From: a virus
IMG/VR virus record: IMGVR_UViG_3300005935_000023
Span: 1-49,729 of that record
DNA: 49,729 nt
Strand: one strand, 5' to 3'
The notes under the pieces are model-generated. The model was given only the letters and a program-made list of their open reading frames with translations, did not search any database and had not been told where the DNA came from. A program made the position numbers and the translations under genes. Below are positions 1 through 49,729 of the stretch, piece after piece. The stretch's first letter is position 1; each line of letters starts with the position of its first letter.

Positions 1-1
1 T

Positions 2-283
2 AGAAAATTTAAGCTTGCTCTTTGTCACGAAAAGATATCTGATAGGAGAAAGGATTTTTTACATAAACTATCTTCGAGATTAATTAACGAAAACCAAGTA
101 ATCTGTCTTGAAGATCTTAATATTAAAGGGATGGTTAAGAATCACAAATTAGCATTATCAATGCATTCTAATCTTTTTAAGAAAGATAGATCTTCTAATA
201 TGGATTTTGTAACAGATCTTAACCAATTAAAAGAAATGTTAGCTAAAGTTTCTAAATTTGCAGCAGAAATAGCTAAACCTTAA
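2..283 (+). pseudogene. tnpB: TnpB 5'-side fragment fused to a foreign C-terminal tail
   Basis: This frame is open from the window edge and ends at 283. The part up to about 159 reads as the middle of an IS605-family TnpB, including ICLEDLNIKGMVKNHKLALS, the usual region just after the first RuvC acidic block. At position 160 the TnpB homology stops. The frame then runs into about 40 residues (MHSNLFKKDRSSNMDF...) with no TnpB character that look like the helical end of a small phage protein. The missing TnpB part resumes at 618. I infer that a segment was inserted into tnpB, leaving it unable to make intact protein. The gene start lies outside the window. Confidence 0.75.
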
Positions 284-617
284 CCTTAAGGAGAAATTTA
301 TGAAAAACGAACTGAAAAACGAACTGAAAACATTATATCGAAAAGACAAAAAGTTGGCTCTTAAAGTGGCTAAAGTTTTAGGATTTAAAATTAACGTTAA
401 TGCAAAATTAATGACAAAAAAAGAAGCATTGAGTAACTTAAGCAATGCTGCTGAAACAATTCTTAATACAATGAATACTTTAGCGGATGAAGTAGATTTG
501 CCTGAAAAGATAGAAAAATTAAGTTTAGGTGTTTTAGATAAATTGACTAATTTAAGAGTAGCTTTGAAAAAATTATAATTTAGGAGAAATAATTGGAAAA
601 AAATATAATACCTATGT
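160..617 (+). other. 458-bp segment inserted into tnpB
   Basis: The two tnpB fragments are exactly complementary: HKLALS ends at 159 and ISDVSWSKF starts at 618, which together give the normal TnpB sequence. The segment between holds the 3' end of one gene, the complete small gene at 300-578, and the first codons of another (a GGAG-type ribosome site followed by TTG at 593, frame stopped at 631). It therefore looks like a slice cut out of a run of small phage genes. I saw no terminal inverted repeats or clear target duplication. Confidence 0.6.
300..578 (+). CDS. Small tagged protein 1 (shared N-terminal module)
   Basis: This 92-residue protein begins with a variant of the module found in five other small proteins of this window: here MKNELKNELKTLYRKDKKLA, then KVAKVLGFKINV. 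The MKNEL start is duplicated, which suggests a short internal repeat. The rest is helical, leucine- and lysine-rich, and unlike the other members. A ribosome site (AAGGAGAAATTT) lies directly upstream. It sits inside the segment that splits tnpB. Function is unknown. Because the other copies lie between virion genes, I infer a virion-associated or assembly role. Confidence 0.7.
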   Translation: MKNELKNELKTLYRKDKKLALKVAKVLGFKINVNAKLMTKKEALSNLSNAAETILNTMNTLADEVDLPEKIEKLSLGVLDKLTNLRVALKKL

Positions 618-944
618 ATTTCCGATGTTAGTTGGTCTAAATTTGTTAGCTATCTAAAATATAAAGCTGACTGGAATGGAAGAAAATTAGTATTTGTAGA
701 TAGATTTTTTCCTTCAAGCAAGACGTGCTCTAATTGTGGATCTATAAAGAAAGATTTAACATTAGCTATTAGAGATTGGATATGTGACATCTGTAATTTC
801 CATCATGATAGAGATGTTAATGCAGCTATTAATATTAGGAACGAAGGATTAAATATAAGATTATATAGTAAACCATCTGGCTGTGGGACGCAGTCGGATG
901 TAAAACAAAAACTAGGCAGAGGCGTTGTCGTTAGACGAGTCTAA
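609..944 (+). pseudogene. tnpB: TnpB C-terminal fragment (zinc finger and third RuvC block)
   Basis: From 618 the frame encodes ISDVSWSKF, then the conserved DRFFPSSKTCSNCG, a CDIC knuckle completing the four-cysteine zinc finger, and HHDRDVNAAINIRNEG, which carries the last RuvC aspartate. This is the normal C-terminal third of an IS605-family TnpB, the transposon-associated RNA-guided nuclease. The frame is closed by a stop at 606-608, so it cannot be made as a full protein. Bases 945-1040 hold no gene I can recognise; they probably contain the right end of the element and perhaps its guide RNA. Confidence 0.8.
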
Positions 945-1040
945 GACCCTAGAAGTCGTTGAGCCAAAAGAGCTTAATGGCAATCCATAGAAGAAGTACT
1001 TTAATTTGCGTGTTAATGAGTTTAACTTTAGGAGATTCCT

Positions 1041-1646
1041 GTGTTTAAAGACTACAACATTGGTCTAGGTAATTATATTGAGGAAGCTCTACCACTTAAA
1101 ACTATTGAGTGTAAAAAAGAGAACGCTTTTGAAAACTATGCAAAGCATCATAATCAAAATAAAGTAACCCTCGCATTTGCGTCATACCATATGACCGGAG
1201 ATGTAGAGTTGGATGGAAGTCGTTATAATTCATATATTCATAGAAGTGGTTTAGTAATAGGAGAGAATACAACAACCCAAAGAGCTGTTCGAGTAAGAGC
1301 TATACCTATTACACATCCATATATTATTGATTTTTGGGCTCAAAATAAAGATGAAATTCAAAATTTACAGAAAACTTTTTGGATTGCAGTTGCAGATAGT
1401 CCTATTGTACATGTCTTTGATAGGGAAACCGATATAGCTCATCGTGTTTCTTTAGATATAGAAGGAAGTTTATCAGAAAATGTAGAGCAGGTGGAAGATA
1501 GAGCAGGTTTTTATAACTCCACTGTAAATGTGAGATTAGGTGTGTGGATTAGAATACCCACAGAAACACCTACTATTTCAAAAGTAATTATAGATTACAT
1601 TGAGAGTCCTAGTAAGTATGTAATAAGAGTTGGTGAGTATTCATAA
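1041..1646 (+). CDS. Putative tail or neck structural protein
   Basis: This 201-residue protein starts at GTG after a GGAG ribosome site (1031-1034). I do not recognise the family. It has no signal peptide or membrane segment, and its even mix of short strands fits a structural protein. It lies just upstream of the papain-like protease and sheath genes on the same strand, with 12 bases to the next gene. That position suggests a tail-completion, neck or adaptor role, but this is inference from context only. Confidence 0.5.
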   Translation: MFKDYNIGLGNYIEEALPLKTIECKKENAFENYAKHHNQNKVTLAFASYHMTGDVELDGSRYNSYIHRSGLVIGENTTTQRAVRVRAIPITHPYIIDFWAQNKDEIQNLQKTFWIAVADSPIVHVFDRETDIAHRVSLDIEGSLSENVEQVEDRAGFYNSTVNVRLGVWIRIPTETPTISKVIIDYIESPSKYVIRVGEYS

Positions 1647-1658
1647 ACGGAGGAAAAA

Positions 1659-2651
1659 ATGGCTGATATAATTTTTGGAGCAGTAAAAGATCCAAAAGAT
1701 ACGCGAGATTATCTCACAGGTACTCTTTTGGAGAAAGGTAAGTTATCTACACCTACAGCGTCTTCAGTGATAGATTGGACTTCTGAAATGACCCCTATTA
1801 AAAATCAAAGTAGTCTTGGAAGTTGTGTTGCATTTGCTATATGTGCTGTGAAAGAATGGCAAGAAAAAACTGAACAACTTATTGCTGCTGACAATATAAA
1901 AAATTATGATTTATCAGAACAGTGGTTATATTATAAGTGTAAAGAAATAGATCCTTGGCCTAATATTCAAGGCACTGCTTTTAGATACGCAATGAAAGTA
2001 ATGGCTAAAGAAGGTGTTCCTGTAGAGCAGGGTTGGAATTATGATCCTAAAACTAAAGGAGAGCCGGAGAAATGGGCAGCAGGAGTTGCTAGCTGGTACA
2101 AAAGTGGAGCTTATTGGAGAATTAGTAATTTAGCTGAATTAAAATTATTATTAAATTTAGGTCCACAGGCTATAGGAATTTTATGTTTTAAGGGAATTTT
2201 TAGTCCAGTTGATGGCGTTATTTCCAAGCCAGGTAGAAAAGAGAGAGCATTAGGGGGGCACGCTGTATGTGTATGTGGTTATAACGATGAAACAGGGCTT
2301 TTAAAAATTAAAAATAGTTGGGGCTCAAATTGGGGCCAAGAAGGTTATGGATATATATCCTACGATTACTACAAGTCTTATTGTCTAGATGCTTGGTATT
2401 TTGCAGATTCAACAATTGAACAAGCTTCTAAACCTAAGGAGGTAAAAATGGCGAAAGAAATTAAAAAAGTACCAGTGCAGAAAATTAAATTAATTAATAA
2501 AAAACGACAACTGCAGATACTTCACATTAATGAAAATGGTAAAGATACCACACTTCGTGTTGTTAGTGGTGCAATGATTACGGTTAGACCTGATCAAATG
2601 TCTGGAGATATCCGAAATAAAATACAAAAAGGGTTGTTAGAAAAGAAATAA
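1659..2651 (+). CDS. Papain-like (C1 family) cysteine protease with C-terminal tail domain
   Basis: This 330-residue protein has the full papain catalytic set: Q50 and C56 in KNQSSLGSCVAFA, H201 in GGHAVCVCGY, and N219 in IKNSWGSNWGQEGYG. The domain covers about residues 15-250. Residues 264-330 form a separate lysine-rich domain preceded by a strong internal ribosome site (see 2448-2651). No signal peptide is visible, so the enzyme acts in the cytoplasm or as a virion part. Position directly before the sheath gene suggests a tail component or a protease acting during assembly or at infection. The substrate is unknown. Confidence 0.8.
   Translation: MADIIFGAVKDPKDTRDYLTGTLLEKGKLSTPTASSVIDWTSEMTPIKNQSSLGSCVAFAICAVKEWQEKTEQLIAADNIKNYDLSEQWLYYKCKEIDPWPNIQGTAFRYAMKVMAKEGVPVEQGWNYDPKTKGEPEKWAAGVASWYKSGAYWRISNLAELKLLLNLGPQAIGILCFKGIFSPVDGVISKPGRKERALGGHAVCVCGYNDETGLLKIKNSWGSNWGQEGYGYISYDYYKSYCLDAWYFADSTIEQASKPKEVKMAKEIKKVPVQKIKLINKKRQLQILHINENGKDTTLRVVSGAMITVRPDQMSGDIRNKIQKGLLEKK
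2448..2651 (+). CDS. Nested in-frame small tail protein (internal start)
   Basis: A near-perfect ribosome site (AAGGAGGT, 2436-2443) lies four bases before an ATG at 2448, in frame with the protease. It would give a separate 67-residue protein starting MAKEIKKVPVQKIKLINKK and ending KGLLEKK. Small lysine-rich proteins of this size with a similar ending occur next to sheath genes in other large myophages, as far as I recall. I infer two products from one frame: the long protease form and a free C-terminal domain. Alternatively, only the fusion is made and the site is a relic of a recent gene fusion. Confidence 0.6.
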   Translation: MAKEIKKVPVQKIKLINKKRQLQILHINENGKDTTLRVVSGAMITVRPDQMSGDIRNKIQKGLLEKK

Positions 2652-2677
2652 ATAATAATATATTTGGAGGTTAGTCT

Positions 2678-4870
2678 ATGGCTTATTATATCGCTCCAGG
2701 AGTTAAATTTAGAGAAATTGATTTATCTGAATACGCTCCTGCATTATCAACCAGTATATGTGGTATCATTGGAACGGCTACAAAAGGCCCTATAAATACT
2801 GCAACTTATATTACATCTGCTGAACAATTTATTAGAGTATTTGGAACTCCAACTCCTGATTCTTATATGGCTTACGGAGCTTTAGAGTTCTTGGCAAGAG
2901 GGAGTTCATTGTGGGTCGTACGTGTTTGTGGTGGTAGTTATGATGGAGTTTCTTATACTTCAGCGGCAAAAGCTTCTATTGCTGTTACAGGTGCAACATC
3001 TGCCGGAACAGTTCTAGGAACTAATAGTGAATATTTCACAATTACAGCAGCTACAGGTGGAACAACTACAGGTACAGAGGTTGAAAACTTTACAATTGCT
3101 TTAGGTACCAGTGATGCTTATTCATTTACAATTGATGCTGGTGTAGCTCAAACAGGAACAATTGCAGCCGGAACTTATTCAGCAACTACATTAGCAGGTC
3201 TTTTAAACGCAGCTACAGCAGGTTTAACTTTTGCAGATGATGGAACAGGCAAATTAAAGATTACACTTAATAGTACAGGTGCTAGTCATAATTTTTCAAT
3301 TGATGCAATCGGTAGTGATTTATATACCGTAGCAGGTTTAACTGCAGCTACATATACAGGTGTAGATGGAACAGATGAAGTATCAGTTACTTTAGCTGGT
3401 GTGGGTGCAGGGACACAAACTTTTACTTTAACAGCCGGTACTAGAAGTGCAGCTCAAGTAGCTGAAACTATTAATGATACTGCAACTAATTTTGTGGCGT
3501 CTGCAGATTCTTTAGGTAGAGTTAAATTAGTTAATTCTAATACAGGTTTAACCAACAGCATTACCGTTGATGCAGTAAGTACAGCTGATACTCCTTTAGG
3601 TTTTGATAATGATGTACACGCTGGTACAGATGGTTCCAGTACTACACTTACCTTTTATGCAAATTCAGAAGGTACCTGGGCAAATAGCTATAAAGCAACT
3701 ATTAGTAATGCAGATGCAGCCGCAGAGACTTTTGATCTTGCCCTTTATACCGGTGATGATATTAGATTAGAAATTTTTCAAGGATTATCAAAAGATAGTT
3801 CTTCTGCAGATTTCCATCAAACTATACTTGCAGCTGAATCTAATTATATTACTGCTGTAGATGTTGGAGCAGTTAGTTCAGTTCCTGTAGATGGTGACTA
3901 CACACTAATAGCAGGTGTTAACGGTATTGCTGATATAGTTGATGCTGATTTTGTTGGTACAATTACTGCAACGAACGTTAGAACAGGTTTGAAAATCTTT
4001 TCGAATCCAAACCAAATAGGTATTAGTATTTTATTTGCACCCGGTGAAACGGCCCAAGCAATTCAAAATGCATTAATAACCACCTGTGAGGTTGATAGAA
4101 AAGATACAATTGCTATTTTAGATACGGATGATGATTTAACAGTACAAGAAGCCGTTAACTTTATGAATGGTGAAGGTAGTATTTATTCAGGTAGAACAGC
4201 TTTAAATTCTTCTTACGCTTGTTTGTACTATCCCTGGATTAAAACTTATGATGCTTATAATCCTACAGCAGGGGACGATAGTGATGGTTATCTTTGGATA
4301 CCGCCTAGTGGATTTATGGCAGCTCAAATGGCATATACAGATTATATTTCTGATCCATGGTTTCCACCCGCAGGTCCTGAAAGAGGTAGACTTGCTTCAG
4401 CATTAGGTGTTAAATATAATTGTGAAGAAGGCGACATTGTATTAATGTATGGAACACCTAATAGCTTAAATCCAATTATTGAAAAAGATAGTATTATTCA
4501 AGCATATGGACAAAAAACATTACAAAGAGCAGCAACGTCTCGGGATAGAATTGCTACAAGACGTATGTTGAATTTTGCTGAGTCTGTTGTTTCACTTTCA
4601 GCTGGTACGATTTTATTTGAGCCTAATGATGGTGTAACATGGAGACGGTTTGTGAGGTTAGTAAATCCAATTTTTGAAATGATTAAAGATAGAAGAGGTT
4701 TATATGATTTTAGAGTGGTGTGTAATGAATCTACAAACACTTCTGATTTAATTGCGAACAATACAATGGCTGGTCAAATTTTAATGCAACATATGAAATA
4801 CACAGAAATTATTCAAATTGATTTTGTATCTACGCCAGTTGGAGTTAGCTTTTCAGAAATTGAGGTTTAA
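2678..4870 (+). CDS. Tail sheath protein with inserted repeat domain
   Basis: This 730-residue protein has the normal ends of a contractile tail sheath: AYYIAPGVKFREIDLSEYAP at the N-terminus, a GTATKGPIN stretch typical of sheaths, and a C-terminal domain (RRFVRLVNPIFEMIKDRRGLYDF) that joins subunits. Residues about 100-320 are an insertion rich in Thr, Ala and Gly, made of two tandem repeats that each contain an AGTxSAxxLA/VAExIN-type segment and a LKLxxxxxG-type strand. They resemble flagellin hook-type repeats and are probably exposed on the sheath surface. A GGAGG ribosome site precedes the start. A strong hairpin follows the gene. Confidence 0.92.
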   Translation: MAYYIAPGVKFREIDLSEYAPALSTSICGIIGTATKGPINTATYITSAEQFIRVFGTPTPDSYMAYGALEFLARGSSLWVVRVCGGSYDGVSYTSAAKASIAVTGATSAGTVLGTNSEYFTITAATGGTTTGTEVENFTIALGTSDAYSFTIDAGVAQTGTIAAGTYSATTLAGLLNAATAGLTFADDGTGKLKITLNSTGASHNFSIDAIGSDLYTVAGLTAATYTGVDGTDEVSVTLAGVGAGTQTFTLTAGTRSAAQVAETINDTATNFVASADSLGRVKLVNSNTGLTNSITVDAVSTADTPLGFDNDVHAGTDGSSTTLTFYANSEGTWANSYKATISNADAAAETFDLALYTGDDIRLEIFQGLSKDSSSADFHQTILAAESNYITAVDVGAVSSVPVDGDYTLIAGVNGIADIVDADFVGTITATNVRTGLKIFSNPNQIGISILFAPGETAQAIQNALITTCEVDRKDTIAILDTDDDLTVQEAVNFMNGEGSIYSGRTALNSSYACLYYPWIKTYDAYNPTAGDDSDGYLWIPPSGFMAAQMAYTDYISDPWFPPAGPERGRLASALGVKYNCEEGDIVLMYGTPNSLNPIIEKDSIIQAYGQKTLQRAATSRDRIATRRMLNFAESVVSLSAGTILFEPNDGVTWRRFVRLVNPIFEMIKDRRGLYDFRVVCNESTNTSDLIANNTMAGQILMQHMKYTEIIQIDFVSTPVGVSFSEIEV

Positions 4871-4891
4871 AGTAAGTTAGAGACTATGATA

Positions 4892-4928
4892 TGCTAGAAG
4901 AAGGCAAGTTGCCTTCTTCTAGCATTTT
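4892..4928 (+). terminator. Hairpin terminator after sheath gene
   Basis: Bases 4892-4907 (TGCTAGAAGAAGGCAA) and 4909-4924 are perfect inverted complements of 16 bases with a one-base centre, followed by TTTT. The innermost pairs must open to form a loop. It lies 21 bases after the sheath stop and just before the ribosome site of the next gene. It may end or thin out sheath transcription, or protect the 3' end of an abundant message. Confidence 0.75.
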
Positions 4929-4940
4929 AGGAGATTATAT

Positions 4941-5234
4941 ATGAATAAAATAGATGCTCTTGAACAACAAGGAAAATTTATAAAAGCGGAAGCTCTTAGA
5001 AAGATAAAAGCTGGACGTAAACCCGGGCGGCCTAAAAAAATAGCAGACGGGGATACCATAACAGATTTTATTATTCTTAAAATAAGAGAGGATATTTCGG
5101 AACTCTTAACTGAGCACAACCTTCCAACTGCGATCTTTTATATTGAAAAGATGATTGAAACACCTTTATCGACATTACGTAAAGCGTTGAAATCTTCTAT
5201 TCAAGAAGTGGTTGATAAAGTTGTAAACAAATAA
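4941..5234 (+). CDS. Small helical tail-region protein A
   Basis: This 97-residue protein starts after a TAGGAG ribosome site. It contains an AT-hook-like patch, RKPGRPKKI (about residues 27-35), which could bind DNA or another acidic partner. The rest is predicted helix. Its N-terminus (IDALEQQGKFIKAEALRKIKA) has the same pattern as the next gene's (ISMLEEEGQYVLADQFRALTA), pointing to a shared N-terminal element. It lies between sheath and tube genes, so a tail-assembly role is likely; the exact function is unknown. Confidence 0.6.
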   Translation: MNKIDALEQQGKFIKAEALRKIKAGRKPGRPKKIADGDTITDFIILKIREDISELLTEHNLPTAIFYIEKMIETPLSTLRKALKSSIQEVVDKVVNK

Positions 5235-5246
5235 GGTGGTGATGTT

Positions 5247-5705
5247 ATGGATAGACAGGAATTAGTAATTAGTATGTTGGAAGAAGAAGGACAATACGTT
5301 TTAGCTGACCAGTTCCGGGCCTTAACAGCAGATAAAGCTACCAGACGAAAAAGTAAAATTGAAGCCATAAATATCGCAGCTGATGTAAGAGACAAGCTAG
5401 AAAAGTTAGGTAAGAATTTATTGAGTTCAAAAGTTGGTGCAGGAATTATAGATATGGCAGAGCTATTGGACGCAGAGTTTGATAGATTAGAGGACAAAAT
5501 TGCTAAAATTCTAACAGAATATCTTGAATTTAAATCTAATAATCAGGAAGAAGAGCCGGTTACTCAACCTGAACCTTTTAATCCACCCGAAGAAGAAATC
5601 GAAGATGAAGAAGAAGTAGAGGATGTAGAGGATGTAGAGGATGTAGAGGTGGAAAAGATTAATCCTGAAGAAGAAACTGAAGAAGTAAAGACGGAGGAGG
5701 AGTAA
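5247..5705 (+). CDS. Small helical protein B with acidic tail
   Basis: This 152-residue protein shares the N-terminal LExxGxxxxAxxxRxLxA pattern with its upstream neighbour. The middle is helical. The last 45 residues are almost all Glu, Asp and Val, partly encoded by a nearly exact run of the 9-base unit GATGTAGAG (about 5618-5648). It starts after a GGTGGTG ribosome site and ends two bases before the tube gene. Acidic tails of this kind occur in chaperone-like or scaffold-like phage proteins. The role is inferred from position only. Confidence 0.6.
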   Translation: MDRQELVISMLEEEGQYVLADQFRALTADKATRRKSKIEAINIAADVRDKLEKLGKNLLSSKVGAGIIDMAELLDAEFDRLEDKIAKILTEYLEFKSNNQEEEPVTQPEPFNPPEEEIEDEEEVEDVEDVEDVEVEKINPEEETEEVKTEEE

Positions 5706-5707
5706 AA

Positions 5708-6298
5708 ATGGGTATAAATTTAACTGCTGGTCATATTAGTGCAGGATCACAGGGAACGTTTACCACAAAAGATTTACAAGGCAATTATGAAGTTCAAAGA
5801 CAAAATGATTGGTATTTTGAAGTTGAGCCTCCAAGTGGAGCTTTAAGTGACACAAAAAGAGTTATAACAGTTGCTTTAGATATAGGTTTCTTACCCAGTG
5901 AATCAAGTGAAGAAATTGAAATACATTTTGTGAATGAAAGAGTTTACGTTGCCGGCAAACCAATGTTTGAAGCTGGTACTTTGACATTAAAAGATTATGT
6001 TGATTATCCCGTCATGAAAACTATTGCCGACTGGAGAAAAGTAGTTTATAATCCACAAACAGGTCAAATTGGTCTGGCTAAGAACTATAAAGTAGATGCA
6101 AGTGTTGTACTGTTTGCACCTGATGGTTCTTATAGAAGAGAGTGGGTTTTAAGGGGTTGTTGGCCACAAGCTGTTAATTACGGAGCTACTTTAGATATGT
6201 CTACTATGGAACAGAATAAAATTGAAGTTACAATTCGATACGATAAAGCATGGGCTAAAGAGTTAGAGGGTAACGAAGGTAAAACTGTTCTAAATTAA
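5708..6298 (+). CDS. Tail tube protein
   Basis: This 196-residue protein follows the sheath by two small genes, the usual place for the inner tube subunit of a contractile tail. Its length and strand-rich sequence fit the tube family. The segment DYPVMKTIADWRKVVYNPQT, followed by a strand-turn-strand end where the RGCWPQAVNYG motif precedes LDMSTMEQNKIEVTIRYDKA, closely matches T4 gp19-like tubes. A GGAGGAG ribosome site overlaps the end of the previous gene. Its 3' end is partly duplicated at 6713-6775. Confidence 0.85.
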   Translation: MGINLTAGHISAGSQGTFTTKDLQGNYEVQRQNDWYFEVEPPSGALSDTKRVITVALDIGFLPSESSEEIEIHFVNERVYVAGKPMFEAGTLTLKDYVDYPVMKTIADWRKVVYNPQTGQIGLAKNYKVDASVVLFAPDGSYRREWVLRGCWPQAVNYGATLDMSTMEQNKIEVTIRYDKAWAKELEGNEGKTVLN

Positions 6299-6876
6299 AA
6301 GGAAATTAGAAAAATATGAAAACTGAAATTAAAGCTTTATATAAGAAGAATCCAAAATTAGCAAAAGAAGTTGCCAAAGTTCTTGGCTATAAGATTAAAG
6401 CAGTTGAAGCTGTAGAAATAGCTTTTAAAGATCTTCCTAAGCAGACTCTAAGCACTTTAAAACTTATGGGGTGGGCTCCTGGAGTAGTGGATAAGATTGT
6501 CAAAAGCGGACTTTATGGAATTCAAATTACCTCTAAGAAAAAAGGATTTTTAAGAAGTGAGGTATTAAGGTACTTAATGAAAGATCCAAATTTTGATGTA
6601 GCAGTAGCCGTAGGTCCAAGAACGTTAAGGTTAGACTTTTTATATCCGGATGAAGACTAAATAGAATTTTAAATATTTTCGGCAGAGATTTTTTTGAATA
6701 GTAAGATTGTTATAATTCGATACGTATGGGCTAAAGAGTTAGCAGGTAACAAAGGCAAAACTGTTCTAAATTAAAAGGAAATTAGAAAAATATGAAAACT
6801 GAAATTAAAGCTTTGTATAAGCAGAATCCAAAACTGGCTAAGGAAGTAGCCAAAGTTCTTGGCTATAAGATTAAAG
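6231..6876 (+). repeat. Direct duplication of tube-gene end plus tag-gene start
   Basis: Bases 6231-6400 and 6713-6876 are near-identical apart from a few substitutions and a deletion of about six bases. Each copy contains the last codons of the tube gene, its stop, the ribosome site and the first 28 or so codons of a tagged small gene. A second similarity, 6678-6708 against 7032-7065, covers the end of a tagged gene. The arrangement shows that a unit of about 480 bases was duplicated in tandem, after which the C-terminal parts diverged or were replaced. Confidence 0.85.
6316..6660 (+). CDS. Small tagged protein 2 (shared N-terminal module)
   Basis: This 114-residue protein opens with the common module (MKTEIKALYKKNPKLAKEVA, then KVLGYKIKA). 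The C-terminal part is unlike the other members: SKKKGFLRSEVLRYLMKDP and a strand-rich end with RTLRLDFLYP. It lies directly behind the tube gene, 17 bases downstream, with an AAGGAAATT ribosome site. The end is acidic. Function is unknown. The shared start and unrelated ends suggest a targeting tag attached to different cargoes. Confidence 0.7.
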   Translation: MKTEIKALYKKNPKLAKEVAKVLGYKIKAVEAVEIAFKDLPKQTLSTLKLMGWAPGVVDKIVKSGLYGIQITSKKKGFLRSEVLRYLMKDPNFDVAVAVGPRTLRLDFLYPDED

Positions 6877-7058
6877 TACAAGCTGGTTATAAAAATCAAA
6901 TTAAAGACCTGGTAACTGAAACTGTAGTAGGTGGTTTAACAGAAGATATAGAGTATGCAGATGAAGCAGAAGGAAAAACTGCTTTAAAGTACTTAAAAGA
7001 TTTAGTAAATAAACTTACAATGAATAGCGTTTTCGGTAGAGGTTTTTTTGAAGAATAG
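6792..7058 (+). CDS. Small tagged protein 3 (shared N-terminal module)
   Basis: This 88-residue protein has a module almost identical to that of the preceding tagged gene (MKTEIKALYKQNPKLAKEVA, then KVLGYKIKV), including at the DNA level and in the leader. This shows that the two arose by tandem duplication. Its C-terminal 55 residues are different: an acidic helix, a lysine-rich helix and the end FGRGFFEE. A relic of a similar end lies at 6678-6708, between the two genes. Function is unknown. Confidence 0.7.
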   Translation: MKTEIKALYKQNPKLAKEVAKVLGYKIKVQAGYKNQIKDLVTETVVGGLTEDIEYADEAEGKTALKYLKDLVNKLTMNSVFGRGFFEE

Positions 7059-7093
7059 TAAGATTAATAATAATACTATAATAAGGAGTAAAT

Positions 7094-7840
7094 ATGTTAG
7101 GAAATACTATTACATTACCATCAAAAGGTGTACTTTATCCTAATTTAAGTGGTGGAGAGGTAGAGGTTTTACCTATGAAAACAGGACAAGAAGAGCTGTT
7201 AGCTGGTCGTCCTGAAATGATTCCTATTCTTAATGCTTTGATTTTAAATTGCGTACCTAAAGTAAAAGCAATGGGTATGAGTCCTTTAGATTTGATTTCT
7301 GGTGACAGAATGTTTTTATTGTTCATGATTCGAAAATTTACTTATGGACCCACTTACGGATTTAAAATTAAGTGTCCAGGTTGTGGATTAACTTATAGGC
7401 AAGAAATTATTATTCCAGATAGTTTAGAGGTTACTGAATTAGAAGAGGGAGCAACAAGCCCTTTTGGAGTTAAGTTGTCTGACGATAAGACTGAAATTGG
7501 ATTTAAGCTTTTAAATGGACATGATGAAATAGAGATTGAACGATTTAGAAATCAGGCATTCAAGAAGGGTGTGCAACAAGGTGATCCTTCTTACACATAT
7601 ACGATTGCAAGACATATTGTTTCAATAGACGGTAAAGAAGTTACTCTTAAAGAAGCTTTAGACTATACACGAAAAATGGATGGAATGGATTCTCAAATTT
7701 TACAGGATGAAATTAAATATATAGAGCCCGGTCTTAGTAGAGACTTGGAACTGGAATGTGCTCAATGCGGTTATGATATTGAAACTGCATTACCTTTCAG
7801 CTCCGAGTTCTTTCGTCCCAAACTTAGAAGAAGGCCATAA
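7094..7840 (+). CDS. T4 gp26-like baseplate hub assembly protein
   Basis: This 248-residue protein starts LGNTITLPSKGVLYPNLSGG, the typical opening of the T4 baseplate/gp26-type family (LPSKG, then a strand and VLPMKTGQEELL). It carries a zinc ribbon split across the sequence: CPGC near residue 95 and CAQC near 228. It ends EFFRPKLRRRP, also typical. In phages with contractile tails such proteins act in hub or tail assembly and precede the tape measure, as here. The downstream small ORF overlaps its 3' end in the +1 frame. Confidence 0.75.
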   Translation: MLGNTITLPSKGVLYPNLSGGEVEVLPMKTGQEELLAGRPEMIPILNALILNCVPKVKAMGMSPLDLISGDRMFLLFMIRKFTYGPTYGFKIKCPGCGLTYRQEIIIPDSLEVTELEEGATSPFGVKLSDDKTEIGFKLLNGHDEIEIERFRNQAFKKGVQQGDPSYTYTIARHIVSIDGKEVTLKEALDYTRKMDGMDSQILQDEIKYIEPGLSRDLELECAQCGYDIETALPFSSEFFRPKLRRRP

Positions 7841-8000
7841 TATTTTAGAGCAAAAATTCCAGCTCTCTTATTGTGGATTAGGTGCATTACAGAGTTTAGA
7901 TGAAATGTACTCTCCCGATCGTCAATGGCATTATGCACGATTGGTAGAACAAAAACGTATAGAACAAGCGGAAGCGGACAAACAACAAAAGAAAGGTTAG
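7758..8000 (+). CDS. Overlapping small tail-assembly ORF (frameshift or coupled)
   Basis: The frame overlaps the end of the gp26-like gene in the +1 frame. The part that looks conserved, from about 7830, is ILEQKFQLSYCGLGALQSLD, then RQWHYARLVEQKRIEQAE. This pattern (RxWxxxRLxEQ) is typical of the small protein found between the gp26-like and tape-measure genes in related phages. The ATG at 7758 lacks a good ribosome site. Expression may come from +1 frameshifting or from re-initiation near 7830, where GAAGAAGG precedes an ATT. The exact start is therefore uncertain. Confidence 0.6.
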   Translation: MLNAVMILKLHYLSAPSSFVPNLEEGHNILEQKFQLSYCGLGALQSLDEMYSPDRQWHYARLVEQKRIEQAEADKQQKKG

Positions 8001-8024
8001 GAAGGAAGATTACTCTTCCTTCCT
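7999..8024 (+). promoter_or_regulatory. Hairpin ahead of tape-measure start
   Basis: AGGAAGGAAGA (7999-8009) and TCTTCCTTCCT (8014-8024) form a perfect 11-pair stem with a TTAC loop. It lies 13 bases before the tape-measure ATG, and the only ribosome-site-like sequence, GGAAGGA, is buried in the stem. No T-run follows, so it is less likely to be a terminator. It could limit translation of the tape measure. Confidence 0.55.
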
Positions 8025-8037
8025 TACACATAATTAG

Positions 8038-11000
8038 ATGGCAGATAGAAATCCAGCAGCTTTAAATATCGTAAATGCTTTACAAAGTTTACGTAAAACT
8101 GTATCTTCTTCAGGTGGTAGAGTGGATAAAACTGTTTCTACCGTTGCCAATTCTTTAGATGAATTAAATCAACTCTTTAAATCATCTCGAATGTTTAAAA
8201 AAACAACTGTAAAGTCTATGGCTACTTTTTTTAAACAAGCTCCTGCTCTTATAAACACTTTAAATAGTAATTTAAGTGGTCTTAACCAATCAACAGCTTT
8301 ATCAGGTTCGGATATAAAAAATCTTAACACTACATTACAAGAACAGCCTGCCTTCTTAGAAGATTTAACAGATCAATTAAATTCTTTTGGAACAGGTTTA
8401 GATGAAATGCAAGGTGGCCTTAAAGGTGTGGAGGTAAGTGCTCAACTTAACCCTGAAACACAGCGACAGTTTGCAGAAATGGAATCAGATTTAGGTAGTA
8501 TTCATTCCGAGATTCAAGATGTAATGAATGCTATTGCTTCTTCTGGTAATGTTACAGGAGGTGCAGCTCAAGAGGTGGGTAAGTTATCAGGTTCTATGTC
8601 CGATATGGTTAGACAGCTTTCTGTACTAACTAAGGGTGGTCAAATTAATGCAAAAACATATATGGAAATTACACGTAGAATTTCAACAGCGAATCAAAAA
8701 TTAAATCATACTCGAATAGATATGGGTAAATTAAACAAAGATTTAGAAAAAACCGTTGACTTGCAGGATGAAGCTGGTGATGGAATCAAAAAAGGTGTAG
8801 ACGCTTTGGTTATGATGGGAGCTTTCGACCTTTTTAAAGGTGTTCAAACAGGTGAAGCTGTTAATCAAATTTCTAGTTTAAATGATGAATTAATTGAATT
8901 TAAAAGACTTACCGGGAGTTCTAATGAAGACTTAAAAGTTTGGCAAGACTCAGCTATTAGTACTGCAAAGATCCTCAATAAATTAGGTGTAGCTGCAGAC
9001 CCAGCAGAAATTGCTGATTTATATAACATTATTCGAAAAACAGGCATAAGAGGTGCTGAAGATATAAAAGCTTTATCATTTACAGTAAAACAATTATCCG
9101 ATGCAACTAATATCAGTAAAGAAGAAGTTGCAGATTTTGCACAAACAGTAACTAAAAGATGGGGTGGATCTATTAGAACTGTTGGTCTGTTAAGTAGTGC
9201 TTTTATTGCATTACAGCGAACTACAGGTGCTTCAGCAAAAGAACTTATGGATAAAACACAAGAATTAGGTAAGACGTTTACCTTAACAATGTCTCGTTTA
9301 AGTAAGCGGGGTAAAGAAACATTTGCTGTAGATTTAGCTGCTGCAGCTGGTGCATTTAAAGATATTGGATTAGATAGTACTGCCTTGTTAGAAGATATGA
9401 ATTTAGCTCTAACAGAACCTGGAGAAGCGGCTAAAAAGTTTGGTCACATATTACAAGGTACTGGATACACAATCCAGCAAATGGCTAAAGATTTAGAAAA
9501 AGGTAATATTGATAATGCTATGAAAGCCATAGCTATAGGTACAAAAAAATATGCCAATATGTCAACTGTACAGTTAGGTATTATTGCACAAACATATGGT
9601 AACAATATAGAAGACTTAGCGCTGCTATCCCAAAAGGGTGGTAAATTTTTCGACATCTATATTAAATCTATACAAGCAGGGACTAAAGAATTTGCTAATA
9701 GCCAAGGTGCTTTAGCAGAAGCAGCTAAAGTAGAAAATGAAAAAATAGGAAATTTATTTGAACGTGTAGGTAAGCGGATAAAGACCTGGATAGCCGGTAG
9801 TAGTGTTAAAGCAATGAAAGGCTTTGGAGTGAATTTATTAGAGTTAGCTCCTAAACTTGCACTTCTAGTAATTGTTGCAGATAAAATGGGTTTAAGAATG
9901 GATTTTCTAGCTAAAGGAATGAAAAAAGCCGGAGGAATGGTTTTAGGCTATGTAGGAAATCTATTAGGTTTAACCACAGCTTCTGCTGGAGCTACTGCTG
10001 CTACAGGAACTGCTACAGTAGCTACCACTACTTTCGGAACAGCTTTATCCGCAGCAATATGGCCTGTAACTGCTATTGTTGTGGCTATTGCCGGTTTATG
10101 GGCGCTATTTAAATATGGCCCTACTTTAATGGATAAATTAGCTAAAAGGTTTCCTCAATGGGAGGAAGGCTTTATGGCCATTAAAGATGGACTTTTATAC
10201 GTAAAACAAGCATTTATAAATATGTGGAAAACAATAGAACCTTATATGAAGGCTTTTGGTAAAGTGTGGTGGAGTGTTGTTGTTCTACAATTTAAGGTTG
10301 GTTGGAGTATCATTAAAACTGTAGGTATTGGCTTAATTACGACTTTTAAAATGGTCTGGGCTATTGCAGGACCTATTCTTATAGCTTTTGCAAAAGGTAT
10401 CAAATATCTTTGGAGTATATTAGCAGAATCCGAAGGTATTCAAAAAACAAAAGAAATGTTTCAAGGTTGGTTAACAGGTGCTAAAGCATTTATGAATATA
10501 CTACCTCAAATTTCCCAGAGTATTACTAATTTTTTCTCTTGGGTTCAAGAAAAGTTAAGTACTGCAGGTGAGTTTTGGTCTCAAATCGATTTAGCTAAAC
10601 CTTTTAGGGTTGTTTATAATGTACTTGGTGATGTTATCAAACAATTAAATAAATTTTTAAGATTGGGTTCTAAGGTACAAGAGATAGGTGGCTTTGTCAA
10701 GAAATTTGGTTCCGAAAAAATACAGAAGGTAGGTGGCTTTGTCAAGAAGTTATGGCCTTTTGGACGAGATAAAGAGGCAGCATCAGGGATGCTGCCGCCA
10801 ATTACACAAATTCAAAAACTCGCAGAGACTCAAGGCACTATTTCTGCAATACCTGGTATAAGTCAAGGCAGTAAAGTTATTTCTCCAGAACCAGGTCAGA
10901 AGATTTTTGCTGAATCTCCAAATGTTGTTTTGAATCCTAAGTCAGATATTGATGTACATCAAGAGGATGTAGTTGCTGCCATTAAAACATTAACAAATAC

Positions 11001-11100
11001 AATTAAACAAGGTCAAATTCGAAGTACTCAGAGTGCAAAAGCACGTAGACCAAGAGGTGAAGATCAACAGACCGAATTAGTTAGTAGATGGGATCTATAG
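8038..11100 (+). CDS. Tape measure protein
   Basis: At 1020 residues this is the longest tail gene and follows the assembly proteins. The first 450 residues are helical and coiled-coil-like, rich in Gln, Ser and Leu. Hydrophobic membrane-like segments lie at about residues 655-695 (around AIWPVTAIVVAIAGLWALF) and 740-785. The C-terminal region is polar and basic, with a repeated VGGFVKKF/L unit. This layout is standard for tape measures, which set tail length and enter the host envelope at DNA delivery. No clear peptidase domain is visible. There is no exposed ribosome site upstream; see the hairpin at 7999-8024. Confidence 0.9.
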   Translation: MADRNPAALNIVNALQSLRKTVSSSGGRVDKTVSTVANSLDELNQLFKSSRMFKKTTVKSMATFFKQAPALINTLNSNLSGLNQSTALSGSDIKNLNTTLQEQPAFLEDLTDQLNSFGTGLDEMQGGLKGVEVSAQLNPETQRQFAEMESDLGSIHSEIQDVMNAIASSGNVTGGAAQEVGKLSGSMSDMVRQLSVLTKGGQINAKTYMEITRRISTANQKLNHTRIDMGKLNKDLEKTVDLQDEAGDGIKKGVDALVMMGAFDLFKGVQTGEAVNQISSLNDELIEFKRLTGSSNEDLKVWQDSAISTAKILNKLGVAADPAEIADLYNIIRKTGIRGAEDIKALSFTVKQLSDATNISKEEVADFAQTVTKRWGGSIRTVGLLSSAFIALQRTTGASAKELMDKTQELGKTFTLTMSRLSKRGKETFAVDLAAAAGAFKDIGLDSTALLEDMNLALTEPGEAAKKFGHILQGTGYTIQQMAKDLEKGNIDNAMKAIAIGTKKYANMSTVQLGIIAQTYGNNIEDLALLSQKGGKFFDIYIKSIQAGTKEFANSQGALAEAAKVENEKIGNLFERVGKRIKTWIAGSSVKAMKGFGVNLLELAPKLALLVIVADKMGLRMDFLAKGMKKAGGMVLGYVGNLLGLTTASAGATAATGTATVATTTFGTALSAAIWPVTAIVVAIAGLWALFKYGPTLMDKLAKRFPQWEEGFMAIKDGLLYVKQAFINMWKTIEPYMKAFGKVWWSVVVLQFKVGWSIIKTVGIGLITTFKMVWAIAGPILIAFAKGIKYLWSILAESEGIQKTKEMFQGWLTGAKAFMNILPQISQSITNFFSWVQEKLSTAGEFWSQIDLAKPFRVVYNVLGDVIKQLNKFLRLGSKVQEIGGFVKKFGSEKIQKVGGFVKKLWPFGRDKEAASGMLPPITQIQKLAETQGTISAIPGISQGSKVISPEPGQKIFAESPNVVLNPKSDIDVHQEDVVAAIKTLTNTIKQGQIRSTQSAKARRPRGEDQQTELVSRWDL

Positions 11101-11110
11101 GAGAAAAAGA

Positions 11111-11668
11111 ATGTCTTTAACGTTAAAGCAATCTTTAATGCATGCATATTTTAGGGATTTAGATGCACGAAATACATCATCCGCCGAAAATACACTAATA
11201 TTCGATTATATTCCAGAAGAAATATCGGATTCTAAAACAGCAAATTATAACTATGTAGATATACCAGGTAGATCTGAACCTATAATAGGTTATACCAATA
11301 GTTCTTTAAGAGAATTTTCTATTCATCTAATGTTTATGGCTGGTATTGGACAAAGATCACATCCATCAGGTCAAGTTGATGATGCTTTTGCAGTAAAACA
11401 GAAAGTAGATTGGCTTAGATCATTAACTTATCCCGATTATTCGGGTCAGTATGTTAGACCACCACATAAAGTATTGTTTTCAATAGGACAATTAATAAAA
11501 AGTGTGTGCATTATTCCATCTGTAAATGTAGTTTATAAAGGACCTTGGAGTACCGATTTACTTCCTTATTTAGCGGAAATTGATATAACTTTACAAGAAG
11601 TTAATGGAGTTCCTTTAGGACTCACTGAGGTACGTAATGGATATTTAAATATTTCTGGAGACTATTAA
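11111..11668 (+). CDS. Baseplate protein ahead of the hub
   Basis: This 185-residue protein is strand-rich, with NYVDIPGRSEPIIGYTNSSL and REFSIHLMF, a pattern seen in the proteins that link the tube end to the hub in contractile tails (the XkdP/gp53-like position). It follows the tape measure after a TAGGAG ribosome site and overlaps the hub gene by one base (TAATG), so the two are probably coupled in translation. I see no LysM domain. The family assignment is by pattern and context, not by a strong motif. Confidence 0.65.
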   Translation: MSLTLKQSLMHAYFRDLDARNTSSAENTLIFDYIPEEISDSKTANYNYVDIPGRSEPIIGYTNSSLREFSIHLMFMAGIGQRSHPSGQVDDAFAVKQKVDWLRSLTYPDYSGQYVRPPHKVLFSIGQLIKSVCIIPSVNVVYKGPWSTDLLPYLAEIDITLQEVNGVPLGLTEVRNGYLNISGDY

Positions 11669-12936
11669 TGAATCAGAAGAAAGTAGTGGATTATGCGACA
11701 GTTCAGTTTAGATTCAAAGGTGGTAATACTTTTGATCCTCTTCCTCCGGATAATATTGTGTCCTTTACCTATGAAGATATAGCAACTACAGGTTGTAATA
11801 GATTTACTTGTGAATTATTTGACAGTACATGGCATACAATAGAAAATCTTATTATTGAAAAAAAGGGTGAAATAGAATTTAGATTTGGTTGGTCGTACAG
11901 TGGTCGTTTATCTGAGTGGCAAAGCGCATCTATTTTAACACAAGCACCCACTTTTGAAATACATGGTTTGCGAATAGCTATGGAGGGTTTAGGCACAATT
12001 ATTACAGCTAACGATGAAGCAAAAACTAGAGATTGGAGTGATAAAAGATATTTAGGTAAAATACACGAAATCGTTAAAGCAATTGCAGAAGAACAGAATT
12101 GGGAGCATGATATTACAGAAACTGCATTGAAATTAAGTGAAGAAGGGGAGCCTAGAATCTTTGTCCAAACTCAGTTACCAGATCTTAGTTTTATTAAAAC
12201 TATTTTATTACCTGAGGCTATCACTACTGATGGAAGAGGGGATTTTCGTTGTTATTATAATGCAAGCGAAAATAAGCTATATTTTGGACTTCCGAAATTC
12301 GAAAATCCTGCTGTTCAAACTTATACGGTTTATAAAGACTATATGGGACAGGTAATTAGTTTTACACCCGACCTTGGAGATGGTTCTCTTCAAAGAGATA
12401 CCGGAGCATTAAATATGAGAATGGTTGGAATGGATCCTTTTAAGAAAAAACTTTACGATGTAGTTGTTGATAATAAAGCAAGTACAAAGAATAAAGTCTT
12501 ACTTGGGCAATTTATTCCAGACCAACAAATAAAAACAAAAGGTGGAGCAGGAAGATTTTTGCGATCACCTGTGCATACTGAAGGGTCAGCAGCAGCTATT
12601 GCAAGGCAGACCTGGGAAAAAAGATACAATTTAATTTTTCAAGCTGAATTAGAAATAATTGGAGATCCAACTTTAAGACCTGGAACTAATATTGGTGTTT
12701 TAGCTTTAGATTCAAATAATCAGCCTTTTTATTTTTCAGGTAAGTATTCAATATTAAAAATACAGCACACTATTAGTGATGGTAATTATACAACAAGACT
12801 TTCGTTAATTAAAAACGCTATGCGAGAAGGTACAATTAATGCTGAAGCAGAACAATATGGGGATATTAAAGCAGTAATTGAAGAACTTGAACGAATGAAA
12901 GAAGAAGGCCTTCTAGGCGTAGCATATTATTTTTAA
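11668..12936 (+). CDS. Baseplate hub protein (gp27/gpD/XkdQ-like)
   Basis: This 422-residue protein has the hub pattern: an N-terminal strand domain with FKGGNTFDPLPPDNIVSFTY, a central region including IVKAIAEEQNW, and the C-terminal run RQTWEKRYNLIFQAELEIIG, then DPTLRPGTNIGVLAL, typical of hub proteins that close the tube and hold the spike. It is coupled to the upstream gene and followed by the spike gene 20 bases later. Confidence 0.8.
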   Translation: MNQKKVVDYATVQFRFKGGNTFDPLPPDNIVSFTYEDIATTGCNRFTCELFDSTWHTIENLIIEKKGEIEFRFGWSYSGRLSEWQSASILTQAPTFEIHGLRIAMEGLGTIITANDEAKTRDWSDKRYLGKIHEIVKAIAEEQNWEHDITETALKLSEEGEPRIFVQTQLPDLSFIKTILLPEAITTDGRGDFRCYYNASENKLYFGLPKFENPAVQTYTVYKDYMGQVISFTPDLGDGSLQRDTGALNMRMVGMDPFKKKLYDVVVDNKASTKNKVLLGQFIPDQQIKTKGGAGRFLRSPVHTEGSAAAIARQTWEKRYNLIFQAELEIIGDPTLRPGTNIGVLALDSNNQPFYFSGKYSILKIQHTISDGNYTTRLSLIKNAMREGTINAEAEQYGDIKAVIEELERMKEEGLLGVAYYF

Positions 12937-12956
12937 AAAGAAGAGGATTTGAATAC

Positions 12957-14312
12957 ATGGTATGGAAACCATCAGATGTTTACCAGGTTAATAAAGAGTA
13001 TGCATTACTTAAAGAAGCTAATGGGTTATGGAGAGGTGTTTGTGAGTTCAATTTAGATCCAAAAGGTTTAGGTCGGATTAAAGTAAGGATACCTGCAATA
13101 CATGGAGCTGCATATGGAGGTGCTGCTAATTTAGATTCTACAGCAGATCAGGCCACTAGCGGTGGGGGAGTAAGTATAAAAGGACTTTCTTGGGCGTGGC
13201 CTTGTACAAAAGGAAGCGGTGGTGTATTAGATTCAGGTGAATATGATATTCCTTTAATTGGTGCTGGTGTTTGGATAATGTTTGAACAAGGTGATCCCAA
13301 CTATCCTGTATGGGTGGGTACTTGGCCAGCTATTCCAGAAGAAGAACAGGAAGCAAACACCATTAGTGGCTGGAATATACCAGACGTTCCAACTTCTATG
13401 GGTAAATGGATGCAAGAACCAGGCTTATCAACACCCAAAGAAACACATGAACAAACTAATAATGATCCTCAAGTTCGTGTGTTAGCAAAAACACCTAAAG
13501 GTGCAACAATTTTAGCTATTGATACTGATTCTGCAGAAACACTTATGATTATTGATCGCGCAGGTCAAATGATAGAGATGTATTCTCCAGTTACAGCAAC
13601 TAAAAATGAAGGAAATGGGGCACAAAGGGGTTTAAAAACAGCAAGGGATGAAGACTCTTTAGATCCAAGTACATATTGTACAGACGATAATGCTTATATC
13701 AGAATAATAGATACAAGTTACAAAAACAATCAATGGGTTGGTCAATTTCTTAAATTATCTGCCAAAAAAGATAGTCAGGTAGTTCGTCTACATGGTGCTG
13801 CGGGTCATGATATTTATTTAGACAGCACTAAAGATGCAGAAAGAATAGTTATTAAAGACAATAAAGGAAATTTTATCTATATTGATAAAGATAGCAATTT
13901 AAAGATTAAAGTAAAAGAAGATCAAAAAATTACAGTTGAAGGTAATGTAGTAATGGATGTACAAGGAGATTGTACATATAAAACAAAAGGTACATATGAA
14001 ATAGATTGTGAAAATTTTATTGTTAAAGCTAAAACTAATCTAACACTGAGTGGAAAAACAGCTAGTCTTAAAACAGATGGACTTAAAATCAGCAGTGCAA
14101 ATAGTATGGAGTTAGCTGGCGGTTCTCTTAAACTGGGTAGTAAGGATGGTATTGCTTTGAGTTGTCCCGGAGCCGCATCAATTGCAGCTGCTACAGTTGA
14201 TTTCGTCCAAGGTGGTTCCGCACCTACACCAGACTCACCAGACAGTCCTGCTGAACCAGAAGACCCGGCTGGTGAAGTCACGATTCCACCAGAAACGTTT
14301 CCAATTGGATAA
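12957..14312 (+). CDS. Tail spike, gp5/VgrG-like
   Basis: This 451-residue protein begins with an OB-fold domain (about residues 15-125): LWRGVCEFNLDPKGLGRIKV, then PLIGAGVWIMFEQGDPNYPV, the hallmark of gp5/gpV spikes. Residues about 280-410 are short repeated strands such as KITVEGNVVMDVQGD and TLSGKTASLKTDGLKIS, which form the triple beta-helix needle. The end is a Pro/Asp/Ser-rich tail. No lysozyme domain is present between the two, unlike T4 gp5. It should pierce the outer envelope together with the PAAR-like tip encoded next. Confidence 0.88.
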   Translation: MVWKPSDVYQVNKEYALLKEANGLWRGVCEFNLDPKGLGRIKVRIPAIHGAAYGGAANLDSTADQATSGGGVSIKGLSWAWPCTKGSGGVLDSGEYDIPLIGAGVWIMFEQGDPNYPVWVGTWPAIPEEEQEANTISGWNIPDVPTSMGKWMQEPGLSTPKETHEQTNNDPQVRVLAKTPKGATILAIDTDSAETLMIIDRAGQMIEMYSPVTATKNEGNGAQRGLKTARDEDSLDPSTYCTDDNAYIRIIDTSYKNNQWVGQFLKLSAKKDSQVVRLHGAAGHDIYLDSTKDAERIVIKDNKGNFIYIDKDSNLKIKVKEDQKITVEGNVVMDVQGDCTYKTKGTYEIDCENFIVKAKTNLTLSGKTASLKTDGLKISSANSMELAGGSLKLGSKDGIALSCPGAASIAAATVDFVQGGSAPTPDSPDSPAEPEDPAGEVTIPPETFPIG

Positions 14313-14351
14313 ATAAAATCTTGTAAGTAAAATAATATAAGAGGAAAAATA

Positions 14352-14470
14352 ATGCCAAAGTATAAATGAAAGCCCCGAGATAAAAAGAAGCAGGATGCTT
14401 CTGATACAAATACAACAAAAAAAGATAAAGGTGGAGATAAAAAATGCCAGGAGTCGCCAGAGCAACAGTA
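14352..14470 (+). pseudogene. Small lysine-rich ORF interrupted by TGA
   Basis: After a GAGGAAAAAT ribosome site, ATG begins MPKYK, a TGA at codon 6 (14367-14369), then KPRDKKKQDASDTNTTKKDK in the same frame up to TAG at 14468-14470. Read with tryptophan at TGA it would give MPKYKWKPRDKKK. TGA serves as a normal stop elsewhere in the window, so a single nonsense mutation or a five-codon leader is more likely than code change. It overlaps the PAAR-like gene start. Confidence 0.35.
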
Positions 14471-14755
14471 GATATAGCTTTAGGTATGTGTACGCATCCA
14501 GGTTCAGTGCCACATCTGTTTACAGCTATTGTAACTACCGGCTCCACTCTTACGAAATCTGAAGGGTTTGCAGTTGCAAGAATGTTAGATATAACACAGA
14601 ACTCTTGCTCAAAAAACCTTACAGGGTCAGTTTTAACGGCTTCTAGTTTAACATCAGATTTAAGCTTAGGTGTAGCACGTCAGGGTGATATGGTGACTAC
14701 ACCTTATGGAATTTTAATATTTATAACCGCTTCTGTGCTTACTAGCAGTACATAA
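14444..14755 (+). CDS. PAAR-like spike tip protein
   Basis: This 103-residue, Gly/Thr/Ser-rich protein starts MPGVARATVDIALGMCTHPG and ends in short alternating strands with VARQGDMVTTPYGIL. Size, opening pattern and position directly after the needle gene match the PAAR or gp5.4 class, which caps the spike with a metal-bound point. An AAGGTGGAG ribosome site precedes the start. Confidence 0.7.
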   Translation: MPGVARATVDIALGMCTHPGSVPHLFTAIVTTGSTLTKSEGFAVARMLDITQNSCSKNLTGSVLTASSLTSDLSLGVARQGDMVTTPYGILIFITASVLTSST

Positions 14756-14782
14756 ATAAGAGATAAGAGGTAAATATAATAT

Positions 14783-15373
14783 ATGGATTGGTTGGCAAAA
14801 TTAAAAGAAATGGAATCAGGATATGGTGCCAAAATTAATGCATTAGAAGGTCAGGTGGGTGCAGTCGTAACTCAATCTACTGATCTTAAAGAACAGATAG
14901 ATGCTTTAGATACTGCGAATGGATTTAATAAATCCAGTGCAGGTAATATTTTAAACGATAAAGCTGCTGTTTTTGAAACGAAATTAGGTGGTGTTGTATC
15001 TGTACATGTAGGTGCTAATTTTGGAAAGACAAACTTAACGGACTGGTATTTGTATTGGCATGGAGATGTTTCAACTACGCCTGTTACACCCGGAAAGATC
15101 GTGTATAGATATGGTTCCATAGGTTGGGATGGTAACCCAACATTAACTTGTTTATTTAATGAATTTGATTTTTTTAATGATTATATAAATGATCCTTTAA
15201 CTGTTAATATAGCTGGTTTAAGAGATTTACTTAATTTATTAGACCAAGCCCAAACAACATTAGAGAATGCTATAGCTACTTATAATACAGCTAAAAGGCG
15301 GCTAAAAGGTTGGATTAATTCAGGTATCAGTGGGTGTCTACTTAATCCTACAGGTGGAGATTTAGATTGGTAG
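14783..15373 (+). CDS. Unknown baseplate-region protein
   Basis: This 196-residue protein opens with a helix (LAKLKEMESGYGAKINALEG, then VVTQSTDLKEQIDAL), has a strand-rich middle (DWYLYWHGDVSTTPVTPG), and returns to a helix before the end GCLLNPTGGDLDW. I do not recognise the family. Its place between the spike tip and wedge genes, with same-strand spacing of 27 bases on one side and 18 on the other, suggests a baseplate component. Confidence 0.55.
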   Translation: MDWLAKLKEMESGYGAKINALEGQVGAVVTQSTDLKEQIDALDTANGFNKSSAGNILNDKAAVFETKLGGVVSVHVGANFGKTNLTDWYLYWHGDVSTTPVTPGKIVYRYGSIGWDGNPTLTCLFNEFDFFNDYINDPLTVNIAGLRDLLNLLDQAQTTLENAIATYNTAKRRLKGWINSGISGCLLNPTGGDLDW

Positions 15374-15391
15374 TAAGGAGATTTTAAAAAT

Positions 15392-15592
15392 ATGAGTGTG
15401 GTAATAGATAAAGATATATGTATAAATTGTAATTTATGTGTTTTTGCTTGTCCAACAACCGCATTAGCAGTTGCAGGTCCAGATGAAATTTCAGTAAACG
15501 AGATACTATGTGAACAAGAAGAAGGCTGTAAGGAATGTATTGATGAATGTACGTTAGAGGCAATATCAATACGAGATGAGGATGACTTATAA
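15392..15592 (+). CDS. Ferredoxin-like 2[4Fe-4S] protein in baseplate operon
   Basis: This 66-residue protein has eight cysteines in two sets: C10, C13, C16, C20 followed by Pro (CINCNLCVFACP), and C40, C46, C49, C53 (CEQEEGCKECIDEC). Two [4Fe-4S] clusters are expected, and the overall fold resembles a small bacterial ferredoxin. The spacing of the second set is slightly longer than usual. A GGAG ribosome site precedes it, and it lies between a baseplate-region gene and the gp25-like wedge gene. It may carry electrons, or the clusters may be structural in the tail tip. Confidence 0.85.
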   Translation: MSVVIDKDICINCNLCVFACPTTALAVAGPDEISVNEILCEQEEGCKECIDECTLEAISIRDEDDL

Positions 15593-15602
15593 GGAGTTAA
15601 AA

Positions 15603-16043
15603 ATGGCAGGTTTTTCACCCTTTTTAGGTAAAGGGGCTAAGTATCCTTTTGCATTTGATGAAAATACAGGAGGAGTTCGAAAAGCTTCTTCAGAAAACTA
15701 CTACTTAGGTGGTACTGGTCTTGAGGATTTAGTTAAAATTAACGACTCAATAGCACATATTTTATCTGTAACTGTGGGTACACGTTTTTTCCTACCAACT
15801 TTTGGGGCTAGAGTTAACGATTTAGTTTTTGAACCTAATGATGATATTTTTGCAGATGCAATTCGTGTATACATTGTTGATGCACTTAAAACCTGGGAAA
15901 AAAGAATAGATATTCTATCCGTAGATATTTCAACAGATGTTGAAGATTTAAAACAACATAAATCAAAAATACAAATCAATTATAGAGTTATTTCTAGTCA
16001 AAAACTAGGTAATTACGTATATCCGTTTGTACGTACTCTTTAA
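15603..16043 (+). CDS. Baseplate wedge protein, gp25-like
   Basis: I chose the ATG at 15603, which follows AAGGAG by six bases. An upstream in-frame ATG at 15576 lacks a ribosome site. The 146-residue protein carries the gp25 pattern: INDSIAHILSVTVGTRFFLP, then TFGARVNDLVFEPND, a run of about 20 helical residues, and WEKRIDILSVDIS. Gp25-like proteins join the wedges to the tube end and trigger sheath assembly. It ends 15 bases before a tagged small gene. Confidence 0.88.
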   Translation: MAGFSPFLGKGAKYPFAFDENTGGVRKASSENYYLGGTGLEDLVKINDSIAHILSVTVGTRFFLPTFGARVNDLVFEPNDDIFADAIRVYIVDALKTWEKRIDILSVDISTDVEDLKQHKSKIQINYRVISSQKLGNYVYPFVRTL

Positions 16044-16058
16044 GGGAGAATCGTTATT

Positions 16059-16358
16059 ATGAAAAATGAACTAAAAGCTTTATATAAACAAGATCCAAAG
16101 TTGGCGAAAGAGGTTGCTAAGGTACTTGGTTTTAAAATTAATGTAAAATCTGAACTTAAAGGCGCTAATTTAAAAAAAATAGTTCAAAGTATATTGCAAA
16201 CAATGAAAGCTTTAGAAAAATTTAAAGCGAATGGTTTGAATTTAATGATAAAATCATATGAAGGTGGGGCTACTACGAAAAAAGTTGCAAAGTTGGTTGA
16301 TGATCTTTATGAGCAGTTAGATAGCTATGAAGCAGATCAGTGGATAAGGGAGAGATAA
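16059..16358 (+). CDS. Small tagged protein 4 (shared N-terminal module)
   Basis: This 99-residue protein opens MKNELKALYKQDPKLAKEVA, then KVLGFKINV, the same module as the other tagged genes. The remainder is helical (LKKIVQSILQTMKALEKFK) with an acidic end DSYEADQWIRER. It is directly followed by the next gene (stop then ATG with no gap), so the two are probably translated together. It lies between the gp25-like wedge and the terminase, near no other tagged gene, which argues that the module moves or is retained independently of neighbours. Confidence 0.7.
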   Translation: MKNELKALYKQDPKLAKEVAKVLGFKINVKSELKGANLKKIVQSILQTMKALEKFKANGLNLMIKSYEGGATTKKVAKLVDDLYEQLDSYEADQWIRER

Positions 16359-17282
16359 ATGCCATATTTAGTGACGGCACTTATAAAAAAATGTCGAAAA
16401 GAGGACAGTAAACCAGGTCGGGCTTGGTGTGCATATAAACCTGTTAAAGAAGGTTCTATGAAAGAAACAATTCCACAACCAAAAGGTTGGCCAAAAACAT
16501 ATGAAACGAAAGATAAAGCAGAACGTGGGGTACAGATGATGAAGACGTTTGGTGGTGCAGGTATTCAAGCAGGTTGGTTTGTAGATATTTTATTACCTAC
16601 AGTATATGCTTGTTATGTTAAAAATCCAAAAATTATTGACAGCAAAAGAAGATTACTAAGCAAGGTAAATGCACAGGTACGTACTTTTTTAAGAACTTAT
16701 CCTGAAGAGTTTTCTACTATTCAATATTGGTGTAAAAAATTTCATGCACTCAAAACGCAAGCAAACGTTTTACGTGCAATTAATAAAGAATTACGTGAAA
16801 ATGATTTTGTACAACAAGCTAAAATTGTAGCTTCTATATATAGAAAAATAAATGCTCAAGGAACTTATGCAATTCTTAAAGCATATTACGGCAAAAATAA
16901 AACAGAAACAGCATTAGCTGGCTTGTTTACAAGTCCTATGGGCTATCAAGGACCAGGCCAAGTTGGAATTGAAAATATTGAAAATATTGAAACAGTTCCT
17001 ATAAACCAACCTATGATGGAAGAAAATGTAGAGCAACCTATGATGGAAGAAAATGTAGAACAACCTGAAGATGTAATAGAACAAACGGGTCCTAACTTTT
17101 TATGTCCTTCATGTCAGTTAAAATTAATACAACATTTAGCAACTTGTCCTTTCTGTGGACAAAATCCTTTGCAGAATTTAGAACAACCAGCTACTGAAGA
17201 AGAGATACAGGTTTTTGAACAACTACAAGCCTTTTTAGATGTTAAAGGCAACAGCAAACAGAGTCGAGTAATTAAACCCTAA
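16359..17282 (+). CDS. Zinc-ribbon protein upstream of terminase
   Basis: This 307-residue protein starts with a basic region (KCRKEDSKPGRAWCAYKPVK) and a GWPKTYETKDKAERGVQMM motif that I have seen in phage hypothetical proteins. Residues about 223-240 hold an exact duplicated unit, QPMMEENVE. The C-terminus carries a zinc ribbon, CPSC near residue 248 and CPFCG near 262. The stop overlaps the terminase start by one base (TAATG). Position suggests a packaging or head role, possibly small-terminase-like, but no such motif is visible. Confidence 0.6.
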   Translation: MPYLVTALIKKCRKEDSKPGRAWCAYKPVKEGSMKETIPQPKGWPKTYETKDKAERGVQMMKTFGGAGIQAGWFVDILLPTVYACYVKNPKIIDSKRRLLSKVNAQVRTFLRTYPEEFSTIQYWCKKFHALKTQANVLRAINKELRENDFVQQAKIVASIYRKINAQGTYAILKAYYGKNKTETALAGLFTSPMGYQGPGQVGIENIENIETVPINQPMMEENVEQPMMEENVEQPEDVIEQTGPNFLCPSCQLKLIQHLATCPFCGQNPLQNLEQPATEEEIQVFEQLQAFLDVKGNSKQSRVIKP

Positions 17283-20200
17283 TGGAATATACAAGTAATG
17301 ATTTTGAAAAATTTCTTCGAGGTGAAGAGAATGCTATTGATGAAGAAGATCAAATAGATCTTACAAAGACCTCTGGAGATAATTATGACCCTTTTGCGTT
17401 AATTAAGCGAGCAATAGATAGTGATTTTGATAGTTCTGTTTTTGAGCGTATTGATGATTCTGATCTTCCTTTAGCTTATAATTGGTTAGATTTTTGTGTT
17501 AATAGTAGATATTTAAACATCAAACCTTTTCCAACACAAATTAAATTTGGTCTGCAGTTTTTTGCAGATTATTGTCCTGACTGTTCAGACCCAGGAGTAG
17601 TAGATAATTTATTTGATGAGTCTTTACAGGAAATACTTGATAGAGTGCAGACCTTACACCATGGAGTGTGTCCTAAATGTAAACGCACACGGTTAGATTT
17701 TGCAAAAGAAGGTAAATTACATTATTACAATGAGTTAGCTGGGTGTGCAGGACAACGGGCCGGGAAGTGTCTAGCGTATGACACTATAATTTTAACAGAA
17801 GATGGTGTTATGCAGATAGGAGAATATTGTAAGAAAAGTTTTTCTGTAGGTTTTAATGAAATTAATTTAAATATACATAACGGAAATAAATTAACACCTG
17901 CTAAGTATTTTTATAAAACAGATAAATCTCCTGTTTACCGTGTAGAGTTAAAAAGTGGAGCTTTTATTAAAGGCAAAGATTCCCATCCTATAAAAACTTT
18001 TTACGGGTTTCAATTATTAAAAGATTTAAAAAAAGGTACTCCTATAAAGGTAGATTATGGTCAAAATGTATGGGGGAATAAAATACCTATTTTTGATACA
18101 AAGACAATAAGAGTAGAAGGTGATTTAACCACAAAAGAAATTCCTCTTCTTATTAGACAGGCCCCTAAGATTTTTGTTACTGAATTTCTTAAATCTTTGT
18201 TTGAAGGTGATGGAGGAATGGAAGCAAACAAAGTAGTTTCCTATTGCACTATATCGGAAAAGCTAATTACGCAGTTATCTGGTATTTTACTTAATTTAGG
18301 TATTCCTCATAAGTTAATTAGAGGTTACGCATTAGCTACTAATGGTACAGAAAAACAAGTTCCTAGACGATACTACAGTATTTATATTGGAGGTAAGTAT
18401 TTAGAAGTATTTCAAAAAGAGATAGGTTTTATTTCAAAGAGAAAAAAGAAAGCACTTGAAAAGGCAGTTGAAACACATAGAAATCGTCAGAAAAAAAATC
18501 CTTTATATTATGATAAGTTACCCGATGTAATTAAAGTAGAATTCCTTAAATTAATTTCCGAAATAAAGAAAGAATTACATGTGTACTGGTCCGGTTCTAC
18601 GGACCGTTATGGATTTTTAACGTTGGTGAATTATTCAAAAGTTTTTGGTGTATTAAACAGAGACAATGTTTGTTTAACTAAACAAAAGATACAGTTTTTG
18701 GTGAATTGTGTAGAAGCATCAAAATATAAAAAAAGATTATCTAATAGTACACATCAGAAATTACGGTATTTTGAATCATTTTGTGAAGAAAATTCTTATT
18801 GGACGTATGTAAAAAATATTGAGAAATTAGAAGAAGAAGAATTATATGATTTTAACATTCCGGATAAACACCAGTTTTGGACAAATGGAATTATTTCACA
18901 CAACTCTGTGTGGGTTTCTATGACAGCATGCTACCAACTACATAGATTTTTAAAAATTCCTAATCCAAGTCACTATTTTAGTGTGTTAAAAAACCAAACT
19001 CTACATATGACTTTTGTTGCTATTTCATATGTACAGGCTCAAGATACTTTATGGCAGCCTTTCAGAGATTTTTATGATGATTCGCCTTGGTTTAAAAATT
19101 ATAATGCTATGTTGGATAGTTATGGAGCACAGTTTGGAGTACCTCTTTATTCAAAGAAGGATACATTTCTTTGGTATGATCATAAAAGACTTACATGTTA
19201 TGCAAGCGGACCTGATAAAAGAAAATTAAGAGGGCGGACTAGATTTTTTTGTTCCGTAGATGAGTTAGGTTGGTTTCATGGAACAGATAAAGCCATGAAG
19301 TTAAATCCTGATGAGGTATGTAAAGCTTTGGAGCGTTCTTTAAGAACGGTAAGAAGTGCTTCTGAAAAAAGAAGAGAGATTTTAAATGAAAGCCATACTC
19401 CAGATGGTTTATTTGTTAACATTAGCAGTCCAAGTGCAGCTAATGATAAAATTATGAGATTGATAAGAGATACAAGTATTCCAGGTCGTTACTTTTTTCA
19501 TTTACCCACCTGGGAAATGAATCCTAATATTACGAGAAAAAGTTTAGATGCTGAATATAAAGATGACCCAGTTGCAGCAGAAAGAGATTACGGAGCTAAT
19601 CCACCTTTAAGTGATTCACCTTTTATTAGTAATCCAGAATTAGTACACACACTTATACAAAACATTTATAAAAATCAGTGTAAGTATACCGTGCAGGCTC
19701 AGGTAGATAAAGCAGGCTATACAACACTTAGAGTAGCAAAATTAAAATTAGGTGAATTTGATCCTTCAATTAATTATGTGTTAGGAGTAGATACAGGACA
19801 TACAAAAAATGCTTTTGCATTAGTTCTACAACATTATGATTCTACACAAAAAACTGCAATAATCGATTTAATGATAGAGGTAAGACCTATTGAGGAAGCT
19901 TCAGTACATTTTCCAAGTATATTTGAAAAAGTTATGTTACCTGTTATAGCAGCAGCAAATATAGCGTTAGTTGTTTTTGATACATGGAATACCATTAATT
20001 ATGAACAAGAGCTGCATAACATTGGAATTGACTCATTAAGGTATTCTCTAAAAATAGGTGACTTTAGTACAATTCGCGGATTAATTCTTAGTAAGAAAAT
20101 AATTATTCCTAAACCTGAAATTAAATTTGAAGAGATAGTGGATCCAAGTCAAGATTATAATCAATTAATTGCACGTAAACCGGTTTCTCATTTTATTTAC

Positions 20201-20476
20201 CAGATATTAACTGTAAGAGATCGGGGTAATTCTATTACAAAAGGTTTAGGTGTCGATGATGATATATTTAGAGCTTGGTGTTTAGGAGCTAAATTCTTAT
20301 ATGACCTTAAGTGGGAAAAAATATTTCAATCTCCCTCAGGTGGTAAAAAGAAAAAGAAATCTTTAGGAACTGTTTTTCAAAAAGCTTCTGGCGCATTTTT
20401 AAGTGCAGGTGGTGCGATGGTGAAAACACATGCTGGAGGCCCTTTAGGAACTGTAAGAAAGAAAACTAAATTATAA
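17282..20476 (+). CDS. Terminase large subunit with an intein
   Basis: The 1064-residue precursor contains a 379-residue intein (residues 163-541). Removing it gives a 685-residue terminase. The extein has a split Walker A, AGQRAGK before the intein and SVWVSMTA after it, a Walker B-like FFCSVDELGWF near residue 658, and an RNase H-type nuclease start VLGVDTGHTKNAF near 834, followed by acidic FDTWN. A zinc knuckle (CPDC and CPKC) precedes Walker A. The enzyme drives DNA into the prohead with ATP and cuts concatemers. Without splicing, the ATP site is broken. Confidence 0.92.
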   Translation: MEYTSNDFEKFLRGEENAIDEEDQIDLTKTSGDNYDPFALIKRAIDSDFDSSVFERIDDSDLPLAYNWLDFCVNSRYLNIKPFPTQIKFGLQFFADYCPDCSDPGVVDNLFDESLQEILDRVQTLHHGVCPKCKRTRLDFAKEGKLHYYNELAGCAGQRAGKCLAYDTIILTEDGVMQIGEYCKKSFSVGFNEINLNIHNGNKLTPAKYFYKTDKSPVYRVELKSGAFIKGKDSHPIKTFYGFQLLKDLKKGTPIKVDYGQNVWGNKIPIFDTKTIRVEGDLTTKEIPLLIRQAPKIFVTEFLKSLFEGDGGMEANKVVSYCTISEKLITQLSGILLNLGIPHKLIRGYALATNGTEKQVPRRYYSIYIGGKYLEVFQKEIGFISKRKKKALEKAVETHRNRQKKNPLYYDKLPDVIKVEFLKLISEIKKELHVYWSGSTDRYGFLTLVNYSKVFGVLNRDNVCLTKQKIQFLVNCVEASKYKKRLSNSTHQKLRYFESFCEENSYWTYVKNIEKLEEEELYDFNIPDKHQFWTNGIISHNSVWVSMTACYQLHRFLKIPNPSHYFSVLKNQTLHMTFVAISYVQAQDTLWQPFRDFYDDSPWFKNYNAMLDSYGAQFGVPLYSKKDTFLWYDHKRLTCYASGPDKRKLRGRTRFFCSVDELGWFHGTDKAMKLNPDEVCKALERSLRTVRSASEKRREILNESHTPDGLFVNISSPSAANDKIMRLIRDTSIPGRYFFHLPTWEMNPNITRKSLDAEYKDDPVAAERDYGANPPLSDSPFISNPELVHTLIQNIYKNQCKYTVQAQVDKAGYTTLRVAKLKLGEFDPSINYVLGVDTGHTKNAFALVLQHYDSTQKTAIIDLMIEVRPIEEASVHFPSIFEKVMLPVIAAANIALVVFDTWNTINYEQELHNIGIDSLRYSLKIGDFSTIRGLILSKKIIIPKPEIKFEEIVDPSQDYNQLIARKPVSHFIYQILTVRDRGNSITKGLGVDDDIFRAWCLGAKFLYDLKWEKIFQSPSGGKKKKKSLGTVFQKASGAFLSAGGAMVKTHAGGPLGTVRKKTKL
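17768..18904 (+). other. Intein in terminase Walker A motif
   Basis: It begins at Cys (CLAYDTIILTEDGV) and ends NGIISHN before Ser, so both splice junctions are standard. It is 379 residues long. FLKSLFEGDGG is one clear LAGLIDADG-type endonuclease motif; I see no equally clear second one, so endonuclease activity is uncertain. The B-block position reads KDSH rather than the usual TxxH. Insertion lies between Lys and Ser of the ATP-binding loop, the least deletable spot in the gene. Confidence 0.92.
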
Positions 20477-20495
20477 AAAAAGAGGTAATGTATGT

Positions 20496-20849
20496 ATGCA
20501 AAAACTCACTGCAATAATTCATCAAATTAGTAAAGAATGTAAACTTAATTTAACAGAAAAAGATAGAGTTAGAATAGCTAGACGGTTAATAAAAGCTGGC
20601 TTTTCAGAAATACTTCAATCTAAAGAAGTAGCTACGGTTAAGAAATCAGTCTTATCTATATGTAAGAAAACATATAATCCTTTAAAAGTGGAGGCTAATT
20701 GTCAAGCCAAAGCACAAAATCAAAATGCAGCAAGGTGTCCTCTGTGTAAAAGTATAACCGCTTCGCAGTTAGTAAATGTTACATTAGCTGATGGAAGAGT
20801 AGCACTTTATTGTACAGAACATAATGTAACAATACCTTGTAGCGTATAA
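20496..20849 (+). CDS. Small zinc-finger protein between terminase and portal
   Basis: This 117-residue protein has a helical basic N-terminal half and a C-terminal cysteine set, CPLC near residue 89 followed by YCTEH near 107 and a last Cys in IPCSV. This could form a zinc site with the histidine. An AGAGGT ribosome site lies nine bases before the ATG. It sits between terminase and portal genes, so a packaging or portal-assembly role is possible. I do not recognise the family. Confidence 0.55.
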   Translation: MQKLTAIIHQISKECKLNLTEKDRVRIARRLIKAGFSEILQSKEVATVKKSVLSICKKTYNPLKVEANCQAKAQNQNAARCPLCKSITASQLVNVTLADGRVALYCTEHNVTIPCSV

Positions 20850-20860
20850 GGGGGATGTAA

Positions 20861-23800
20861 ATGCCTTTTTTTAAATTTGATCGACACACCCAGGGGAGTT
20901 TTGGGGGTCAATTTCGAAATACTAATCCTGTGTACACAAAAGCGTCAGCTGGTAGTTTTGGCTCCAACTATAACCTTAATAGGTTTAACACAAACACCGA
21001 TGATTTAACTAGAGATTCCGTAATTGAGGAATGGCTACCTAAAACACCTCAATTAATGAATAAATTATATCGAACTATCCACCAATATGATAGTGTGGCA
21101 GGCCCTGCCGTAGATTTAATTTCTATTATGCCTTTTAGTGACGTAACACTTATTGGTGTTGATGATCCAAAAATACTTCGAATTTACGAACAGTCTATTG
21201 AAGAATTACATTTAACTACTCTTTTACCTGAAATAGCTTCAGAGTATTTAATTATAGGTAGAGTAATTGGAAGTCTGCTTTTCGATAAAACCAAAGGCAT
21301 TTGGACTGACATTATAATTCAGGATCCGGATTATTGTGAGGTTACTAATATTCCTTTAAGAGGCTTTGATCCAAAAGTAGATTTAAGAGTTTCTAATGAA
21401 TTTAGAGAGTTTTTATTAAGTAAGGATCCAAGAGACGCAGCAGCTCGTAAGGATATACCTGAAGAGCTGTTACAGGTATTATTAAAAAAGGATATAATTC
21501 CTCTGGACCCTATAAGTACACTCTATTTACCAAGACAGACTTATCCAGCTAACTATTTAGGTTCTTCAATTTACTGTAGAATTTTACCGTTTTGGGCTTT
21601 AGAAAAAACTCTTTTTAATGGGACACTAATTGGTGCAAAAAGAAGACAGAGATCAATTTTGCATGCAACAGTTGGAGAAACAGATATTTGGGAACCAGAT
21701 GAAGAAGATATTTCAACCATCGCCGGCATGTTTATGCAGGCTGATGAGGATCCACAAGGAGCCATTGTAGCTACCCGACATGGAGTTGAAGTAAATGAAG
21801 TACGTTCTGGATCGGACTTTTGGAAGATTTCAGATGAATGGGACTTCTTATCTACATCAAAAATGAGAGCGCTGGGAATCAATGAATCCTTTCTCTGCCT
21901 TGCTGGAGATACTTTAATAACTACAGAATATGGTTTACAGCGTATTGATCAGATGAAAAATTCAGATGAAGTACCAGTACAATCCATATCCACTAAAGTT
22001 CTTTCAAAAAATAATAAAGAAGGTACCGCTATAAAATGGATTTATAGAGGTGAGGCTGAAGTTCAGGAAACTTTAACGGATAATGGAAGGTTATTCAAAA
22101 CCACTAAAGAACATAAAGTATTAGTTTTGGATAGAGGTACGGGAGTACTTCAATGGAAAGAGGTGGTTAATTTAGAGGTGGGTGATAGTCTTTGTATTAG
22201 CACTCAACCTTACATTAGAAAAACACAACTTAAACTTAATTTACCTGCTCTAAAACCTAAAAAACATGCAACCTGTACTAAGGAATTAAAAATACCTCAA
22301 TATATGACTCCCGAATTAGCTTATTTGTTGGGGTTGCTTGTTTCAGAAGGCTGTTTTAATTCAAACAGAATTTCTTTTTCTAATTCTAGAGTTGAACTTT
22401 TGGATGAGTATATACGATTGATGTTAGATTTATTTAATTTAAAAGTATTTAAAACATTAATTTCAAAAAAAGGAGATGTATGTACTATTAAAGGTATCTC
22501 ATCTGTATGTAAGGTAGACACCTACAGTATAAGTACAGATAGTATAGTACTTACAAGTTGGCTAGATTATTTAGGTTTACACAGAGGTTTTGTTAATGGT
22601 AAATACCCTTCTTATTTTAAAACGGTTCCGTGGAGTATTTTACAAGCTGATGGGGAGGCCCAACTTGCATATTTAGCTGCATATTTAGAAGGGGATGGTA
22701 CTATTCCTATAGATGGCAAAGGAATTTCTTTTATATCGGTTTCTAGAACTAATTTAAGAATGATGCAAACTCTTCTTACTTCGCATGGTATTTTAGGTAG
22801 AGTATTAGCTAACTATCCGGTTTTATCACTGGATACAAAGTCTTCGCTTAATCTTTACGGTAAGCTAGCAAAGTATTTAGTCAGTAAGCAAGCTGTAATA
22901 GAGGTTGAGAAGAAACATGTAAACGGCACCTATGGTGGTCGAAAATTTGGTTTACCTCTAGAAGGTCTTCGAATATTTTTAAGAACTAGAAAACAACAAG
23001 GTACGGGTTTAGGTACATGGTTTCTTAACGATAATGGAGAGACTATTTTTATTGAAAAATGGGGTGTGCTAGATAAGAGTGAGAGATGGCAGCGGCTTTT
23101 ATACGATTCTTATCGACGGGGTGCCTACACCGGTTTTCTAGAGGCACTTAAAAAGATATCTATAATAATGCATGCGAATATAATTAATTTACTAGAGTTA
23201 GAATATTTTTACGACAGTGTGGTAAAACTGCAGGAAGGCAGAAAACAATCTGTCTATGATTTAACCATGAGTGTTAAAGATAAGCCAGCCTTTATAGCTA
23301 ATGGAGCTGTTGTACACAATAGTGGGGATGCTACCTACAATTGCCTAGTCGGAAAGAAAACAATAGTTTACACAGACCGTGGGCTGTTATATTTAGATGA
23401 AATAATGAAGGATGAAAAAGTTGAAGGTGATGTAGAGGGCCCAAATGCAGGTAAAGCTATAGATGTAGATCTAACAGTAGCTTCAAGGTACAAAGCGGAA
23501 AAAGCAGCTAAATGGATGTATAGTGGCTATACAGATACTGTAAGAACAGTTACTAAGTCGGGTCATGAAACCGAAAGTACATATGAACATCCGTTCTTAG
23601 TATTCAATGAAGATAATTATGAAGTAAACTGGAAATTAGCTGCAGATGTTCAGAAAGGAGATCTACTCTGTTTAGCTACGAAAAAATCAGTGACTCGAAA
23701 AGATAGATTGGAGTTAAATTTATCTGAAAGTCATTTTTCGAGGAAAGAAATTAAAAAGCCTAAATATATGACTCCAGAACTTGCTTACATTTTAGGTTGC

Positions 23801-26800
23801 CTTATTAGTGAAGGAACTCTAACAGATAGTAGTTTTTGCTTTTATAATAGTGACCAAGCCTTTATAGATAAGTATACCAAGTGTGTTAAAGAAGTGTTTA
23901 ATTTAGATTACAGTGCACGGCATAATGGACCTCCAGCAGGTGCTGAGGTTACAATTAAAGGCAACTTAGCAACTATTAATACAGATTCTTATGCTATCAT
24001 CTCCCACTCCACAAGGGTACGTAAATGGTTCGATGAGTTGGGGCTTTATACAGGTGGAAATAAAAACGGAAAATCAGCTTCCTACTACAAAGTTATTCCC
24101 TGGTGTATTTTACAAGCAGATGAAGAAAGTCAGTTTGCGTTTTTAGCTGCATATTTAGAAGGAGATGGTTCAATAGGACGTTATATTAGTTATTTTTCCA
24201 GAAGCGAAAAGCTGTTAAAACAGCTTCAAGCTATTTTAGGATCACAGGGAATATTTGCATATAAAGCTAAGTACGCTCTTGTTCTTTCTGGAGTAGATTC
24301 CTTTAATTTATGGCCGAAAATAAAAGCTTACATGGTAACTAAGGCTTTAAGTTCAGCTGGTTACAAGGCTAGGAATAAGTTTGGCTTTTCTAACAAATAT
24401 TTAAAAGACTTTATAGCAGGTAGAAGAATTGGAATTACTAGTTACTATATTAATGATCAAGGGGAAAAAATACAGCTGCAACATTGGGGAAATTCTTATG
24501 ATAAGAGATTTCTGTACGATAAATATGATAGGGGAGAATATAATCGTTTTTTAGAGAATTTAAAAGAAATATCTACAGTGGAGTATCAAAAATTATCTGA
24601 GCTTTTTAACTGTAGATATAGATTTTCGCCTGTAGTGCTTAAAGAGGATTGTGGAAAGCAACATGTGTATGATATTTCTATGGAAAAAGGTATTGAACCC
24701 GCCTTTATCGCTAATGGTTTAGTGGTGCATAATTGCCAAATAGGAGAATCTTTAATTCCAACTGAAAAAGGCCTCTTAAGAATTGATGAAATAGCCGAAG
24801 GAAAAGAAGGAGAGATAAAAGATATAGATTTAACAGTTGGTTCCAGATATGGTGGTGAAAAAGCTGTTAAGTGGTTAAATAATGGTGTAGCAGACACGTT
24901 AAAAGTTACAGATAGAATGGGTTATTCTTTATGCTGTACTCCAAAACACGGTCTTTTAGTTTTAAGGGAGAATGAATTAGTTTGGATAGAAACAAAGGAA
25001 TTAATAGTAGGTGATATTGTATGTATTTCTACAAAACCGCTTGTACGTAGTACACCCTTAAAATTAAATTTGAATAATCTTGTAAGTTTAGGTAGAAGAC
25101 CTCGTAAAGATATTCGTAAACCGGAATATATGACACCGGAATTAGCTTTTATCCTTAGCTGTCTTGTTAGTGAAGGTTCCATAACTAAAACGGATGTTAA
25201 AATTTATAACAGTAATGAGGATCTTATAAAGAGATATTCGGAGTGTGTTGAAAAGGTATTTGGGTTAAAAACTTTACAAAGAATTAATACTCCAAAAGGA
25301 GCTCGTAGAGAGGTTAGAGGTAAAGAAATATTTGCCACTAAAAATTGTTACGAAGTATTTGTATGCAGCCGAACATTAGTTGATTGGTTGTGTGTTTTAG
25401 GTCTGGGGGGTAAAGGAACAATTGCTCGAGATAAAGTAGTACCCTGGTGTATTCTGCAAGCTGATGAACAGTGTCAACTAGCCTTTTTAGCGGCTTATAT
25501 TGAATGTGATGATGGTGTAGATTCAAAAAGAGGTACTATTTGTTTTCATTCAGTTAGTAAAATGATACGATCTCAGATTCAAGCGTTATTAAATACACAT
25601 GGTATTATATCTTATAACGATAATAAAATAACTGTAGCAGTTCACCCTATTGCTGCATACCCTTTATGGAAAAAAATAGAGTCTTATATGGTAACAAAAC
25701 ATATTGACTATATTCCAAAAGCAACTGCAATACAAAAAGGCTACGGTATTCCAACAAAATATTTAAAGGAATTCTTAAAAGGACGTAAAGTTAAGTCCAG
25801 TCAAAAAGGTATTATATTTTTAAATGATACCGGTGAAGAAGTTGTGTTTAAAAATATTTCTAGGTGGTTTAATATACCAAATAGATTATTATATGATAGA
25901 CATAAAAAAGAAGGCTATTCAATATTTTTAAACGCTTTTAAGCAGATATCAGAATTAGAGTATGCTAAGTTAATAAAACTTTTTGAAACGGGTTTTTATT
26001 TTTCAGAATTAGTGAGTATCGTTGATAGTGGTAAACAACCTGTATATGATCTTTCCATGAAAAAGGGTGCTGAGCCTGCCTACAATAGTCAATGTTTTCA
26101 AACACATAATACGATGGAAATTGCGCTTTCTGTTTTCGTTGAATCACTTCGTAATTTTCGAGATAATCTTGTAAGTAGAATTTTTTATGAAAAGCTTTTT
26201 CCTACGTTGGCAAAAATACATGGCTTTAAAAGACGATCTCAAGCGGAATTAGCTCACGGTATTCGAATAGGTGGTAAAACTATAGATAGTGATTTAATTA
26301 TGCCGCAGATTAGTTTCCATAAACAATTACGACCTGAAGCTGATTCTAGCTACTTAGAAGTTTTAGGTACAATGGAAGAGAAAGGTATTCCAATTCCTCT
26401 ACGTACGTGGGCTGCAGCTGGTGGCTTAAATTTAGATACAGTTTTTGAGATGAAAGATGAAGATATTGTCAATAGAAAATACACTAAAGAGTGGAAAGAA
26501 GAGCTTAAAAATAATGGTGGAGATGATAATAACGAAGAAGAAGGTGCCTGGGGTGCAGTACACGCGGATCTTAAAACTATTAAGAACACCTTAGATGTGC
26601 TGCCAATTTGGCTTGGAGGTAAGTTTTTAGGTATTAAGAAGGAAGTTTTTGCTACCATTTTAAAATCAAAAAATCCAAAAAGTAGATTGACTGCAAAGTT
26701 TAAGAATGAACCTAAAAAAATAGAAATTGCCAGTTACGTATTGAAAAGAATGGGTGTACAAAATGTACCTTTTGATTTAAGTGTTACTAGAGATATTGCA

Positions 26801-26971
26801 TTTCATTTAAAACAGTGTATTGGAGTTTTTTCACGAAGACGTGTTACAAATGAATTTATCGCCTTAAATAAAATGATAAAAGCGTGCAGCAGTGAAAAAG
26901 AACACCGACCTGCAAAACAGTTACCTAAGTTTGAAACAGATACAAATCTGTACTCAGGTGTTAAAAAATAA
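20861..26971 (+). CDS. Portal protein with three inteins
   Basis: The 2036-residue precursor holds three inteins totalling 1398 residues. The joined extein is 638 residues, normal for a portal. The extein reads MRALGINESFL, then SGDATYN, then TMEIALSVFVESL, a conserved portal segment interrupted twice within seven residues. The N-terminal part has DSVAGPAVDLISIMP, as in other portals, and the C-terminus is basic. The portal ring sits at one head vertex and threads DNA. Three splicing events are needed per subunit, and the ring has about twelve subunits, so splicing efficiency could limit head output. A GGGGG-type ribosome site precedes the start. Confidence 0.9.
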   Translation: MPFFKFDRHTQGSFGGQFRNTNPVYTKASAGSFGSNYNLNRFNTNTDDLTRDSVIEEWLPKTPQLMNKLYRTIHQYDSVAGPAVDLISIMPFSDVTLIGVDDPKILRIYEQSIEELHLTTLLPEIASEYLIIGRVIGSLLFDKTKGIWTDIIIQDPDYCEVTNIPLRGFDPKVDLRVSNEFREFLLSKDPRDAAARKDIPEELLQVLLKKDIIPLDPISTLYLPRQTYPANYLGSSIYCRILPFWALEKTLFNGTLIGAKRRQRSILHATVGETDIWEPDEEDISTIAGMFMQADEDPQGAIVATRHGVEVNEVRSGSDFWKISDEWDFLSTSKMRALGINESFLCLAGDTLITTEYGLQRIDQMKNSDEVPVQSISTKVLSKNNKEGTAIKWIYRGEAEVQETLTDNGRLFKTTKEHKVLVLDRGTGVLQWKEVVNLEVGDSLCISTQPYIRKTQLKLNLPALKPKKHATCTKELKIPQYMTPELAYLLGLLVSEGCFNSNRISFSNSRVELLDEYIRLMLDLFNLKVFKTLISKKGDVCTIKGISSVCKVDTYSISTDSIVLTSWLDYLGLHRGFVNGKYPSYFKTVPWSILQADGEAQLAYLAAYLEGDGTIPIDGKGISFISVSRTNLRMMQTLLTSHGILGRVLANYPVLSLDTKSSLNLYGKLAKYLVSKQAVIEVEKKHVNGTYGGRKFGLPLEGLRIFLRTRKQQGTGLGTWFLNDNGETIFIEKWGVLDKSERWQRLLYDSYRRGAYTGFLEALKKISIIMHANIINLLELEYFYDSVVKLQEGRKQSVYDLTMSVKDKPAFIANGAVVHNSGDATYNCLVGKKTIVYTDRGLLYLDEIMKDEKVEGDVEGPNAGKAIDVDLTVASRYKAEKAAKWMYSGYTDTVRTVTKSGHETESTYEHPFLVFNEDNYEVNWKLAADVQKGDLLCLATKKSVTRKDRLELNLSESHFSRKEIKKPKYMTPELAYILGCLISEGTLTDSSFCFYNSDQAFIDKYTKCVKEVFNLDYSARHNGPPAGAEVTIKGNLATINTDSYAIISHSTRVRKWFDELGLYTGGNKNGKSASYYKVIPWCILQADEESQFAFLAAYLEGDGSIGRYISYFSRSEKLLKQLQAILGSQGIFAYKAKYALVLSGVDSFNLWPKIKAYMVTKALSSAGYKARNKFGFSNKYLKDFIAGRRIGITSYYINDQGEKIQLQHWGNSYDKRFLYDKYDRGEYNRFLENLKEISTVEYQKLSELFNCRYRFSPVVLKEDCGKQHVYDISMEKGIEPAFIANGLVVHNCQIGESLIPTEKGLLRIDEIAEGKEGEIKDIDLTVGSRYGGEKAVKWLNNGVADTLKVTDRMGYSLCCTPKHGLLVLRENELVWIETKELIVGDIVCISTKPLVRSTPLKLNLNNLVSLGRRPRKDIRKPEYMTPELAFILSCLVSEGSITKTDVKIYNSNEDLIKRYSECVEKVFGLKTLQRINTPKGARREVRGKEIFATKNCYEVFVCSRTLVDWLCVLGLGGKGTIARDKVVPWCILQADEQCQLAFLAAYIECDDGVDSKRGTICFHSVSKMIRSQIQALLNTHGIISYNDNKITVAVHPIAAYPLWKKIESYMVTKHIDYIPKATAIQKGYGIPTKYLKEFLKGRKVKSSQKGIIFLNDTGEEVVFKNISRWFNIPNRLLYDRHKKEGYSIFLNAFKQISELEYAKLIKLFETGFYFSELVSIVDSGKQPVYDLSMKKGAEPAYNSQCFQTHNTMEIALSVFVESLRNFRDNLVSRIFYEKLFPTLAKIHGFKRRSQAELAHGIRIGGKTIDSDLIMPQISFHKQLRPEADSSYLEVLGTMEEKGIPIPLRTWAAAGGLNLDTVFEMKDEDIVNRKYTKEWKEELKNNGGDDNNEEEGAWGAVHADLKTIKNTLDVLPIWLGGKFLGIKKEVFATILKSKNPKSRLTAKFKNEPKKIEIASYVLKRMGVQNVPFDLSVTRDIAFHLKQCIGVFSRRRVTNEFIALNKMIKACSSEKEHRPAKQLPKFETDTNLYSGVKK
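21896..23320 (+). other. Portal intein 1
   Basis: It is 475 residues long, from CLAGDTLITTEYGLQRIDQM to AIANG-type end (AFIANGAVVHN) before Ser. Block B is TKEH. Two endonuclease motifs are clear: LAYLLGLLVSEG and YLAAYLEGDG. It is closely related to portal inteins 2 and 3: all share MTPELA followed by the first motif, and an ILQAD segment before the second. This points to duplication within the gene. Confidence 0.93.
23342..24733 (+). other. Portal intein 2
   Basis: It is 464 residues long, from CLVGKKTIVYTDRGLLYLDE to AFIANGLVVHN. It begins seven residues (SGDATYN) after intein 1. Block B is TYEH. Endonuclease motifs are LAYILGCLISEG and FLAAYLEGDG. The residue after its terminal Asn is the first Cys of intein 3, so its +1 nucleophile is supplied by another intein. 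Confidence 0.93.
24734..26110 (+). other. Portal intein 3, abutting intein 2
   Basis: It is 459 residues long, from CQIGESLIPTEKGLLRIDE to CFQTHN before Thr. There is no extein residue between it and intein 2. Block B is TPKH. The first endonuclease motif is LAFILSCLVSEG. The second is altered, FLAAYIECDDG in place of FLAAYLEGDG, so cutting may be weakened. The C-terminal block (AYNSQCFQTHN) also differs from inteins 1 and 2. Confidence 0.92.
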
Positions 26972-27041
26972 ACCTTTTTATGTGTTTTTCACCTATTTAT
27001 TAATGAGATGAGAAAAATTAGTTAAAAGCGAGGACATTACT

Positions 27042-27725
27042 GTGAAACTAATTACAGGAAGCGTTACAAAAGCAGTACATACTTTTGAAGCTTTTCGAGC
27101 TTCAAGTAGGAGTAATTTAGTTATAGCTTCTAATGTTTATGCAACTCAAGGTAAGACATTAGATATAAGTTGGTTAAAAGCTGCTGCTCCTACATATGAA
27201 ATTTCTTCAGATATAAAAGATTACGTAATACCTGTAGTGCCTATTGTGACATCTGACATACCTAATAGGAATTTACAGGGCTTTACTTTTAAAGAATTAT
27301 CTCGTTACGATTGGCTAAAAGGACATATGGTTTATCAGTCTTTTATTGGAAAAATGACTACAGAGGATCATGTAAATGAAGGTCCTCTTTGTGCTAAAGG
27401 TGTTATTTTTGACGCCAGTTTGCATTTTGTTCCTAAATATAATGTATGGAAAGTAGTTTTACTTTGCGGCTACGACCGAACAAAAGATCCTACTTTAGCT
27501 AATGATATTCTTAAACAAAAACGTAATGGACATTCGATGGGTGCTTTTGTAGATGAATTCAAGTGTTCAATTTGTGGTGCAAATCAGTGTGAGTGTGGTA
27601 AAGGAAACATTATTAAAGGTAAATTAGCTTACCATGAATGTTATGGTGTTAATTATATTGAAAGTAGTTCTGTTGAAGCTCCAGCAGATGTTACTGCTGA
27701 AGATAGTGAAGTGTTTGGTTTTTAA
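27042..27725 (+). CDS. Prohead protease
   Basis: This 227-residue protein starts at GTG after a GCGAGGA ribosome site. It shows the T4 gp21-type serine protease pattern: a His in DHVNEGPLCAKGVIFDASL and a Ser in RNGHSMGAFV, followed by a cysteine cluster CSICGANQCECGKG that is common in this family in large phages. It lies between portal and scaffold candidates. The enzyme would cut scaffold and head proteins during maturation, and may also remove the tags of internal proteins. Confidence 0.8.
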   Translation: MKLITGSVTKAVHTFEAFRASSRSNLVIASNVYATQGKTLDISWLKAAAPTYEISSDIKDYVIPVVPIVTSDIPNRNLQGFTFKELSRYDWLKGHMVYQSFIGKMTTEDHVNEGPLCAKGVIFDASLHFVPKYNVWKVVLLCGYDRTKDPTLANDILKQKRNGHSMGAFVDEFKCSICGANQCECGKGNIIKGKLAYHECYGVNYIESSSVEAPADVTAEDSEVFGF

Positions 27726-27790
27726 ATAAAGTAAGAAGAGTTTTTATATAAAATGCAGATTTAGTTAATCGTATTTAGGGAGAGTGGTTA

Positions 27791-29584
27791 ATGAAAAATT
27801 TAATTTTAGCACGTCAACTAAGGCGGCAAAAAATTACTGAAGCTTCAGGTAATATCGTTACTGCATATTTTGGACCTGAAGAAAAAATAACAGCAGGAAT
27901 TTCCTACGGAACTTATCAATGTTCAGATTGTGGTTTTGAACAGGTGAGTAACAAAGGTGAAATGATTCACTGTGTTAATTGTGGATCTCAGACCGATCTT
28001 GTAGCGCAAGCTTCTATGCAAGAATTAAAGACAATAAAAATAAAAGCAGGGTTTCTATGTGAAACTTGTGGTTCAAAGACATTTTCATCTGCTGGCGCAA
28101 TGAAAGATATGTTTTGTCCACAGTGTGGTTCCACACTGGAAGTCTTAAGTGGGGATGAAGAGGAAGATTATATGATAGATGAAAATATTGATTTAGAAGA
28201 AATACCTGAAGAGGAAGAAGAAATACAAATTGAAAAGATTTCAGAAGAACCTGCTATAGAAGATGAAGAAGAAGAAATATACGAAGATGAAACTGAAGAT
28301 GAAATTGATGAAGAAGAAATCGTTGAAGATGAAGATGAAGATGTAGAAATCGACGAAGAAATCGAAATTGAAGAAGAGCCTGAAGAAGAGGAAGAGGAAG
28401 AGGAAGAAATAGTCGAAGAAAGCGAAGACGATGATGATCTTGACGATGATGATCTTGACGACGATGATATTGATATTGAAGATCTTGATGAAGATTCTGA
28501 AGATGAAAATATTGAGGTCGAATTAGTTGACGAAGAAATTGACGATGCTGTTGAAGAAGAACCTGTAGTTGATGAAGTCGAGGATGATGAAATAGTCGAA
28601 GTCGAGGATGATGAAATAGTCGAAGTCGAGGATGACGAAGAAGTCGAAGAAGTCGAAGAAGTCGACGAAGGCGATGAAGAAGAAGTCGAAGGCGACGATT
28701 TAGAGGATGTAGGTATAGAAATTAAAGAAGATATAGTGGAAGAAGAAGCCTCAACTGAAGAAGAAGACATCACCAACACTGAAGATGAAGAGGAAGAAAA
28801 AGTGGAAATTGAATATGTGACACCTATAGAAGAAGCTGGTACTTTATCTGAAGATGATATTCAAATGGCTTTTTATGAAGGTACCGATCCTTCTTGGACA
28901 GTTTTAGTAAAAGGCAGTCCAGTTGCTGTTATTAGATTATCTGACCAACCGGATCAAGTAGCTAATCTTTTTTCTAAAGACGACTATGCACAGAATGTAG
29001 CGCAAGCAATGGTGCAGGTTGGTGTTAAAGAGATTTTAACCCAGGTTAAGGCTAGATATTTTGCAAATAAAGTGGATGAATCACAAATCGCAGAAAGACT
29101 TACTGAAAAAATTAAAGCTAATTTAGACATTGAGTTTAAAGGTAAAGTAGCTGGTATGCGAGATGAGTTTAAAACTTGCATGGCTACCGTATTAGCTGGT
29201 ATGAATAAGAATTTCTGGAGAGATGTTGAGAATCCTTTAAAAGGTTCGTTGTTTGCTAAGTTAGAAGATGTAGGTATTTCTAATCCAGATCAATTAATTG
29301 AAACAGCTTTTGCAGAGAGTGCTGATGCATACTTTGATGTTGTTTTAAGTAAAGCTATTGAATTTATGGATAAACCTACTGACGCTAGAGAAGAAATTGC
29401 TAAAGCTATTGGAGAATCTAATACAGTGTTAGCTCAATCTAATACTATTAAAACTCAGCAATTGATTAACAGACTGGACAACAACAACATTATAACGCAA
29501 GTTACAGGCTCAAGTGAGCTTGCCCATAAAACAAAAGATACTATTAAGAAAACACTTCGACTAGGTAAGTATTATCAAGATTAA
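27791..29584 (+). CDS. Acidic zinc-ribbon protein, probable prohead scaffold
   Basis: This 597-residue protein has two N-terminal zinc ribbons: CSDCGFEQ with CVNCGSQ (residues about 42-66), and CETCGSK with CPQCGST (about 91-115). Residues about 120-350 are nearly all Glu and Asp, and part of that DNA is a tandem repeat around 28570-28690. The last 230 residues are helical. Position between protease and capsid genes is that of the T4 gp22-type core scaffold, and an acidic core fits. The zinc ribbons are unusual for a scaffold; DNA or RNA mimicry is an alternative. Confidence 0.65.
   Translation: MKNLILARQLRRQKITEASGNIVTAYFGPEEKITAGISYGTYQCSDCGFEQVSNKGEMIHCVNCGSQTDLVAQASMQELKTIKIKAGFLCETCGSKTFSSAGAMKDMFCPQCGSTLEVLSGDEEEDYMIDENIDLEEIPEEEEEIQIEKISEEPAIEDEEEEIYEDETEDEIDEEEIVEDEDEDVEIDEEIEIEEEPEEEEEEEEEIVEESEDDDDLDDDDLDDDDIDIEDLDEDSEDENIEVELVDEEIDDAVEEEPVVDEVEDDEIVEVEDDEIVEVEDDEEVEEVEEVDEGDEEEVEGDDLEDVGIEIKEDIVEEEASTEEEDITNTEDEEEEKVEIEYVTPIEEAGTLSEDDIQMAFYEGTDPSWTVLVKGSPVAVIRLSDQPDQVANLFSKDDYAQNVAQAMVQVGVKEILTQVKARYFANKVDESQIAERLTEKIKANLDIEFKGKVAGMRDEFKTCMATVLAGMNKNFWRDVENPLKGSLFAKLEDVGISNPDQLIETAFAESADAYFDVVLSKAIEFMDKPTDAREEIAKAIGESNTVLAQSNTIKTQQLINRLDNNNIITQVTGSSELAHKTKDTIKKTLRLGKYYQD
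28570..28690 (+). repeat. Tandem GTCGAGGATGATGAAATA-type repeat in acidic gene
   Basis: The unit GTCGAGGATGATGAAATA occurs in consecutive copies, followed by runs of GAAGTC. It encodes repeated VEDDEIV. A shorter repeat, GATGATCTTGACGAT-like, lies just upstream near 28432-28470. Such repeats can change length by slippage without breaking the frame. Confidence 0.7.
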
Positions 29585-29640
29585 AAGTCGAAGAAATCAA
29601 AAATTTATTATTAACAAACATTTAATACGGAGGAAATCCA

Positions 29641-30369
29641 ATGTTAGATCTACAAAGATGTATTTTTACGCGAGTTGACGAAGCTAAGGTTGCTACGGGT
29701 TCTACTGTTAGTGCAGAAGGTCGTTGTTTAGTATCTGCTTTAGGTACAGATGGTGAAGAGTATGTGACCGAATCAGCTGGATTAGCAGCTACAGAACAAT
29801 TTGCCGGTATGAGTTACAATACTAATTTAACTGCAACTAAGTTTCCTAATGTTGAAACTGGAACTATTCCTGCTGCGGTAGCGTACACTATTCAGTTAGT
29901 CAAAACTTATATTACAACTGATGAGATTAGAATTGTTGCAAGTACAACCGGTGCGTTGACAAATGTTGGTGTCGGAGTTCCTGCAAATGGAGAATTTGGT
30001 ATCAACTATACTACAGGTTTAGTAACTTTTAATGTTGCACAAGCTTCTGAAACTGTAGTTATGTCTTATCAGTATGCTCCTACCACATTAGAAGCTACCA
30101 CAAGATGGTTTCAAGCTGGAATTAATGCAAATTCAGGTGGAGATTTTAATCAAATTGGTGTTATTAAAGCTCCTTGTATTATATATACAAGTGAGTACGA
30201 TGCATCTGTTGATTGGACTGGTATTACTATTGCTGCTCCAGCTAAAACAGGCGTAGGTGGAAGATTAGAAGCTAATGCAGGTTCTGGTGCAGTTTTGCCG
30301 TGGGCTAGAATTATTCATATTCCTGATACAGATAACGTATTTTTAGGCGTAGAGTTCTTAGCTCTCTAA
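29641..30369 (+). CDS. Probable capsid decoration protein
   Basis: This 242-residue protein is strand-rich and low in charge, with many Thr, Ala, Gly and Val residues. It ends WARIIHIPDTDNVFLGVEFL. It lies between the scaffold candidate and the capsid gene, where head decoration or minor capsid proteins are often found. A GGAGG ribosome site precedes the ATG. I see no specific family motif, so the role is inferred from composition and position. Confidence 0.55.
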   Translation: MLDLQRCIFTRVDEAKVATGSTVSAEGRCLVSALGTDGEEYVTESAGLAATEQFAGMSYNTNLTATKFPNVETGTIPAAVAYTIQLVKTYITTDEIRIVASTTGALTNVGVGVPANGEFGINYTTGLVTFNVAQASETVVMSYQYAPTTLEATTRWFQAGINANSGGDFNQIGVIKAPCIIYTSEYDASVDWTGITIAAPAKTGVGGRLEANAGSGAVLPWARIIHIPDTDNVFLGVEFLAL

Positions 30370-30399
30370 AATTCTTTCTCTTTTTAAAATTTTGATTGC

Positions 30400-30420
30400 A
30401 GGAGGGGGCTTGCGCCTCCT
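30400..30420 (+). terminator. Short GC-rich hairpin after decoration gene
   Basis: AGGAGG (30400-30405) pairs with CCTCCT (30415-30420) around a GC-rich loop, in the 74-base gap before the next gene. No T-run follows, so it is a weak terminator at best. It could also be a processing or stability hairpin. Confidence 0.35.
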
Positions 30421-30443
30421 CCTTGTAATTACCTGGAACATTT

Positions 30444-30701
30444 ATGAAATTGAAAAATGAATTAAAAGCTTTATATAAAAAAGATCCAAAGTTAGCAATA
30501 GAAGTTGCTAAAGTTCTTGGATATAATATCAAAGCTAAGGATAAAGATAAAGCTTCTATTGATGAAGTGCTTACTTATGTAAGTAGAAATGTATTTAATA
30601 TGTTAAGTAAAGCAGCGAATTCTCACGGCTATGTATTTAAAATGTCTGCTGCAGAATTTGAAAAATACCTTGGTAAATTACTAGCATCTAAATTGAGGTA
30701 G
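30444..30701 (+). CDS. Small tagged protein 5 (shared N-terminal module)
   Basis: This 85-residue protein begins MKLKNELKALYKKDPKLAIE, then VAKVLGYNIKA, with two extra residues before the usual MKNEL-type start. The remainder contains KASIDEVLTYVSRNVFNML and a lysine-rich end. It lies eight bases before another tagged gene, just upstream of the capsid gene. The ribosome site is weak (TGGAAC). Function is unknown. Confidence 0.68.
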   Translation: MKLKNELKALYKKDPKLAIEVAKVLGYNIKAKDKDKASIDEVLTYVSRNVFNMLSKAANSHGYVFKMSAAEFEKYLGKLLASKLR

Positions 30702-30708
30702 ATTAACT

Positions 30709-31017
30709 ATGAAAAATGAATTAAAAGCTTTATATAAAAAGAGTCCAAAGTTAGCTAAAGAAGTTGCTAAGGTACTGGGATATAGTATTAAAGCTAAAAC
30801 TAAAACTAAAGCGGAAGATAACTTACCAGATATTAATGCAATTAAAACCAAGATTTTAAAACCTTTGGATAAGATTTCTGATCAAATACAAGATGTTTTA
30901 ATAGCTTGGGATGATATTATGGACGAGTACGGTTATAGTCACGATATAGATGAATTTGGTAGTAAAATGCAGTCGTATTTATTTAAATTACAAAAAGCTA
31001 TTAAAAAAGAATTTTAG
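30709..31017 (+). CDS. Small tagged protein 6 (shared N-terminal module)
   Basis: This 102-residue protein begins MKNELKALYKKSPKLAKEVA, then KVLGYSIKA, followed by a lysine/threonine linker (KTKTKAED). It then has an amphipathic helical part that ends SYLFKLQKAIKKEF. It follows another tagged gene at once; the two share the first 30 codons closely at the DNA level but differ after that. It lies about 150 bases before the capsid gene. Function is unknown. Confidence 0.7.
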   Translation: MKNELKALYKKSPKLAKEVAKVLGYSIKAKTKTKAEDNLPDINAIKTKILKPLDKISDQIQDVLIAWDDIMDEYGYSHDIDEFGSKMQSYLFKLQKAIKKEF

Positions 31018-31072
31018 ATTCCAACATAAAGTAGAACATTCCTGACTTAACGTCAGTTGTTAATTAAACATC

Positions 31073-31096
31073 AGTCTTACAGTCTTACAGTCTTAC
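31073..31096 (+). repeat. Three tandem AGTCTTAC units upstream of capsid gene
   Basis: AGTCTTAC is repeated three times without spacers, in the 154-base gap before the capsid gene. A small hairpin, CTGAC-TTAAC-GTCAG, lies at about 31042-31056. No sigma70-type promoter is visible here. The repeat could be a regulator site for capsid expression or simple slippage. Confidence 0.6.
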
Positions 31097-31171
31097 AGAC
31101 TCCATAGGTTTAATTATTGTTTATTATTTTTGTTTTGGTTAAACGTGTACAGTTAGAAGGAGAATTATAAA

Positions 31172-32275
31172 ATGGGAAATCCTTATGTTAAAAATGGTAG
31201 TGGTAGTAGATTAGTTATGGCAGGTAGTAATACACCCGCTGATGTAGAACTTCGAATTCCTGGTTCTAGTGAAAGAATGGTCGGAGCTAATGGAGATTTA
31301 AACGCTAGTAATAAGAAAGATTTGATGCATCAAGTTACGAATTTAGTTGAAGCTTACACATCAGGTCGAGTATCTAAACAAAACGTATCTGAAGACTCTT
31401 TAAATGCTCGTAAGAAACTCGTTGCAGAAGCTATTTCAGATAAATCAGGCCAAGCTTGGAAGGTATTAGGCGAAGTTATTGGGGATGAAGTATGGCTTTC
31501 ATTGAAACGTGAAGGTTTTGCTCGTAAAACTTTACTTTACAAACCTTTAGGTAAAAACGAAATTGGTAGAATTAGAGTACGACAAAAAGATGTACGTGGT
31601 TTTATGGCCACTACACCTTCTGGACGTCCTCAGTCAATAATTCGTCAAAGTTGGGTTTATCCTAATGAATTTTATCTATCAGCAAGTCCGATGATTGAAA
31701 TTAAAGAGTTAGAGGCAGCTGCTGGTGATTTACTTGAAGAAAAATATGAAGATGCACTTGAACAAATTATGGTTGCTGAAGATCGTGTATGGAAAACATT
31801 AGCTGATTCTGCTGCTATCGTTTCTAATACACTTACTTATTTTAACAACCTTACACCAACGGTATTTTCAAGTTTAAGAACTCAGGTTTCTAGATGGCAC
31901 ATTCCTGTAACCCAGTGTTTGCTTGCTTTCTCACTTTGGGATGATATTATTGCTCATACTGATTTTTCTGCATGGTTTGATCCAGTATCTAAATACACTT
32001 TGATTACTGAAGGTTACCTTGGAGATATCCTTGGTGTTTCTATCCATAGTGATGCTTTCCGTGATCCATCCTTAAAAGTTTTGAGTGAAGGTGAAATATA
32101 TATGTGCGGGGCTCCACAGATGTTGGGAGCTATCACTCAAAGAGCTGAATTAACAGCAGAACCTATCGACAAATTTGACAGTGCTCAACCGTATCGTGGT
32201 TGGTATATGTATGCCTGTGAAGGTATGGCCCTCGTTAACAGTCGTGGTGTTTCTAAAGGTATTAAAAATAGCTAA
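31172..32275 (+). CDS. Major capsid protein (HK97 fold)
   Basis: This 367-residue protein follows the protease, scaffold and decoration genes and has a clear AAGGAG ribosome site. Residues about 185-220 (EKYEDALEQIMVAEDRVWKT) form the spine-like helix. The C-terminal half, with YLGDILGVSIHSDAF and EGEIYMCGAPQMLGAITQRA, is the usual axial domain of large myophage capsids. The first 60 or so residues are polar and may be removed by the prohead protease. It ends just before a strong terminator shared with the opposite-strand gene. Confidence 0.85.
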   Translation: MGNPYVKNGSGSRLVMAGSNTPADVELRIPGSSERMVGANGDLNASNKKDLMHQVTNLVEAYTSGRVSKQNVSEDSLNARKKLVAEAISDKSGQAWKVLGEVIGDEVWLSLKREGFARKTLLYKPLGKNEIGRIRVRQKDVRGFMATTPSGRPQSIIRQSWVYPNEFYLSASPMIEIKELEAAAGDLLEEKYEDALEQIMVAEDRVWKTLADSAAIVSNTLTYFNNLTPTVFSSLRTQVSRWHIPVTQCLLAFSLWDDIIAHTDFSAWFDPVSKYTLITEGYLGDILGVSIHSDAFRDPSLKVLSEGEIYMCGAPQMLGAITQRAELTAEPIDKFDSAQPYRGWYMYACEGMALVNSRGVSKGIKNS

Positions 32276-32292
32276 GCTATTTTAAGTAGTAA

Positions 32293-32322
32293 AAAAGGGA
32301 AGGCTTTTTAGTCTTCCCTTTT
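32293..32322. terminator. Bidirectional terminator between converging genes
   Basis: AAAAGGGAAG (32293-32302) and CTTCCCTTTT (32313-32322) form a ten-pair stem with A-runs on one side and T-runs on the other. It can thus end transcripts coming from the capsid gene and from the opposite-strand nuclease gene. It marks the border between virion genes and accessory genes. Confidence 0.85.
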
Positions 32323-32332
32323 CCTATCTTCT

Positions 32333-33109
32333 TTATTCACCAATTTTTAATTGATCCAGATTTACAATATACAGTTTAACTTCTTCATAATATGTATAAT
32401 ATACGCCTTTATTCACCTCCACCTTATTTTTTTCTAATATTTTTAGTGTATCTTCTATAAATTCTTCATCAGATTCATCACGATCTAAAATTTCCTCTAA
32501 GATAGCGTGCAATTCGTAGTTGGCTTTTGTTATATAGCTTTCTGCAGCACCATCCCTTATTGATATCACTAAATAATTATTCAAAGAATCTATTAAGGGT
32601 ACGATTTTCAATGGAACTACCTCTAAACAATTACGACAACTACTAATAATAAGATTATCTAAACTTTTTAATATATCTTGTGCTACTATTGAAAAATATT
32701 TTAAATCTTTTTTGAAACGGTCAATACCTAATGAACAGTAATCTGCAGGTAGTACAGCTTTCTTATCAATAAATCCATGCGGATACTGGTATTGAGAAAG
32801 ATATTTTTTGGTATCTGTGGTTAATTCCGTTTTAAAAATAAGTGGAAAAGTTGTTTTATCCACCTGTACAAAATAAGGTACATGAACTACATTTATTTTG
32901 TTAATTTTTGCAAAATCATCTAATTTGAAATCTCTTATTATTGTTTTTGTTTTTGTGTAATGGAACGGCCCATCAAATTCAATAATCAAATTCTTTTTTG
33001 GAATGAATATATCTGGAATAAATTTACCTAATTTTTTATTAAATTTGATTTCATAATTAAAAATTACACTTGTCAATTTTTTAAGTCTTTCCTCCGTTAA
33101 GTATTGCAT
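32333..33109 (-). CDS. Putative PD-(D/E)XK nuclease (DUF559/Vsr-like)
   Basis: This 258-residue protein has an N-terminal nuclease-type core: KFIPDIFIPKKNLIIEFDGP, then FHYTKTKTIIRD, and INVVHVPYFVQVD. D and the ExD pair match the PD-(D/E)XK pattern of small Vsr/DUF559-like enzymes. The remainder, with YPHGFIDKKAVLP, is unassigned. The start follows an AAGGAG ribosome site, and a sigma70-like promoter lies about 60 bases upstream. It is the first gene of the accessory side and may cut or repair host or rival DNA. Confidence 0.65.
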   Translation of the reverse strand: MQYLTEERLKKLTSVIFNYEIKFNKKLGKFIPDIFIPKKNLIIEFDGPFHYTKTKTIIRDFKLDDFAKINKINVVHVPYFVQVDKTTFPLIFKTELTTDTKKYLSQYQYPHGFIDKKAVLPADYCSLGIDRFKKDLKYFSIVAQDILKSLDNLIISSCRNCLEVVPLKIVPLIDSLNNYLVISIRDGAAESYITKANYELHAILEEILDRDESDEEFIEDTLKILEKNKVEVNKGVYYTYYEEVKLYIVNLDQLKIGE

Positions 33110-33163
33110 ATATCTCCTTATTAATATTCATAAAGCCAGATTTAAAATCTATCTATATTCTTA

Positions 33164-33192
33164 ATTATACAATGAACCGAAAGAAAATCCAA
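33164..33192 (-). promoter_or_regulatory. Sigma70-like promoter for the nuclease gene
   Basis: On the minus strand TTGGAT (33192-33187) and TATAAT (33169-33164) are separated by 17 bases. The expected start lies about 45 bases before the ribosome site of the nuclease gene. Confidence 0.7.
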
Positions 33193-33217
33193 TTTTTTAC
33201 AAGTAAATTCTTTAGAT

Positions 33218-33835
33218 TTAATTTAATTCTCTCATTTCATCAACAGTAAATTTTGTTTTCTTTTTTGTAGTTTTTAATTCCAGTCCTGTGTTTTTGATTA
33301 AAAAATTAATTCTAGATTTAAGGTCACTGAAAGGTACACTACAAACATTTAAATTCCATTTTTTAATCAGACCTTCCATTGCTGTTTCAAAAAATAAAGC
33401 ACCGCTGTATGTGTCTGTTCTTATTTTATCATTAATAAAAGGGATACTGTCTAATTTTAGAACGAATAAATGAGTGTAGTTTTTCATACCTTCTACAGCC
33501 ATTCTTTCAAATTTTTGACACATTTCCTTATCCATTATCTTATGACAATAATATAGAAAATACATGAAATCATCTAAGAAAGTTCTATCTGCAATAAAGC
33601 CTTTGTGGTAATTACTCATTTCTCGATATATTCTGGAGGAATAGATCTTTATTTGAAATTGAAATTGATTGTTGGGATCTTCTCTATCCCAGGAAGGATC
33701 TTTTGTAAATTCTTCATATAACTCTCTTGCGTCTTCATGACTATAAAATATGTCTGTTTCTTTTGCTACTTGTTTTATTAAGGTACTTTTACCTGTTGAT
33801 ATAGTACCAATTATTCCTATTCGTGGTTTATTCAT
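33218..33835 (-). CDS. NadR/AAA_28-like P-loop kinase
   Basis: This 205-residue protein begins with a Walker A, IGIIGTISTGKSTLIKQVAK, and has an acidic HEDARELYEEF and a KGFIADRTFLDDF segment, typical of the AAA_28/NadR-type kinase group that binds ATP and small nucleotide or sugar substrates. A second gene of this type lies at 42734-43264. It could phosphorylate a nicotinamide or nucleoside metabolite. A TAGGAG ribosome site precedes the start. Confidence 0.7.
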   Translation of the reverse strand: MNKPRIGIIGTISTGKSTLIKQVAKETDIFYSHEDARELYEEFTKDPSWDREDPNNQFQFQIKIYSSRIYREMSNYHKGFIADRTFLDDFMYFLYYCHKIMDKEMCQKFERMAVEGMKNYTHLFVLKLDSIPFINDKIRTDTYSGALFFETAMEGLIKKWNLNVCSVPFSDLKSRINFLIKNTGLELKTTKKKTKFTVDEMRELN

Positions 33836-33887
33836 CTGAATTTCTCCTAAGTAAATCTAATTCTAAATAGTAACTTTCATCTTTTAT

Positions 33888-33916
33888 TTTACAAAAACTA
33901 AAACTGTATGTAAAAT
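33888..33916 (+). promoter_or_regulatory. Sigma70-like promoter for glycosyltransferase gene
   Basis: TTTACA (33888-33893) and TAAAAT (33911-33916) are 17 bases apart. A second TATAAT lies just downstream (33921-33926) but has no matching -35. The gene starts about 50 bases further on. Confidence 0.5.
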
Positions 33917-33964
33917 AAAATATAATGTTATATAAGCTTTATAAAGGAAAAATGGAGGTTAAGA

Positions 33965-35254
33965 ATGAGTAAATATAAGATAGCAATATTAACTAATTTT
34001 ATGGATTTTAATAGCGGTTACTCTCTAACCGGTATCGTCGTTGATCATTATAACCTATTGAAAAAATATGGACACGATGTGCGTTTAGTAGTTAATTCTA
34101 AGTACAATGAAGCAAAAAATCCAGAATTAGAAACGTTTCCTGGACTACTCTTTATGCATCTTACAGACTACCAGAATGACCAGTTGGAAGAAATACATGC
34201 AAAACTAATACCTGAAACAGTTGAGTTAATGAAGAAAGCTATTACATGGCCTGACGGTTCAACAGCAGATTTTGTACTAACTCACGATTTAGTATTTCAA
34301 GGTTGGTTTTTACCTTATTTGCATGCAATTAGGGAGGTTAATCCTCAAGTACCTGGTGTAAAATGGCTGCATTGGGTTCATAGTGTACCAACAGGCCGTA
34401 AACCTTACTGGAAGATCATTGGTAAAAATCATAAATTGATTTATCCTAACATGACAGATGCATTACGTTGCGCTGAAGAATTTCGAGGAACACTTGATGA
34501 CGTAAGAGTTATTCATCACATCAAAGATATTAGAGTGTTTGGCAATTTTTGTGACTTAACTTGTAGAATGATTGATCAGTGGAATTTATTAGACGCAGAT
34601 ATTATGCAAACTTATCCAATGAGTTCAGACCGTTTTAATGCCAAAGGGCTTCAACATGTAATTAAAATCTTTGAAAATTTTAAAGCCAAAGGTAAAGAAG
34701 TTCGGTTAGTGGTTTGTAATCAATGGGGTAATGTAGACAGATATAGGAAACAATGTAAGGCAGTTCAAGCTGCTTCTAACTTGTCTGAAAAGGAATTATT
34801 TTTTACTACTCAGTTTGATCTTTTTAATGACCCGAGAGATGGAAATAAAGAAAAAGGTAAATGGGAATTAGGCGTTCCTGCACGAGTGGTTAAGGAATTA
34901 CAAACGATTTCTAATCTTTTTATTTTCCCAACGAGAGAGGAAACGTTTGGATTAGTTCTTCCTGAAGCAGCTATTATGGGTGGACAATTCTTAGTACTAA
35001 ATGAATCCTTAGCAATGATGAGGGAAGTTAGTGGATTGAATGCATTATTTTTTGGATTTGGCAGCTTCTGTATAAATTTTGAAATGAAAGAACCTAAAGA
35101 ATATTATAATACTTTAGCTAATATTATAATTGGTAAAATGAATCAAGAATTAGCTATTAGAGCTAAAACATTTATGAAGAAAACCTATAACGCAGATCAC
35201 ATCTATAAGGCAGAAATGGAGCCTTTATTTGCAGAGGCAATGTATTGGAAATAA
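33965..35254 (+). CDS. Glycosyltransferase, family 4-like (GT-B fold)
   Basis: This 429-residue protein has an N-terminal domain opening YKIAILTNFMDFNSG and a C-terminal donor-binding domain with NLFIFPTREETFGLVLPEA, the family 4 E-x7-E pattern. The long insert between them is typical of phage versions. It would transfer a sugar from an activated donor; candidates for the acceptor are DNA bases, host surface sugars or a phage protein. A GGAGG ribosome site precedes the start, and a strong hairpin terminator follows. Confidence 0.8.
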   Translation: MSKYKIAILTNFMDFNSGYSLTGIVVDHYNLLKKYGHDVRLVVNSKYNEAKNPELETFPGLLFMHLTDYQNDQLEEIHAKLIPETVELMKKAITWPDGSTADFVLTHDLVFQGWFLPYLHAIREVNPQVPGVKWLHWVHSVPTGRKPYWKIIGKNHKLIYPNMTDALRCAEEFRGTLDDVRVIHHIKDIRVFGNFCDLTCRMIDQWNLLDADIMQTYPMSSDRFNAKGLQHVIKIFENFKAKGKEVRLVVCNQWGNVDRYRKQCKAVQAASNLSEKELFFTTQFDLFNDPRDGNKEKGKWELGVPARVVKELQTISNLFIFPTREETFGLVLPEAAIMGGQFLVLNESLAMMREVSGLNALFFGFGSFCINFEMKEPKEYYNTLANIIIGKMNQELAIRAKTFMKKTYNADHIYKAEMEPLFAEAMYWK

Positions 35255-35290
35255 GTTTTTTGTGGAACTCATAGTGCTGGTTTTAGTAAA

Positions 35291-35340
35291 AGAAAAGAGA
35301 GAGATGGAGTAGTCGAAATGATTTCTCTCTTTTCTGTTTT
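35291..35340 (+). terminator. Terminator after glycosyltransferase gene
   Basis: AGAAAAGAGAGA (35291-35302) is the perfect complement of 35324-35335, with a 21-base loop, followed by GTTTT. The gene stop is 37 bases upstream. Confidence 0.75.
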
Positions 35341-35379
35341 AAATTTAAAAGCAAAAATTTAATGAAAGTGAAATATTAG

Positions 35380-35685
35380 ATGGAAAATTTATATTCGTTA
35401 AAAATGGAGTATAGTGAATATTTTGAATTCAAACACTTAGAAAACAATAAAGTGTTTGTTGGAGGCTTTCTTGTCGATACAAAAGTAATGGATGAATTGA
35501 TTGAGTGGCAGCAAAGGGTATTTATGCAATGTTTTTATAAAAAAGATATAGAATGGCCTTGTAAAATAATGCTTGGAGCATGGCCTTGTAAAATAACATT
35601 TGAGCCCCGTAAAAATAAAAAATTTAAAGTTAGTATGGAATTATATTTTGATTTAGAAAGGTCAAAGGAAAGATGTAGCTTGTAA
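35380..35685 (+). CDS. Small protein of unknown function
   Basis: This 101-residue protein has no family I recognise. It contains a short internal repeat, EWPCKIM and AWPCKIT. The composition is ordinary and the end is charged. The ribosome site is weak (GAAAGTGAAA), so the start is less certain. The next gene follows nine bases later. Confidence 0.5.
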   Translation: MENLYSLKMEYSEYFEFKHLENNKVFVGGFLVDTKVMDELIEWQQRVFMQCFYKKDIEWPCKIMLGAWPCKITFEPRKNKKFKVSMELYFDLERSKERCSL

Positions 35686-35694
35686 AGCAATCTA

Positions 35695-36120
35695 ATGATA
35701 GAAATAGATCAAGTAGTTTGTAATTTTAAAACTGGGGACTGTATGAGAGCTTGTGTTGCTTCAATTTTTGAATTACCTATTAGCTATGTACCTAATTTTA
35801 TGGAAGATGGTTTAACTCGGTATAATAAAAAATTAAAAGTGTGGCTGTTAGATATTGGTTTATCTGCTGTTGATATTTTAGTTGATGAACAACACAAAAA
35901 TATTTTAGATAATATTTATTCTGTAGCTGTAGGAATAAGTCCTAGAGATCCTAAAGGTGAGGTATATCATGGAGTAGTTTGGTTTAATGGAGAAATAGTT
36001 CATGACCCACATCCTGATAAAACGGGTATTGTGGGTTATCCAAAACTTTTTACTATTTTTGTTGTAAATAATTTAGCTGGTTATAAAAACTTAGCACCAC
36101 TAAAGAAAGGAAAAAACTAA
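35695..36120 (+). CDS. Putative cysteine peptidase-like (C39/NlpC-like) phage protein
   Basis: This 141-residue protein begins with a Cys in KTGDCMRACVASIFELPISY and has a His in VYHGVVWFNGEIVHDPHPDK. This set (GDC..ACVASI, then H, then DPHP) is typical of a widespread phage family that resembles C39-like or papain-like peptidases, with the Cys/His/Asp order. Substrate is unknown. Its stop overlaps the next gene's start by one base. Confidence 0.6.
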   Translation: MIEIDQVVCNFKTGDCMRACVASIFELPISYVPNFMEDGLTRYNKKLKVWLLDIGLSAVDILVDEQHKNILDNIYSVAVGISPRDPKGEVYHGVVWFNGEIVHDPHPDKTGIVGYPKLFTIFVVNNLAGYKNLAPLKKGKN

Positions 36121-36743
36121 TGGAAGAAAGTACAGAGTTTCGTGAATGTACTGCCTGTGCTGGCAAGCCAGGATCTCCAGTACTTTGTCCTAGTTGCCTA
36201 CATAACAGGCAGTTAGTGGCAGACTTACAGGAGCAGTTGCAAAAAAACGATTTCACTGAGTTTGTAATTAATGAGTTACCTTTAATTTCAACTTCAGAAC
36301 AAAATACCGTTATAAATAGTTTTCAAAAGAATCAGTCAGTTTATAATTTATCAGGTAAATTAAGAAGTACAGTAGCTGCTTCTTTAGGTCTATATTTACT
36401 GTATAAACTTTTACCTTTTGATACCTCTAAACATTACCAACTCTTTAATACAACTCTACATTTTAATTTTTTTAATGTGCCTTTAATTTGGGAACTTTTT
36501 TACAATTTTTACCAAAATTCTTCATTAGTAAGGCCAGAGGCTAGTAGTGATAAATTTTTACAGTTTGTGCACATTGTATGTTCTAATTATACAGTTCCTA
36601 GACAGCTTAGAGGACGAACTGCTATTTTTGCCTGTGCAAGGGATGATGCACCACCTGAAATCAAAACAATTTTTAATCGATCACTTAAAAGTGTATGTAA
36701 CAGTAATCGAGGTCTCAAACCCTTAGAAATTTATATTACATGA
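36120..36743 (+). CDS. Zinc-binding protein with phage-type N-terminus
   Basis: This 207-residue protein opens with ECTACAGKPGSPVLCPSC, then LHNRQLV, a four-cysteine zinc motif that recurs in phage proteins of unknown function. Residues about 80-150 are aromatic, mostly helical, without a clear membrane segment. It begins one base into the previous stop (TAATGG) and ends in TGA, which overlaps the next small gene's ATG. The arrangement suggests coupled translation of three genes. Confidence 0.6.
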   Translation: MEESTEFRECTACAGKPGSPVLCPSCLHNRQLVADLQEQLQKNDFTEFVINELPLISTSEQNTVINSFQKNQSVYNLSGKLRSTVAASLGLYLLYKLLPFDTSKHYQLFNTTLHFNFFNVPLIWELFYNFYQNSSLVRPEASSDKFLQFVHIVCSNYTVPRQLRGRTAIFACARDDAPPEIKTIFNRSLKSVCNSNRGLKPLEIYIT

Positions 36744-36874
36744 ATATGAATATGAATATAAATAGAGAGGTAAGAAAAGTACAAGATCACGGAAAAGCTG
36801 TAGAGCAAGAAAATTTAGACCATCTATTTAAGACTGAAAAAGAGAGTGAAGAGATTAAGAAAGAAGATGAATAA
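36740..36874 (+). CDS. Small acidic ORF, coupled on both sides
   Basis: This 44-residue frame starts ATGA (36740), overlapping the previous gene's stop, and ends at TAA (36874), overlapping the nuclease start at 36867. It encodes MNMNMNINREVRKV then a charged helix ending EEIKKEDE. No ribosome site of its own is seen. The clean overlap at both ends argues it is translated. Confidence 0.5.
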   Translation: MNMNMNINREVRKVQDHGKAVEQENLDHLFKTEKESEEIKKEDE

Positions 36875-37643
36875 ATATAAGTATAAATCAGAAGCAGAAT
36901 TCGGTGAGCAGTTTGTTAAACTTCTCAGAAAATTAGGATTTGAAACATGGCAGGAAGTCTATTTAGCTGCATATCATTACTGTTCCACCCCCTGTGTTGA
37001 TGTTATTGCTAGGTTAAAGAATGTTTATTTTGCTTTTGAACTAAAACTTACACTTAATGATCATGTATTGGAACAGGCAAGAAATAATCAAGGATTTGTT
37101 GACTACAGTTATGCTGTTGTTCCCATGCGAAAGAAAAGCTCTGTAACGGAAGTTAAGAAACATTATATGAAGCATTTTGGAATTGGAGTATTATTTTTAG
37201 ATCCTAAAGAGTTTTTAGAAAGAAATTTTGCACGAAATTCTGAACAAGATGTTTTAACAGCAGTTTTGCATGATGGGTCCTTAAGTGCTAGGTACTTTAG
37301 TAGATTAGTCGGATACGATATCTTTGCCAAAGCAAAAAGAAAATACAAAAGAAAAATATTTAAAAAAGGTAAGAATAAGGGTAAGCGATTAATAGAAACT
37401 TTCTTGTACAATGAACAAAAGGAATGTGAAGCAGGTACTAAAGAAGGTGAACGCAGCACGCCTTTTAAAAGAAGCTGTGCAAAGATTTATAATTATCTAC
37501 AACAACATCCAGAAGCCTCTAAAAAGGAAGTCTGGACTGCTTTAAAAGATGATCTACATTGGGCAAGCTACGCATCAATGTATGGAAGTTTTAGAGCATT
37601 TGGACATTTGGACATTATGCAGAAGATAAAGTGGAGAGATTAA
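36867..37643 (+). CDS. Putative restriction-like (PD-(D/E)XK) nuclease
   Basis: I chose the ATG at 36867 (MNKYKYKSEAEFGEQF); a GTG at 36846 is an alternative. The protein has a nuclease-like core: E13 or E16, then CVDVIARLKNVYFAFELKLT, matching the D-x(n)-ExK pattern of the PD-(D/E)XK group. The C-terminal third is a basic helical domain ending HLDIMQKIKWRD, perhaps DNA-binding. It could degrade host DNA or process phage DNA. Confidence 0.6.
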   Translation: MNKYKYKSEAEFGEQFVKLLRKLGFETWQEVYLAAYHYCSTPCVDVIARLKNVYFAFELKLTLNDHVLEQARNNQGFVDYSYAVVPMRKKSSVTEVKKHYMKHFGIGVLFLDPKEFLERNFARNSEQDVLTAVLHDGSLSARYFSRLVGYDIFAKAKRKYKRKIFKKGKNKGKRLIETFLYNEQKECEAGTKEGERSTPFKRSCAKIYNYLQQHPEASKKEVWTALKDDLHWASYASMYGSFRAFGHLDIMQKIKWRD

Positions 37644-37644
37644 A

Positions 37645-37863
37645 ATGGCTTATTTTGTAACCTATCAGGAATCAGTAGAAGGGATTAAAACAGATCCTTC
37701 AAATATAATTCTTAGAAATACGCATCCAGTTACATGGGCAGCGCAAAAAATAAATCGTAATCTTGGAGGTGCTAAATATGTATTCTATCTTTTATTTTGG
37801 ACTGTAGTGTCAGAGCTTCTAATTACCGATAAAGTAGAAGATTGGTGCGAGATAGAGTACTAA
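37645..37863 (+). CDS. Small protein of unknown function
   Basis: This 72-residue protein begins MAYFVTYQESVEGIKTD and has a hydrophobic stretch YVFYLLFWTVVSELLI (about residues 45-60) that could lie in a membrane or be a buried helix. It follows the nuclease gene directly (two bases), with a GAGAG-type ribosome site overlapping its end. No known family. Confidence 0.5.
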   Translation: MAYFVTYQESVEGIKTDPSNIILRNTHPVTWAAQKINRNLGGAKYVFYLLFWTVVSELLITDKVEDWCEIEY

Positions 37864-37958
37864 TTTAATTTTTTATTACAATAAGGACAAACTGGTTTTT
37901 TCTTATAAGAGCTGTTCAAAACGTTTTTACAGGTCAGGAAATAAATGCATTTGCTAAT
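37860..37958 (-). CDS. Possible 32-residue zinc-knuckle peptide
   Basis: On the minus strand a frame runs from an ATT at 37958 to TAG at 37860 and encodes MSKCIYFLTCKNVLNSSYKK then PVCPYCNKKLN. The four cysteines in two CxxC-like pairs look like a real zinc knuckle. No ATG or ribosome site is seen; it overlaps the stop of the upstream minus-strand gene. Existence is uncertain. Confidence 0.3.
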   Translation of the reverse strand: MSKCIYFLTCKNVLNSSYKKKPVCPYCNKKLN

Positions 37959-38140
37959 TATTTATTTAACATTAAGATAACTTTATCTACAATCCACTTT
38001 TTTGTCTCAACCGGCACAGGCATGCTGTAGTTTTCTACTGCAGTATCATAGCAACCTTCAACTATAATTCTATACCCGTATTTGCAACTGGATAGTTGCA
38101 GTAACATAAAATTAATTACTTTTTTGGCTTCGTTACTCAT
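37958..38140 (-). CDS. Small minus-strand protein
   Basis: I chose the ATG at 38140 because GAGGGA lies six bases before it; an upstream TTG at 38152 would add four residues. The 60-residue product, MSNEAKKVINFMLLQLSSCK and on, is helical with no recognised motif. It is in the same direction as the next five or six small genes, driven from promoters at 38884 and 39859. Confidence 0.5.
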   Translation of the reverse strand: MSNEAKKVINFMLLQLSSCKYGYRIIVEGCYDTAVENYSMPVPVETKKWIVDKVILMLNK

Positions 38141-38275
38141 TTTTTCCCTCAATATGTATGATTCTTTTTCAGATTTTCAGAGGTGGATTTTCGCCCCATA
38201 GTCATCGTTTTCCACCTTTCATCCCTTTTTGAAATAACTTATGACTTTTCAGCATAAAAAATTCCACTTCCTGCT

Positions 38276-38443
38276 TTAATAGGTCGCTGAAATTTCAGGG
38301 TCAGTGTGATTTTCAATTGTTGGGCATATATACCCAACTTTTCCTGTTAAAGCCACATTATTCCATGCTGTTATTTGCTTAGACATAATGAGGTGCAGAA
38401 TAAAATTAAATTTTTCTATCTCAGATATTTCTTTTTTATTCAT
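38276..38443 (-). CDS. Small minus-strand protein
   Basis: The start at 38443 follows TGGAGG by eight bases. The 55-residue product (MNKKEISEIEKFNFILHLIM...) is helical at first and ends ENHTDPEISATY. I recognise no family. The 135 bases between this gene and the next minus-strand gene hold no supported gene; a possible 18-residue frame (MTMGRKSTSENLKK) starts after AAGGTGG near 38211. Confidence 0.5.
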   Translation of the reverse strand: MNKKEISEIEKFNFILHLIMSKQITAWNNVALTGKVGYICPTIENHTDPEISATY

Positions 38444-38539
38444 TTCAAAACCCTCCATAGATTCCAAATAATTCTTCTTTTATATCTATACTCATTTGAA
38501 TGGATATCGTCATTGTAATAAAATTTTAATTATTTCTAC

Positions 38540-38806
38540 TTATTCCCCTAAGGATGAAACTCCTTCAGTAACAAGAGGTGATTTTTTTCCTTCGTCTAAT
38601 ACAACATTTCTTGCTGCAAATCTTTGGGTTGCAAATCTGGCTTTTGAATGTCCGTATGTTCTTTTTCCGTACCAATCTTTTTTGTAAGGAGCTGAGGTTC
38701 TTTGGGCAGCGGCTCTCTTTTTCATTTCTTCAACTTTGTTAGCGATTGTATTTACGGTAAAACAAGCAGCTTCGGTATTAAAAATTTTTGCTGTAAGATC
38801 GGCCAT
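38540..38806 (-). CDS. Small basic minus-strand protein
   Basis: The start near 38806 follows AGGGGAG by seven bases. The 88-residue product begins MADLTAKIFNTEAACFTVNT and has a basic, Arg/Ala-rich second half (KARFATQRFAARNVVLDEG), which could bind nucleic acid. It is downstream of the sigma70-like promoter at 38856-38884. Function unknown. Confidence 0.55.
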   Translation of the reverse strand: MADLTAKIFNTEAACFTVNTIANKVEEMKKRAAAQRTSAPYKKDWYGKRTYGHSKARFATQRFAARNVVLDEGKKSPLVTEGVSSLGE

Positions 38807-38855
38807 TTTGTTTCTCCCCTTTTTTAAATGGTTTATATTTTCTTTATCTATTATA

Positions 38856-38884
38856 ATTATACATGATTTCATGGGATAAATCAA
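38856..38884 (-). promoter_or_regulatory. Sigma70-like promoter with shared operator-like block
   Basis: On the minus strand TTGATT (38884-38879) and TATAAT (38861-38856) are 17 bases apart. The 10-base block after the -35 (TTGATTTATCCC) closely matches the promoter at 39831-39859 (TTGATTTCTCCC), hinting at a common regulator. The -35 overlaps the end of the small membrane gene upstream. Confidence 0.72.
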
Positions 38885-38979
38885 CTGTTTTTCTTAGAGA
38901 AACTAAAAGAATCTCTGTACTTCGCTATCGAAATCAATAATACCCAAGGTACTAAAAAAATTAACATTCCAGTTGTCAT
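38881..38979 (-). CDS. Small membrane protein, 32 residues
   Basis: On the minus strand an ATG at 38979 follows AGGAGAT by nine bases. The product starts MTTGMLIFLVPWVLLISIAK, one clear membrane helix, then a short basic tail YRDSFSFSKKNS. Small single-helix proteins are common in phage early regions. Its stop lies inside the promoter for the next gene. Confidence 0.55.
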   Translation of the reverse strand: MTTGMLIFLVPWVLLISIAKYRDSFSFSKKNS

Positions 38980-39005
38980 ATAAGCCATCTCCTCTTCAAT
39001 AATAA

Positions 39006-39245
39006 TTATTTTCTTCTCTTTCTTCTAATTATTTTTTCAGTAGTTATTTGACCATTAGAATGATATATAATTCTTTGATCTTCTTTTTGCTGTACATCAT
39101 TTTCATTATCTAATACAATTTTAGCTCTGTATACAGTTATTCGATAAGTTCCTCCATCTATTCTAAACCATTCAGAACTACTGTTTTTACTAAATCTATT
39201 TTCTTCGAAAAAAGTTTTTATTTCTTGAAAAGTTTTAAATTTCAA
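39006..39245 (-). CDS. Small protein, paralogue of 39522-39779
   Basis: The start codon is TTG at 39245, preceded by TAGGAGA. The 79-residue product shares its pattern with the gene at 39522-39779: FKxxxxxKxFFExN, EWF, then a strand region and a final IIYHSNGQITTEKI against TTYYEDGRVIIKKI. The two probably arose by duplication. The end is basic (RRKRRK). Function unknown. Confidence 0.6.
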   Translation of the reverse strand: MKFKTFQEIKTFFEENRFSKNSSSEWFRIDGGTYRITVYRAKIVLDNENDVQQKEDQRIIYHSNGQITTEKIIRRKRRK

Positions 39246-39316
39246 TATTCTCCTAATTTTATTAAGTACCGTATTTTGAGGTTTCTTTTTGTTACTTCTC
39301 TTTTAAAAACCCGTTT

Positions 39317-39541
39317 TCAGTCAGGTTCGGGACCTAAATCCTTCGGTATAATTTCAAAAATATTTAAGCGAACTTCTGTTTTTTCTACCATGGCTTTACG
39401 TTTTCCAAAATTATAGGTACTCATGGGATAAAATTCACCATAATGTCCAATTGAGCCTACAGGTAAATCATCAGGTAAATCTTTAATTATTTCTTTCAAC
39501 TGTTTGATAGTAAAATCAAATTTAATTTTTTTTCTTTTCAT
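39317..39541 (-). CDS. Small protein of unknown function
   Basis: I chose the ATG at 39541 (MKRKKIKFDFTIKQLKEIIK), which follows AGGGGAAAC by a few bases; an upstream ATG at 39568 lacks a site. The 74-residue product has KDLPDDLPVGSIGHYGEFYP, typical of small phage proteins of unknown role. It overlaps the upstream gene's end by 20 bases. Confidence 0.55.
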   Translation of the reverse strand: MKRKKIKFDFTIKQLKEIIKDLPDDLPVGSIGHYGEFYPMSTYNFGKRKAMVEKTEVRLNIFEIIPKDLGPEPD

Positions 39542-39779
39542 TTTGTTTCCCCTTGTATTTTTTTGCAAATGGAGACCTTATTTTAGGTATTTTTTTAATA
39601 ATAACTCTACCATCTTCATAATATGTAGTTTGGAATTCTGCAGTGTATATAATAGCTTTAGTTTTGTAAAGTGTAATTTTGAATTCACCAAACCATTCAC
39701 AAGGTGCACGATGCCCAACTTTATTTGTTTCAAAAAACTTTTTAACTTGTTTGTAACTTTTAAAATCTGGCATTAGCAT
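39522..39779 (-). CDS. Small protein, paralogue of 39006-39245
   Basis: The 85-residue protein starts MLMPDFKSYKQVKKFFETNK and shares a common pattern with the gene at 39006-39245. Its ribosome site AAGGAGA and ATG are included in a 28-base unit that is duplicated directly upstream, so a second, non-productive ATG precedes it. It is transcribed from the promoter at 39831-39859. Confidence 0.62.
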   Translation of the reverse strand: MLMPDFKSYKQVKKFFETNKVGHRAPCEWFGEFKITLYKTKAIIYTAEFQTTYYEDGRVIIKKIPKIRSPFAKKYKGKQNEKKKN

Positions 39780-39828
39780 TATAAATCTCCTTTATTACTT
39801 TTAGCATTATAAATCTCCTTTATTACTT
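39773..39828 (-). repeat. Tandem 28-bp repeat containing ribosome site and start
   Basis: Two exact 28-base units (39773-39800 and 39801-39828) each carry, on the minus strand, AAGGAGATTTATAATG. The inner copy is the real gene start; the outer gives a second start site whose frame soon leaves the gene. Confidence 0.85.
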
Positions 39829-39830
39829 TA

Positions 39831-39859
39831 ATTATACCACATTCCCAGGGAGAAATCAA
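39831..39859 (-). promoter_or_regulatory. Sigma70-like promoter, consensus -10
   Basis: On the minus strand TTGATT (39859-39854) and TATAAT (39836-39831) are 17 bases apart. This is the best promoter in the window. The rest of 39837-40097 (about 260 bases) contains the doubtful frame at 39942-40067 and the ribosome site of the TGT gene. Confidence 0.78.
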
Positions 39860-39941
39860 CTATTTAACGTAAAATAATTAAAAGAGGAAAAATAACCTAA
39901 TTAAAAACTTAAAAGGGGATTATTATGGTAACCAATGCTAT

Positions 39942-40067
39942 TTAATTAGACAAAGACTAACTTCTTGGCTTGAAATAGGTGTAGGAAGTTGCTTAAAAGA
40001 AAAATGTAAATACCATAAAAGATGTGTATCTTATGAAGAGAATAAATTAGAAGAAGAAGCAAGATAG
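39942..40067 (+). pseudogene. Possible small cysteine-rich ORF, disrupted start
   Basis: The frame encodes LIRQRLTSWLEIGVGSCLKE, then KCKYHKRCVSYEENK and ends at TAG. The Cys pattern (CxxxxC, HxxxC) looks like a metal-binding peptide. It has no start codon of its own: an ATG with a good ribosome site (AAGGGGAT) at 39925 is in another frame and stops after six codons. A single-base frameshift would join them. It may be a broken gene, or a sequencing error. Confidence 0.35.
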
Positions 40068-40097
40068 ATATACGTAACCTAAAAAGGAGATACATTT

Positions 40098-42029
40098 ATG
40101 CAAATATCCCACGAAGTACCCTTATGTATGCTGGAAGCTAGCCGTTTCTTTAACAATTATGATTATGCACTTGTACATATGTTTGAAAAATATCCAGAAT
40201 ATTATCAATTTTTCAAAAAAAGCCTTGTAATGGGCCGTAATGTTATATTAGATAATTGTCTTAGTTATTTCTCTAAAATAACATTAGCAGATGGTTCAAA
40301 AAAACTTCTCGGTACAATTGTTAAAAATAAATTACCCGTTGAGGTTTTAACACTTAATTTAGAAACGGGTCAATACGAAACTAAAAAGGTATTAAATTGG
40401 TTTGAGGGTACAGATCAAGAAATAAATTGGTTTAAAGTAATTGTAACATCTGCTAAACATAATAGAAAAAAAGGGATAGTTGGAACAGTATGTACTGAAG
40501 ATCATAAATTTTGGGTGGTTAATAAAGGTATGGTAAGATGTAAAAATTTAAAAGAAGAAGATCATCTACTTTTTAATGAAATTCAATTTACAGATGTCCA
40601 ACAACAATTAATATTAGGTAGTTTTTTAGGGGATGGAAGTGTTGCAGTTAATTCATGTGAAAGAGGTATTTTCACATGTTGCCATTCCGATAAGCAAATA
40701 AAATATTTAAATCTTAAAAGAAAAATTCTTCAAAATTATCTTATTAAAGCTTATAATTGTGCAAATAATACTAGAGGTTTTAATACAAGAAAAGATGCTA
40801 AATTAGAGTGTTTACGTACTAAGAATTTAATTCAGATTCCAAAATTATTTATAGAAATTAACCAAGACGCTAATTGGATTCGTATTAGAGAAAAATATGG
40901 TGTGAAGAGTTTTAAAAAGAAGTACAGTTGTATTATTCCAAAACTTTCTTATTTAGGTTTAGCTTTTTGGTATATGGATGATGGAAATTATAATAATAAT
41001 GATAGATCTCCAATAAGCATCTTTAGTCTTTCACCGGAAGCTTTAGAAGAAAAGCAAGCTATTATTCAAATTTTAAAAAATGTTTTTGATTTAGATGGTA
41101 AAATATATAGTTATGGAAAGAATAATACAGATGTGCGTTTAGGTTTAAGTGTTGCAAGTACAAAAAAAATGCATAGTTATATTGCACAATTTTTGCCTGT
41201 TTCTATGCAATATAAATTACACCCTGCTTTTAGGAATTCTAATACTTTTTGGGACCATTATAATTTTTTGAATTCAAATAAACCAATAGAGGTGCAGATT
41301 TCTAAATTAGAAAAATTAGGTAAACGTAGAAAAAAGTATGACATTACTGTAGAAGATAATCATAATTATTTTGCTAATGATATATTGGTATCAAATAGCG
41401 TTTTCGAACTTGAGAAAGCTTTTGATGCAGATGCTTTCGCAAATGTGGTATTAAATCTCCAACCAACTCATTATATTATTCCAGATGTGTTGGAAGATGC
41501 AGAAGCTACAATGAAAAATTGTGAAAATTGGTTCAAAACTTATGATAGGTTTCCTAGTAAATCAATAGGTGTTGTTCAAGGAGATAGTTATAGATCTATT
41601 GTGGAGTGTTATCAATATATGCAAGCTAAGGTGGATAAGGTTGCAATTAGTTTTGATTACAGTTATTACTGTGAATTATATCCACATGAAAATAAACTCG
41701 TTAGTTGGATGAATGGTAGAATTCTACTACTTAACAGGTTAATTCAGGATGGTATTTTAAACATAAATAGATTAAAACCTTTGCATTTGTTGGGTATTGC
41801 TCTTCCGCAAGAGCTTATTTATTATAAGAATATGCCTTTTATTGAAACGATTGACACAAGCAATCCAATCGTTGCTGCTTTAAAAGGAATAGAGTATAAA
41901 GATTGGGGGCTGTTAGCTAAAGAGAAAGTAAAGTTAGTGGATCTTTTTGAAACACCTATAGAAAAGATAAATACAAGTCTTGTATTGCATAATGTTGCAC
42001 AATTTAAAAAATTCGCAGAAAATAAATAA
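40098..42029 (+). CDS. DpdA-like TGT (7-deazaguanine transglycosylase) with an intein
   Basis: The 643-residue precursor holds a 380-residue intein. The 263-residue extein reads GRNVILDN, then SVFELEKAFDADAF, with IIPDVLEDAEAT and PSKSIGVVQGDSYRSIVECY, and later PFIETIDTSNPIVAALKGI. This matches the TGT-like DpdA proteins of phages, which swap guanine in DNA for a 7-deazaguanine. The intein splits the ILDNS active-site loop. An AAGGAGATAC ribosome site precedes it. The QueF gene lies about 1.2 kb downstream, which supports a DNA-modification role over a tRNA one. Confidence 0.78.
   Translation: MQISHEVPLCMLEASRFFNNYDYALVHMFEKYPEYYQFFKKSLVMGRNVILDNCLSYFSKITLADGSKKLLGTIVKNKLPVEVLTLNLETGQYETKKVLNWFEGTDQEINWFKVIVTSAKHNRKKGIVGTVCTEDHKFWVVNKGMVRCKNLKEEDHLLFNEIQFTDVQQQLILGSFLGDGSVAVNSCERGIFTCCHSDKQIKYLNLKRKILQNYLIKAYNCANNTRGFNTRKDAKLECLRTKNLIQIPKLFIEINQDANWIRIREKYGVKSFKKKYSCIIPKLSYLGLAFWYMDDGNYNNNDRSPISIFSLSPEALEEKQAIIQILKNVFDLDGKIYSYGKNNTDVRLGLSVASTKKMHSYIAQFLPVSMQYKLHPAFRNSNTFWDHYNFLNSNKPIEVQISKLEKLGKRRKKYDITVEDNHNYFANDILVSNSVFELEKAFDADAFANVVLNLQPTHYIIPDVLEDAEATMKNCENWFKTYDRFPSKSIGVVQGDSYRSIVECYQYMQAKVDKVAISFDYSYYCELYPHENKLVSWMNGRILLLNRLIQDGILNINRLKPLHLLGIALPQELIYYKNMPFIETIDTSNPIVAALKGIEYKDWGLLAKEKVKLVDLFETPIEKINTSLVLHNVAQFKKFAENK
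40257..41396 (+). other. Intein in the DpdA-like active-site loop
   Basis: It is 380 residues long, from CLSYFSKITLADGSKKLLGT to ANDILVSN before Ser. Block B is TEDH. Endonuclease motifs are clear: LILGSFLGDGSVA and LGLAFWYMDDGN, so homing is possible. The residue before the terminal Asn is Ser, not the usual His, so splicing may be slower. It is not closely similar to the portal inteins. Confidence 0.9.
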
Positions 42030-42040
42030 GGAGAATATGT

Positions 42041-42214
42041 ATGAATGCTGGACATCATATTAAAAAGTGTTCTTGTGGAGCAATAATTTCACAGTGTAGA
42101 TGTATGGATGCAAATAAACCTGTAATCGTAGTCGAAGATGGCTGTGCAGAATGTAAAGTCAAAGTCAAAGTCAAAGCAAATAAGATTAACTGTGGATGGT
42201 TTAATGGAAATTGA
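42041..42214 (+). CDS. Small zinc-binding protein
   Basis: This 57-residue protein follows AAGGAG by six bases. It has CSCG and CRC near the start, and CAEC in the middle (C10, C12, C19, C21, C35, C38), so one or two metal sites are possible. It contains the repeated AAAGTC hexamer, giving KVKVKVK. It overlaps the next gene by 77 bases in another frame, and ends in TGA. Confidence 0.55.
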   Translation: MNAGHHIKKCSCGAIISQCRCMDANKPVIVVEDGCAECKVKVKVKANKINCGWFNGN

Positions 42215-42737
42215 AGTATATCCAGGTTTTAATCCAGATCTATATTGGGCGTTTATAAACTTGTATAAACCTTGTATTTCCAGGTCTCACCTTACGGATA
42301 AGCTGCAGTACTTTATATACTACAAACAGGAACTATCTGGTTGTCTATCAATTAATGATAAAAACTATGTTCAAATAATGGTGGCTCCATGGTGCAAAGG
42401 ATGCAATATTCCTTATCGAGTTCTTACGCAATCTTTAGCACCTTATTTTAGGAAAGTGCATAGAGTGGGTTGGATTGCTTATTTTAAAAATTATCCTACA
42501 TTAAAATTGTTGCATAGTCTTGGAGGTAGTTTGTTAGAAAAGGAGTTGGTTCCTGGGGTGTTAGAGGGTTATTATCTTCCAAATAAACTAATTGACGATC
42601 CAGAGGCTCGTACAAGGTTAGAAACCTATTTAGTACAAGCTAAATTAGAATATAAAGAATGGGTAGATAATACATACTGTAAAAGAAAAGATGAGGTAAG
42701 GAAACTTAAAACCATATTAAGAGGGTATACAATATGA
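42138..42737 (+). CDS. GNAT-like acetyltransferase candidate
   Basis: The start is uncertain: ATG at 42138 would overlap the previous gene by 77 bases, and ATG at 42204 (MEIEVYPGFNPDLYW) has a slightly better context. The protein has the GNAT-like run KDKQ-free QIMVAPWCKGCNIPYRVL, then a GWIAYFKNYPTLKLLHSLGG, typical of the last part of N-acetyltransferase folds. The acyl-CoA loop is not clear, so the call is tentative. It ends ATGA, overlapping the next gene. Confidence 0.45.
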   Translation: MAVQNVKSKSKSKQIRLTVDGLMEIEVYPGFNPDLYWAFINLYKPCISRSHLTDKLQYFIYYKQELSGCLSINDKNYVQIMVAPWCKGCNIPYRVLTQSLAPYFRKVHRVGWIAYFKNYPTLKLLHSLGGSLLEKELVPGVLEGYYLPNKLIDDPEARTRLETYLVQAKLEYKEWVDNTYCKRKDEVRKLKTILRGYTI

Positions 42738-43264
42738 TTATTGCTTTAACGGGCACACATTCTACGGGCAAGTCTTCTCTTGTAACTAATTTGCAGAAAG
42801 ATCCTTTCTTTAAAGATTATCATTTTTCAGATAATACTACACGAAACCTACGAAGTCGTGGTATGTCTATTAACGAACAGGGGACCACTGCTACACAACT
42901 GTGTACTATAAACAGTCATGTAGAAAATATTTTTCGATATTATAAGAACGCTTTAGTCTGTAGGTGTGCATTAGACGCTTTGTGTTATACAGAATATTTA
43001 TATAGACGACGTAAGGTAGAAGAATGGGTATATGATTATGCACGTAATGTGTTTAAGTTTTTACTTCCAAATTATGCTTTTATATTTTATTTGGAACCGG
43101 AATTTGGAATACAAGATGATGGTGTTCGAAGTGTAAGTAGAGAATTTCAATACGACATAATGAATATTTTTAGATGCAATATTCAAAGATATAATATAAA
43201 CGTCATAAAAATAGGGGGCACAATTGAAGAACGATGTCAACAAATACTAACGACAATCAAATAA
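42734..43264 (+). CDS. NadR/AAA_28-like P-loop kinase, second copy
   Basis: This 176-residue protein has a Walker A, MIIALTGTHSTGKSSLV, and otherwise follows the pattern of the minus-strand kinase at 33218-33835. The ATG overlaps the upstream stop (ATGA) and the end overlaps the HNH-QueF gene by 31 bases, so the set is likely translated together. The substrate may be a nucleotide or NAD precursor; in this neighbourhood a role in base-modification metabolism is possible but unproven. Confidence 0.68.
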   Translation: MIIALTGTHSTGKSSLVTNLQKDPFFKDYHFSDNTTRNLRSRGMSINEQGTTATQLCTINSHVENIFRYYKNALVCRCALDALCYTEYLYRRRKVEEWVYDYARNVFKFLLPNYAFIFYLEPEFGIQDDGVRSVSREFQYDIMNIFRCNIQRYNINVIKIGGTIEERCQQILTTIK

Positions 43265-44760
43265 TATGTCGTAATAAATTATATGATAAAAAATATCTTG
43301 ACAAAGAATATTTGTATGAAGAATTAATTGTTAAAAAGCGTACAGTTAGAGATATTTCTACCACATTAGATGTAAGTTGGGATGTGGTTAAAAGTTGGGC
43401 TGTAAGGTTAGGTGTTATTGAAGCAAAACCAAAAAAAATAATAAACACCGCAAATCATGTTTCAAAGAATCCTGCGAAAAGAGAACAGTGGATAGCAAAA
43501 TTAAGAGCAACTAAATTAGGTAAAAAAAATCCACAATACACAGGTGTAGATCAAAAATTAGTAAATTATATAGGAAAGGTGGTACTTGGGTTTAATTATG
43601 CATTCGCTTTGAAAAATAATAAAAAATGTATTAATGGTTGTTCAAGTTCTAATATTGAAGTACATCATATCATAAGACAGGTAACTATTTTACAGACGTT
43701 ACAGGAATTATTTCCAGAAGAATTTAAAAACAGGGAATGGGTAATTGAAAAAGTATTTTATATACATAAAGATTTAGGAGACTCCTTTTTAATGTGTTTA
43801 TGTGAATCTTGTCACGGTAAAATAAGAAAGGGATATGAAGATTTACGGTTAGAGCAAGAATTATTTAAAAAATTAGATTTTAAAAAACAGGTTAAAAAAA
43901 TAGTAGAAAATTCCAGAACACAATTAGGTAAGAAAACTCTTTATATAGATACGTACAGTCCGGATTTAATCTTTCCAGTTAATAGAGAGAATTCTCGAGA
44001 AAGAATAGGAAATATTCAATATAAAATGAAAGGATTGGATATTTGGAATTGTTATGAATTCTCTGGATTAGATAATACCGGAAAACCCTTTAATCATATT
44101 TTAAAGTTAGGCTACGATTGTTATTCGGAAAGTATTGTAGAAAGTAAATCTTTAAAACTTTATTTAAACTCTTTTAATCAGACAAAAATAAATAATATAG
44201 ACGAAGTATTGAATACCGTCCAAAAGGATTTAATGCAACGTTTAAAAATAAATACCTGCAGTGTAGTTGTTGATGATGTTAGTCCAATGTATTCTAGTAT
44301 ATCAAGCCGTTGTCTTGATCAGGTTTTATGTGATGAATATGAGTATGAATATAATCCACAAATTTTAAAGGCAATTGTAAAAGAAAATATAGATCAAGAT
44401 ATTGAATATAAATTTCATACTAATCATTTAAAAAGTAATTGCAGACATTCTGGGTTACCGGATTGGGGCACCGTTTTAATTAAATATACACCAAATAAAC
44501 AACTCCTGGATACCCAATCATTATACAAGTACATTGTGTCTTTTAGAAATCATAAAGAATTTCATGAAGAGTGTGTTGAAAGAATAATGTACGATATTAT
44601 TAAATATCTTGATCCAAAATATTTATTTGTAGCAGCTCAATATACAAGAAGAGGTGGTATTGATATAAATCCAATTAGAATTTATGATCCTTTTGCTATA
44701 AAACCACACGAAACGTTTAATTATCTTTTTAGTACTTTTAAAAGATTGCCAAGACAGTAG
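43234..44760 (+). CDS. queF: HNH-type endonuclease fused to bimodular QueF reductase
   Basis: The 508-residue protein has two parts. Residues 1-about 225 hold an HTH-like region (RDISTTLDVSWDVVKSWAVR) and an HNH-type set: C132, C136, IEVHH at 142-145 and CLCESCHGK near 188-196. Residues 230-508 match the bimodular QueF of E. coli type: LGKKTLYIDTYSPDL, ESKSLKLYLNSFNQTK, then HLKSNC403RHSGLPD410W, SFRNHKEFHEECVERI and YTRRGGIDINP. C403 and D410 are the catalytic pair with the right spacing of seven. QueF reduces preQ0 to preQ1 with NADPH. The fusion is unusual. The start overlaps the kinase gene. Confidence 0.85.
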   Translation: MSTNTNDNQIICRNKLYDKKYLDKEYLYEELIVKKRTVRDISTTLDVSWDVVKSWAVRLGVIEAKPKKIINTANHVSKNPAKREQWIAKLRATKLGKKNPQYTGVDQKLVNYIGKVVLGFNYAFALKNNKKCINGCSSSNIEVHHIIRQVTILQTLQELFPEEFKNREWVIEKVFYIHKDLGDSFLMCLCESCHGKIRKGYEDLRLEQELFKKLDFKKQVKKIVENSRTQLGKKTLYIDTYSPDLIFPVNRENSRERIGNIQYKMKGLDIWNCYEFSGLDNTGKPFNHILKLGYDCYSESIVESKSLKLYLNSFNQTKINNIDEVLNTVQKDLMQRLKINTCSVVVDDVSPMYSSISSRCLDQVLCDEYEYEYNPQILKAIVKENIDQDIEYKFHTNHLKSNCRHSGLPDWGTVLIKYTPNKQLLDTQSLYKYIVSFRNHKEFHEECVERIMYDIIKYLDPKYLFVAAQYTRRGGIDINPIRIYDPFAIKPHETFNYLFSTFKRLPRQ

Positions 44761-44827
44761 ATATTATTTAATAATTTAGCAGATGTTACTCTATTTAATT
44801 TTAAGACAGTAATGGAATAAAACCTAT

Positions 44828-44901
<74 letters not shown>

Positions 44902-44925
44902 TTATTTAAATTGGAGGTTAAAGAG

Positions 44926-45447
44926 ATGTTTATAAATCCACGAAGTGCTGTAGATCAAGGTTGGTTGCATTACGTACCAGAAAAAAACATACAGCCAAAT
45001 GCCGTTGATGTTTCATTAGATGAAATTTATGCAATAGATTGTACGACGCCATTTCATTTAACACATAATTCTAAGATTCACAGAAAACGTGAACGTGTAG
45101 TTCCTTTCACAATAGAACCTAAAGAATTGCCTGAATTCTTTGGATGGTTCCTACCTTCAGGTATCTATGATTTCGTAAGCAATGTATATGTAGAAATGCC
45201 TAAAAATACAACTGGTTGGTTTGTTTTAAGATCAACACTTAATCGAAATGGATTAATTGTGCTTAGTGGATTATATGATAGTGGTTATAAAGGTCCATTA
45301 GCAGGTACTCTACATGTACCTGGAGATTCCTACATACAAGTTGGCACACCTATTACTCAGTTTGCTATGGCACAGAGTGCTAGTGAAGGTCTTTATGCAG
45401 GAGGTTATAATGTTGAAAAGGGTGAAAAAGCAGATTATTTAAAGTAA
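44926..45447 (+). CDS. dCTP deaminase/dUTPase-like protein
   Basis: I chose ATG at 44926, which follows GGAGGT by seven bases; an in-frame upstream start at 44911 lacks a site. The 173-residue protein has PNAVDVSLDEIYAI, and VLRSTLNRNGLIVLSGLYDS then GYKGPLAG, the trimeric Dcd/dUTPase motif set. It would keep dUTP low or feed dTMP synthesis. It lies right after the tRNA. Confidence 0.78.
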   Translation: MFINPRSAVDQGWLHYVPEKNIQPNAVDVSLDEIYAIDCTTPFHLTHNSKIHRKRERVVPFTIEPKELPEFFGWFLPSGIYDFVSNVYVEMPKNTTGWFVLRSTLNRNGLIVLSGLYDSGYKGPLAGTLHVPGDSYIQVGTPITQFAMAQSASEGLYAGGYNVEKGEKADYLK

Positions 45448-45491
45448 AAATAGGAGTATCCCTAAAAGGCTGTTTATTAAGGTAAAAATAG

Positions 45492-45520
45492 TTGATTTCT
45501 GGTGTAAAATATAGTATAGT
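45492..45520 (+). promoter_or_regulatory. Sigma70-like promoter for nuclease/methylase genes
   Basis: TTGATT (45492-45497) and TATAGT (45515-45520) are 17 bases apart, in a 120-base gap. The AGTTGATTT around the -35 is shared with the promoter near 39859. The next gene begins at 45568 after a GAGGGGAT ribosome site. Confidence 0.7.
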
Positions 45521-45567
45521 TAAGACAAGTTGGAGAACAATTAACCTTAACGAGGGGATAATTTATT

Positions 45568-46167
45568 ATGAAAATGATACGTTTAATGGAACCTAAATTA
45601 TTAGAAGTAGAAAATTATGACCGTAAAATTAAAAAAAGGTTAGAGGATGAAAAAACATTAGCACAAATGTCTATTGTAGATTTTGCACATGATTCTAAAA
45701 GATTAACACCACAGAAACGGGGCTGTTTATGGGAAAAGTATTTAATATCTCGCGGCTATTTTGAACGAAAAGTAAGAAAAAAAGAAAAATGCGGTGATCT
45801 ATATAAACAAGGCTGCTACTATGAACTTAAAACTAGATATTTTGAAAATAAAGACAAACTTTTTAGTGGTGGTCAGGTAAGATTATATCAACCTTTAGAT
45901 TTTTATTTGTTTATTACTGTATTGAGTAGTAGATTACAAAAAACTGTAGAGGTGTTTATGCTTCTTATTCCTGCAATTAAACTAAAAGAACATTACCAAC
46001 ACGGAGATATACCTTTTTCAAGTTGTCATATCGAAGGGACTTCTCAAAATAAACAAACTGAAATTCATAAATTAAAATCAAAAAGAGAATGGAGTGTCAC
46101 CTTAAGTAACGACACTTTTAATTGGAATAACTATGCAATCGAAGAAAAACAACTATGTACGTCATGA
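45568..46167 (+). CDS. Restriction-endonuclease-like protein
   Basis: This 199-residue protein has a PD-(D/E)XK-like core: KCGDLYKQGCYYELKTRYFE, giving D-x(8)-ExK, followed by QVRLYQPLDFYLFI. This is the layout of several small type II restriction enzymes. It overlaps the adenine methyltransferase gene by 35 bases, the usual restriction-modification arrangement. The site cut is unknown. Alternatively it is a phage nuclease specific for host DNA. It ends in TGA. Confidence 0.6.
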   Translation: MKMIRLMEPKLLEVENYDRKIKKRLEDEKTLAQMSIVDFAHDSKRLTPQKRGCLWEKYLISRGYFERKVRKKEKCGDLYKQGCYYELKTRYFENKDKLFSGGQVRLYQPLDFYLFITVLSSRLQKTVEVFMLLIPAIKLKEHYQHGDIPFSSCHIEGTSQNKQTEIHKLKSKREWSVTLSNDTFNWNNYAIEEKQLCTS

Positions 46168-46954
46168 TCAATACTACACAAAACCAGATACTGCAAAAAA
46201 GTGTATAGCTTCGATTAAAACTATACTTTCTTTTAGTGATTACGATATTATTTTAGAGCCCTCTGCAGGTACTGGTGCATTTTACACACTTTTACCCCCA
46301 GATTTAAGAGTTGGTATTGATATTGAACCTAAATGTGATGGTGTAATCCAAACTGATTTTCTACAGACGGAACCTTTAAGTGGAAAAGTTCTAACAATTG
46401 GCAACCCTCCATTTGGTGTTCAATCAAAATTAGCTGTTAAGTTTTTTAATTATGCAGCTGTTTTTTCTTCAGAAATAGCTTTTATTGTTCCAGCTGTATG
46501 GAGAAAATGGAGTATCCACCGTAAATTAGATAAAAAATTTAGTTTAGTGAAAAATTATAAAATCCCTTATAATTCTTTCACACATAATAATTGTGATTAT
46601 AACGTTAATTGTGTATTTCAACTATGGACGTGCAGTATGTGTAAAAAGGATATGCGGATTAAACAAGCTCCTATTACAACCCACCCTGATTTTTCTTTTC
46701 TTGCAAACTCTAAAAAAAATCAAGCAGATTTTTTGATGGTTGTATGTGGTGCAAGGCGTGAACTAATCCACGAAATTAATTCTACCGTCTCCCGTTGGAC
46801 GGTTGAAAGAATTAAAATTCACGTGAAAGGTGTTCGAGAAATTTTTGAAGCAATTAATTGGCATAAGTATTCTAATACGGGCACTGGAACCATGTGGATA
46901 AACAGGGCCACTATAGTAAAAGAATACGTTAGAAAGAAATTTCAAACCATTTAA
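46133..46954 (+). CDS. N6-adenine DNA methyltransferase
   Basis: This 273-residue protein starts at ATG 46133 inside the nuclease gene. It has YYTKPDTAKKCIASI, the SAM-binding IILEPSAGTGAF, and GNPPFG as the catalytic (D/N)PP(Y/F) motif, with an acidic VGIDIEP between them. It should methylate adenine in DNA. C-terminal cysteines (CSMCKK) may bind zinc. Overlap with the nuclease gene suggests shared target recognition, though an anti-restriction role is also possible. Confidence 0.8.
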   Translation: MQSKKNNYVRHDQYYTKPDTAKKCIASIKTILSFSDYDIILEPSAGTGAFYTLLPPDLRVGIDIEPKCDGVIQTDFLQTEPLSGKVLTIGNPPFGVQSKLAVKFFNYAAVFSSEIAFIVPAVWRKWSIHRKLDKKFSLVKNYKIPYNSFTHNNCDYNVNCVFQLWTCSMCKKDMRIKQAPITTHPDFSFLANSKKNQADFLMVVCGARRELIHEINSTVSRWTVERIKIHVKGVREIFEAINWHKYSNTGTGTMWINRATIVKEYVRKKFQTI

Positions 46955-46990
46955 CAAAAGGTTAAAGAGAAGAGAGGAAAAAGAAATAAA

Positions 46991-47641
46991 ATGATACAGT
47001 ATCCTAAAGATTACGAATATGTGCAAACAAAATTTACATCAAACAGTAGAGGTACACGAAATGGTCGAAGAGTAGCTCAAAATGTTGCAGAATTAGCTCA
47101 ATTTTTAAAACCACCTGTACTTTGTGTAGGATGTGGTGATGGGTTTGAAATAGAGTGTATGGCAAAAGCTCTGGGCATTGACCCCACAGATAAAGAACAA
47201 ATTTTAGGTGTTGAAGTGACGAATGAAAGAGTTTTAACTGCAAAAGCTCATAATTTAAATGTTGTTGAAGGCGCTGCAGAAAATATTTTAGATATAATTG
47301 GCGATAAAAAGTACAATGTCTATTGTGCGCACACTTTAGAACATTGTTTTAATAAGCTGGTAGTGTTAGAGCATTTTAAGAAAGCTGCATTAGATACAAT
47401 TGTTATGGTTGTGCCTGTGGAGTTAAGAGGAAGAACACGTAATAGAGCTCATTATAGTCCTATTGCTAATTTAGGTTATATAGCCAACTTATTTGGATTA
47501 GATTGGCAGGTAGATACCAAATACAGATGGCGTATTGAATTAGAAGGTATTATTGTGGCTCATCGTGATGCCATGAATTGGCCGGATAGAGTAAAGCCTG
47601 AAAGTAGACATGCAGAACTGTTAGTGAAAGGAAAATTTTAA
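46991..47641 (+). CDS. Class I SAM-dependent methyltransferase
   Basis: This 216-residue protein has VLCVGCGDGFEIECMAKALG as the SAM loop, GVEVTNERV, VVEGAAENI and YNVYCAHTLEHC, the motif order of Methyltransf_11-type enzymes. The substrate is unknown; small-molecule, sugar or base methylation are all possible. A GAGGAAA ribosome site precedes it. It lies next to glycosyltransferases, so sugar modification is a reasonable guess. Confidence 0.72.
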   Translation: MIQYPKDYEYVQTKFTSNSRGTRNGRRVAQNVAELAQFLKPPVLCVGCGDGFEIECMAKALGIDPTDKEQILGVEVTNERVLTAKAHNLNVVEGAAENILDIIGDKKYNVYCAHTLEHCFNKLVVLEHFKKAALDTIVMVVPVELRGRTRNRAHYSPIANLGYIANLFGLDWQVDTKYRWRIELEGIIVAHRDAMNWPDRVKPESRHAELLVKGKF

Positions 47642-47643
47642 AG

Positions 47644-48081
47644 ATGAAAAAAATGAAGATACCTGAATTTAAAACCGAAACAGAAGAGACTACCTTTTGG
47701 GAAAACCACAGCTTTTCAGAGTGTGTGGAGTACACAACAGAAATGGAGTTCTCAAACTTTGCAAAGCCTTTTCAAGGTCAAGATATGAAACTTTTAAGAA
47801 AAGCAGAAGAAGATTGTCTTCCAACCTTTACAGGAGAAGAAAGCAAAGATTCTAATATTGAAGAAAGCATGATGGAGTATATGAAAAGAACAGGTAGTGG
47901 TGTTACTTTATTGAAAAATAAAAAAACACTTTGGTGGATTATGTGTCCTACCTGTAGTAGATTACTATACGGTATAGCAGATAATAAATGGATGTATAGG
48001 GATCCGATTTGTGAGAAATGTAATCATATGGTGATGGGTCTATCCAATCCTTTTGTTAATTCCACGCAACAAAATTCTTAA
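47644..48081 (+). CDS. CopG-antitoxin-like N-terminus fused to zinc ribbon
   Basis: This 145-residue protein begins KIPEFKTETEETTFWENHSF, the start pattern of the BrnA/CopG-antitoxin family, whose members precede or follow a toxin. No toxin gene is adjacent. The C-terminal part has a zinc ribbon, CPTC near residue 104 and CEKC near 126. It starts two bases after the methyltransferase stop. The role could be a repressor or an anti-toxin factor of the phage; this is inference. Confidence 0.5.
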   Translation: MKKMKIPEFKTETEETTFWENHSFSECVEYTTEMEFSNFAKPFQGQDMKLLRKAEEDCLPTFTGEESKDSNIEESMMEYMKRTGSGVTLLKNKKTLWWIMCPTCSRLLYGIADNKWMYRDPICEKCNHMVMGLSNPFVNSTQQNS

Positions 48082-48095
48082 ATAGAGGTAAATTA

Positions 48096-48899
48096 ATGCT
48101 TAGTGCTATTTTAACATCCTATAACACACATGATATTACAGCAGCTCATGTAAGAGAGATTATGAGGTTTGAAACTAAACCTGACGAGATAATAGTGGTG
48201 GATGATGCAGGTGATCCAGGGTGTAGAGATTTACTTTTTAATTTAAAACGGAGTGTGCCCGTTACTTATGCAAGAGTACAACAAAATATTTTATGGAACT
48301 ATACGGGAGCTAGGAACTTAGGCATTTGGTTATCCAGAGGTGATTATTTATCTTTGGAAGATTCAGATCAAATACCTGCACCTACTTTCTATCCACAAGC
48401 TCTTCGAGTGTTAACAAATGATACCGGTATGCATAAAGTCGTATCTCAAACCCGACGTAAGATAAAGATTACAGAATTAATAAAGCCGTTAGAAGAGTGG
48501 AAAATCTGTGGTACAAGATCTAAATCAATAGATTCAGGTCTGTATAGAAGAAGTACGGTAATAGCAGCTAAAGCTTTTAACGAAGAATTTGCTGGCTTTT
48601 ATGGCTGGGGTGCTCAAGAATTAAATATGAAATTACGTGCTAGAAATAATGTAGAAGAATGGCAGCCCACAACTGCAGATTATTATGATGTAAGTTATGC
48701 ATGTGCAGTACTTAGAGGTAGTCATTATTTTGTTGTTTGCCAACATGAAAATGATGGATTAGAAAGAAGAGCTACTCATTGTAATCGAAAAATATATAAA
48801 TTAGCTAAGAGACGATTTGAAGAAACCGATATTTTTACTCACCCAAAAGGTATATTAAATTTTGATTATGATGTAGAGGTAATGGAGCCAAATTTATAA
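48096..48899 (+). CDS. Glycosyltransferase, family 2-like (GT-A fold)
   Basis: This 267-residue protein opens LSAILTSYNTHDITAAHVRE, with EIIVVDDAG and later GARNLGIWLSRGDYLSLEDS, the family 2 order ending in an acidic triad for metal and sugar-nucleotide binding. A GAGGT ribosome site precedes it. It forms a pair with the next glycosyltransferase gene. The acceptor is unknown; phage DNA or host surface sugars are candidates. Confidence 0.78.
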   Translation: MLSAILTSYNTHDITAAHVREIMRFETKPDEIIVVDDAGDPGCRDLLFNLKRSVPVTYARVQQNILWNYTGARNLGIWLSRGDYLSLEDSDQIPAPTFYPQALRVLTNDTGMHKVVSQTRRKIKITELIKPLEEWKICGTRSKSIDSGLYRRSTVIAAKAFNEEFAGFYGWGAQELNMKLRARNNVEEWQPTTADYYDVSYACAVLRGSHYFVVCQHENDGLERRATHCNRKIYKLAKRRFEETDIFTHPKGILNFDYDVEVMEPNL

Positions 48900-48943
48900 G
48901 GAGTGGTCGAGACAAGTGGATTATATAATTGGAAGGAACCAGA

Positions 48944-49534
48944 ATGAATAATGTAGTTATTGTTTCGTTAAAATATACAAATATTTTTAATGAAAGATCC
49001 TCTATTTTTAGAAAAAGTTTACATTCAGTAGTTGAAACAACACAGCATTTAGATTATTGTAAAATTGTTGTTGTAGATAATGGGGAAGATCTTGACGAAG
49101 ATTTTTGTTTAGATCAAATGCATAAAAATAATATCCATGCTTACGTTCGTCTTCCTAATTTAAATTTAGGAGGAGGACGTAATACTGGATTAGATGTAGG
49201 AATGCATCTTTTTAAAAATGATGCAAAATTTGTAGTGTTTGTTGATGATGATATTATATTTGAGAAAGGTTGGGTAGAAGAGTGTATAGAAATACTAAAT
49301 AAATACCCTGAAGAAAAAATTATTGCTTCTCCTATACATACTCCTTGTCACATGAAGAGTCGTTTTTTTCGAGGAGAATTACCGGATAGTCATAGGTTAA
49401 ATAAAAGATCTGGATCTAACTGTTTGTTTTTTAGAATTAAAGATTATAATGTATTAGGAAGATTTTCTGAAAAATTAGTTGTAGGATCTTGTGGGCGTAA
49501 ATTTACTACACACTATAATAGAAAAAAATTTTAG
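48944..49534 (+). CDS. Glycosyltransferase, family 2-like, possibly frameshifted
   Basis: I chose ATG at 48944, which follows GGAAGGA by seven bases. The 196-residue product has CKIVVVDNGEDLDEDF, NLNLGGGRNTGLDVGM and FVVFVDDDIIFEKGW, the normal family 2 metal-binding order. The frame ends at TAG 49532-49534, right after an A7 run. In the -1 frame, the sequence stays open to the window edge, so the gene may be longer by frameshift. Confidence 0.72.
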   Translation: MNNVVIVSLKYTNIFNERSSIFRKSLHSVVETTQHLDYCKIVVVDNGEDLDEDFCLDQMHKNNIHAYVRLPNLNLGGGRNTGLDVGMHLFKNDAKFVVFVDDDIIFEKGWVEECIEILNKYPEEKIIASPIHTPCHMKSRFFRGELPDSHRLNKRSGSNCLFFRIKDYNVLGRFSEKLVVGSCGRKFTTHYNRKKF

Positions 49535-49729
49535 GAGCTTTAACTTATAAACCTATGGCTACCGATATTGGCAAAATAAGACATAGTTATCCGGGAGGTA
49601 GAGATAGTCTAGCTACATATTTATTAAAAAAAAGCGGCATTAGCCCGAAGGTTGGATTACAGGTGGGTATATATAAAGTAAGATGTCACGGACTTTTAAA
49701 CTATGGAGAAGTTAGTGCTTATCTTTTAT
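49528..49729 (+). CDS. -1 frame extension or next gene, partial
   Basis: In the -1 frame after the A7 run (49522-49528) about 67 residues are open to the window edge: ILGALTYKPMATDIGKIRHS, then YPGGRDSLATYLLKKSG. A separate start is also possible at ATG 49554, but its ribosome site (TAGGAG) is too far upstream. It is either the C-terminal part of the glycosyltransferase or a different gene. Confidence 0.4.
   Translation, partial: MLGALTYKPMATDIGKIRHSYPGGRDSLATYLLKKSGISPKVGLQVGIYKVRCHGLLNYGEVSAYLL

Follow-up and report, generated by a model that had tools for sequence, protein, structure and literature searches.

The portal gene of a phage described as large carries three LAGLIDADG inteins (here I1, I2 and I3), of which the second and third stand head to tail in one insertion site with no extein residue between them. 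The IMG/VR virus record that contains the gene is 49,729 bases long and is referred to below, as a whole, as the window. From the sequence, the motifs and the intact extein, I2 and I3 are likely to be two separate inteins of the same site, each able to excise itself, that were brought together from two alleles at an Asn codon.

The open reading frame at positions 20861-26971 is a single frame of 2036 aa and encodes a portal precursor, evident by its match to the jumbo-phage-type portal family PHROG 16240 (E 2e-125) and by its neighbors, which are terminase, protease and capsid genes. Within it, Pfam Intein_splicing was matched in 3 stretches (4e-33) and LAGLIDADG_3 in 4 stretches (2e-33). All features given here for this gene are on the plus strand. 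By the PHROG 16240 match and alignment to intein-free portals, the N-extein of 345 aa spans 20861..21895; the 7-aa spacer SGDATYN between I1 and I2 (23321..23341) is ungapped in the same alignment, and the C-extein, which starts with TMEIALS and includes the stop codon, spans 26111..26971 by the boundary call together with this alignment. Removal of all three inteins leaves a portal of 638 aa. Compared to the intein-free portals of PaBG, Erwinia Y3, Vibrio GR7B and Rhizobium phages, the spliced extein showed zero gaps at either insertion site, with the stretch GINESFL SGDATYN TMEIALSVF aligned throughout.

Intein ends were placed at residues 346 and 820, 828 and 1291, and 1292 and 1750 of the reading frame with profiles of the N- and C-terminal splicing domains, the window inteins being among the seeds of these profiles. 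I1 (475 aa, 21896..23320) interrupts site a, FL/S, where a slash marks the splice point; I2 (464 aa, 23342..24733) follows TYN at site b; and I3 (459 aa, 24734..26110) abuts I2 at the same site. Each begins with Cys1, which is invariant across an alignment of 34 rows, and each contains the block B T..H motif (TKEH, TYEH and TPKH, respectively), the block F Asp and the motif VYDLTM, VYDISM or VYDLSM in the same order. The block G His-Asn is followed by a Cys, Ser or Thr at the +1 position in all three, as VVHN/S in I1, VVHN/C (later T) in I2 and THN/T in I3, and I1 and I2 follow the full block G consensus. Two LAGLIDADG motifs with acidic residues were found in each intein, SEG and LEGDG in I1 and I2, and SEG and ECDDG in I3. 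A Hint fold is supported by the Intein_splicing matches and, for I3, by the structural model, which matched the homing-endonuclease inteins TliVMA, PhoVMA and PI-PfuI (closest solved structure, TliVMA 7qss; E 1.5e-24). AlphaFold models of I2 and I3 had mean pLDDT values of 90.9 and 91.5, respectively, with the C-terminal strands included. Altogether, the profiles, boundaries and motifs agree with the initial annotation that three related inteins lie in this gene, and all three should be standard class 1-type homing-endonuclease inteins. We infer that they splice, for which the integrity of the extein is indirect support.

The I2/I3 junction lies at 24733/24734 and reads GTG GTG CAT AAT / TGC CAA ATA GGA (V V H N / C Q I G). 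Asn464 of I2 thus directly precedes Cys1 of I3, in frame and with 0 codons between, and both inteins occupy one insertion site, SGDATYN/T. The abutment is as the initial annotation had placed it, to the base, and the junction sequence likewise agrees with its reading that the +1 residue of I2 is Cys1 of I3 until I3 has been excised and Thr afterwards.

Splicing at this junction could proceed by more than one route. I2 and I3 would each excise themselves using their own Cys1, T..H motif, block F Asp and terminal His-Asn, and Cys1 of I3 would take two roles, as the N-terminal nucleophile of I3 and as the +1 nucleophile of I2. If I2 spliced first, it would use Cys1 of I3 as its +1 residue and join SGDATYN to it, leaving I3 intact; if I3 spliced first, I2 would regain the +1 Thr that is native to site b. 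I2 ends in Asn, as does the extein TYN, so I3 would have Asn at its -1 position in either order, and all routes would yield the same 638-aa portal. A splicing order built into the gene, as had been proposed, does not follow from this arrangement, since both orders converge on SGDATYN-TMEIALS and neither would be forced; the kinetics could vary between them. The peptide bond between Asn464 of I2 and Cys1 of I3 would be attacked by both inteins, and it might be cleaved prematurely as a side reaction.

To place the three inteins, a tree of 34 rows was built from the window inteins and those of relatives. A split of 88/93 separated I1, which lay with the inteins that other phages carry at site a, at site d and in terminases, from I2 and I3, which lay with those of site b and site c and the FTFN inteins. 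A single clade of the three window inteins was marginally rejected (AU p 0.0445). Intragenic triplication, the origin put forward initially, is unlikely because of this grouping and this test. The motifs MTPELA, ILQAD and LAAYLEGDG, which had been taken as its sign, are common to a wide phage intein family that also interrupts terminases and a polyA-polymerase-like gene in other phages; therefore, they do not indicate duplication here. In the best tree I2 joined the site-b intein of L174 (78/89) and I3 the FTFN inteins (59/85), both weakly, and the single site-b inteins (L111, L112, L121 and L174) did not form one clade, with site b requiring 4 changes in the tree. Different inteins thus appear to invade site b. 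At the DNA level, I2 ends in CATAAT and the extein before the site reads TACAAT, with AAT in common as a microhomology of only 3 nt. Because the site-b inteins are not one clade and the two sequences share the joining Asn codon, we favor a joining of two site-b alleles, one with I2 and one with I3, at AAT as the most likely origin of the pair. Either microhomology-mediated recombination or microhomology-mediated end joining would have made the join, with an endonuclease cut during a mixed infection as a possible trigger. In Haloferax, microhomology-mediated end joining after cuts by intein endonucleases has been described (PMC10643990).

Tandem duplication, in which one site-b intein was doubled head to tail, with later divergence of the two copies, would leave splicing as described above, and we regard it as a serious contender, though clearly the less probable one. 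I2 and I3 share their site, and in BLAST each ranks among the best matches of the other (300 bits); their sisterhood survived the AU test (p 0.40 in the 34-row tree and 0.26 in another AU test), so that it is neither supported nor rejected, and the terminase of L189, with two inteins that are 50% identical and 10 aa apart, illustrates that nearby related pairs occur. Against this, identity between I2 and I3 is only 38%, and they are scarcely nearer each other than either is to the site-c intein of L091 (296 and 290 bits), and the best tree, if weakly, separates them. An assembly chimera, in which two alleles of the intein from a mixed population were placed in series, is very unlikely. The contig is metagenomic, site b holds different inteins in different phages, and a search of IMG/VR for a second copy of the I2/I3 junction found none; yet AAT alone is common to both sides of the junction, far below any assembly k-mer, and the join is in frame and coincides exactly with both splice junctions. 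Protein identity among I1, I2 and I3 is 34-38%, and their DNA matches are short, the best being 73-79 nt at 73-81% identity, so that misassembly driven by repeats is unlikely.

Other alternatives concern the state of I3, which shows signs of wear. Its second LAGLIDADG motif, LAAYIECDDG (25487..25516), keeps the catalytic-type Asp, but the next Gly, present in 31 of 33 relatives, is replaced by Asp. Position 2 of I3 is Gln. Block G, usually of the type A-F-[IV]-A-N-G-x-V-V-H-N, reads AYNSQCFQTHN in I3 (26078..26110) and scored -4.9, compared to 25.8 to 40.7 in 25 relatives. A +1/-1 indel pair would explain the departure from AYIVNGFQTHN; random controls equaled its score in 16% and its gain in 3% of trials, and the compensating pair is only suggestive. 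With block G far below that of all relatives compared, I3 may splice poorly. These deviations would fit an I3 that is decaying or dead for splicing, the pair being removed, if at all, as a unit by the N-terminal chemistry of I2 and the C-terminal chemistry of I3, or the genome being a defective variant. We consider this unlikely, as the portal is presumably essential, I3 retains Cys1, TxxH, Asp, THN and the +1 Thr, and its structure is predicted with confidence to the last residues; moreover, THN is a functional ending of efficient inteins, gp41-1 among them (PMC12245125), and domain-swapped excision would require a half-exchange between two Hint folds of the divergence given above. More unlikely still is that the pair forms one compound element through the shared Cys, such that clean splicing of I2 depends on prior action of I3 or that the N-terminal chemistry of I2 and the C-terminal chemistry of I3 remove both at once; if true, a worn intein could persist behind an active one.

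The end of I3 (26078-26110) also holds CCTACAATA, which recurs around the insertion site once the extein halves are joined (ACCTACAAT followed by ACG). The match may have arisen by chance or may record template switching. The possibility that the end of I3 contains a captured or repeated stretch was also considered, and no second copy was found within the window.

Searches of viral contigs returned many portals without inteins and several with them, and a search of genome contigs returned distant inteins only. Sites a, b and c are all free of inteins in L010, the nearest relative of this portal (82% over residues 3-316). The portal and terminase inteins of relatives (L046, L002, L178, L034, L091, L110, L111, L112 and L174) belong to the same family and share with the window the hot spot RALGINESFLSGDATYNTMEIALSVF, but they stand one to a site, with zero abutting pairs. 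Site a (FL/S) is occupied in L002, L046, L116, L176, L178, L181 and L186 as well as by I1 of the window; site b (ATYN/T) holds the four single inteins named above, always with +1 Thr; site c (SGDA/T) is occupied in L034, L046, L091 and L110; and site d (R/S), about 29 residues upstream of site a, in L010, L184 and L185. Across all loci compared, a spacing of 0 residues between neighboring inteins occurred in the window only, followed by 4 in the L046 portal, 5 in the L046 terminase, 7 between I1 and I2 of the window, 10 in L189 and then at least 30.

Several of these relatives carry more than one intein in a gene. The L178 portal (reading frame from 3924) has three inteins in three sites, two of them mini-inteins. 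In L046, the terminase (reading frame from 247) has three, the first two separated by 5 residues, and the portal on the same contig has two, separated by 4; the L189 pair lies in the terminase reading frame at 3830-9208. Two scans of IMG/VR for the abutment signature HN/C[FLIMV]xGDT gave no true second case, this being a signature that also misses CQIGES of the window itself. L161 and L165, the two matches in which intein sequence follows the junction, were rejected as abutting pairs, each being a single intein behind an extein that ends in HN; the other matches look like chance.

Because an intein splits the endonuclease target, a site that already holds one is normally regarded as closed to further invasion. 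The window, with two clearly different inteins in series at one site, suggests that occupied sites can be stacked. It also offers a natural test of whether one residue can be both the +1 nucleophile of one intein and Cys1 of the next, and of whether splicing order matters, and a possible template for engineered serial inteins.

The initial annotation had called such abutment rarely if ever described, and no description of directly abutting inteins was found in the open-access literature searched; the novelty is therefore provisional. In the multi-intein genes known (haloarchaeal MCM and polB, Thermococcus Pol, P. abyssi CDC21 and mycobacterial DnaB), several homing-endonuclease inteins or mini-inteins interrupt an essential gene and each splices independently, as envisaged for the window, but the stated spacings are large and none was found at zero distance or sharing one site. 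The MCM intein sites are separate (PMC10643990), and spacings of 85 and 48 residues are stated for known pairs (PMC8966425), 48 being the closest stated in the open literature searched. Inteins in portals are already known from mycobacteriophages (PORT inteins), as in the window, and adjacent or tandem pairs go unmentioned in the passages that list them (PMC5050341). TliVMA (PDB 7qss and 7qsu), the closest solved fold to I3, likewise combines a Hint domain with a LAGLIDADG endonuclease but is a single intein in its site; it is reported to cut an alternative site near the homing site while the latter is occupied (PMC8966425). Several inteins per gene are thus familiar, and it is their stacking at zero distance in one insertion site that seems, provisionally, undescribed.

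Intein-like and endonuclease-like sequences also occur elsewhere in the window. The terminase large subunit gene (17282-20476) contains a further intein of 379 aa at 17768-18904 (GQRAGK/C...SHN/S), and a reading frame of PHROG 19058, a family of unknown function, at 40098-42029 contains a fifth intein-like insert with Intein_splicing and LAGLIDADG_2 matches and the end ILVSN/S. At 43234-44760, a QueF-like (7-cyano-7-deazaguanine reductase) reading frame matches an HNH endonuclease family in its N-terminal part.
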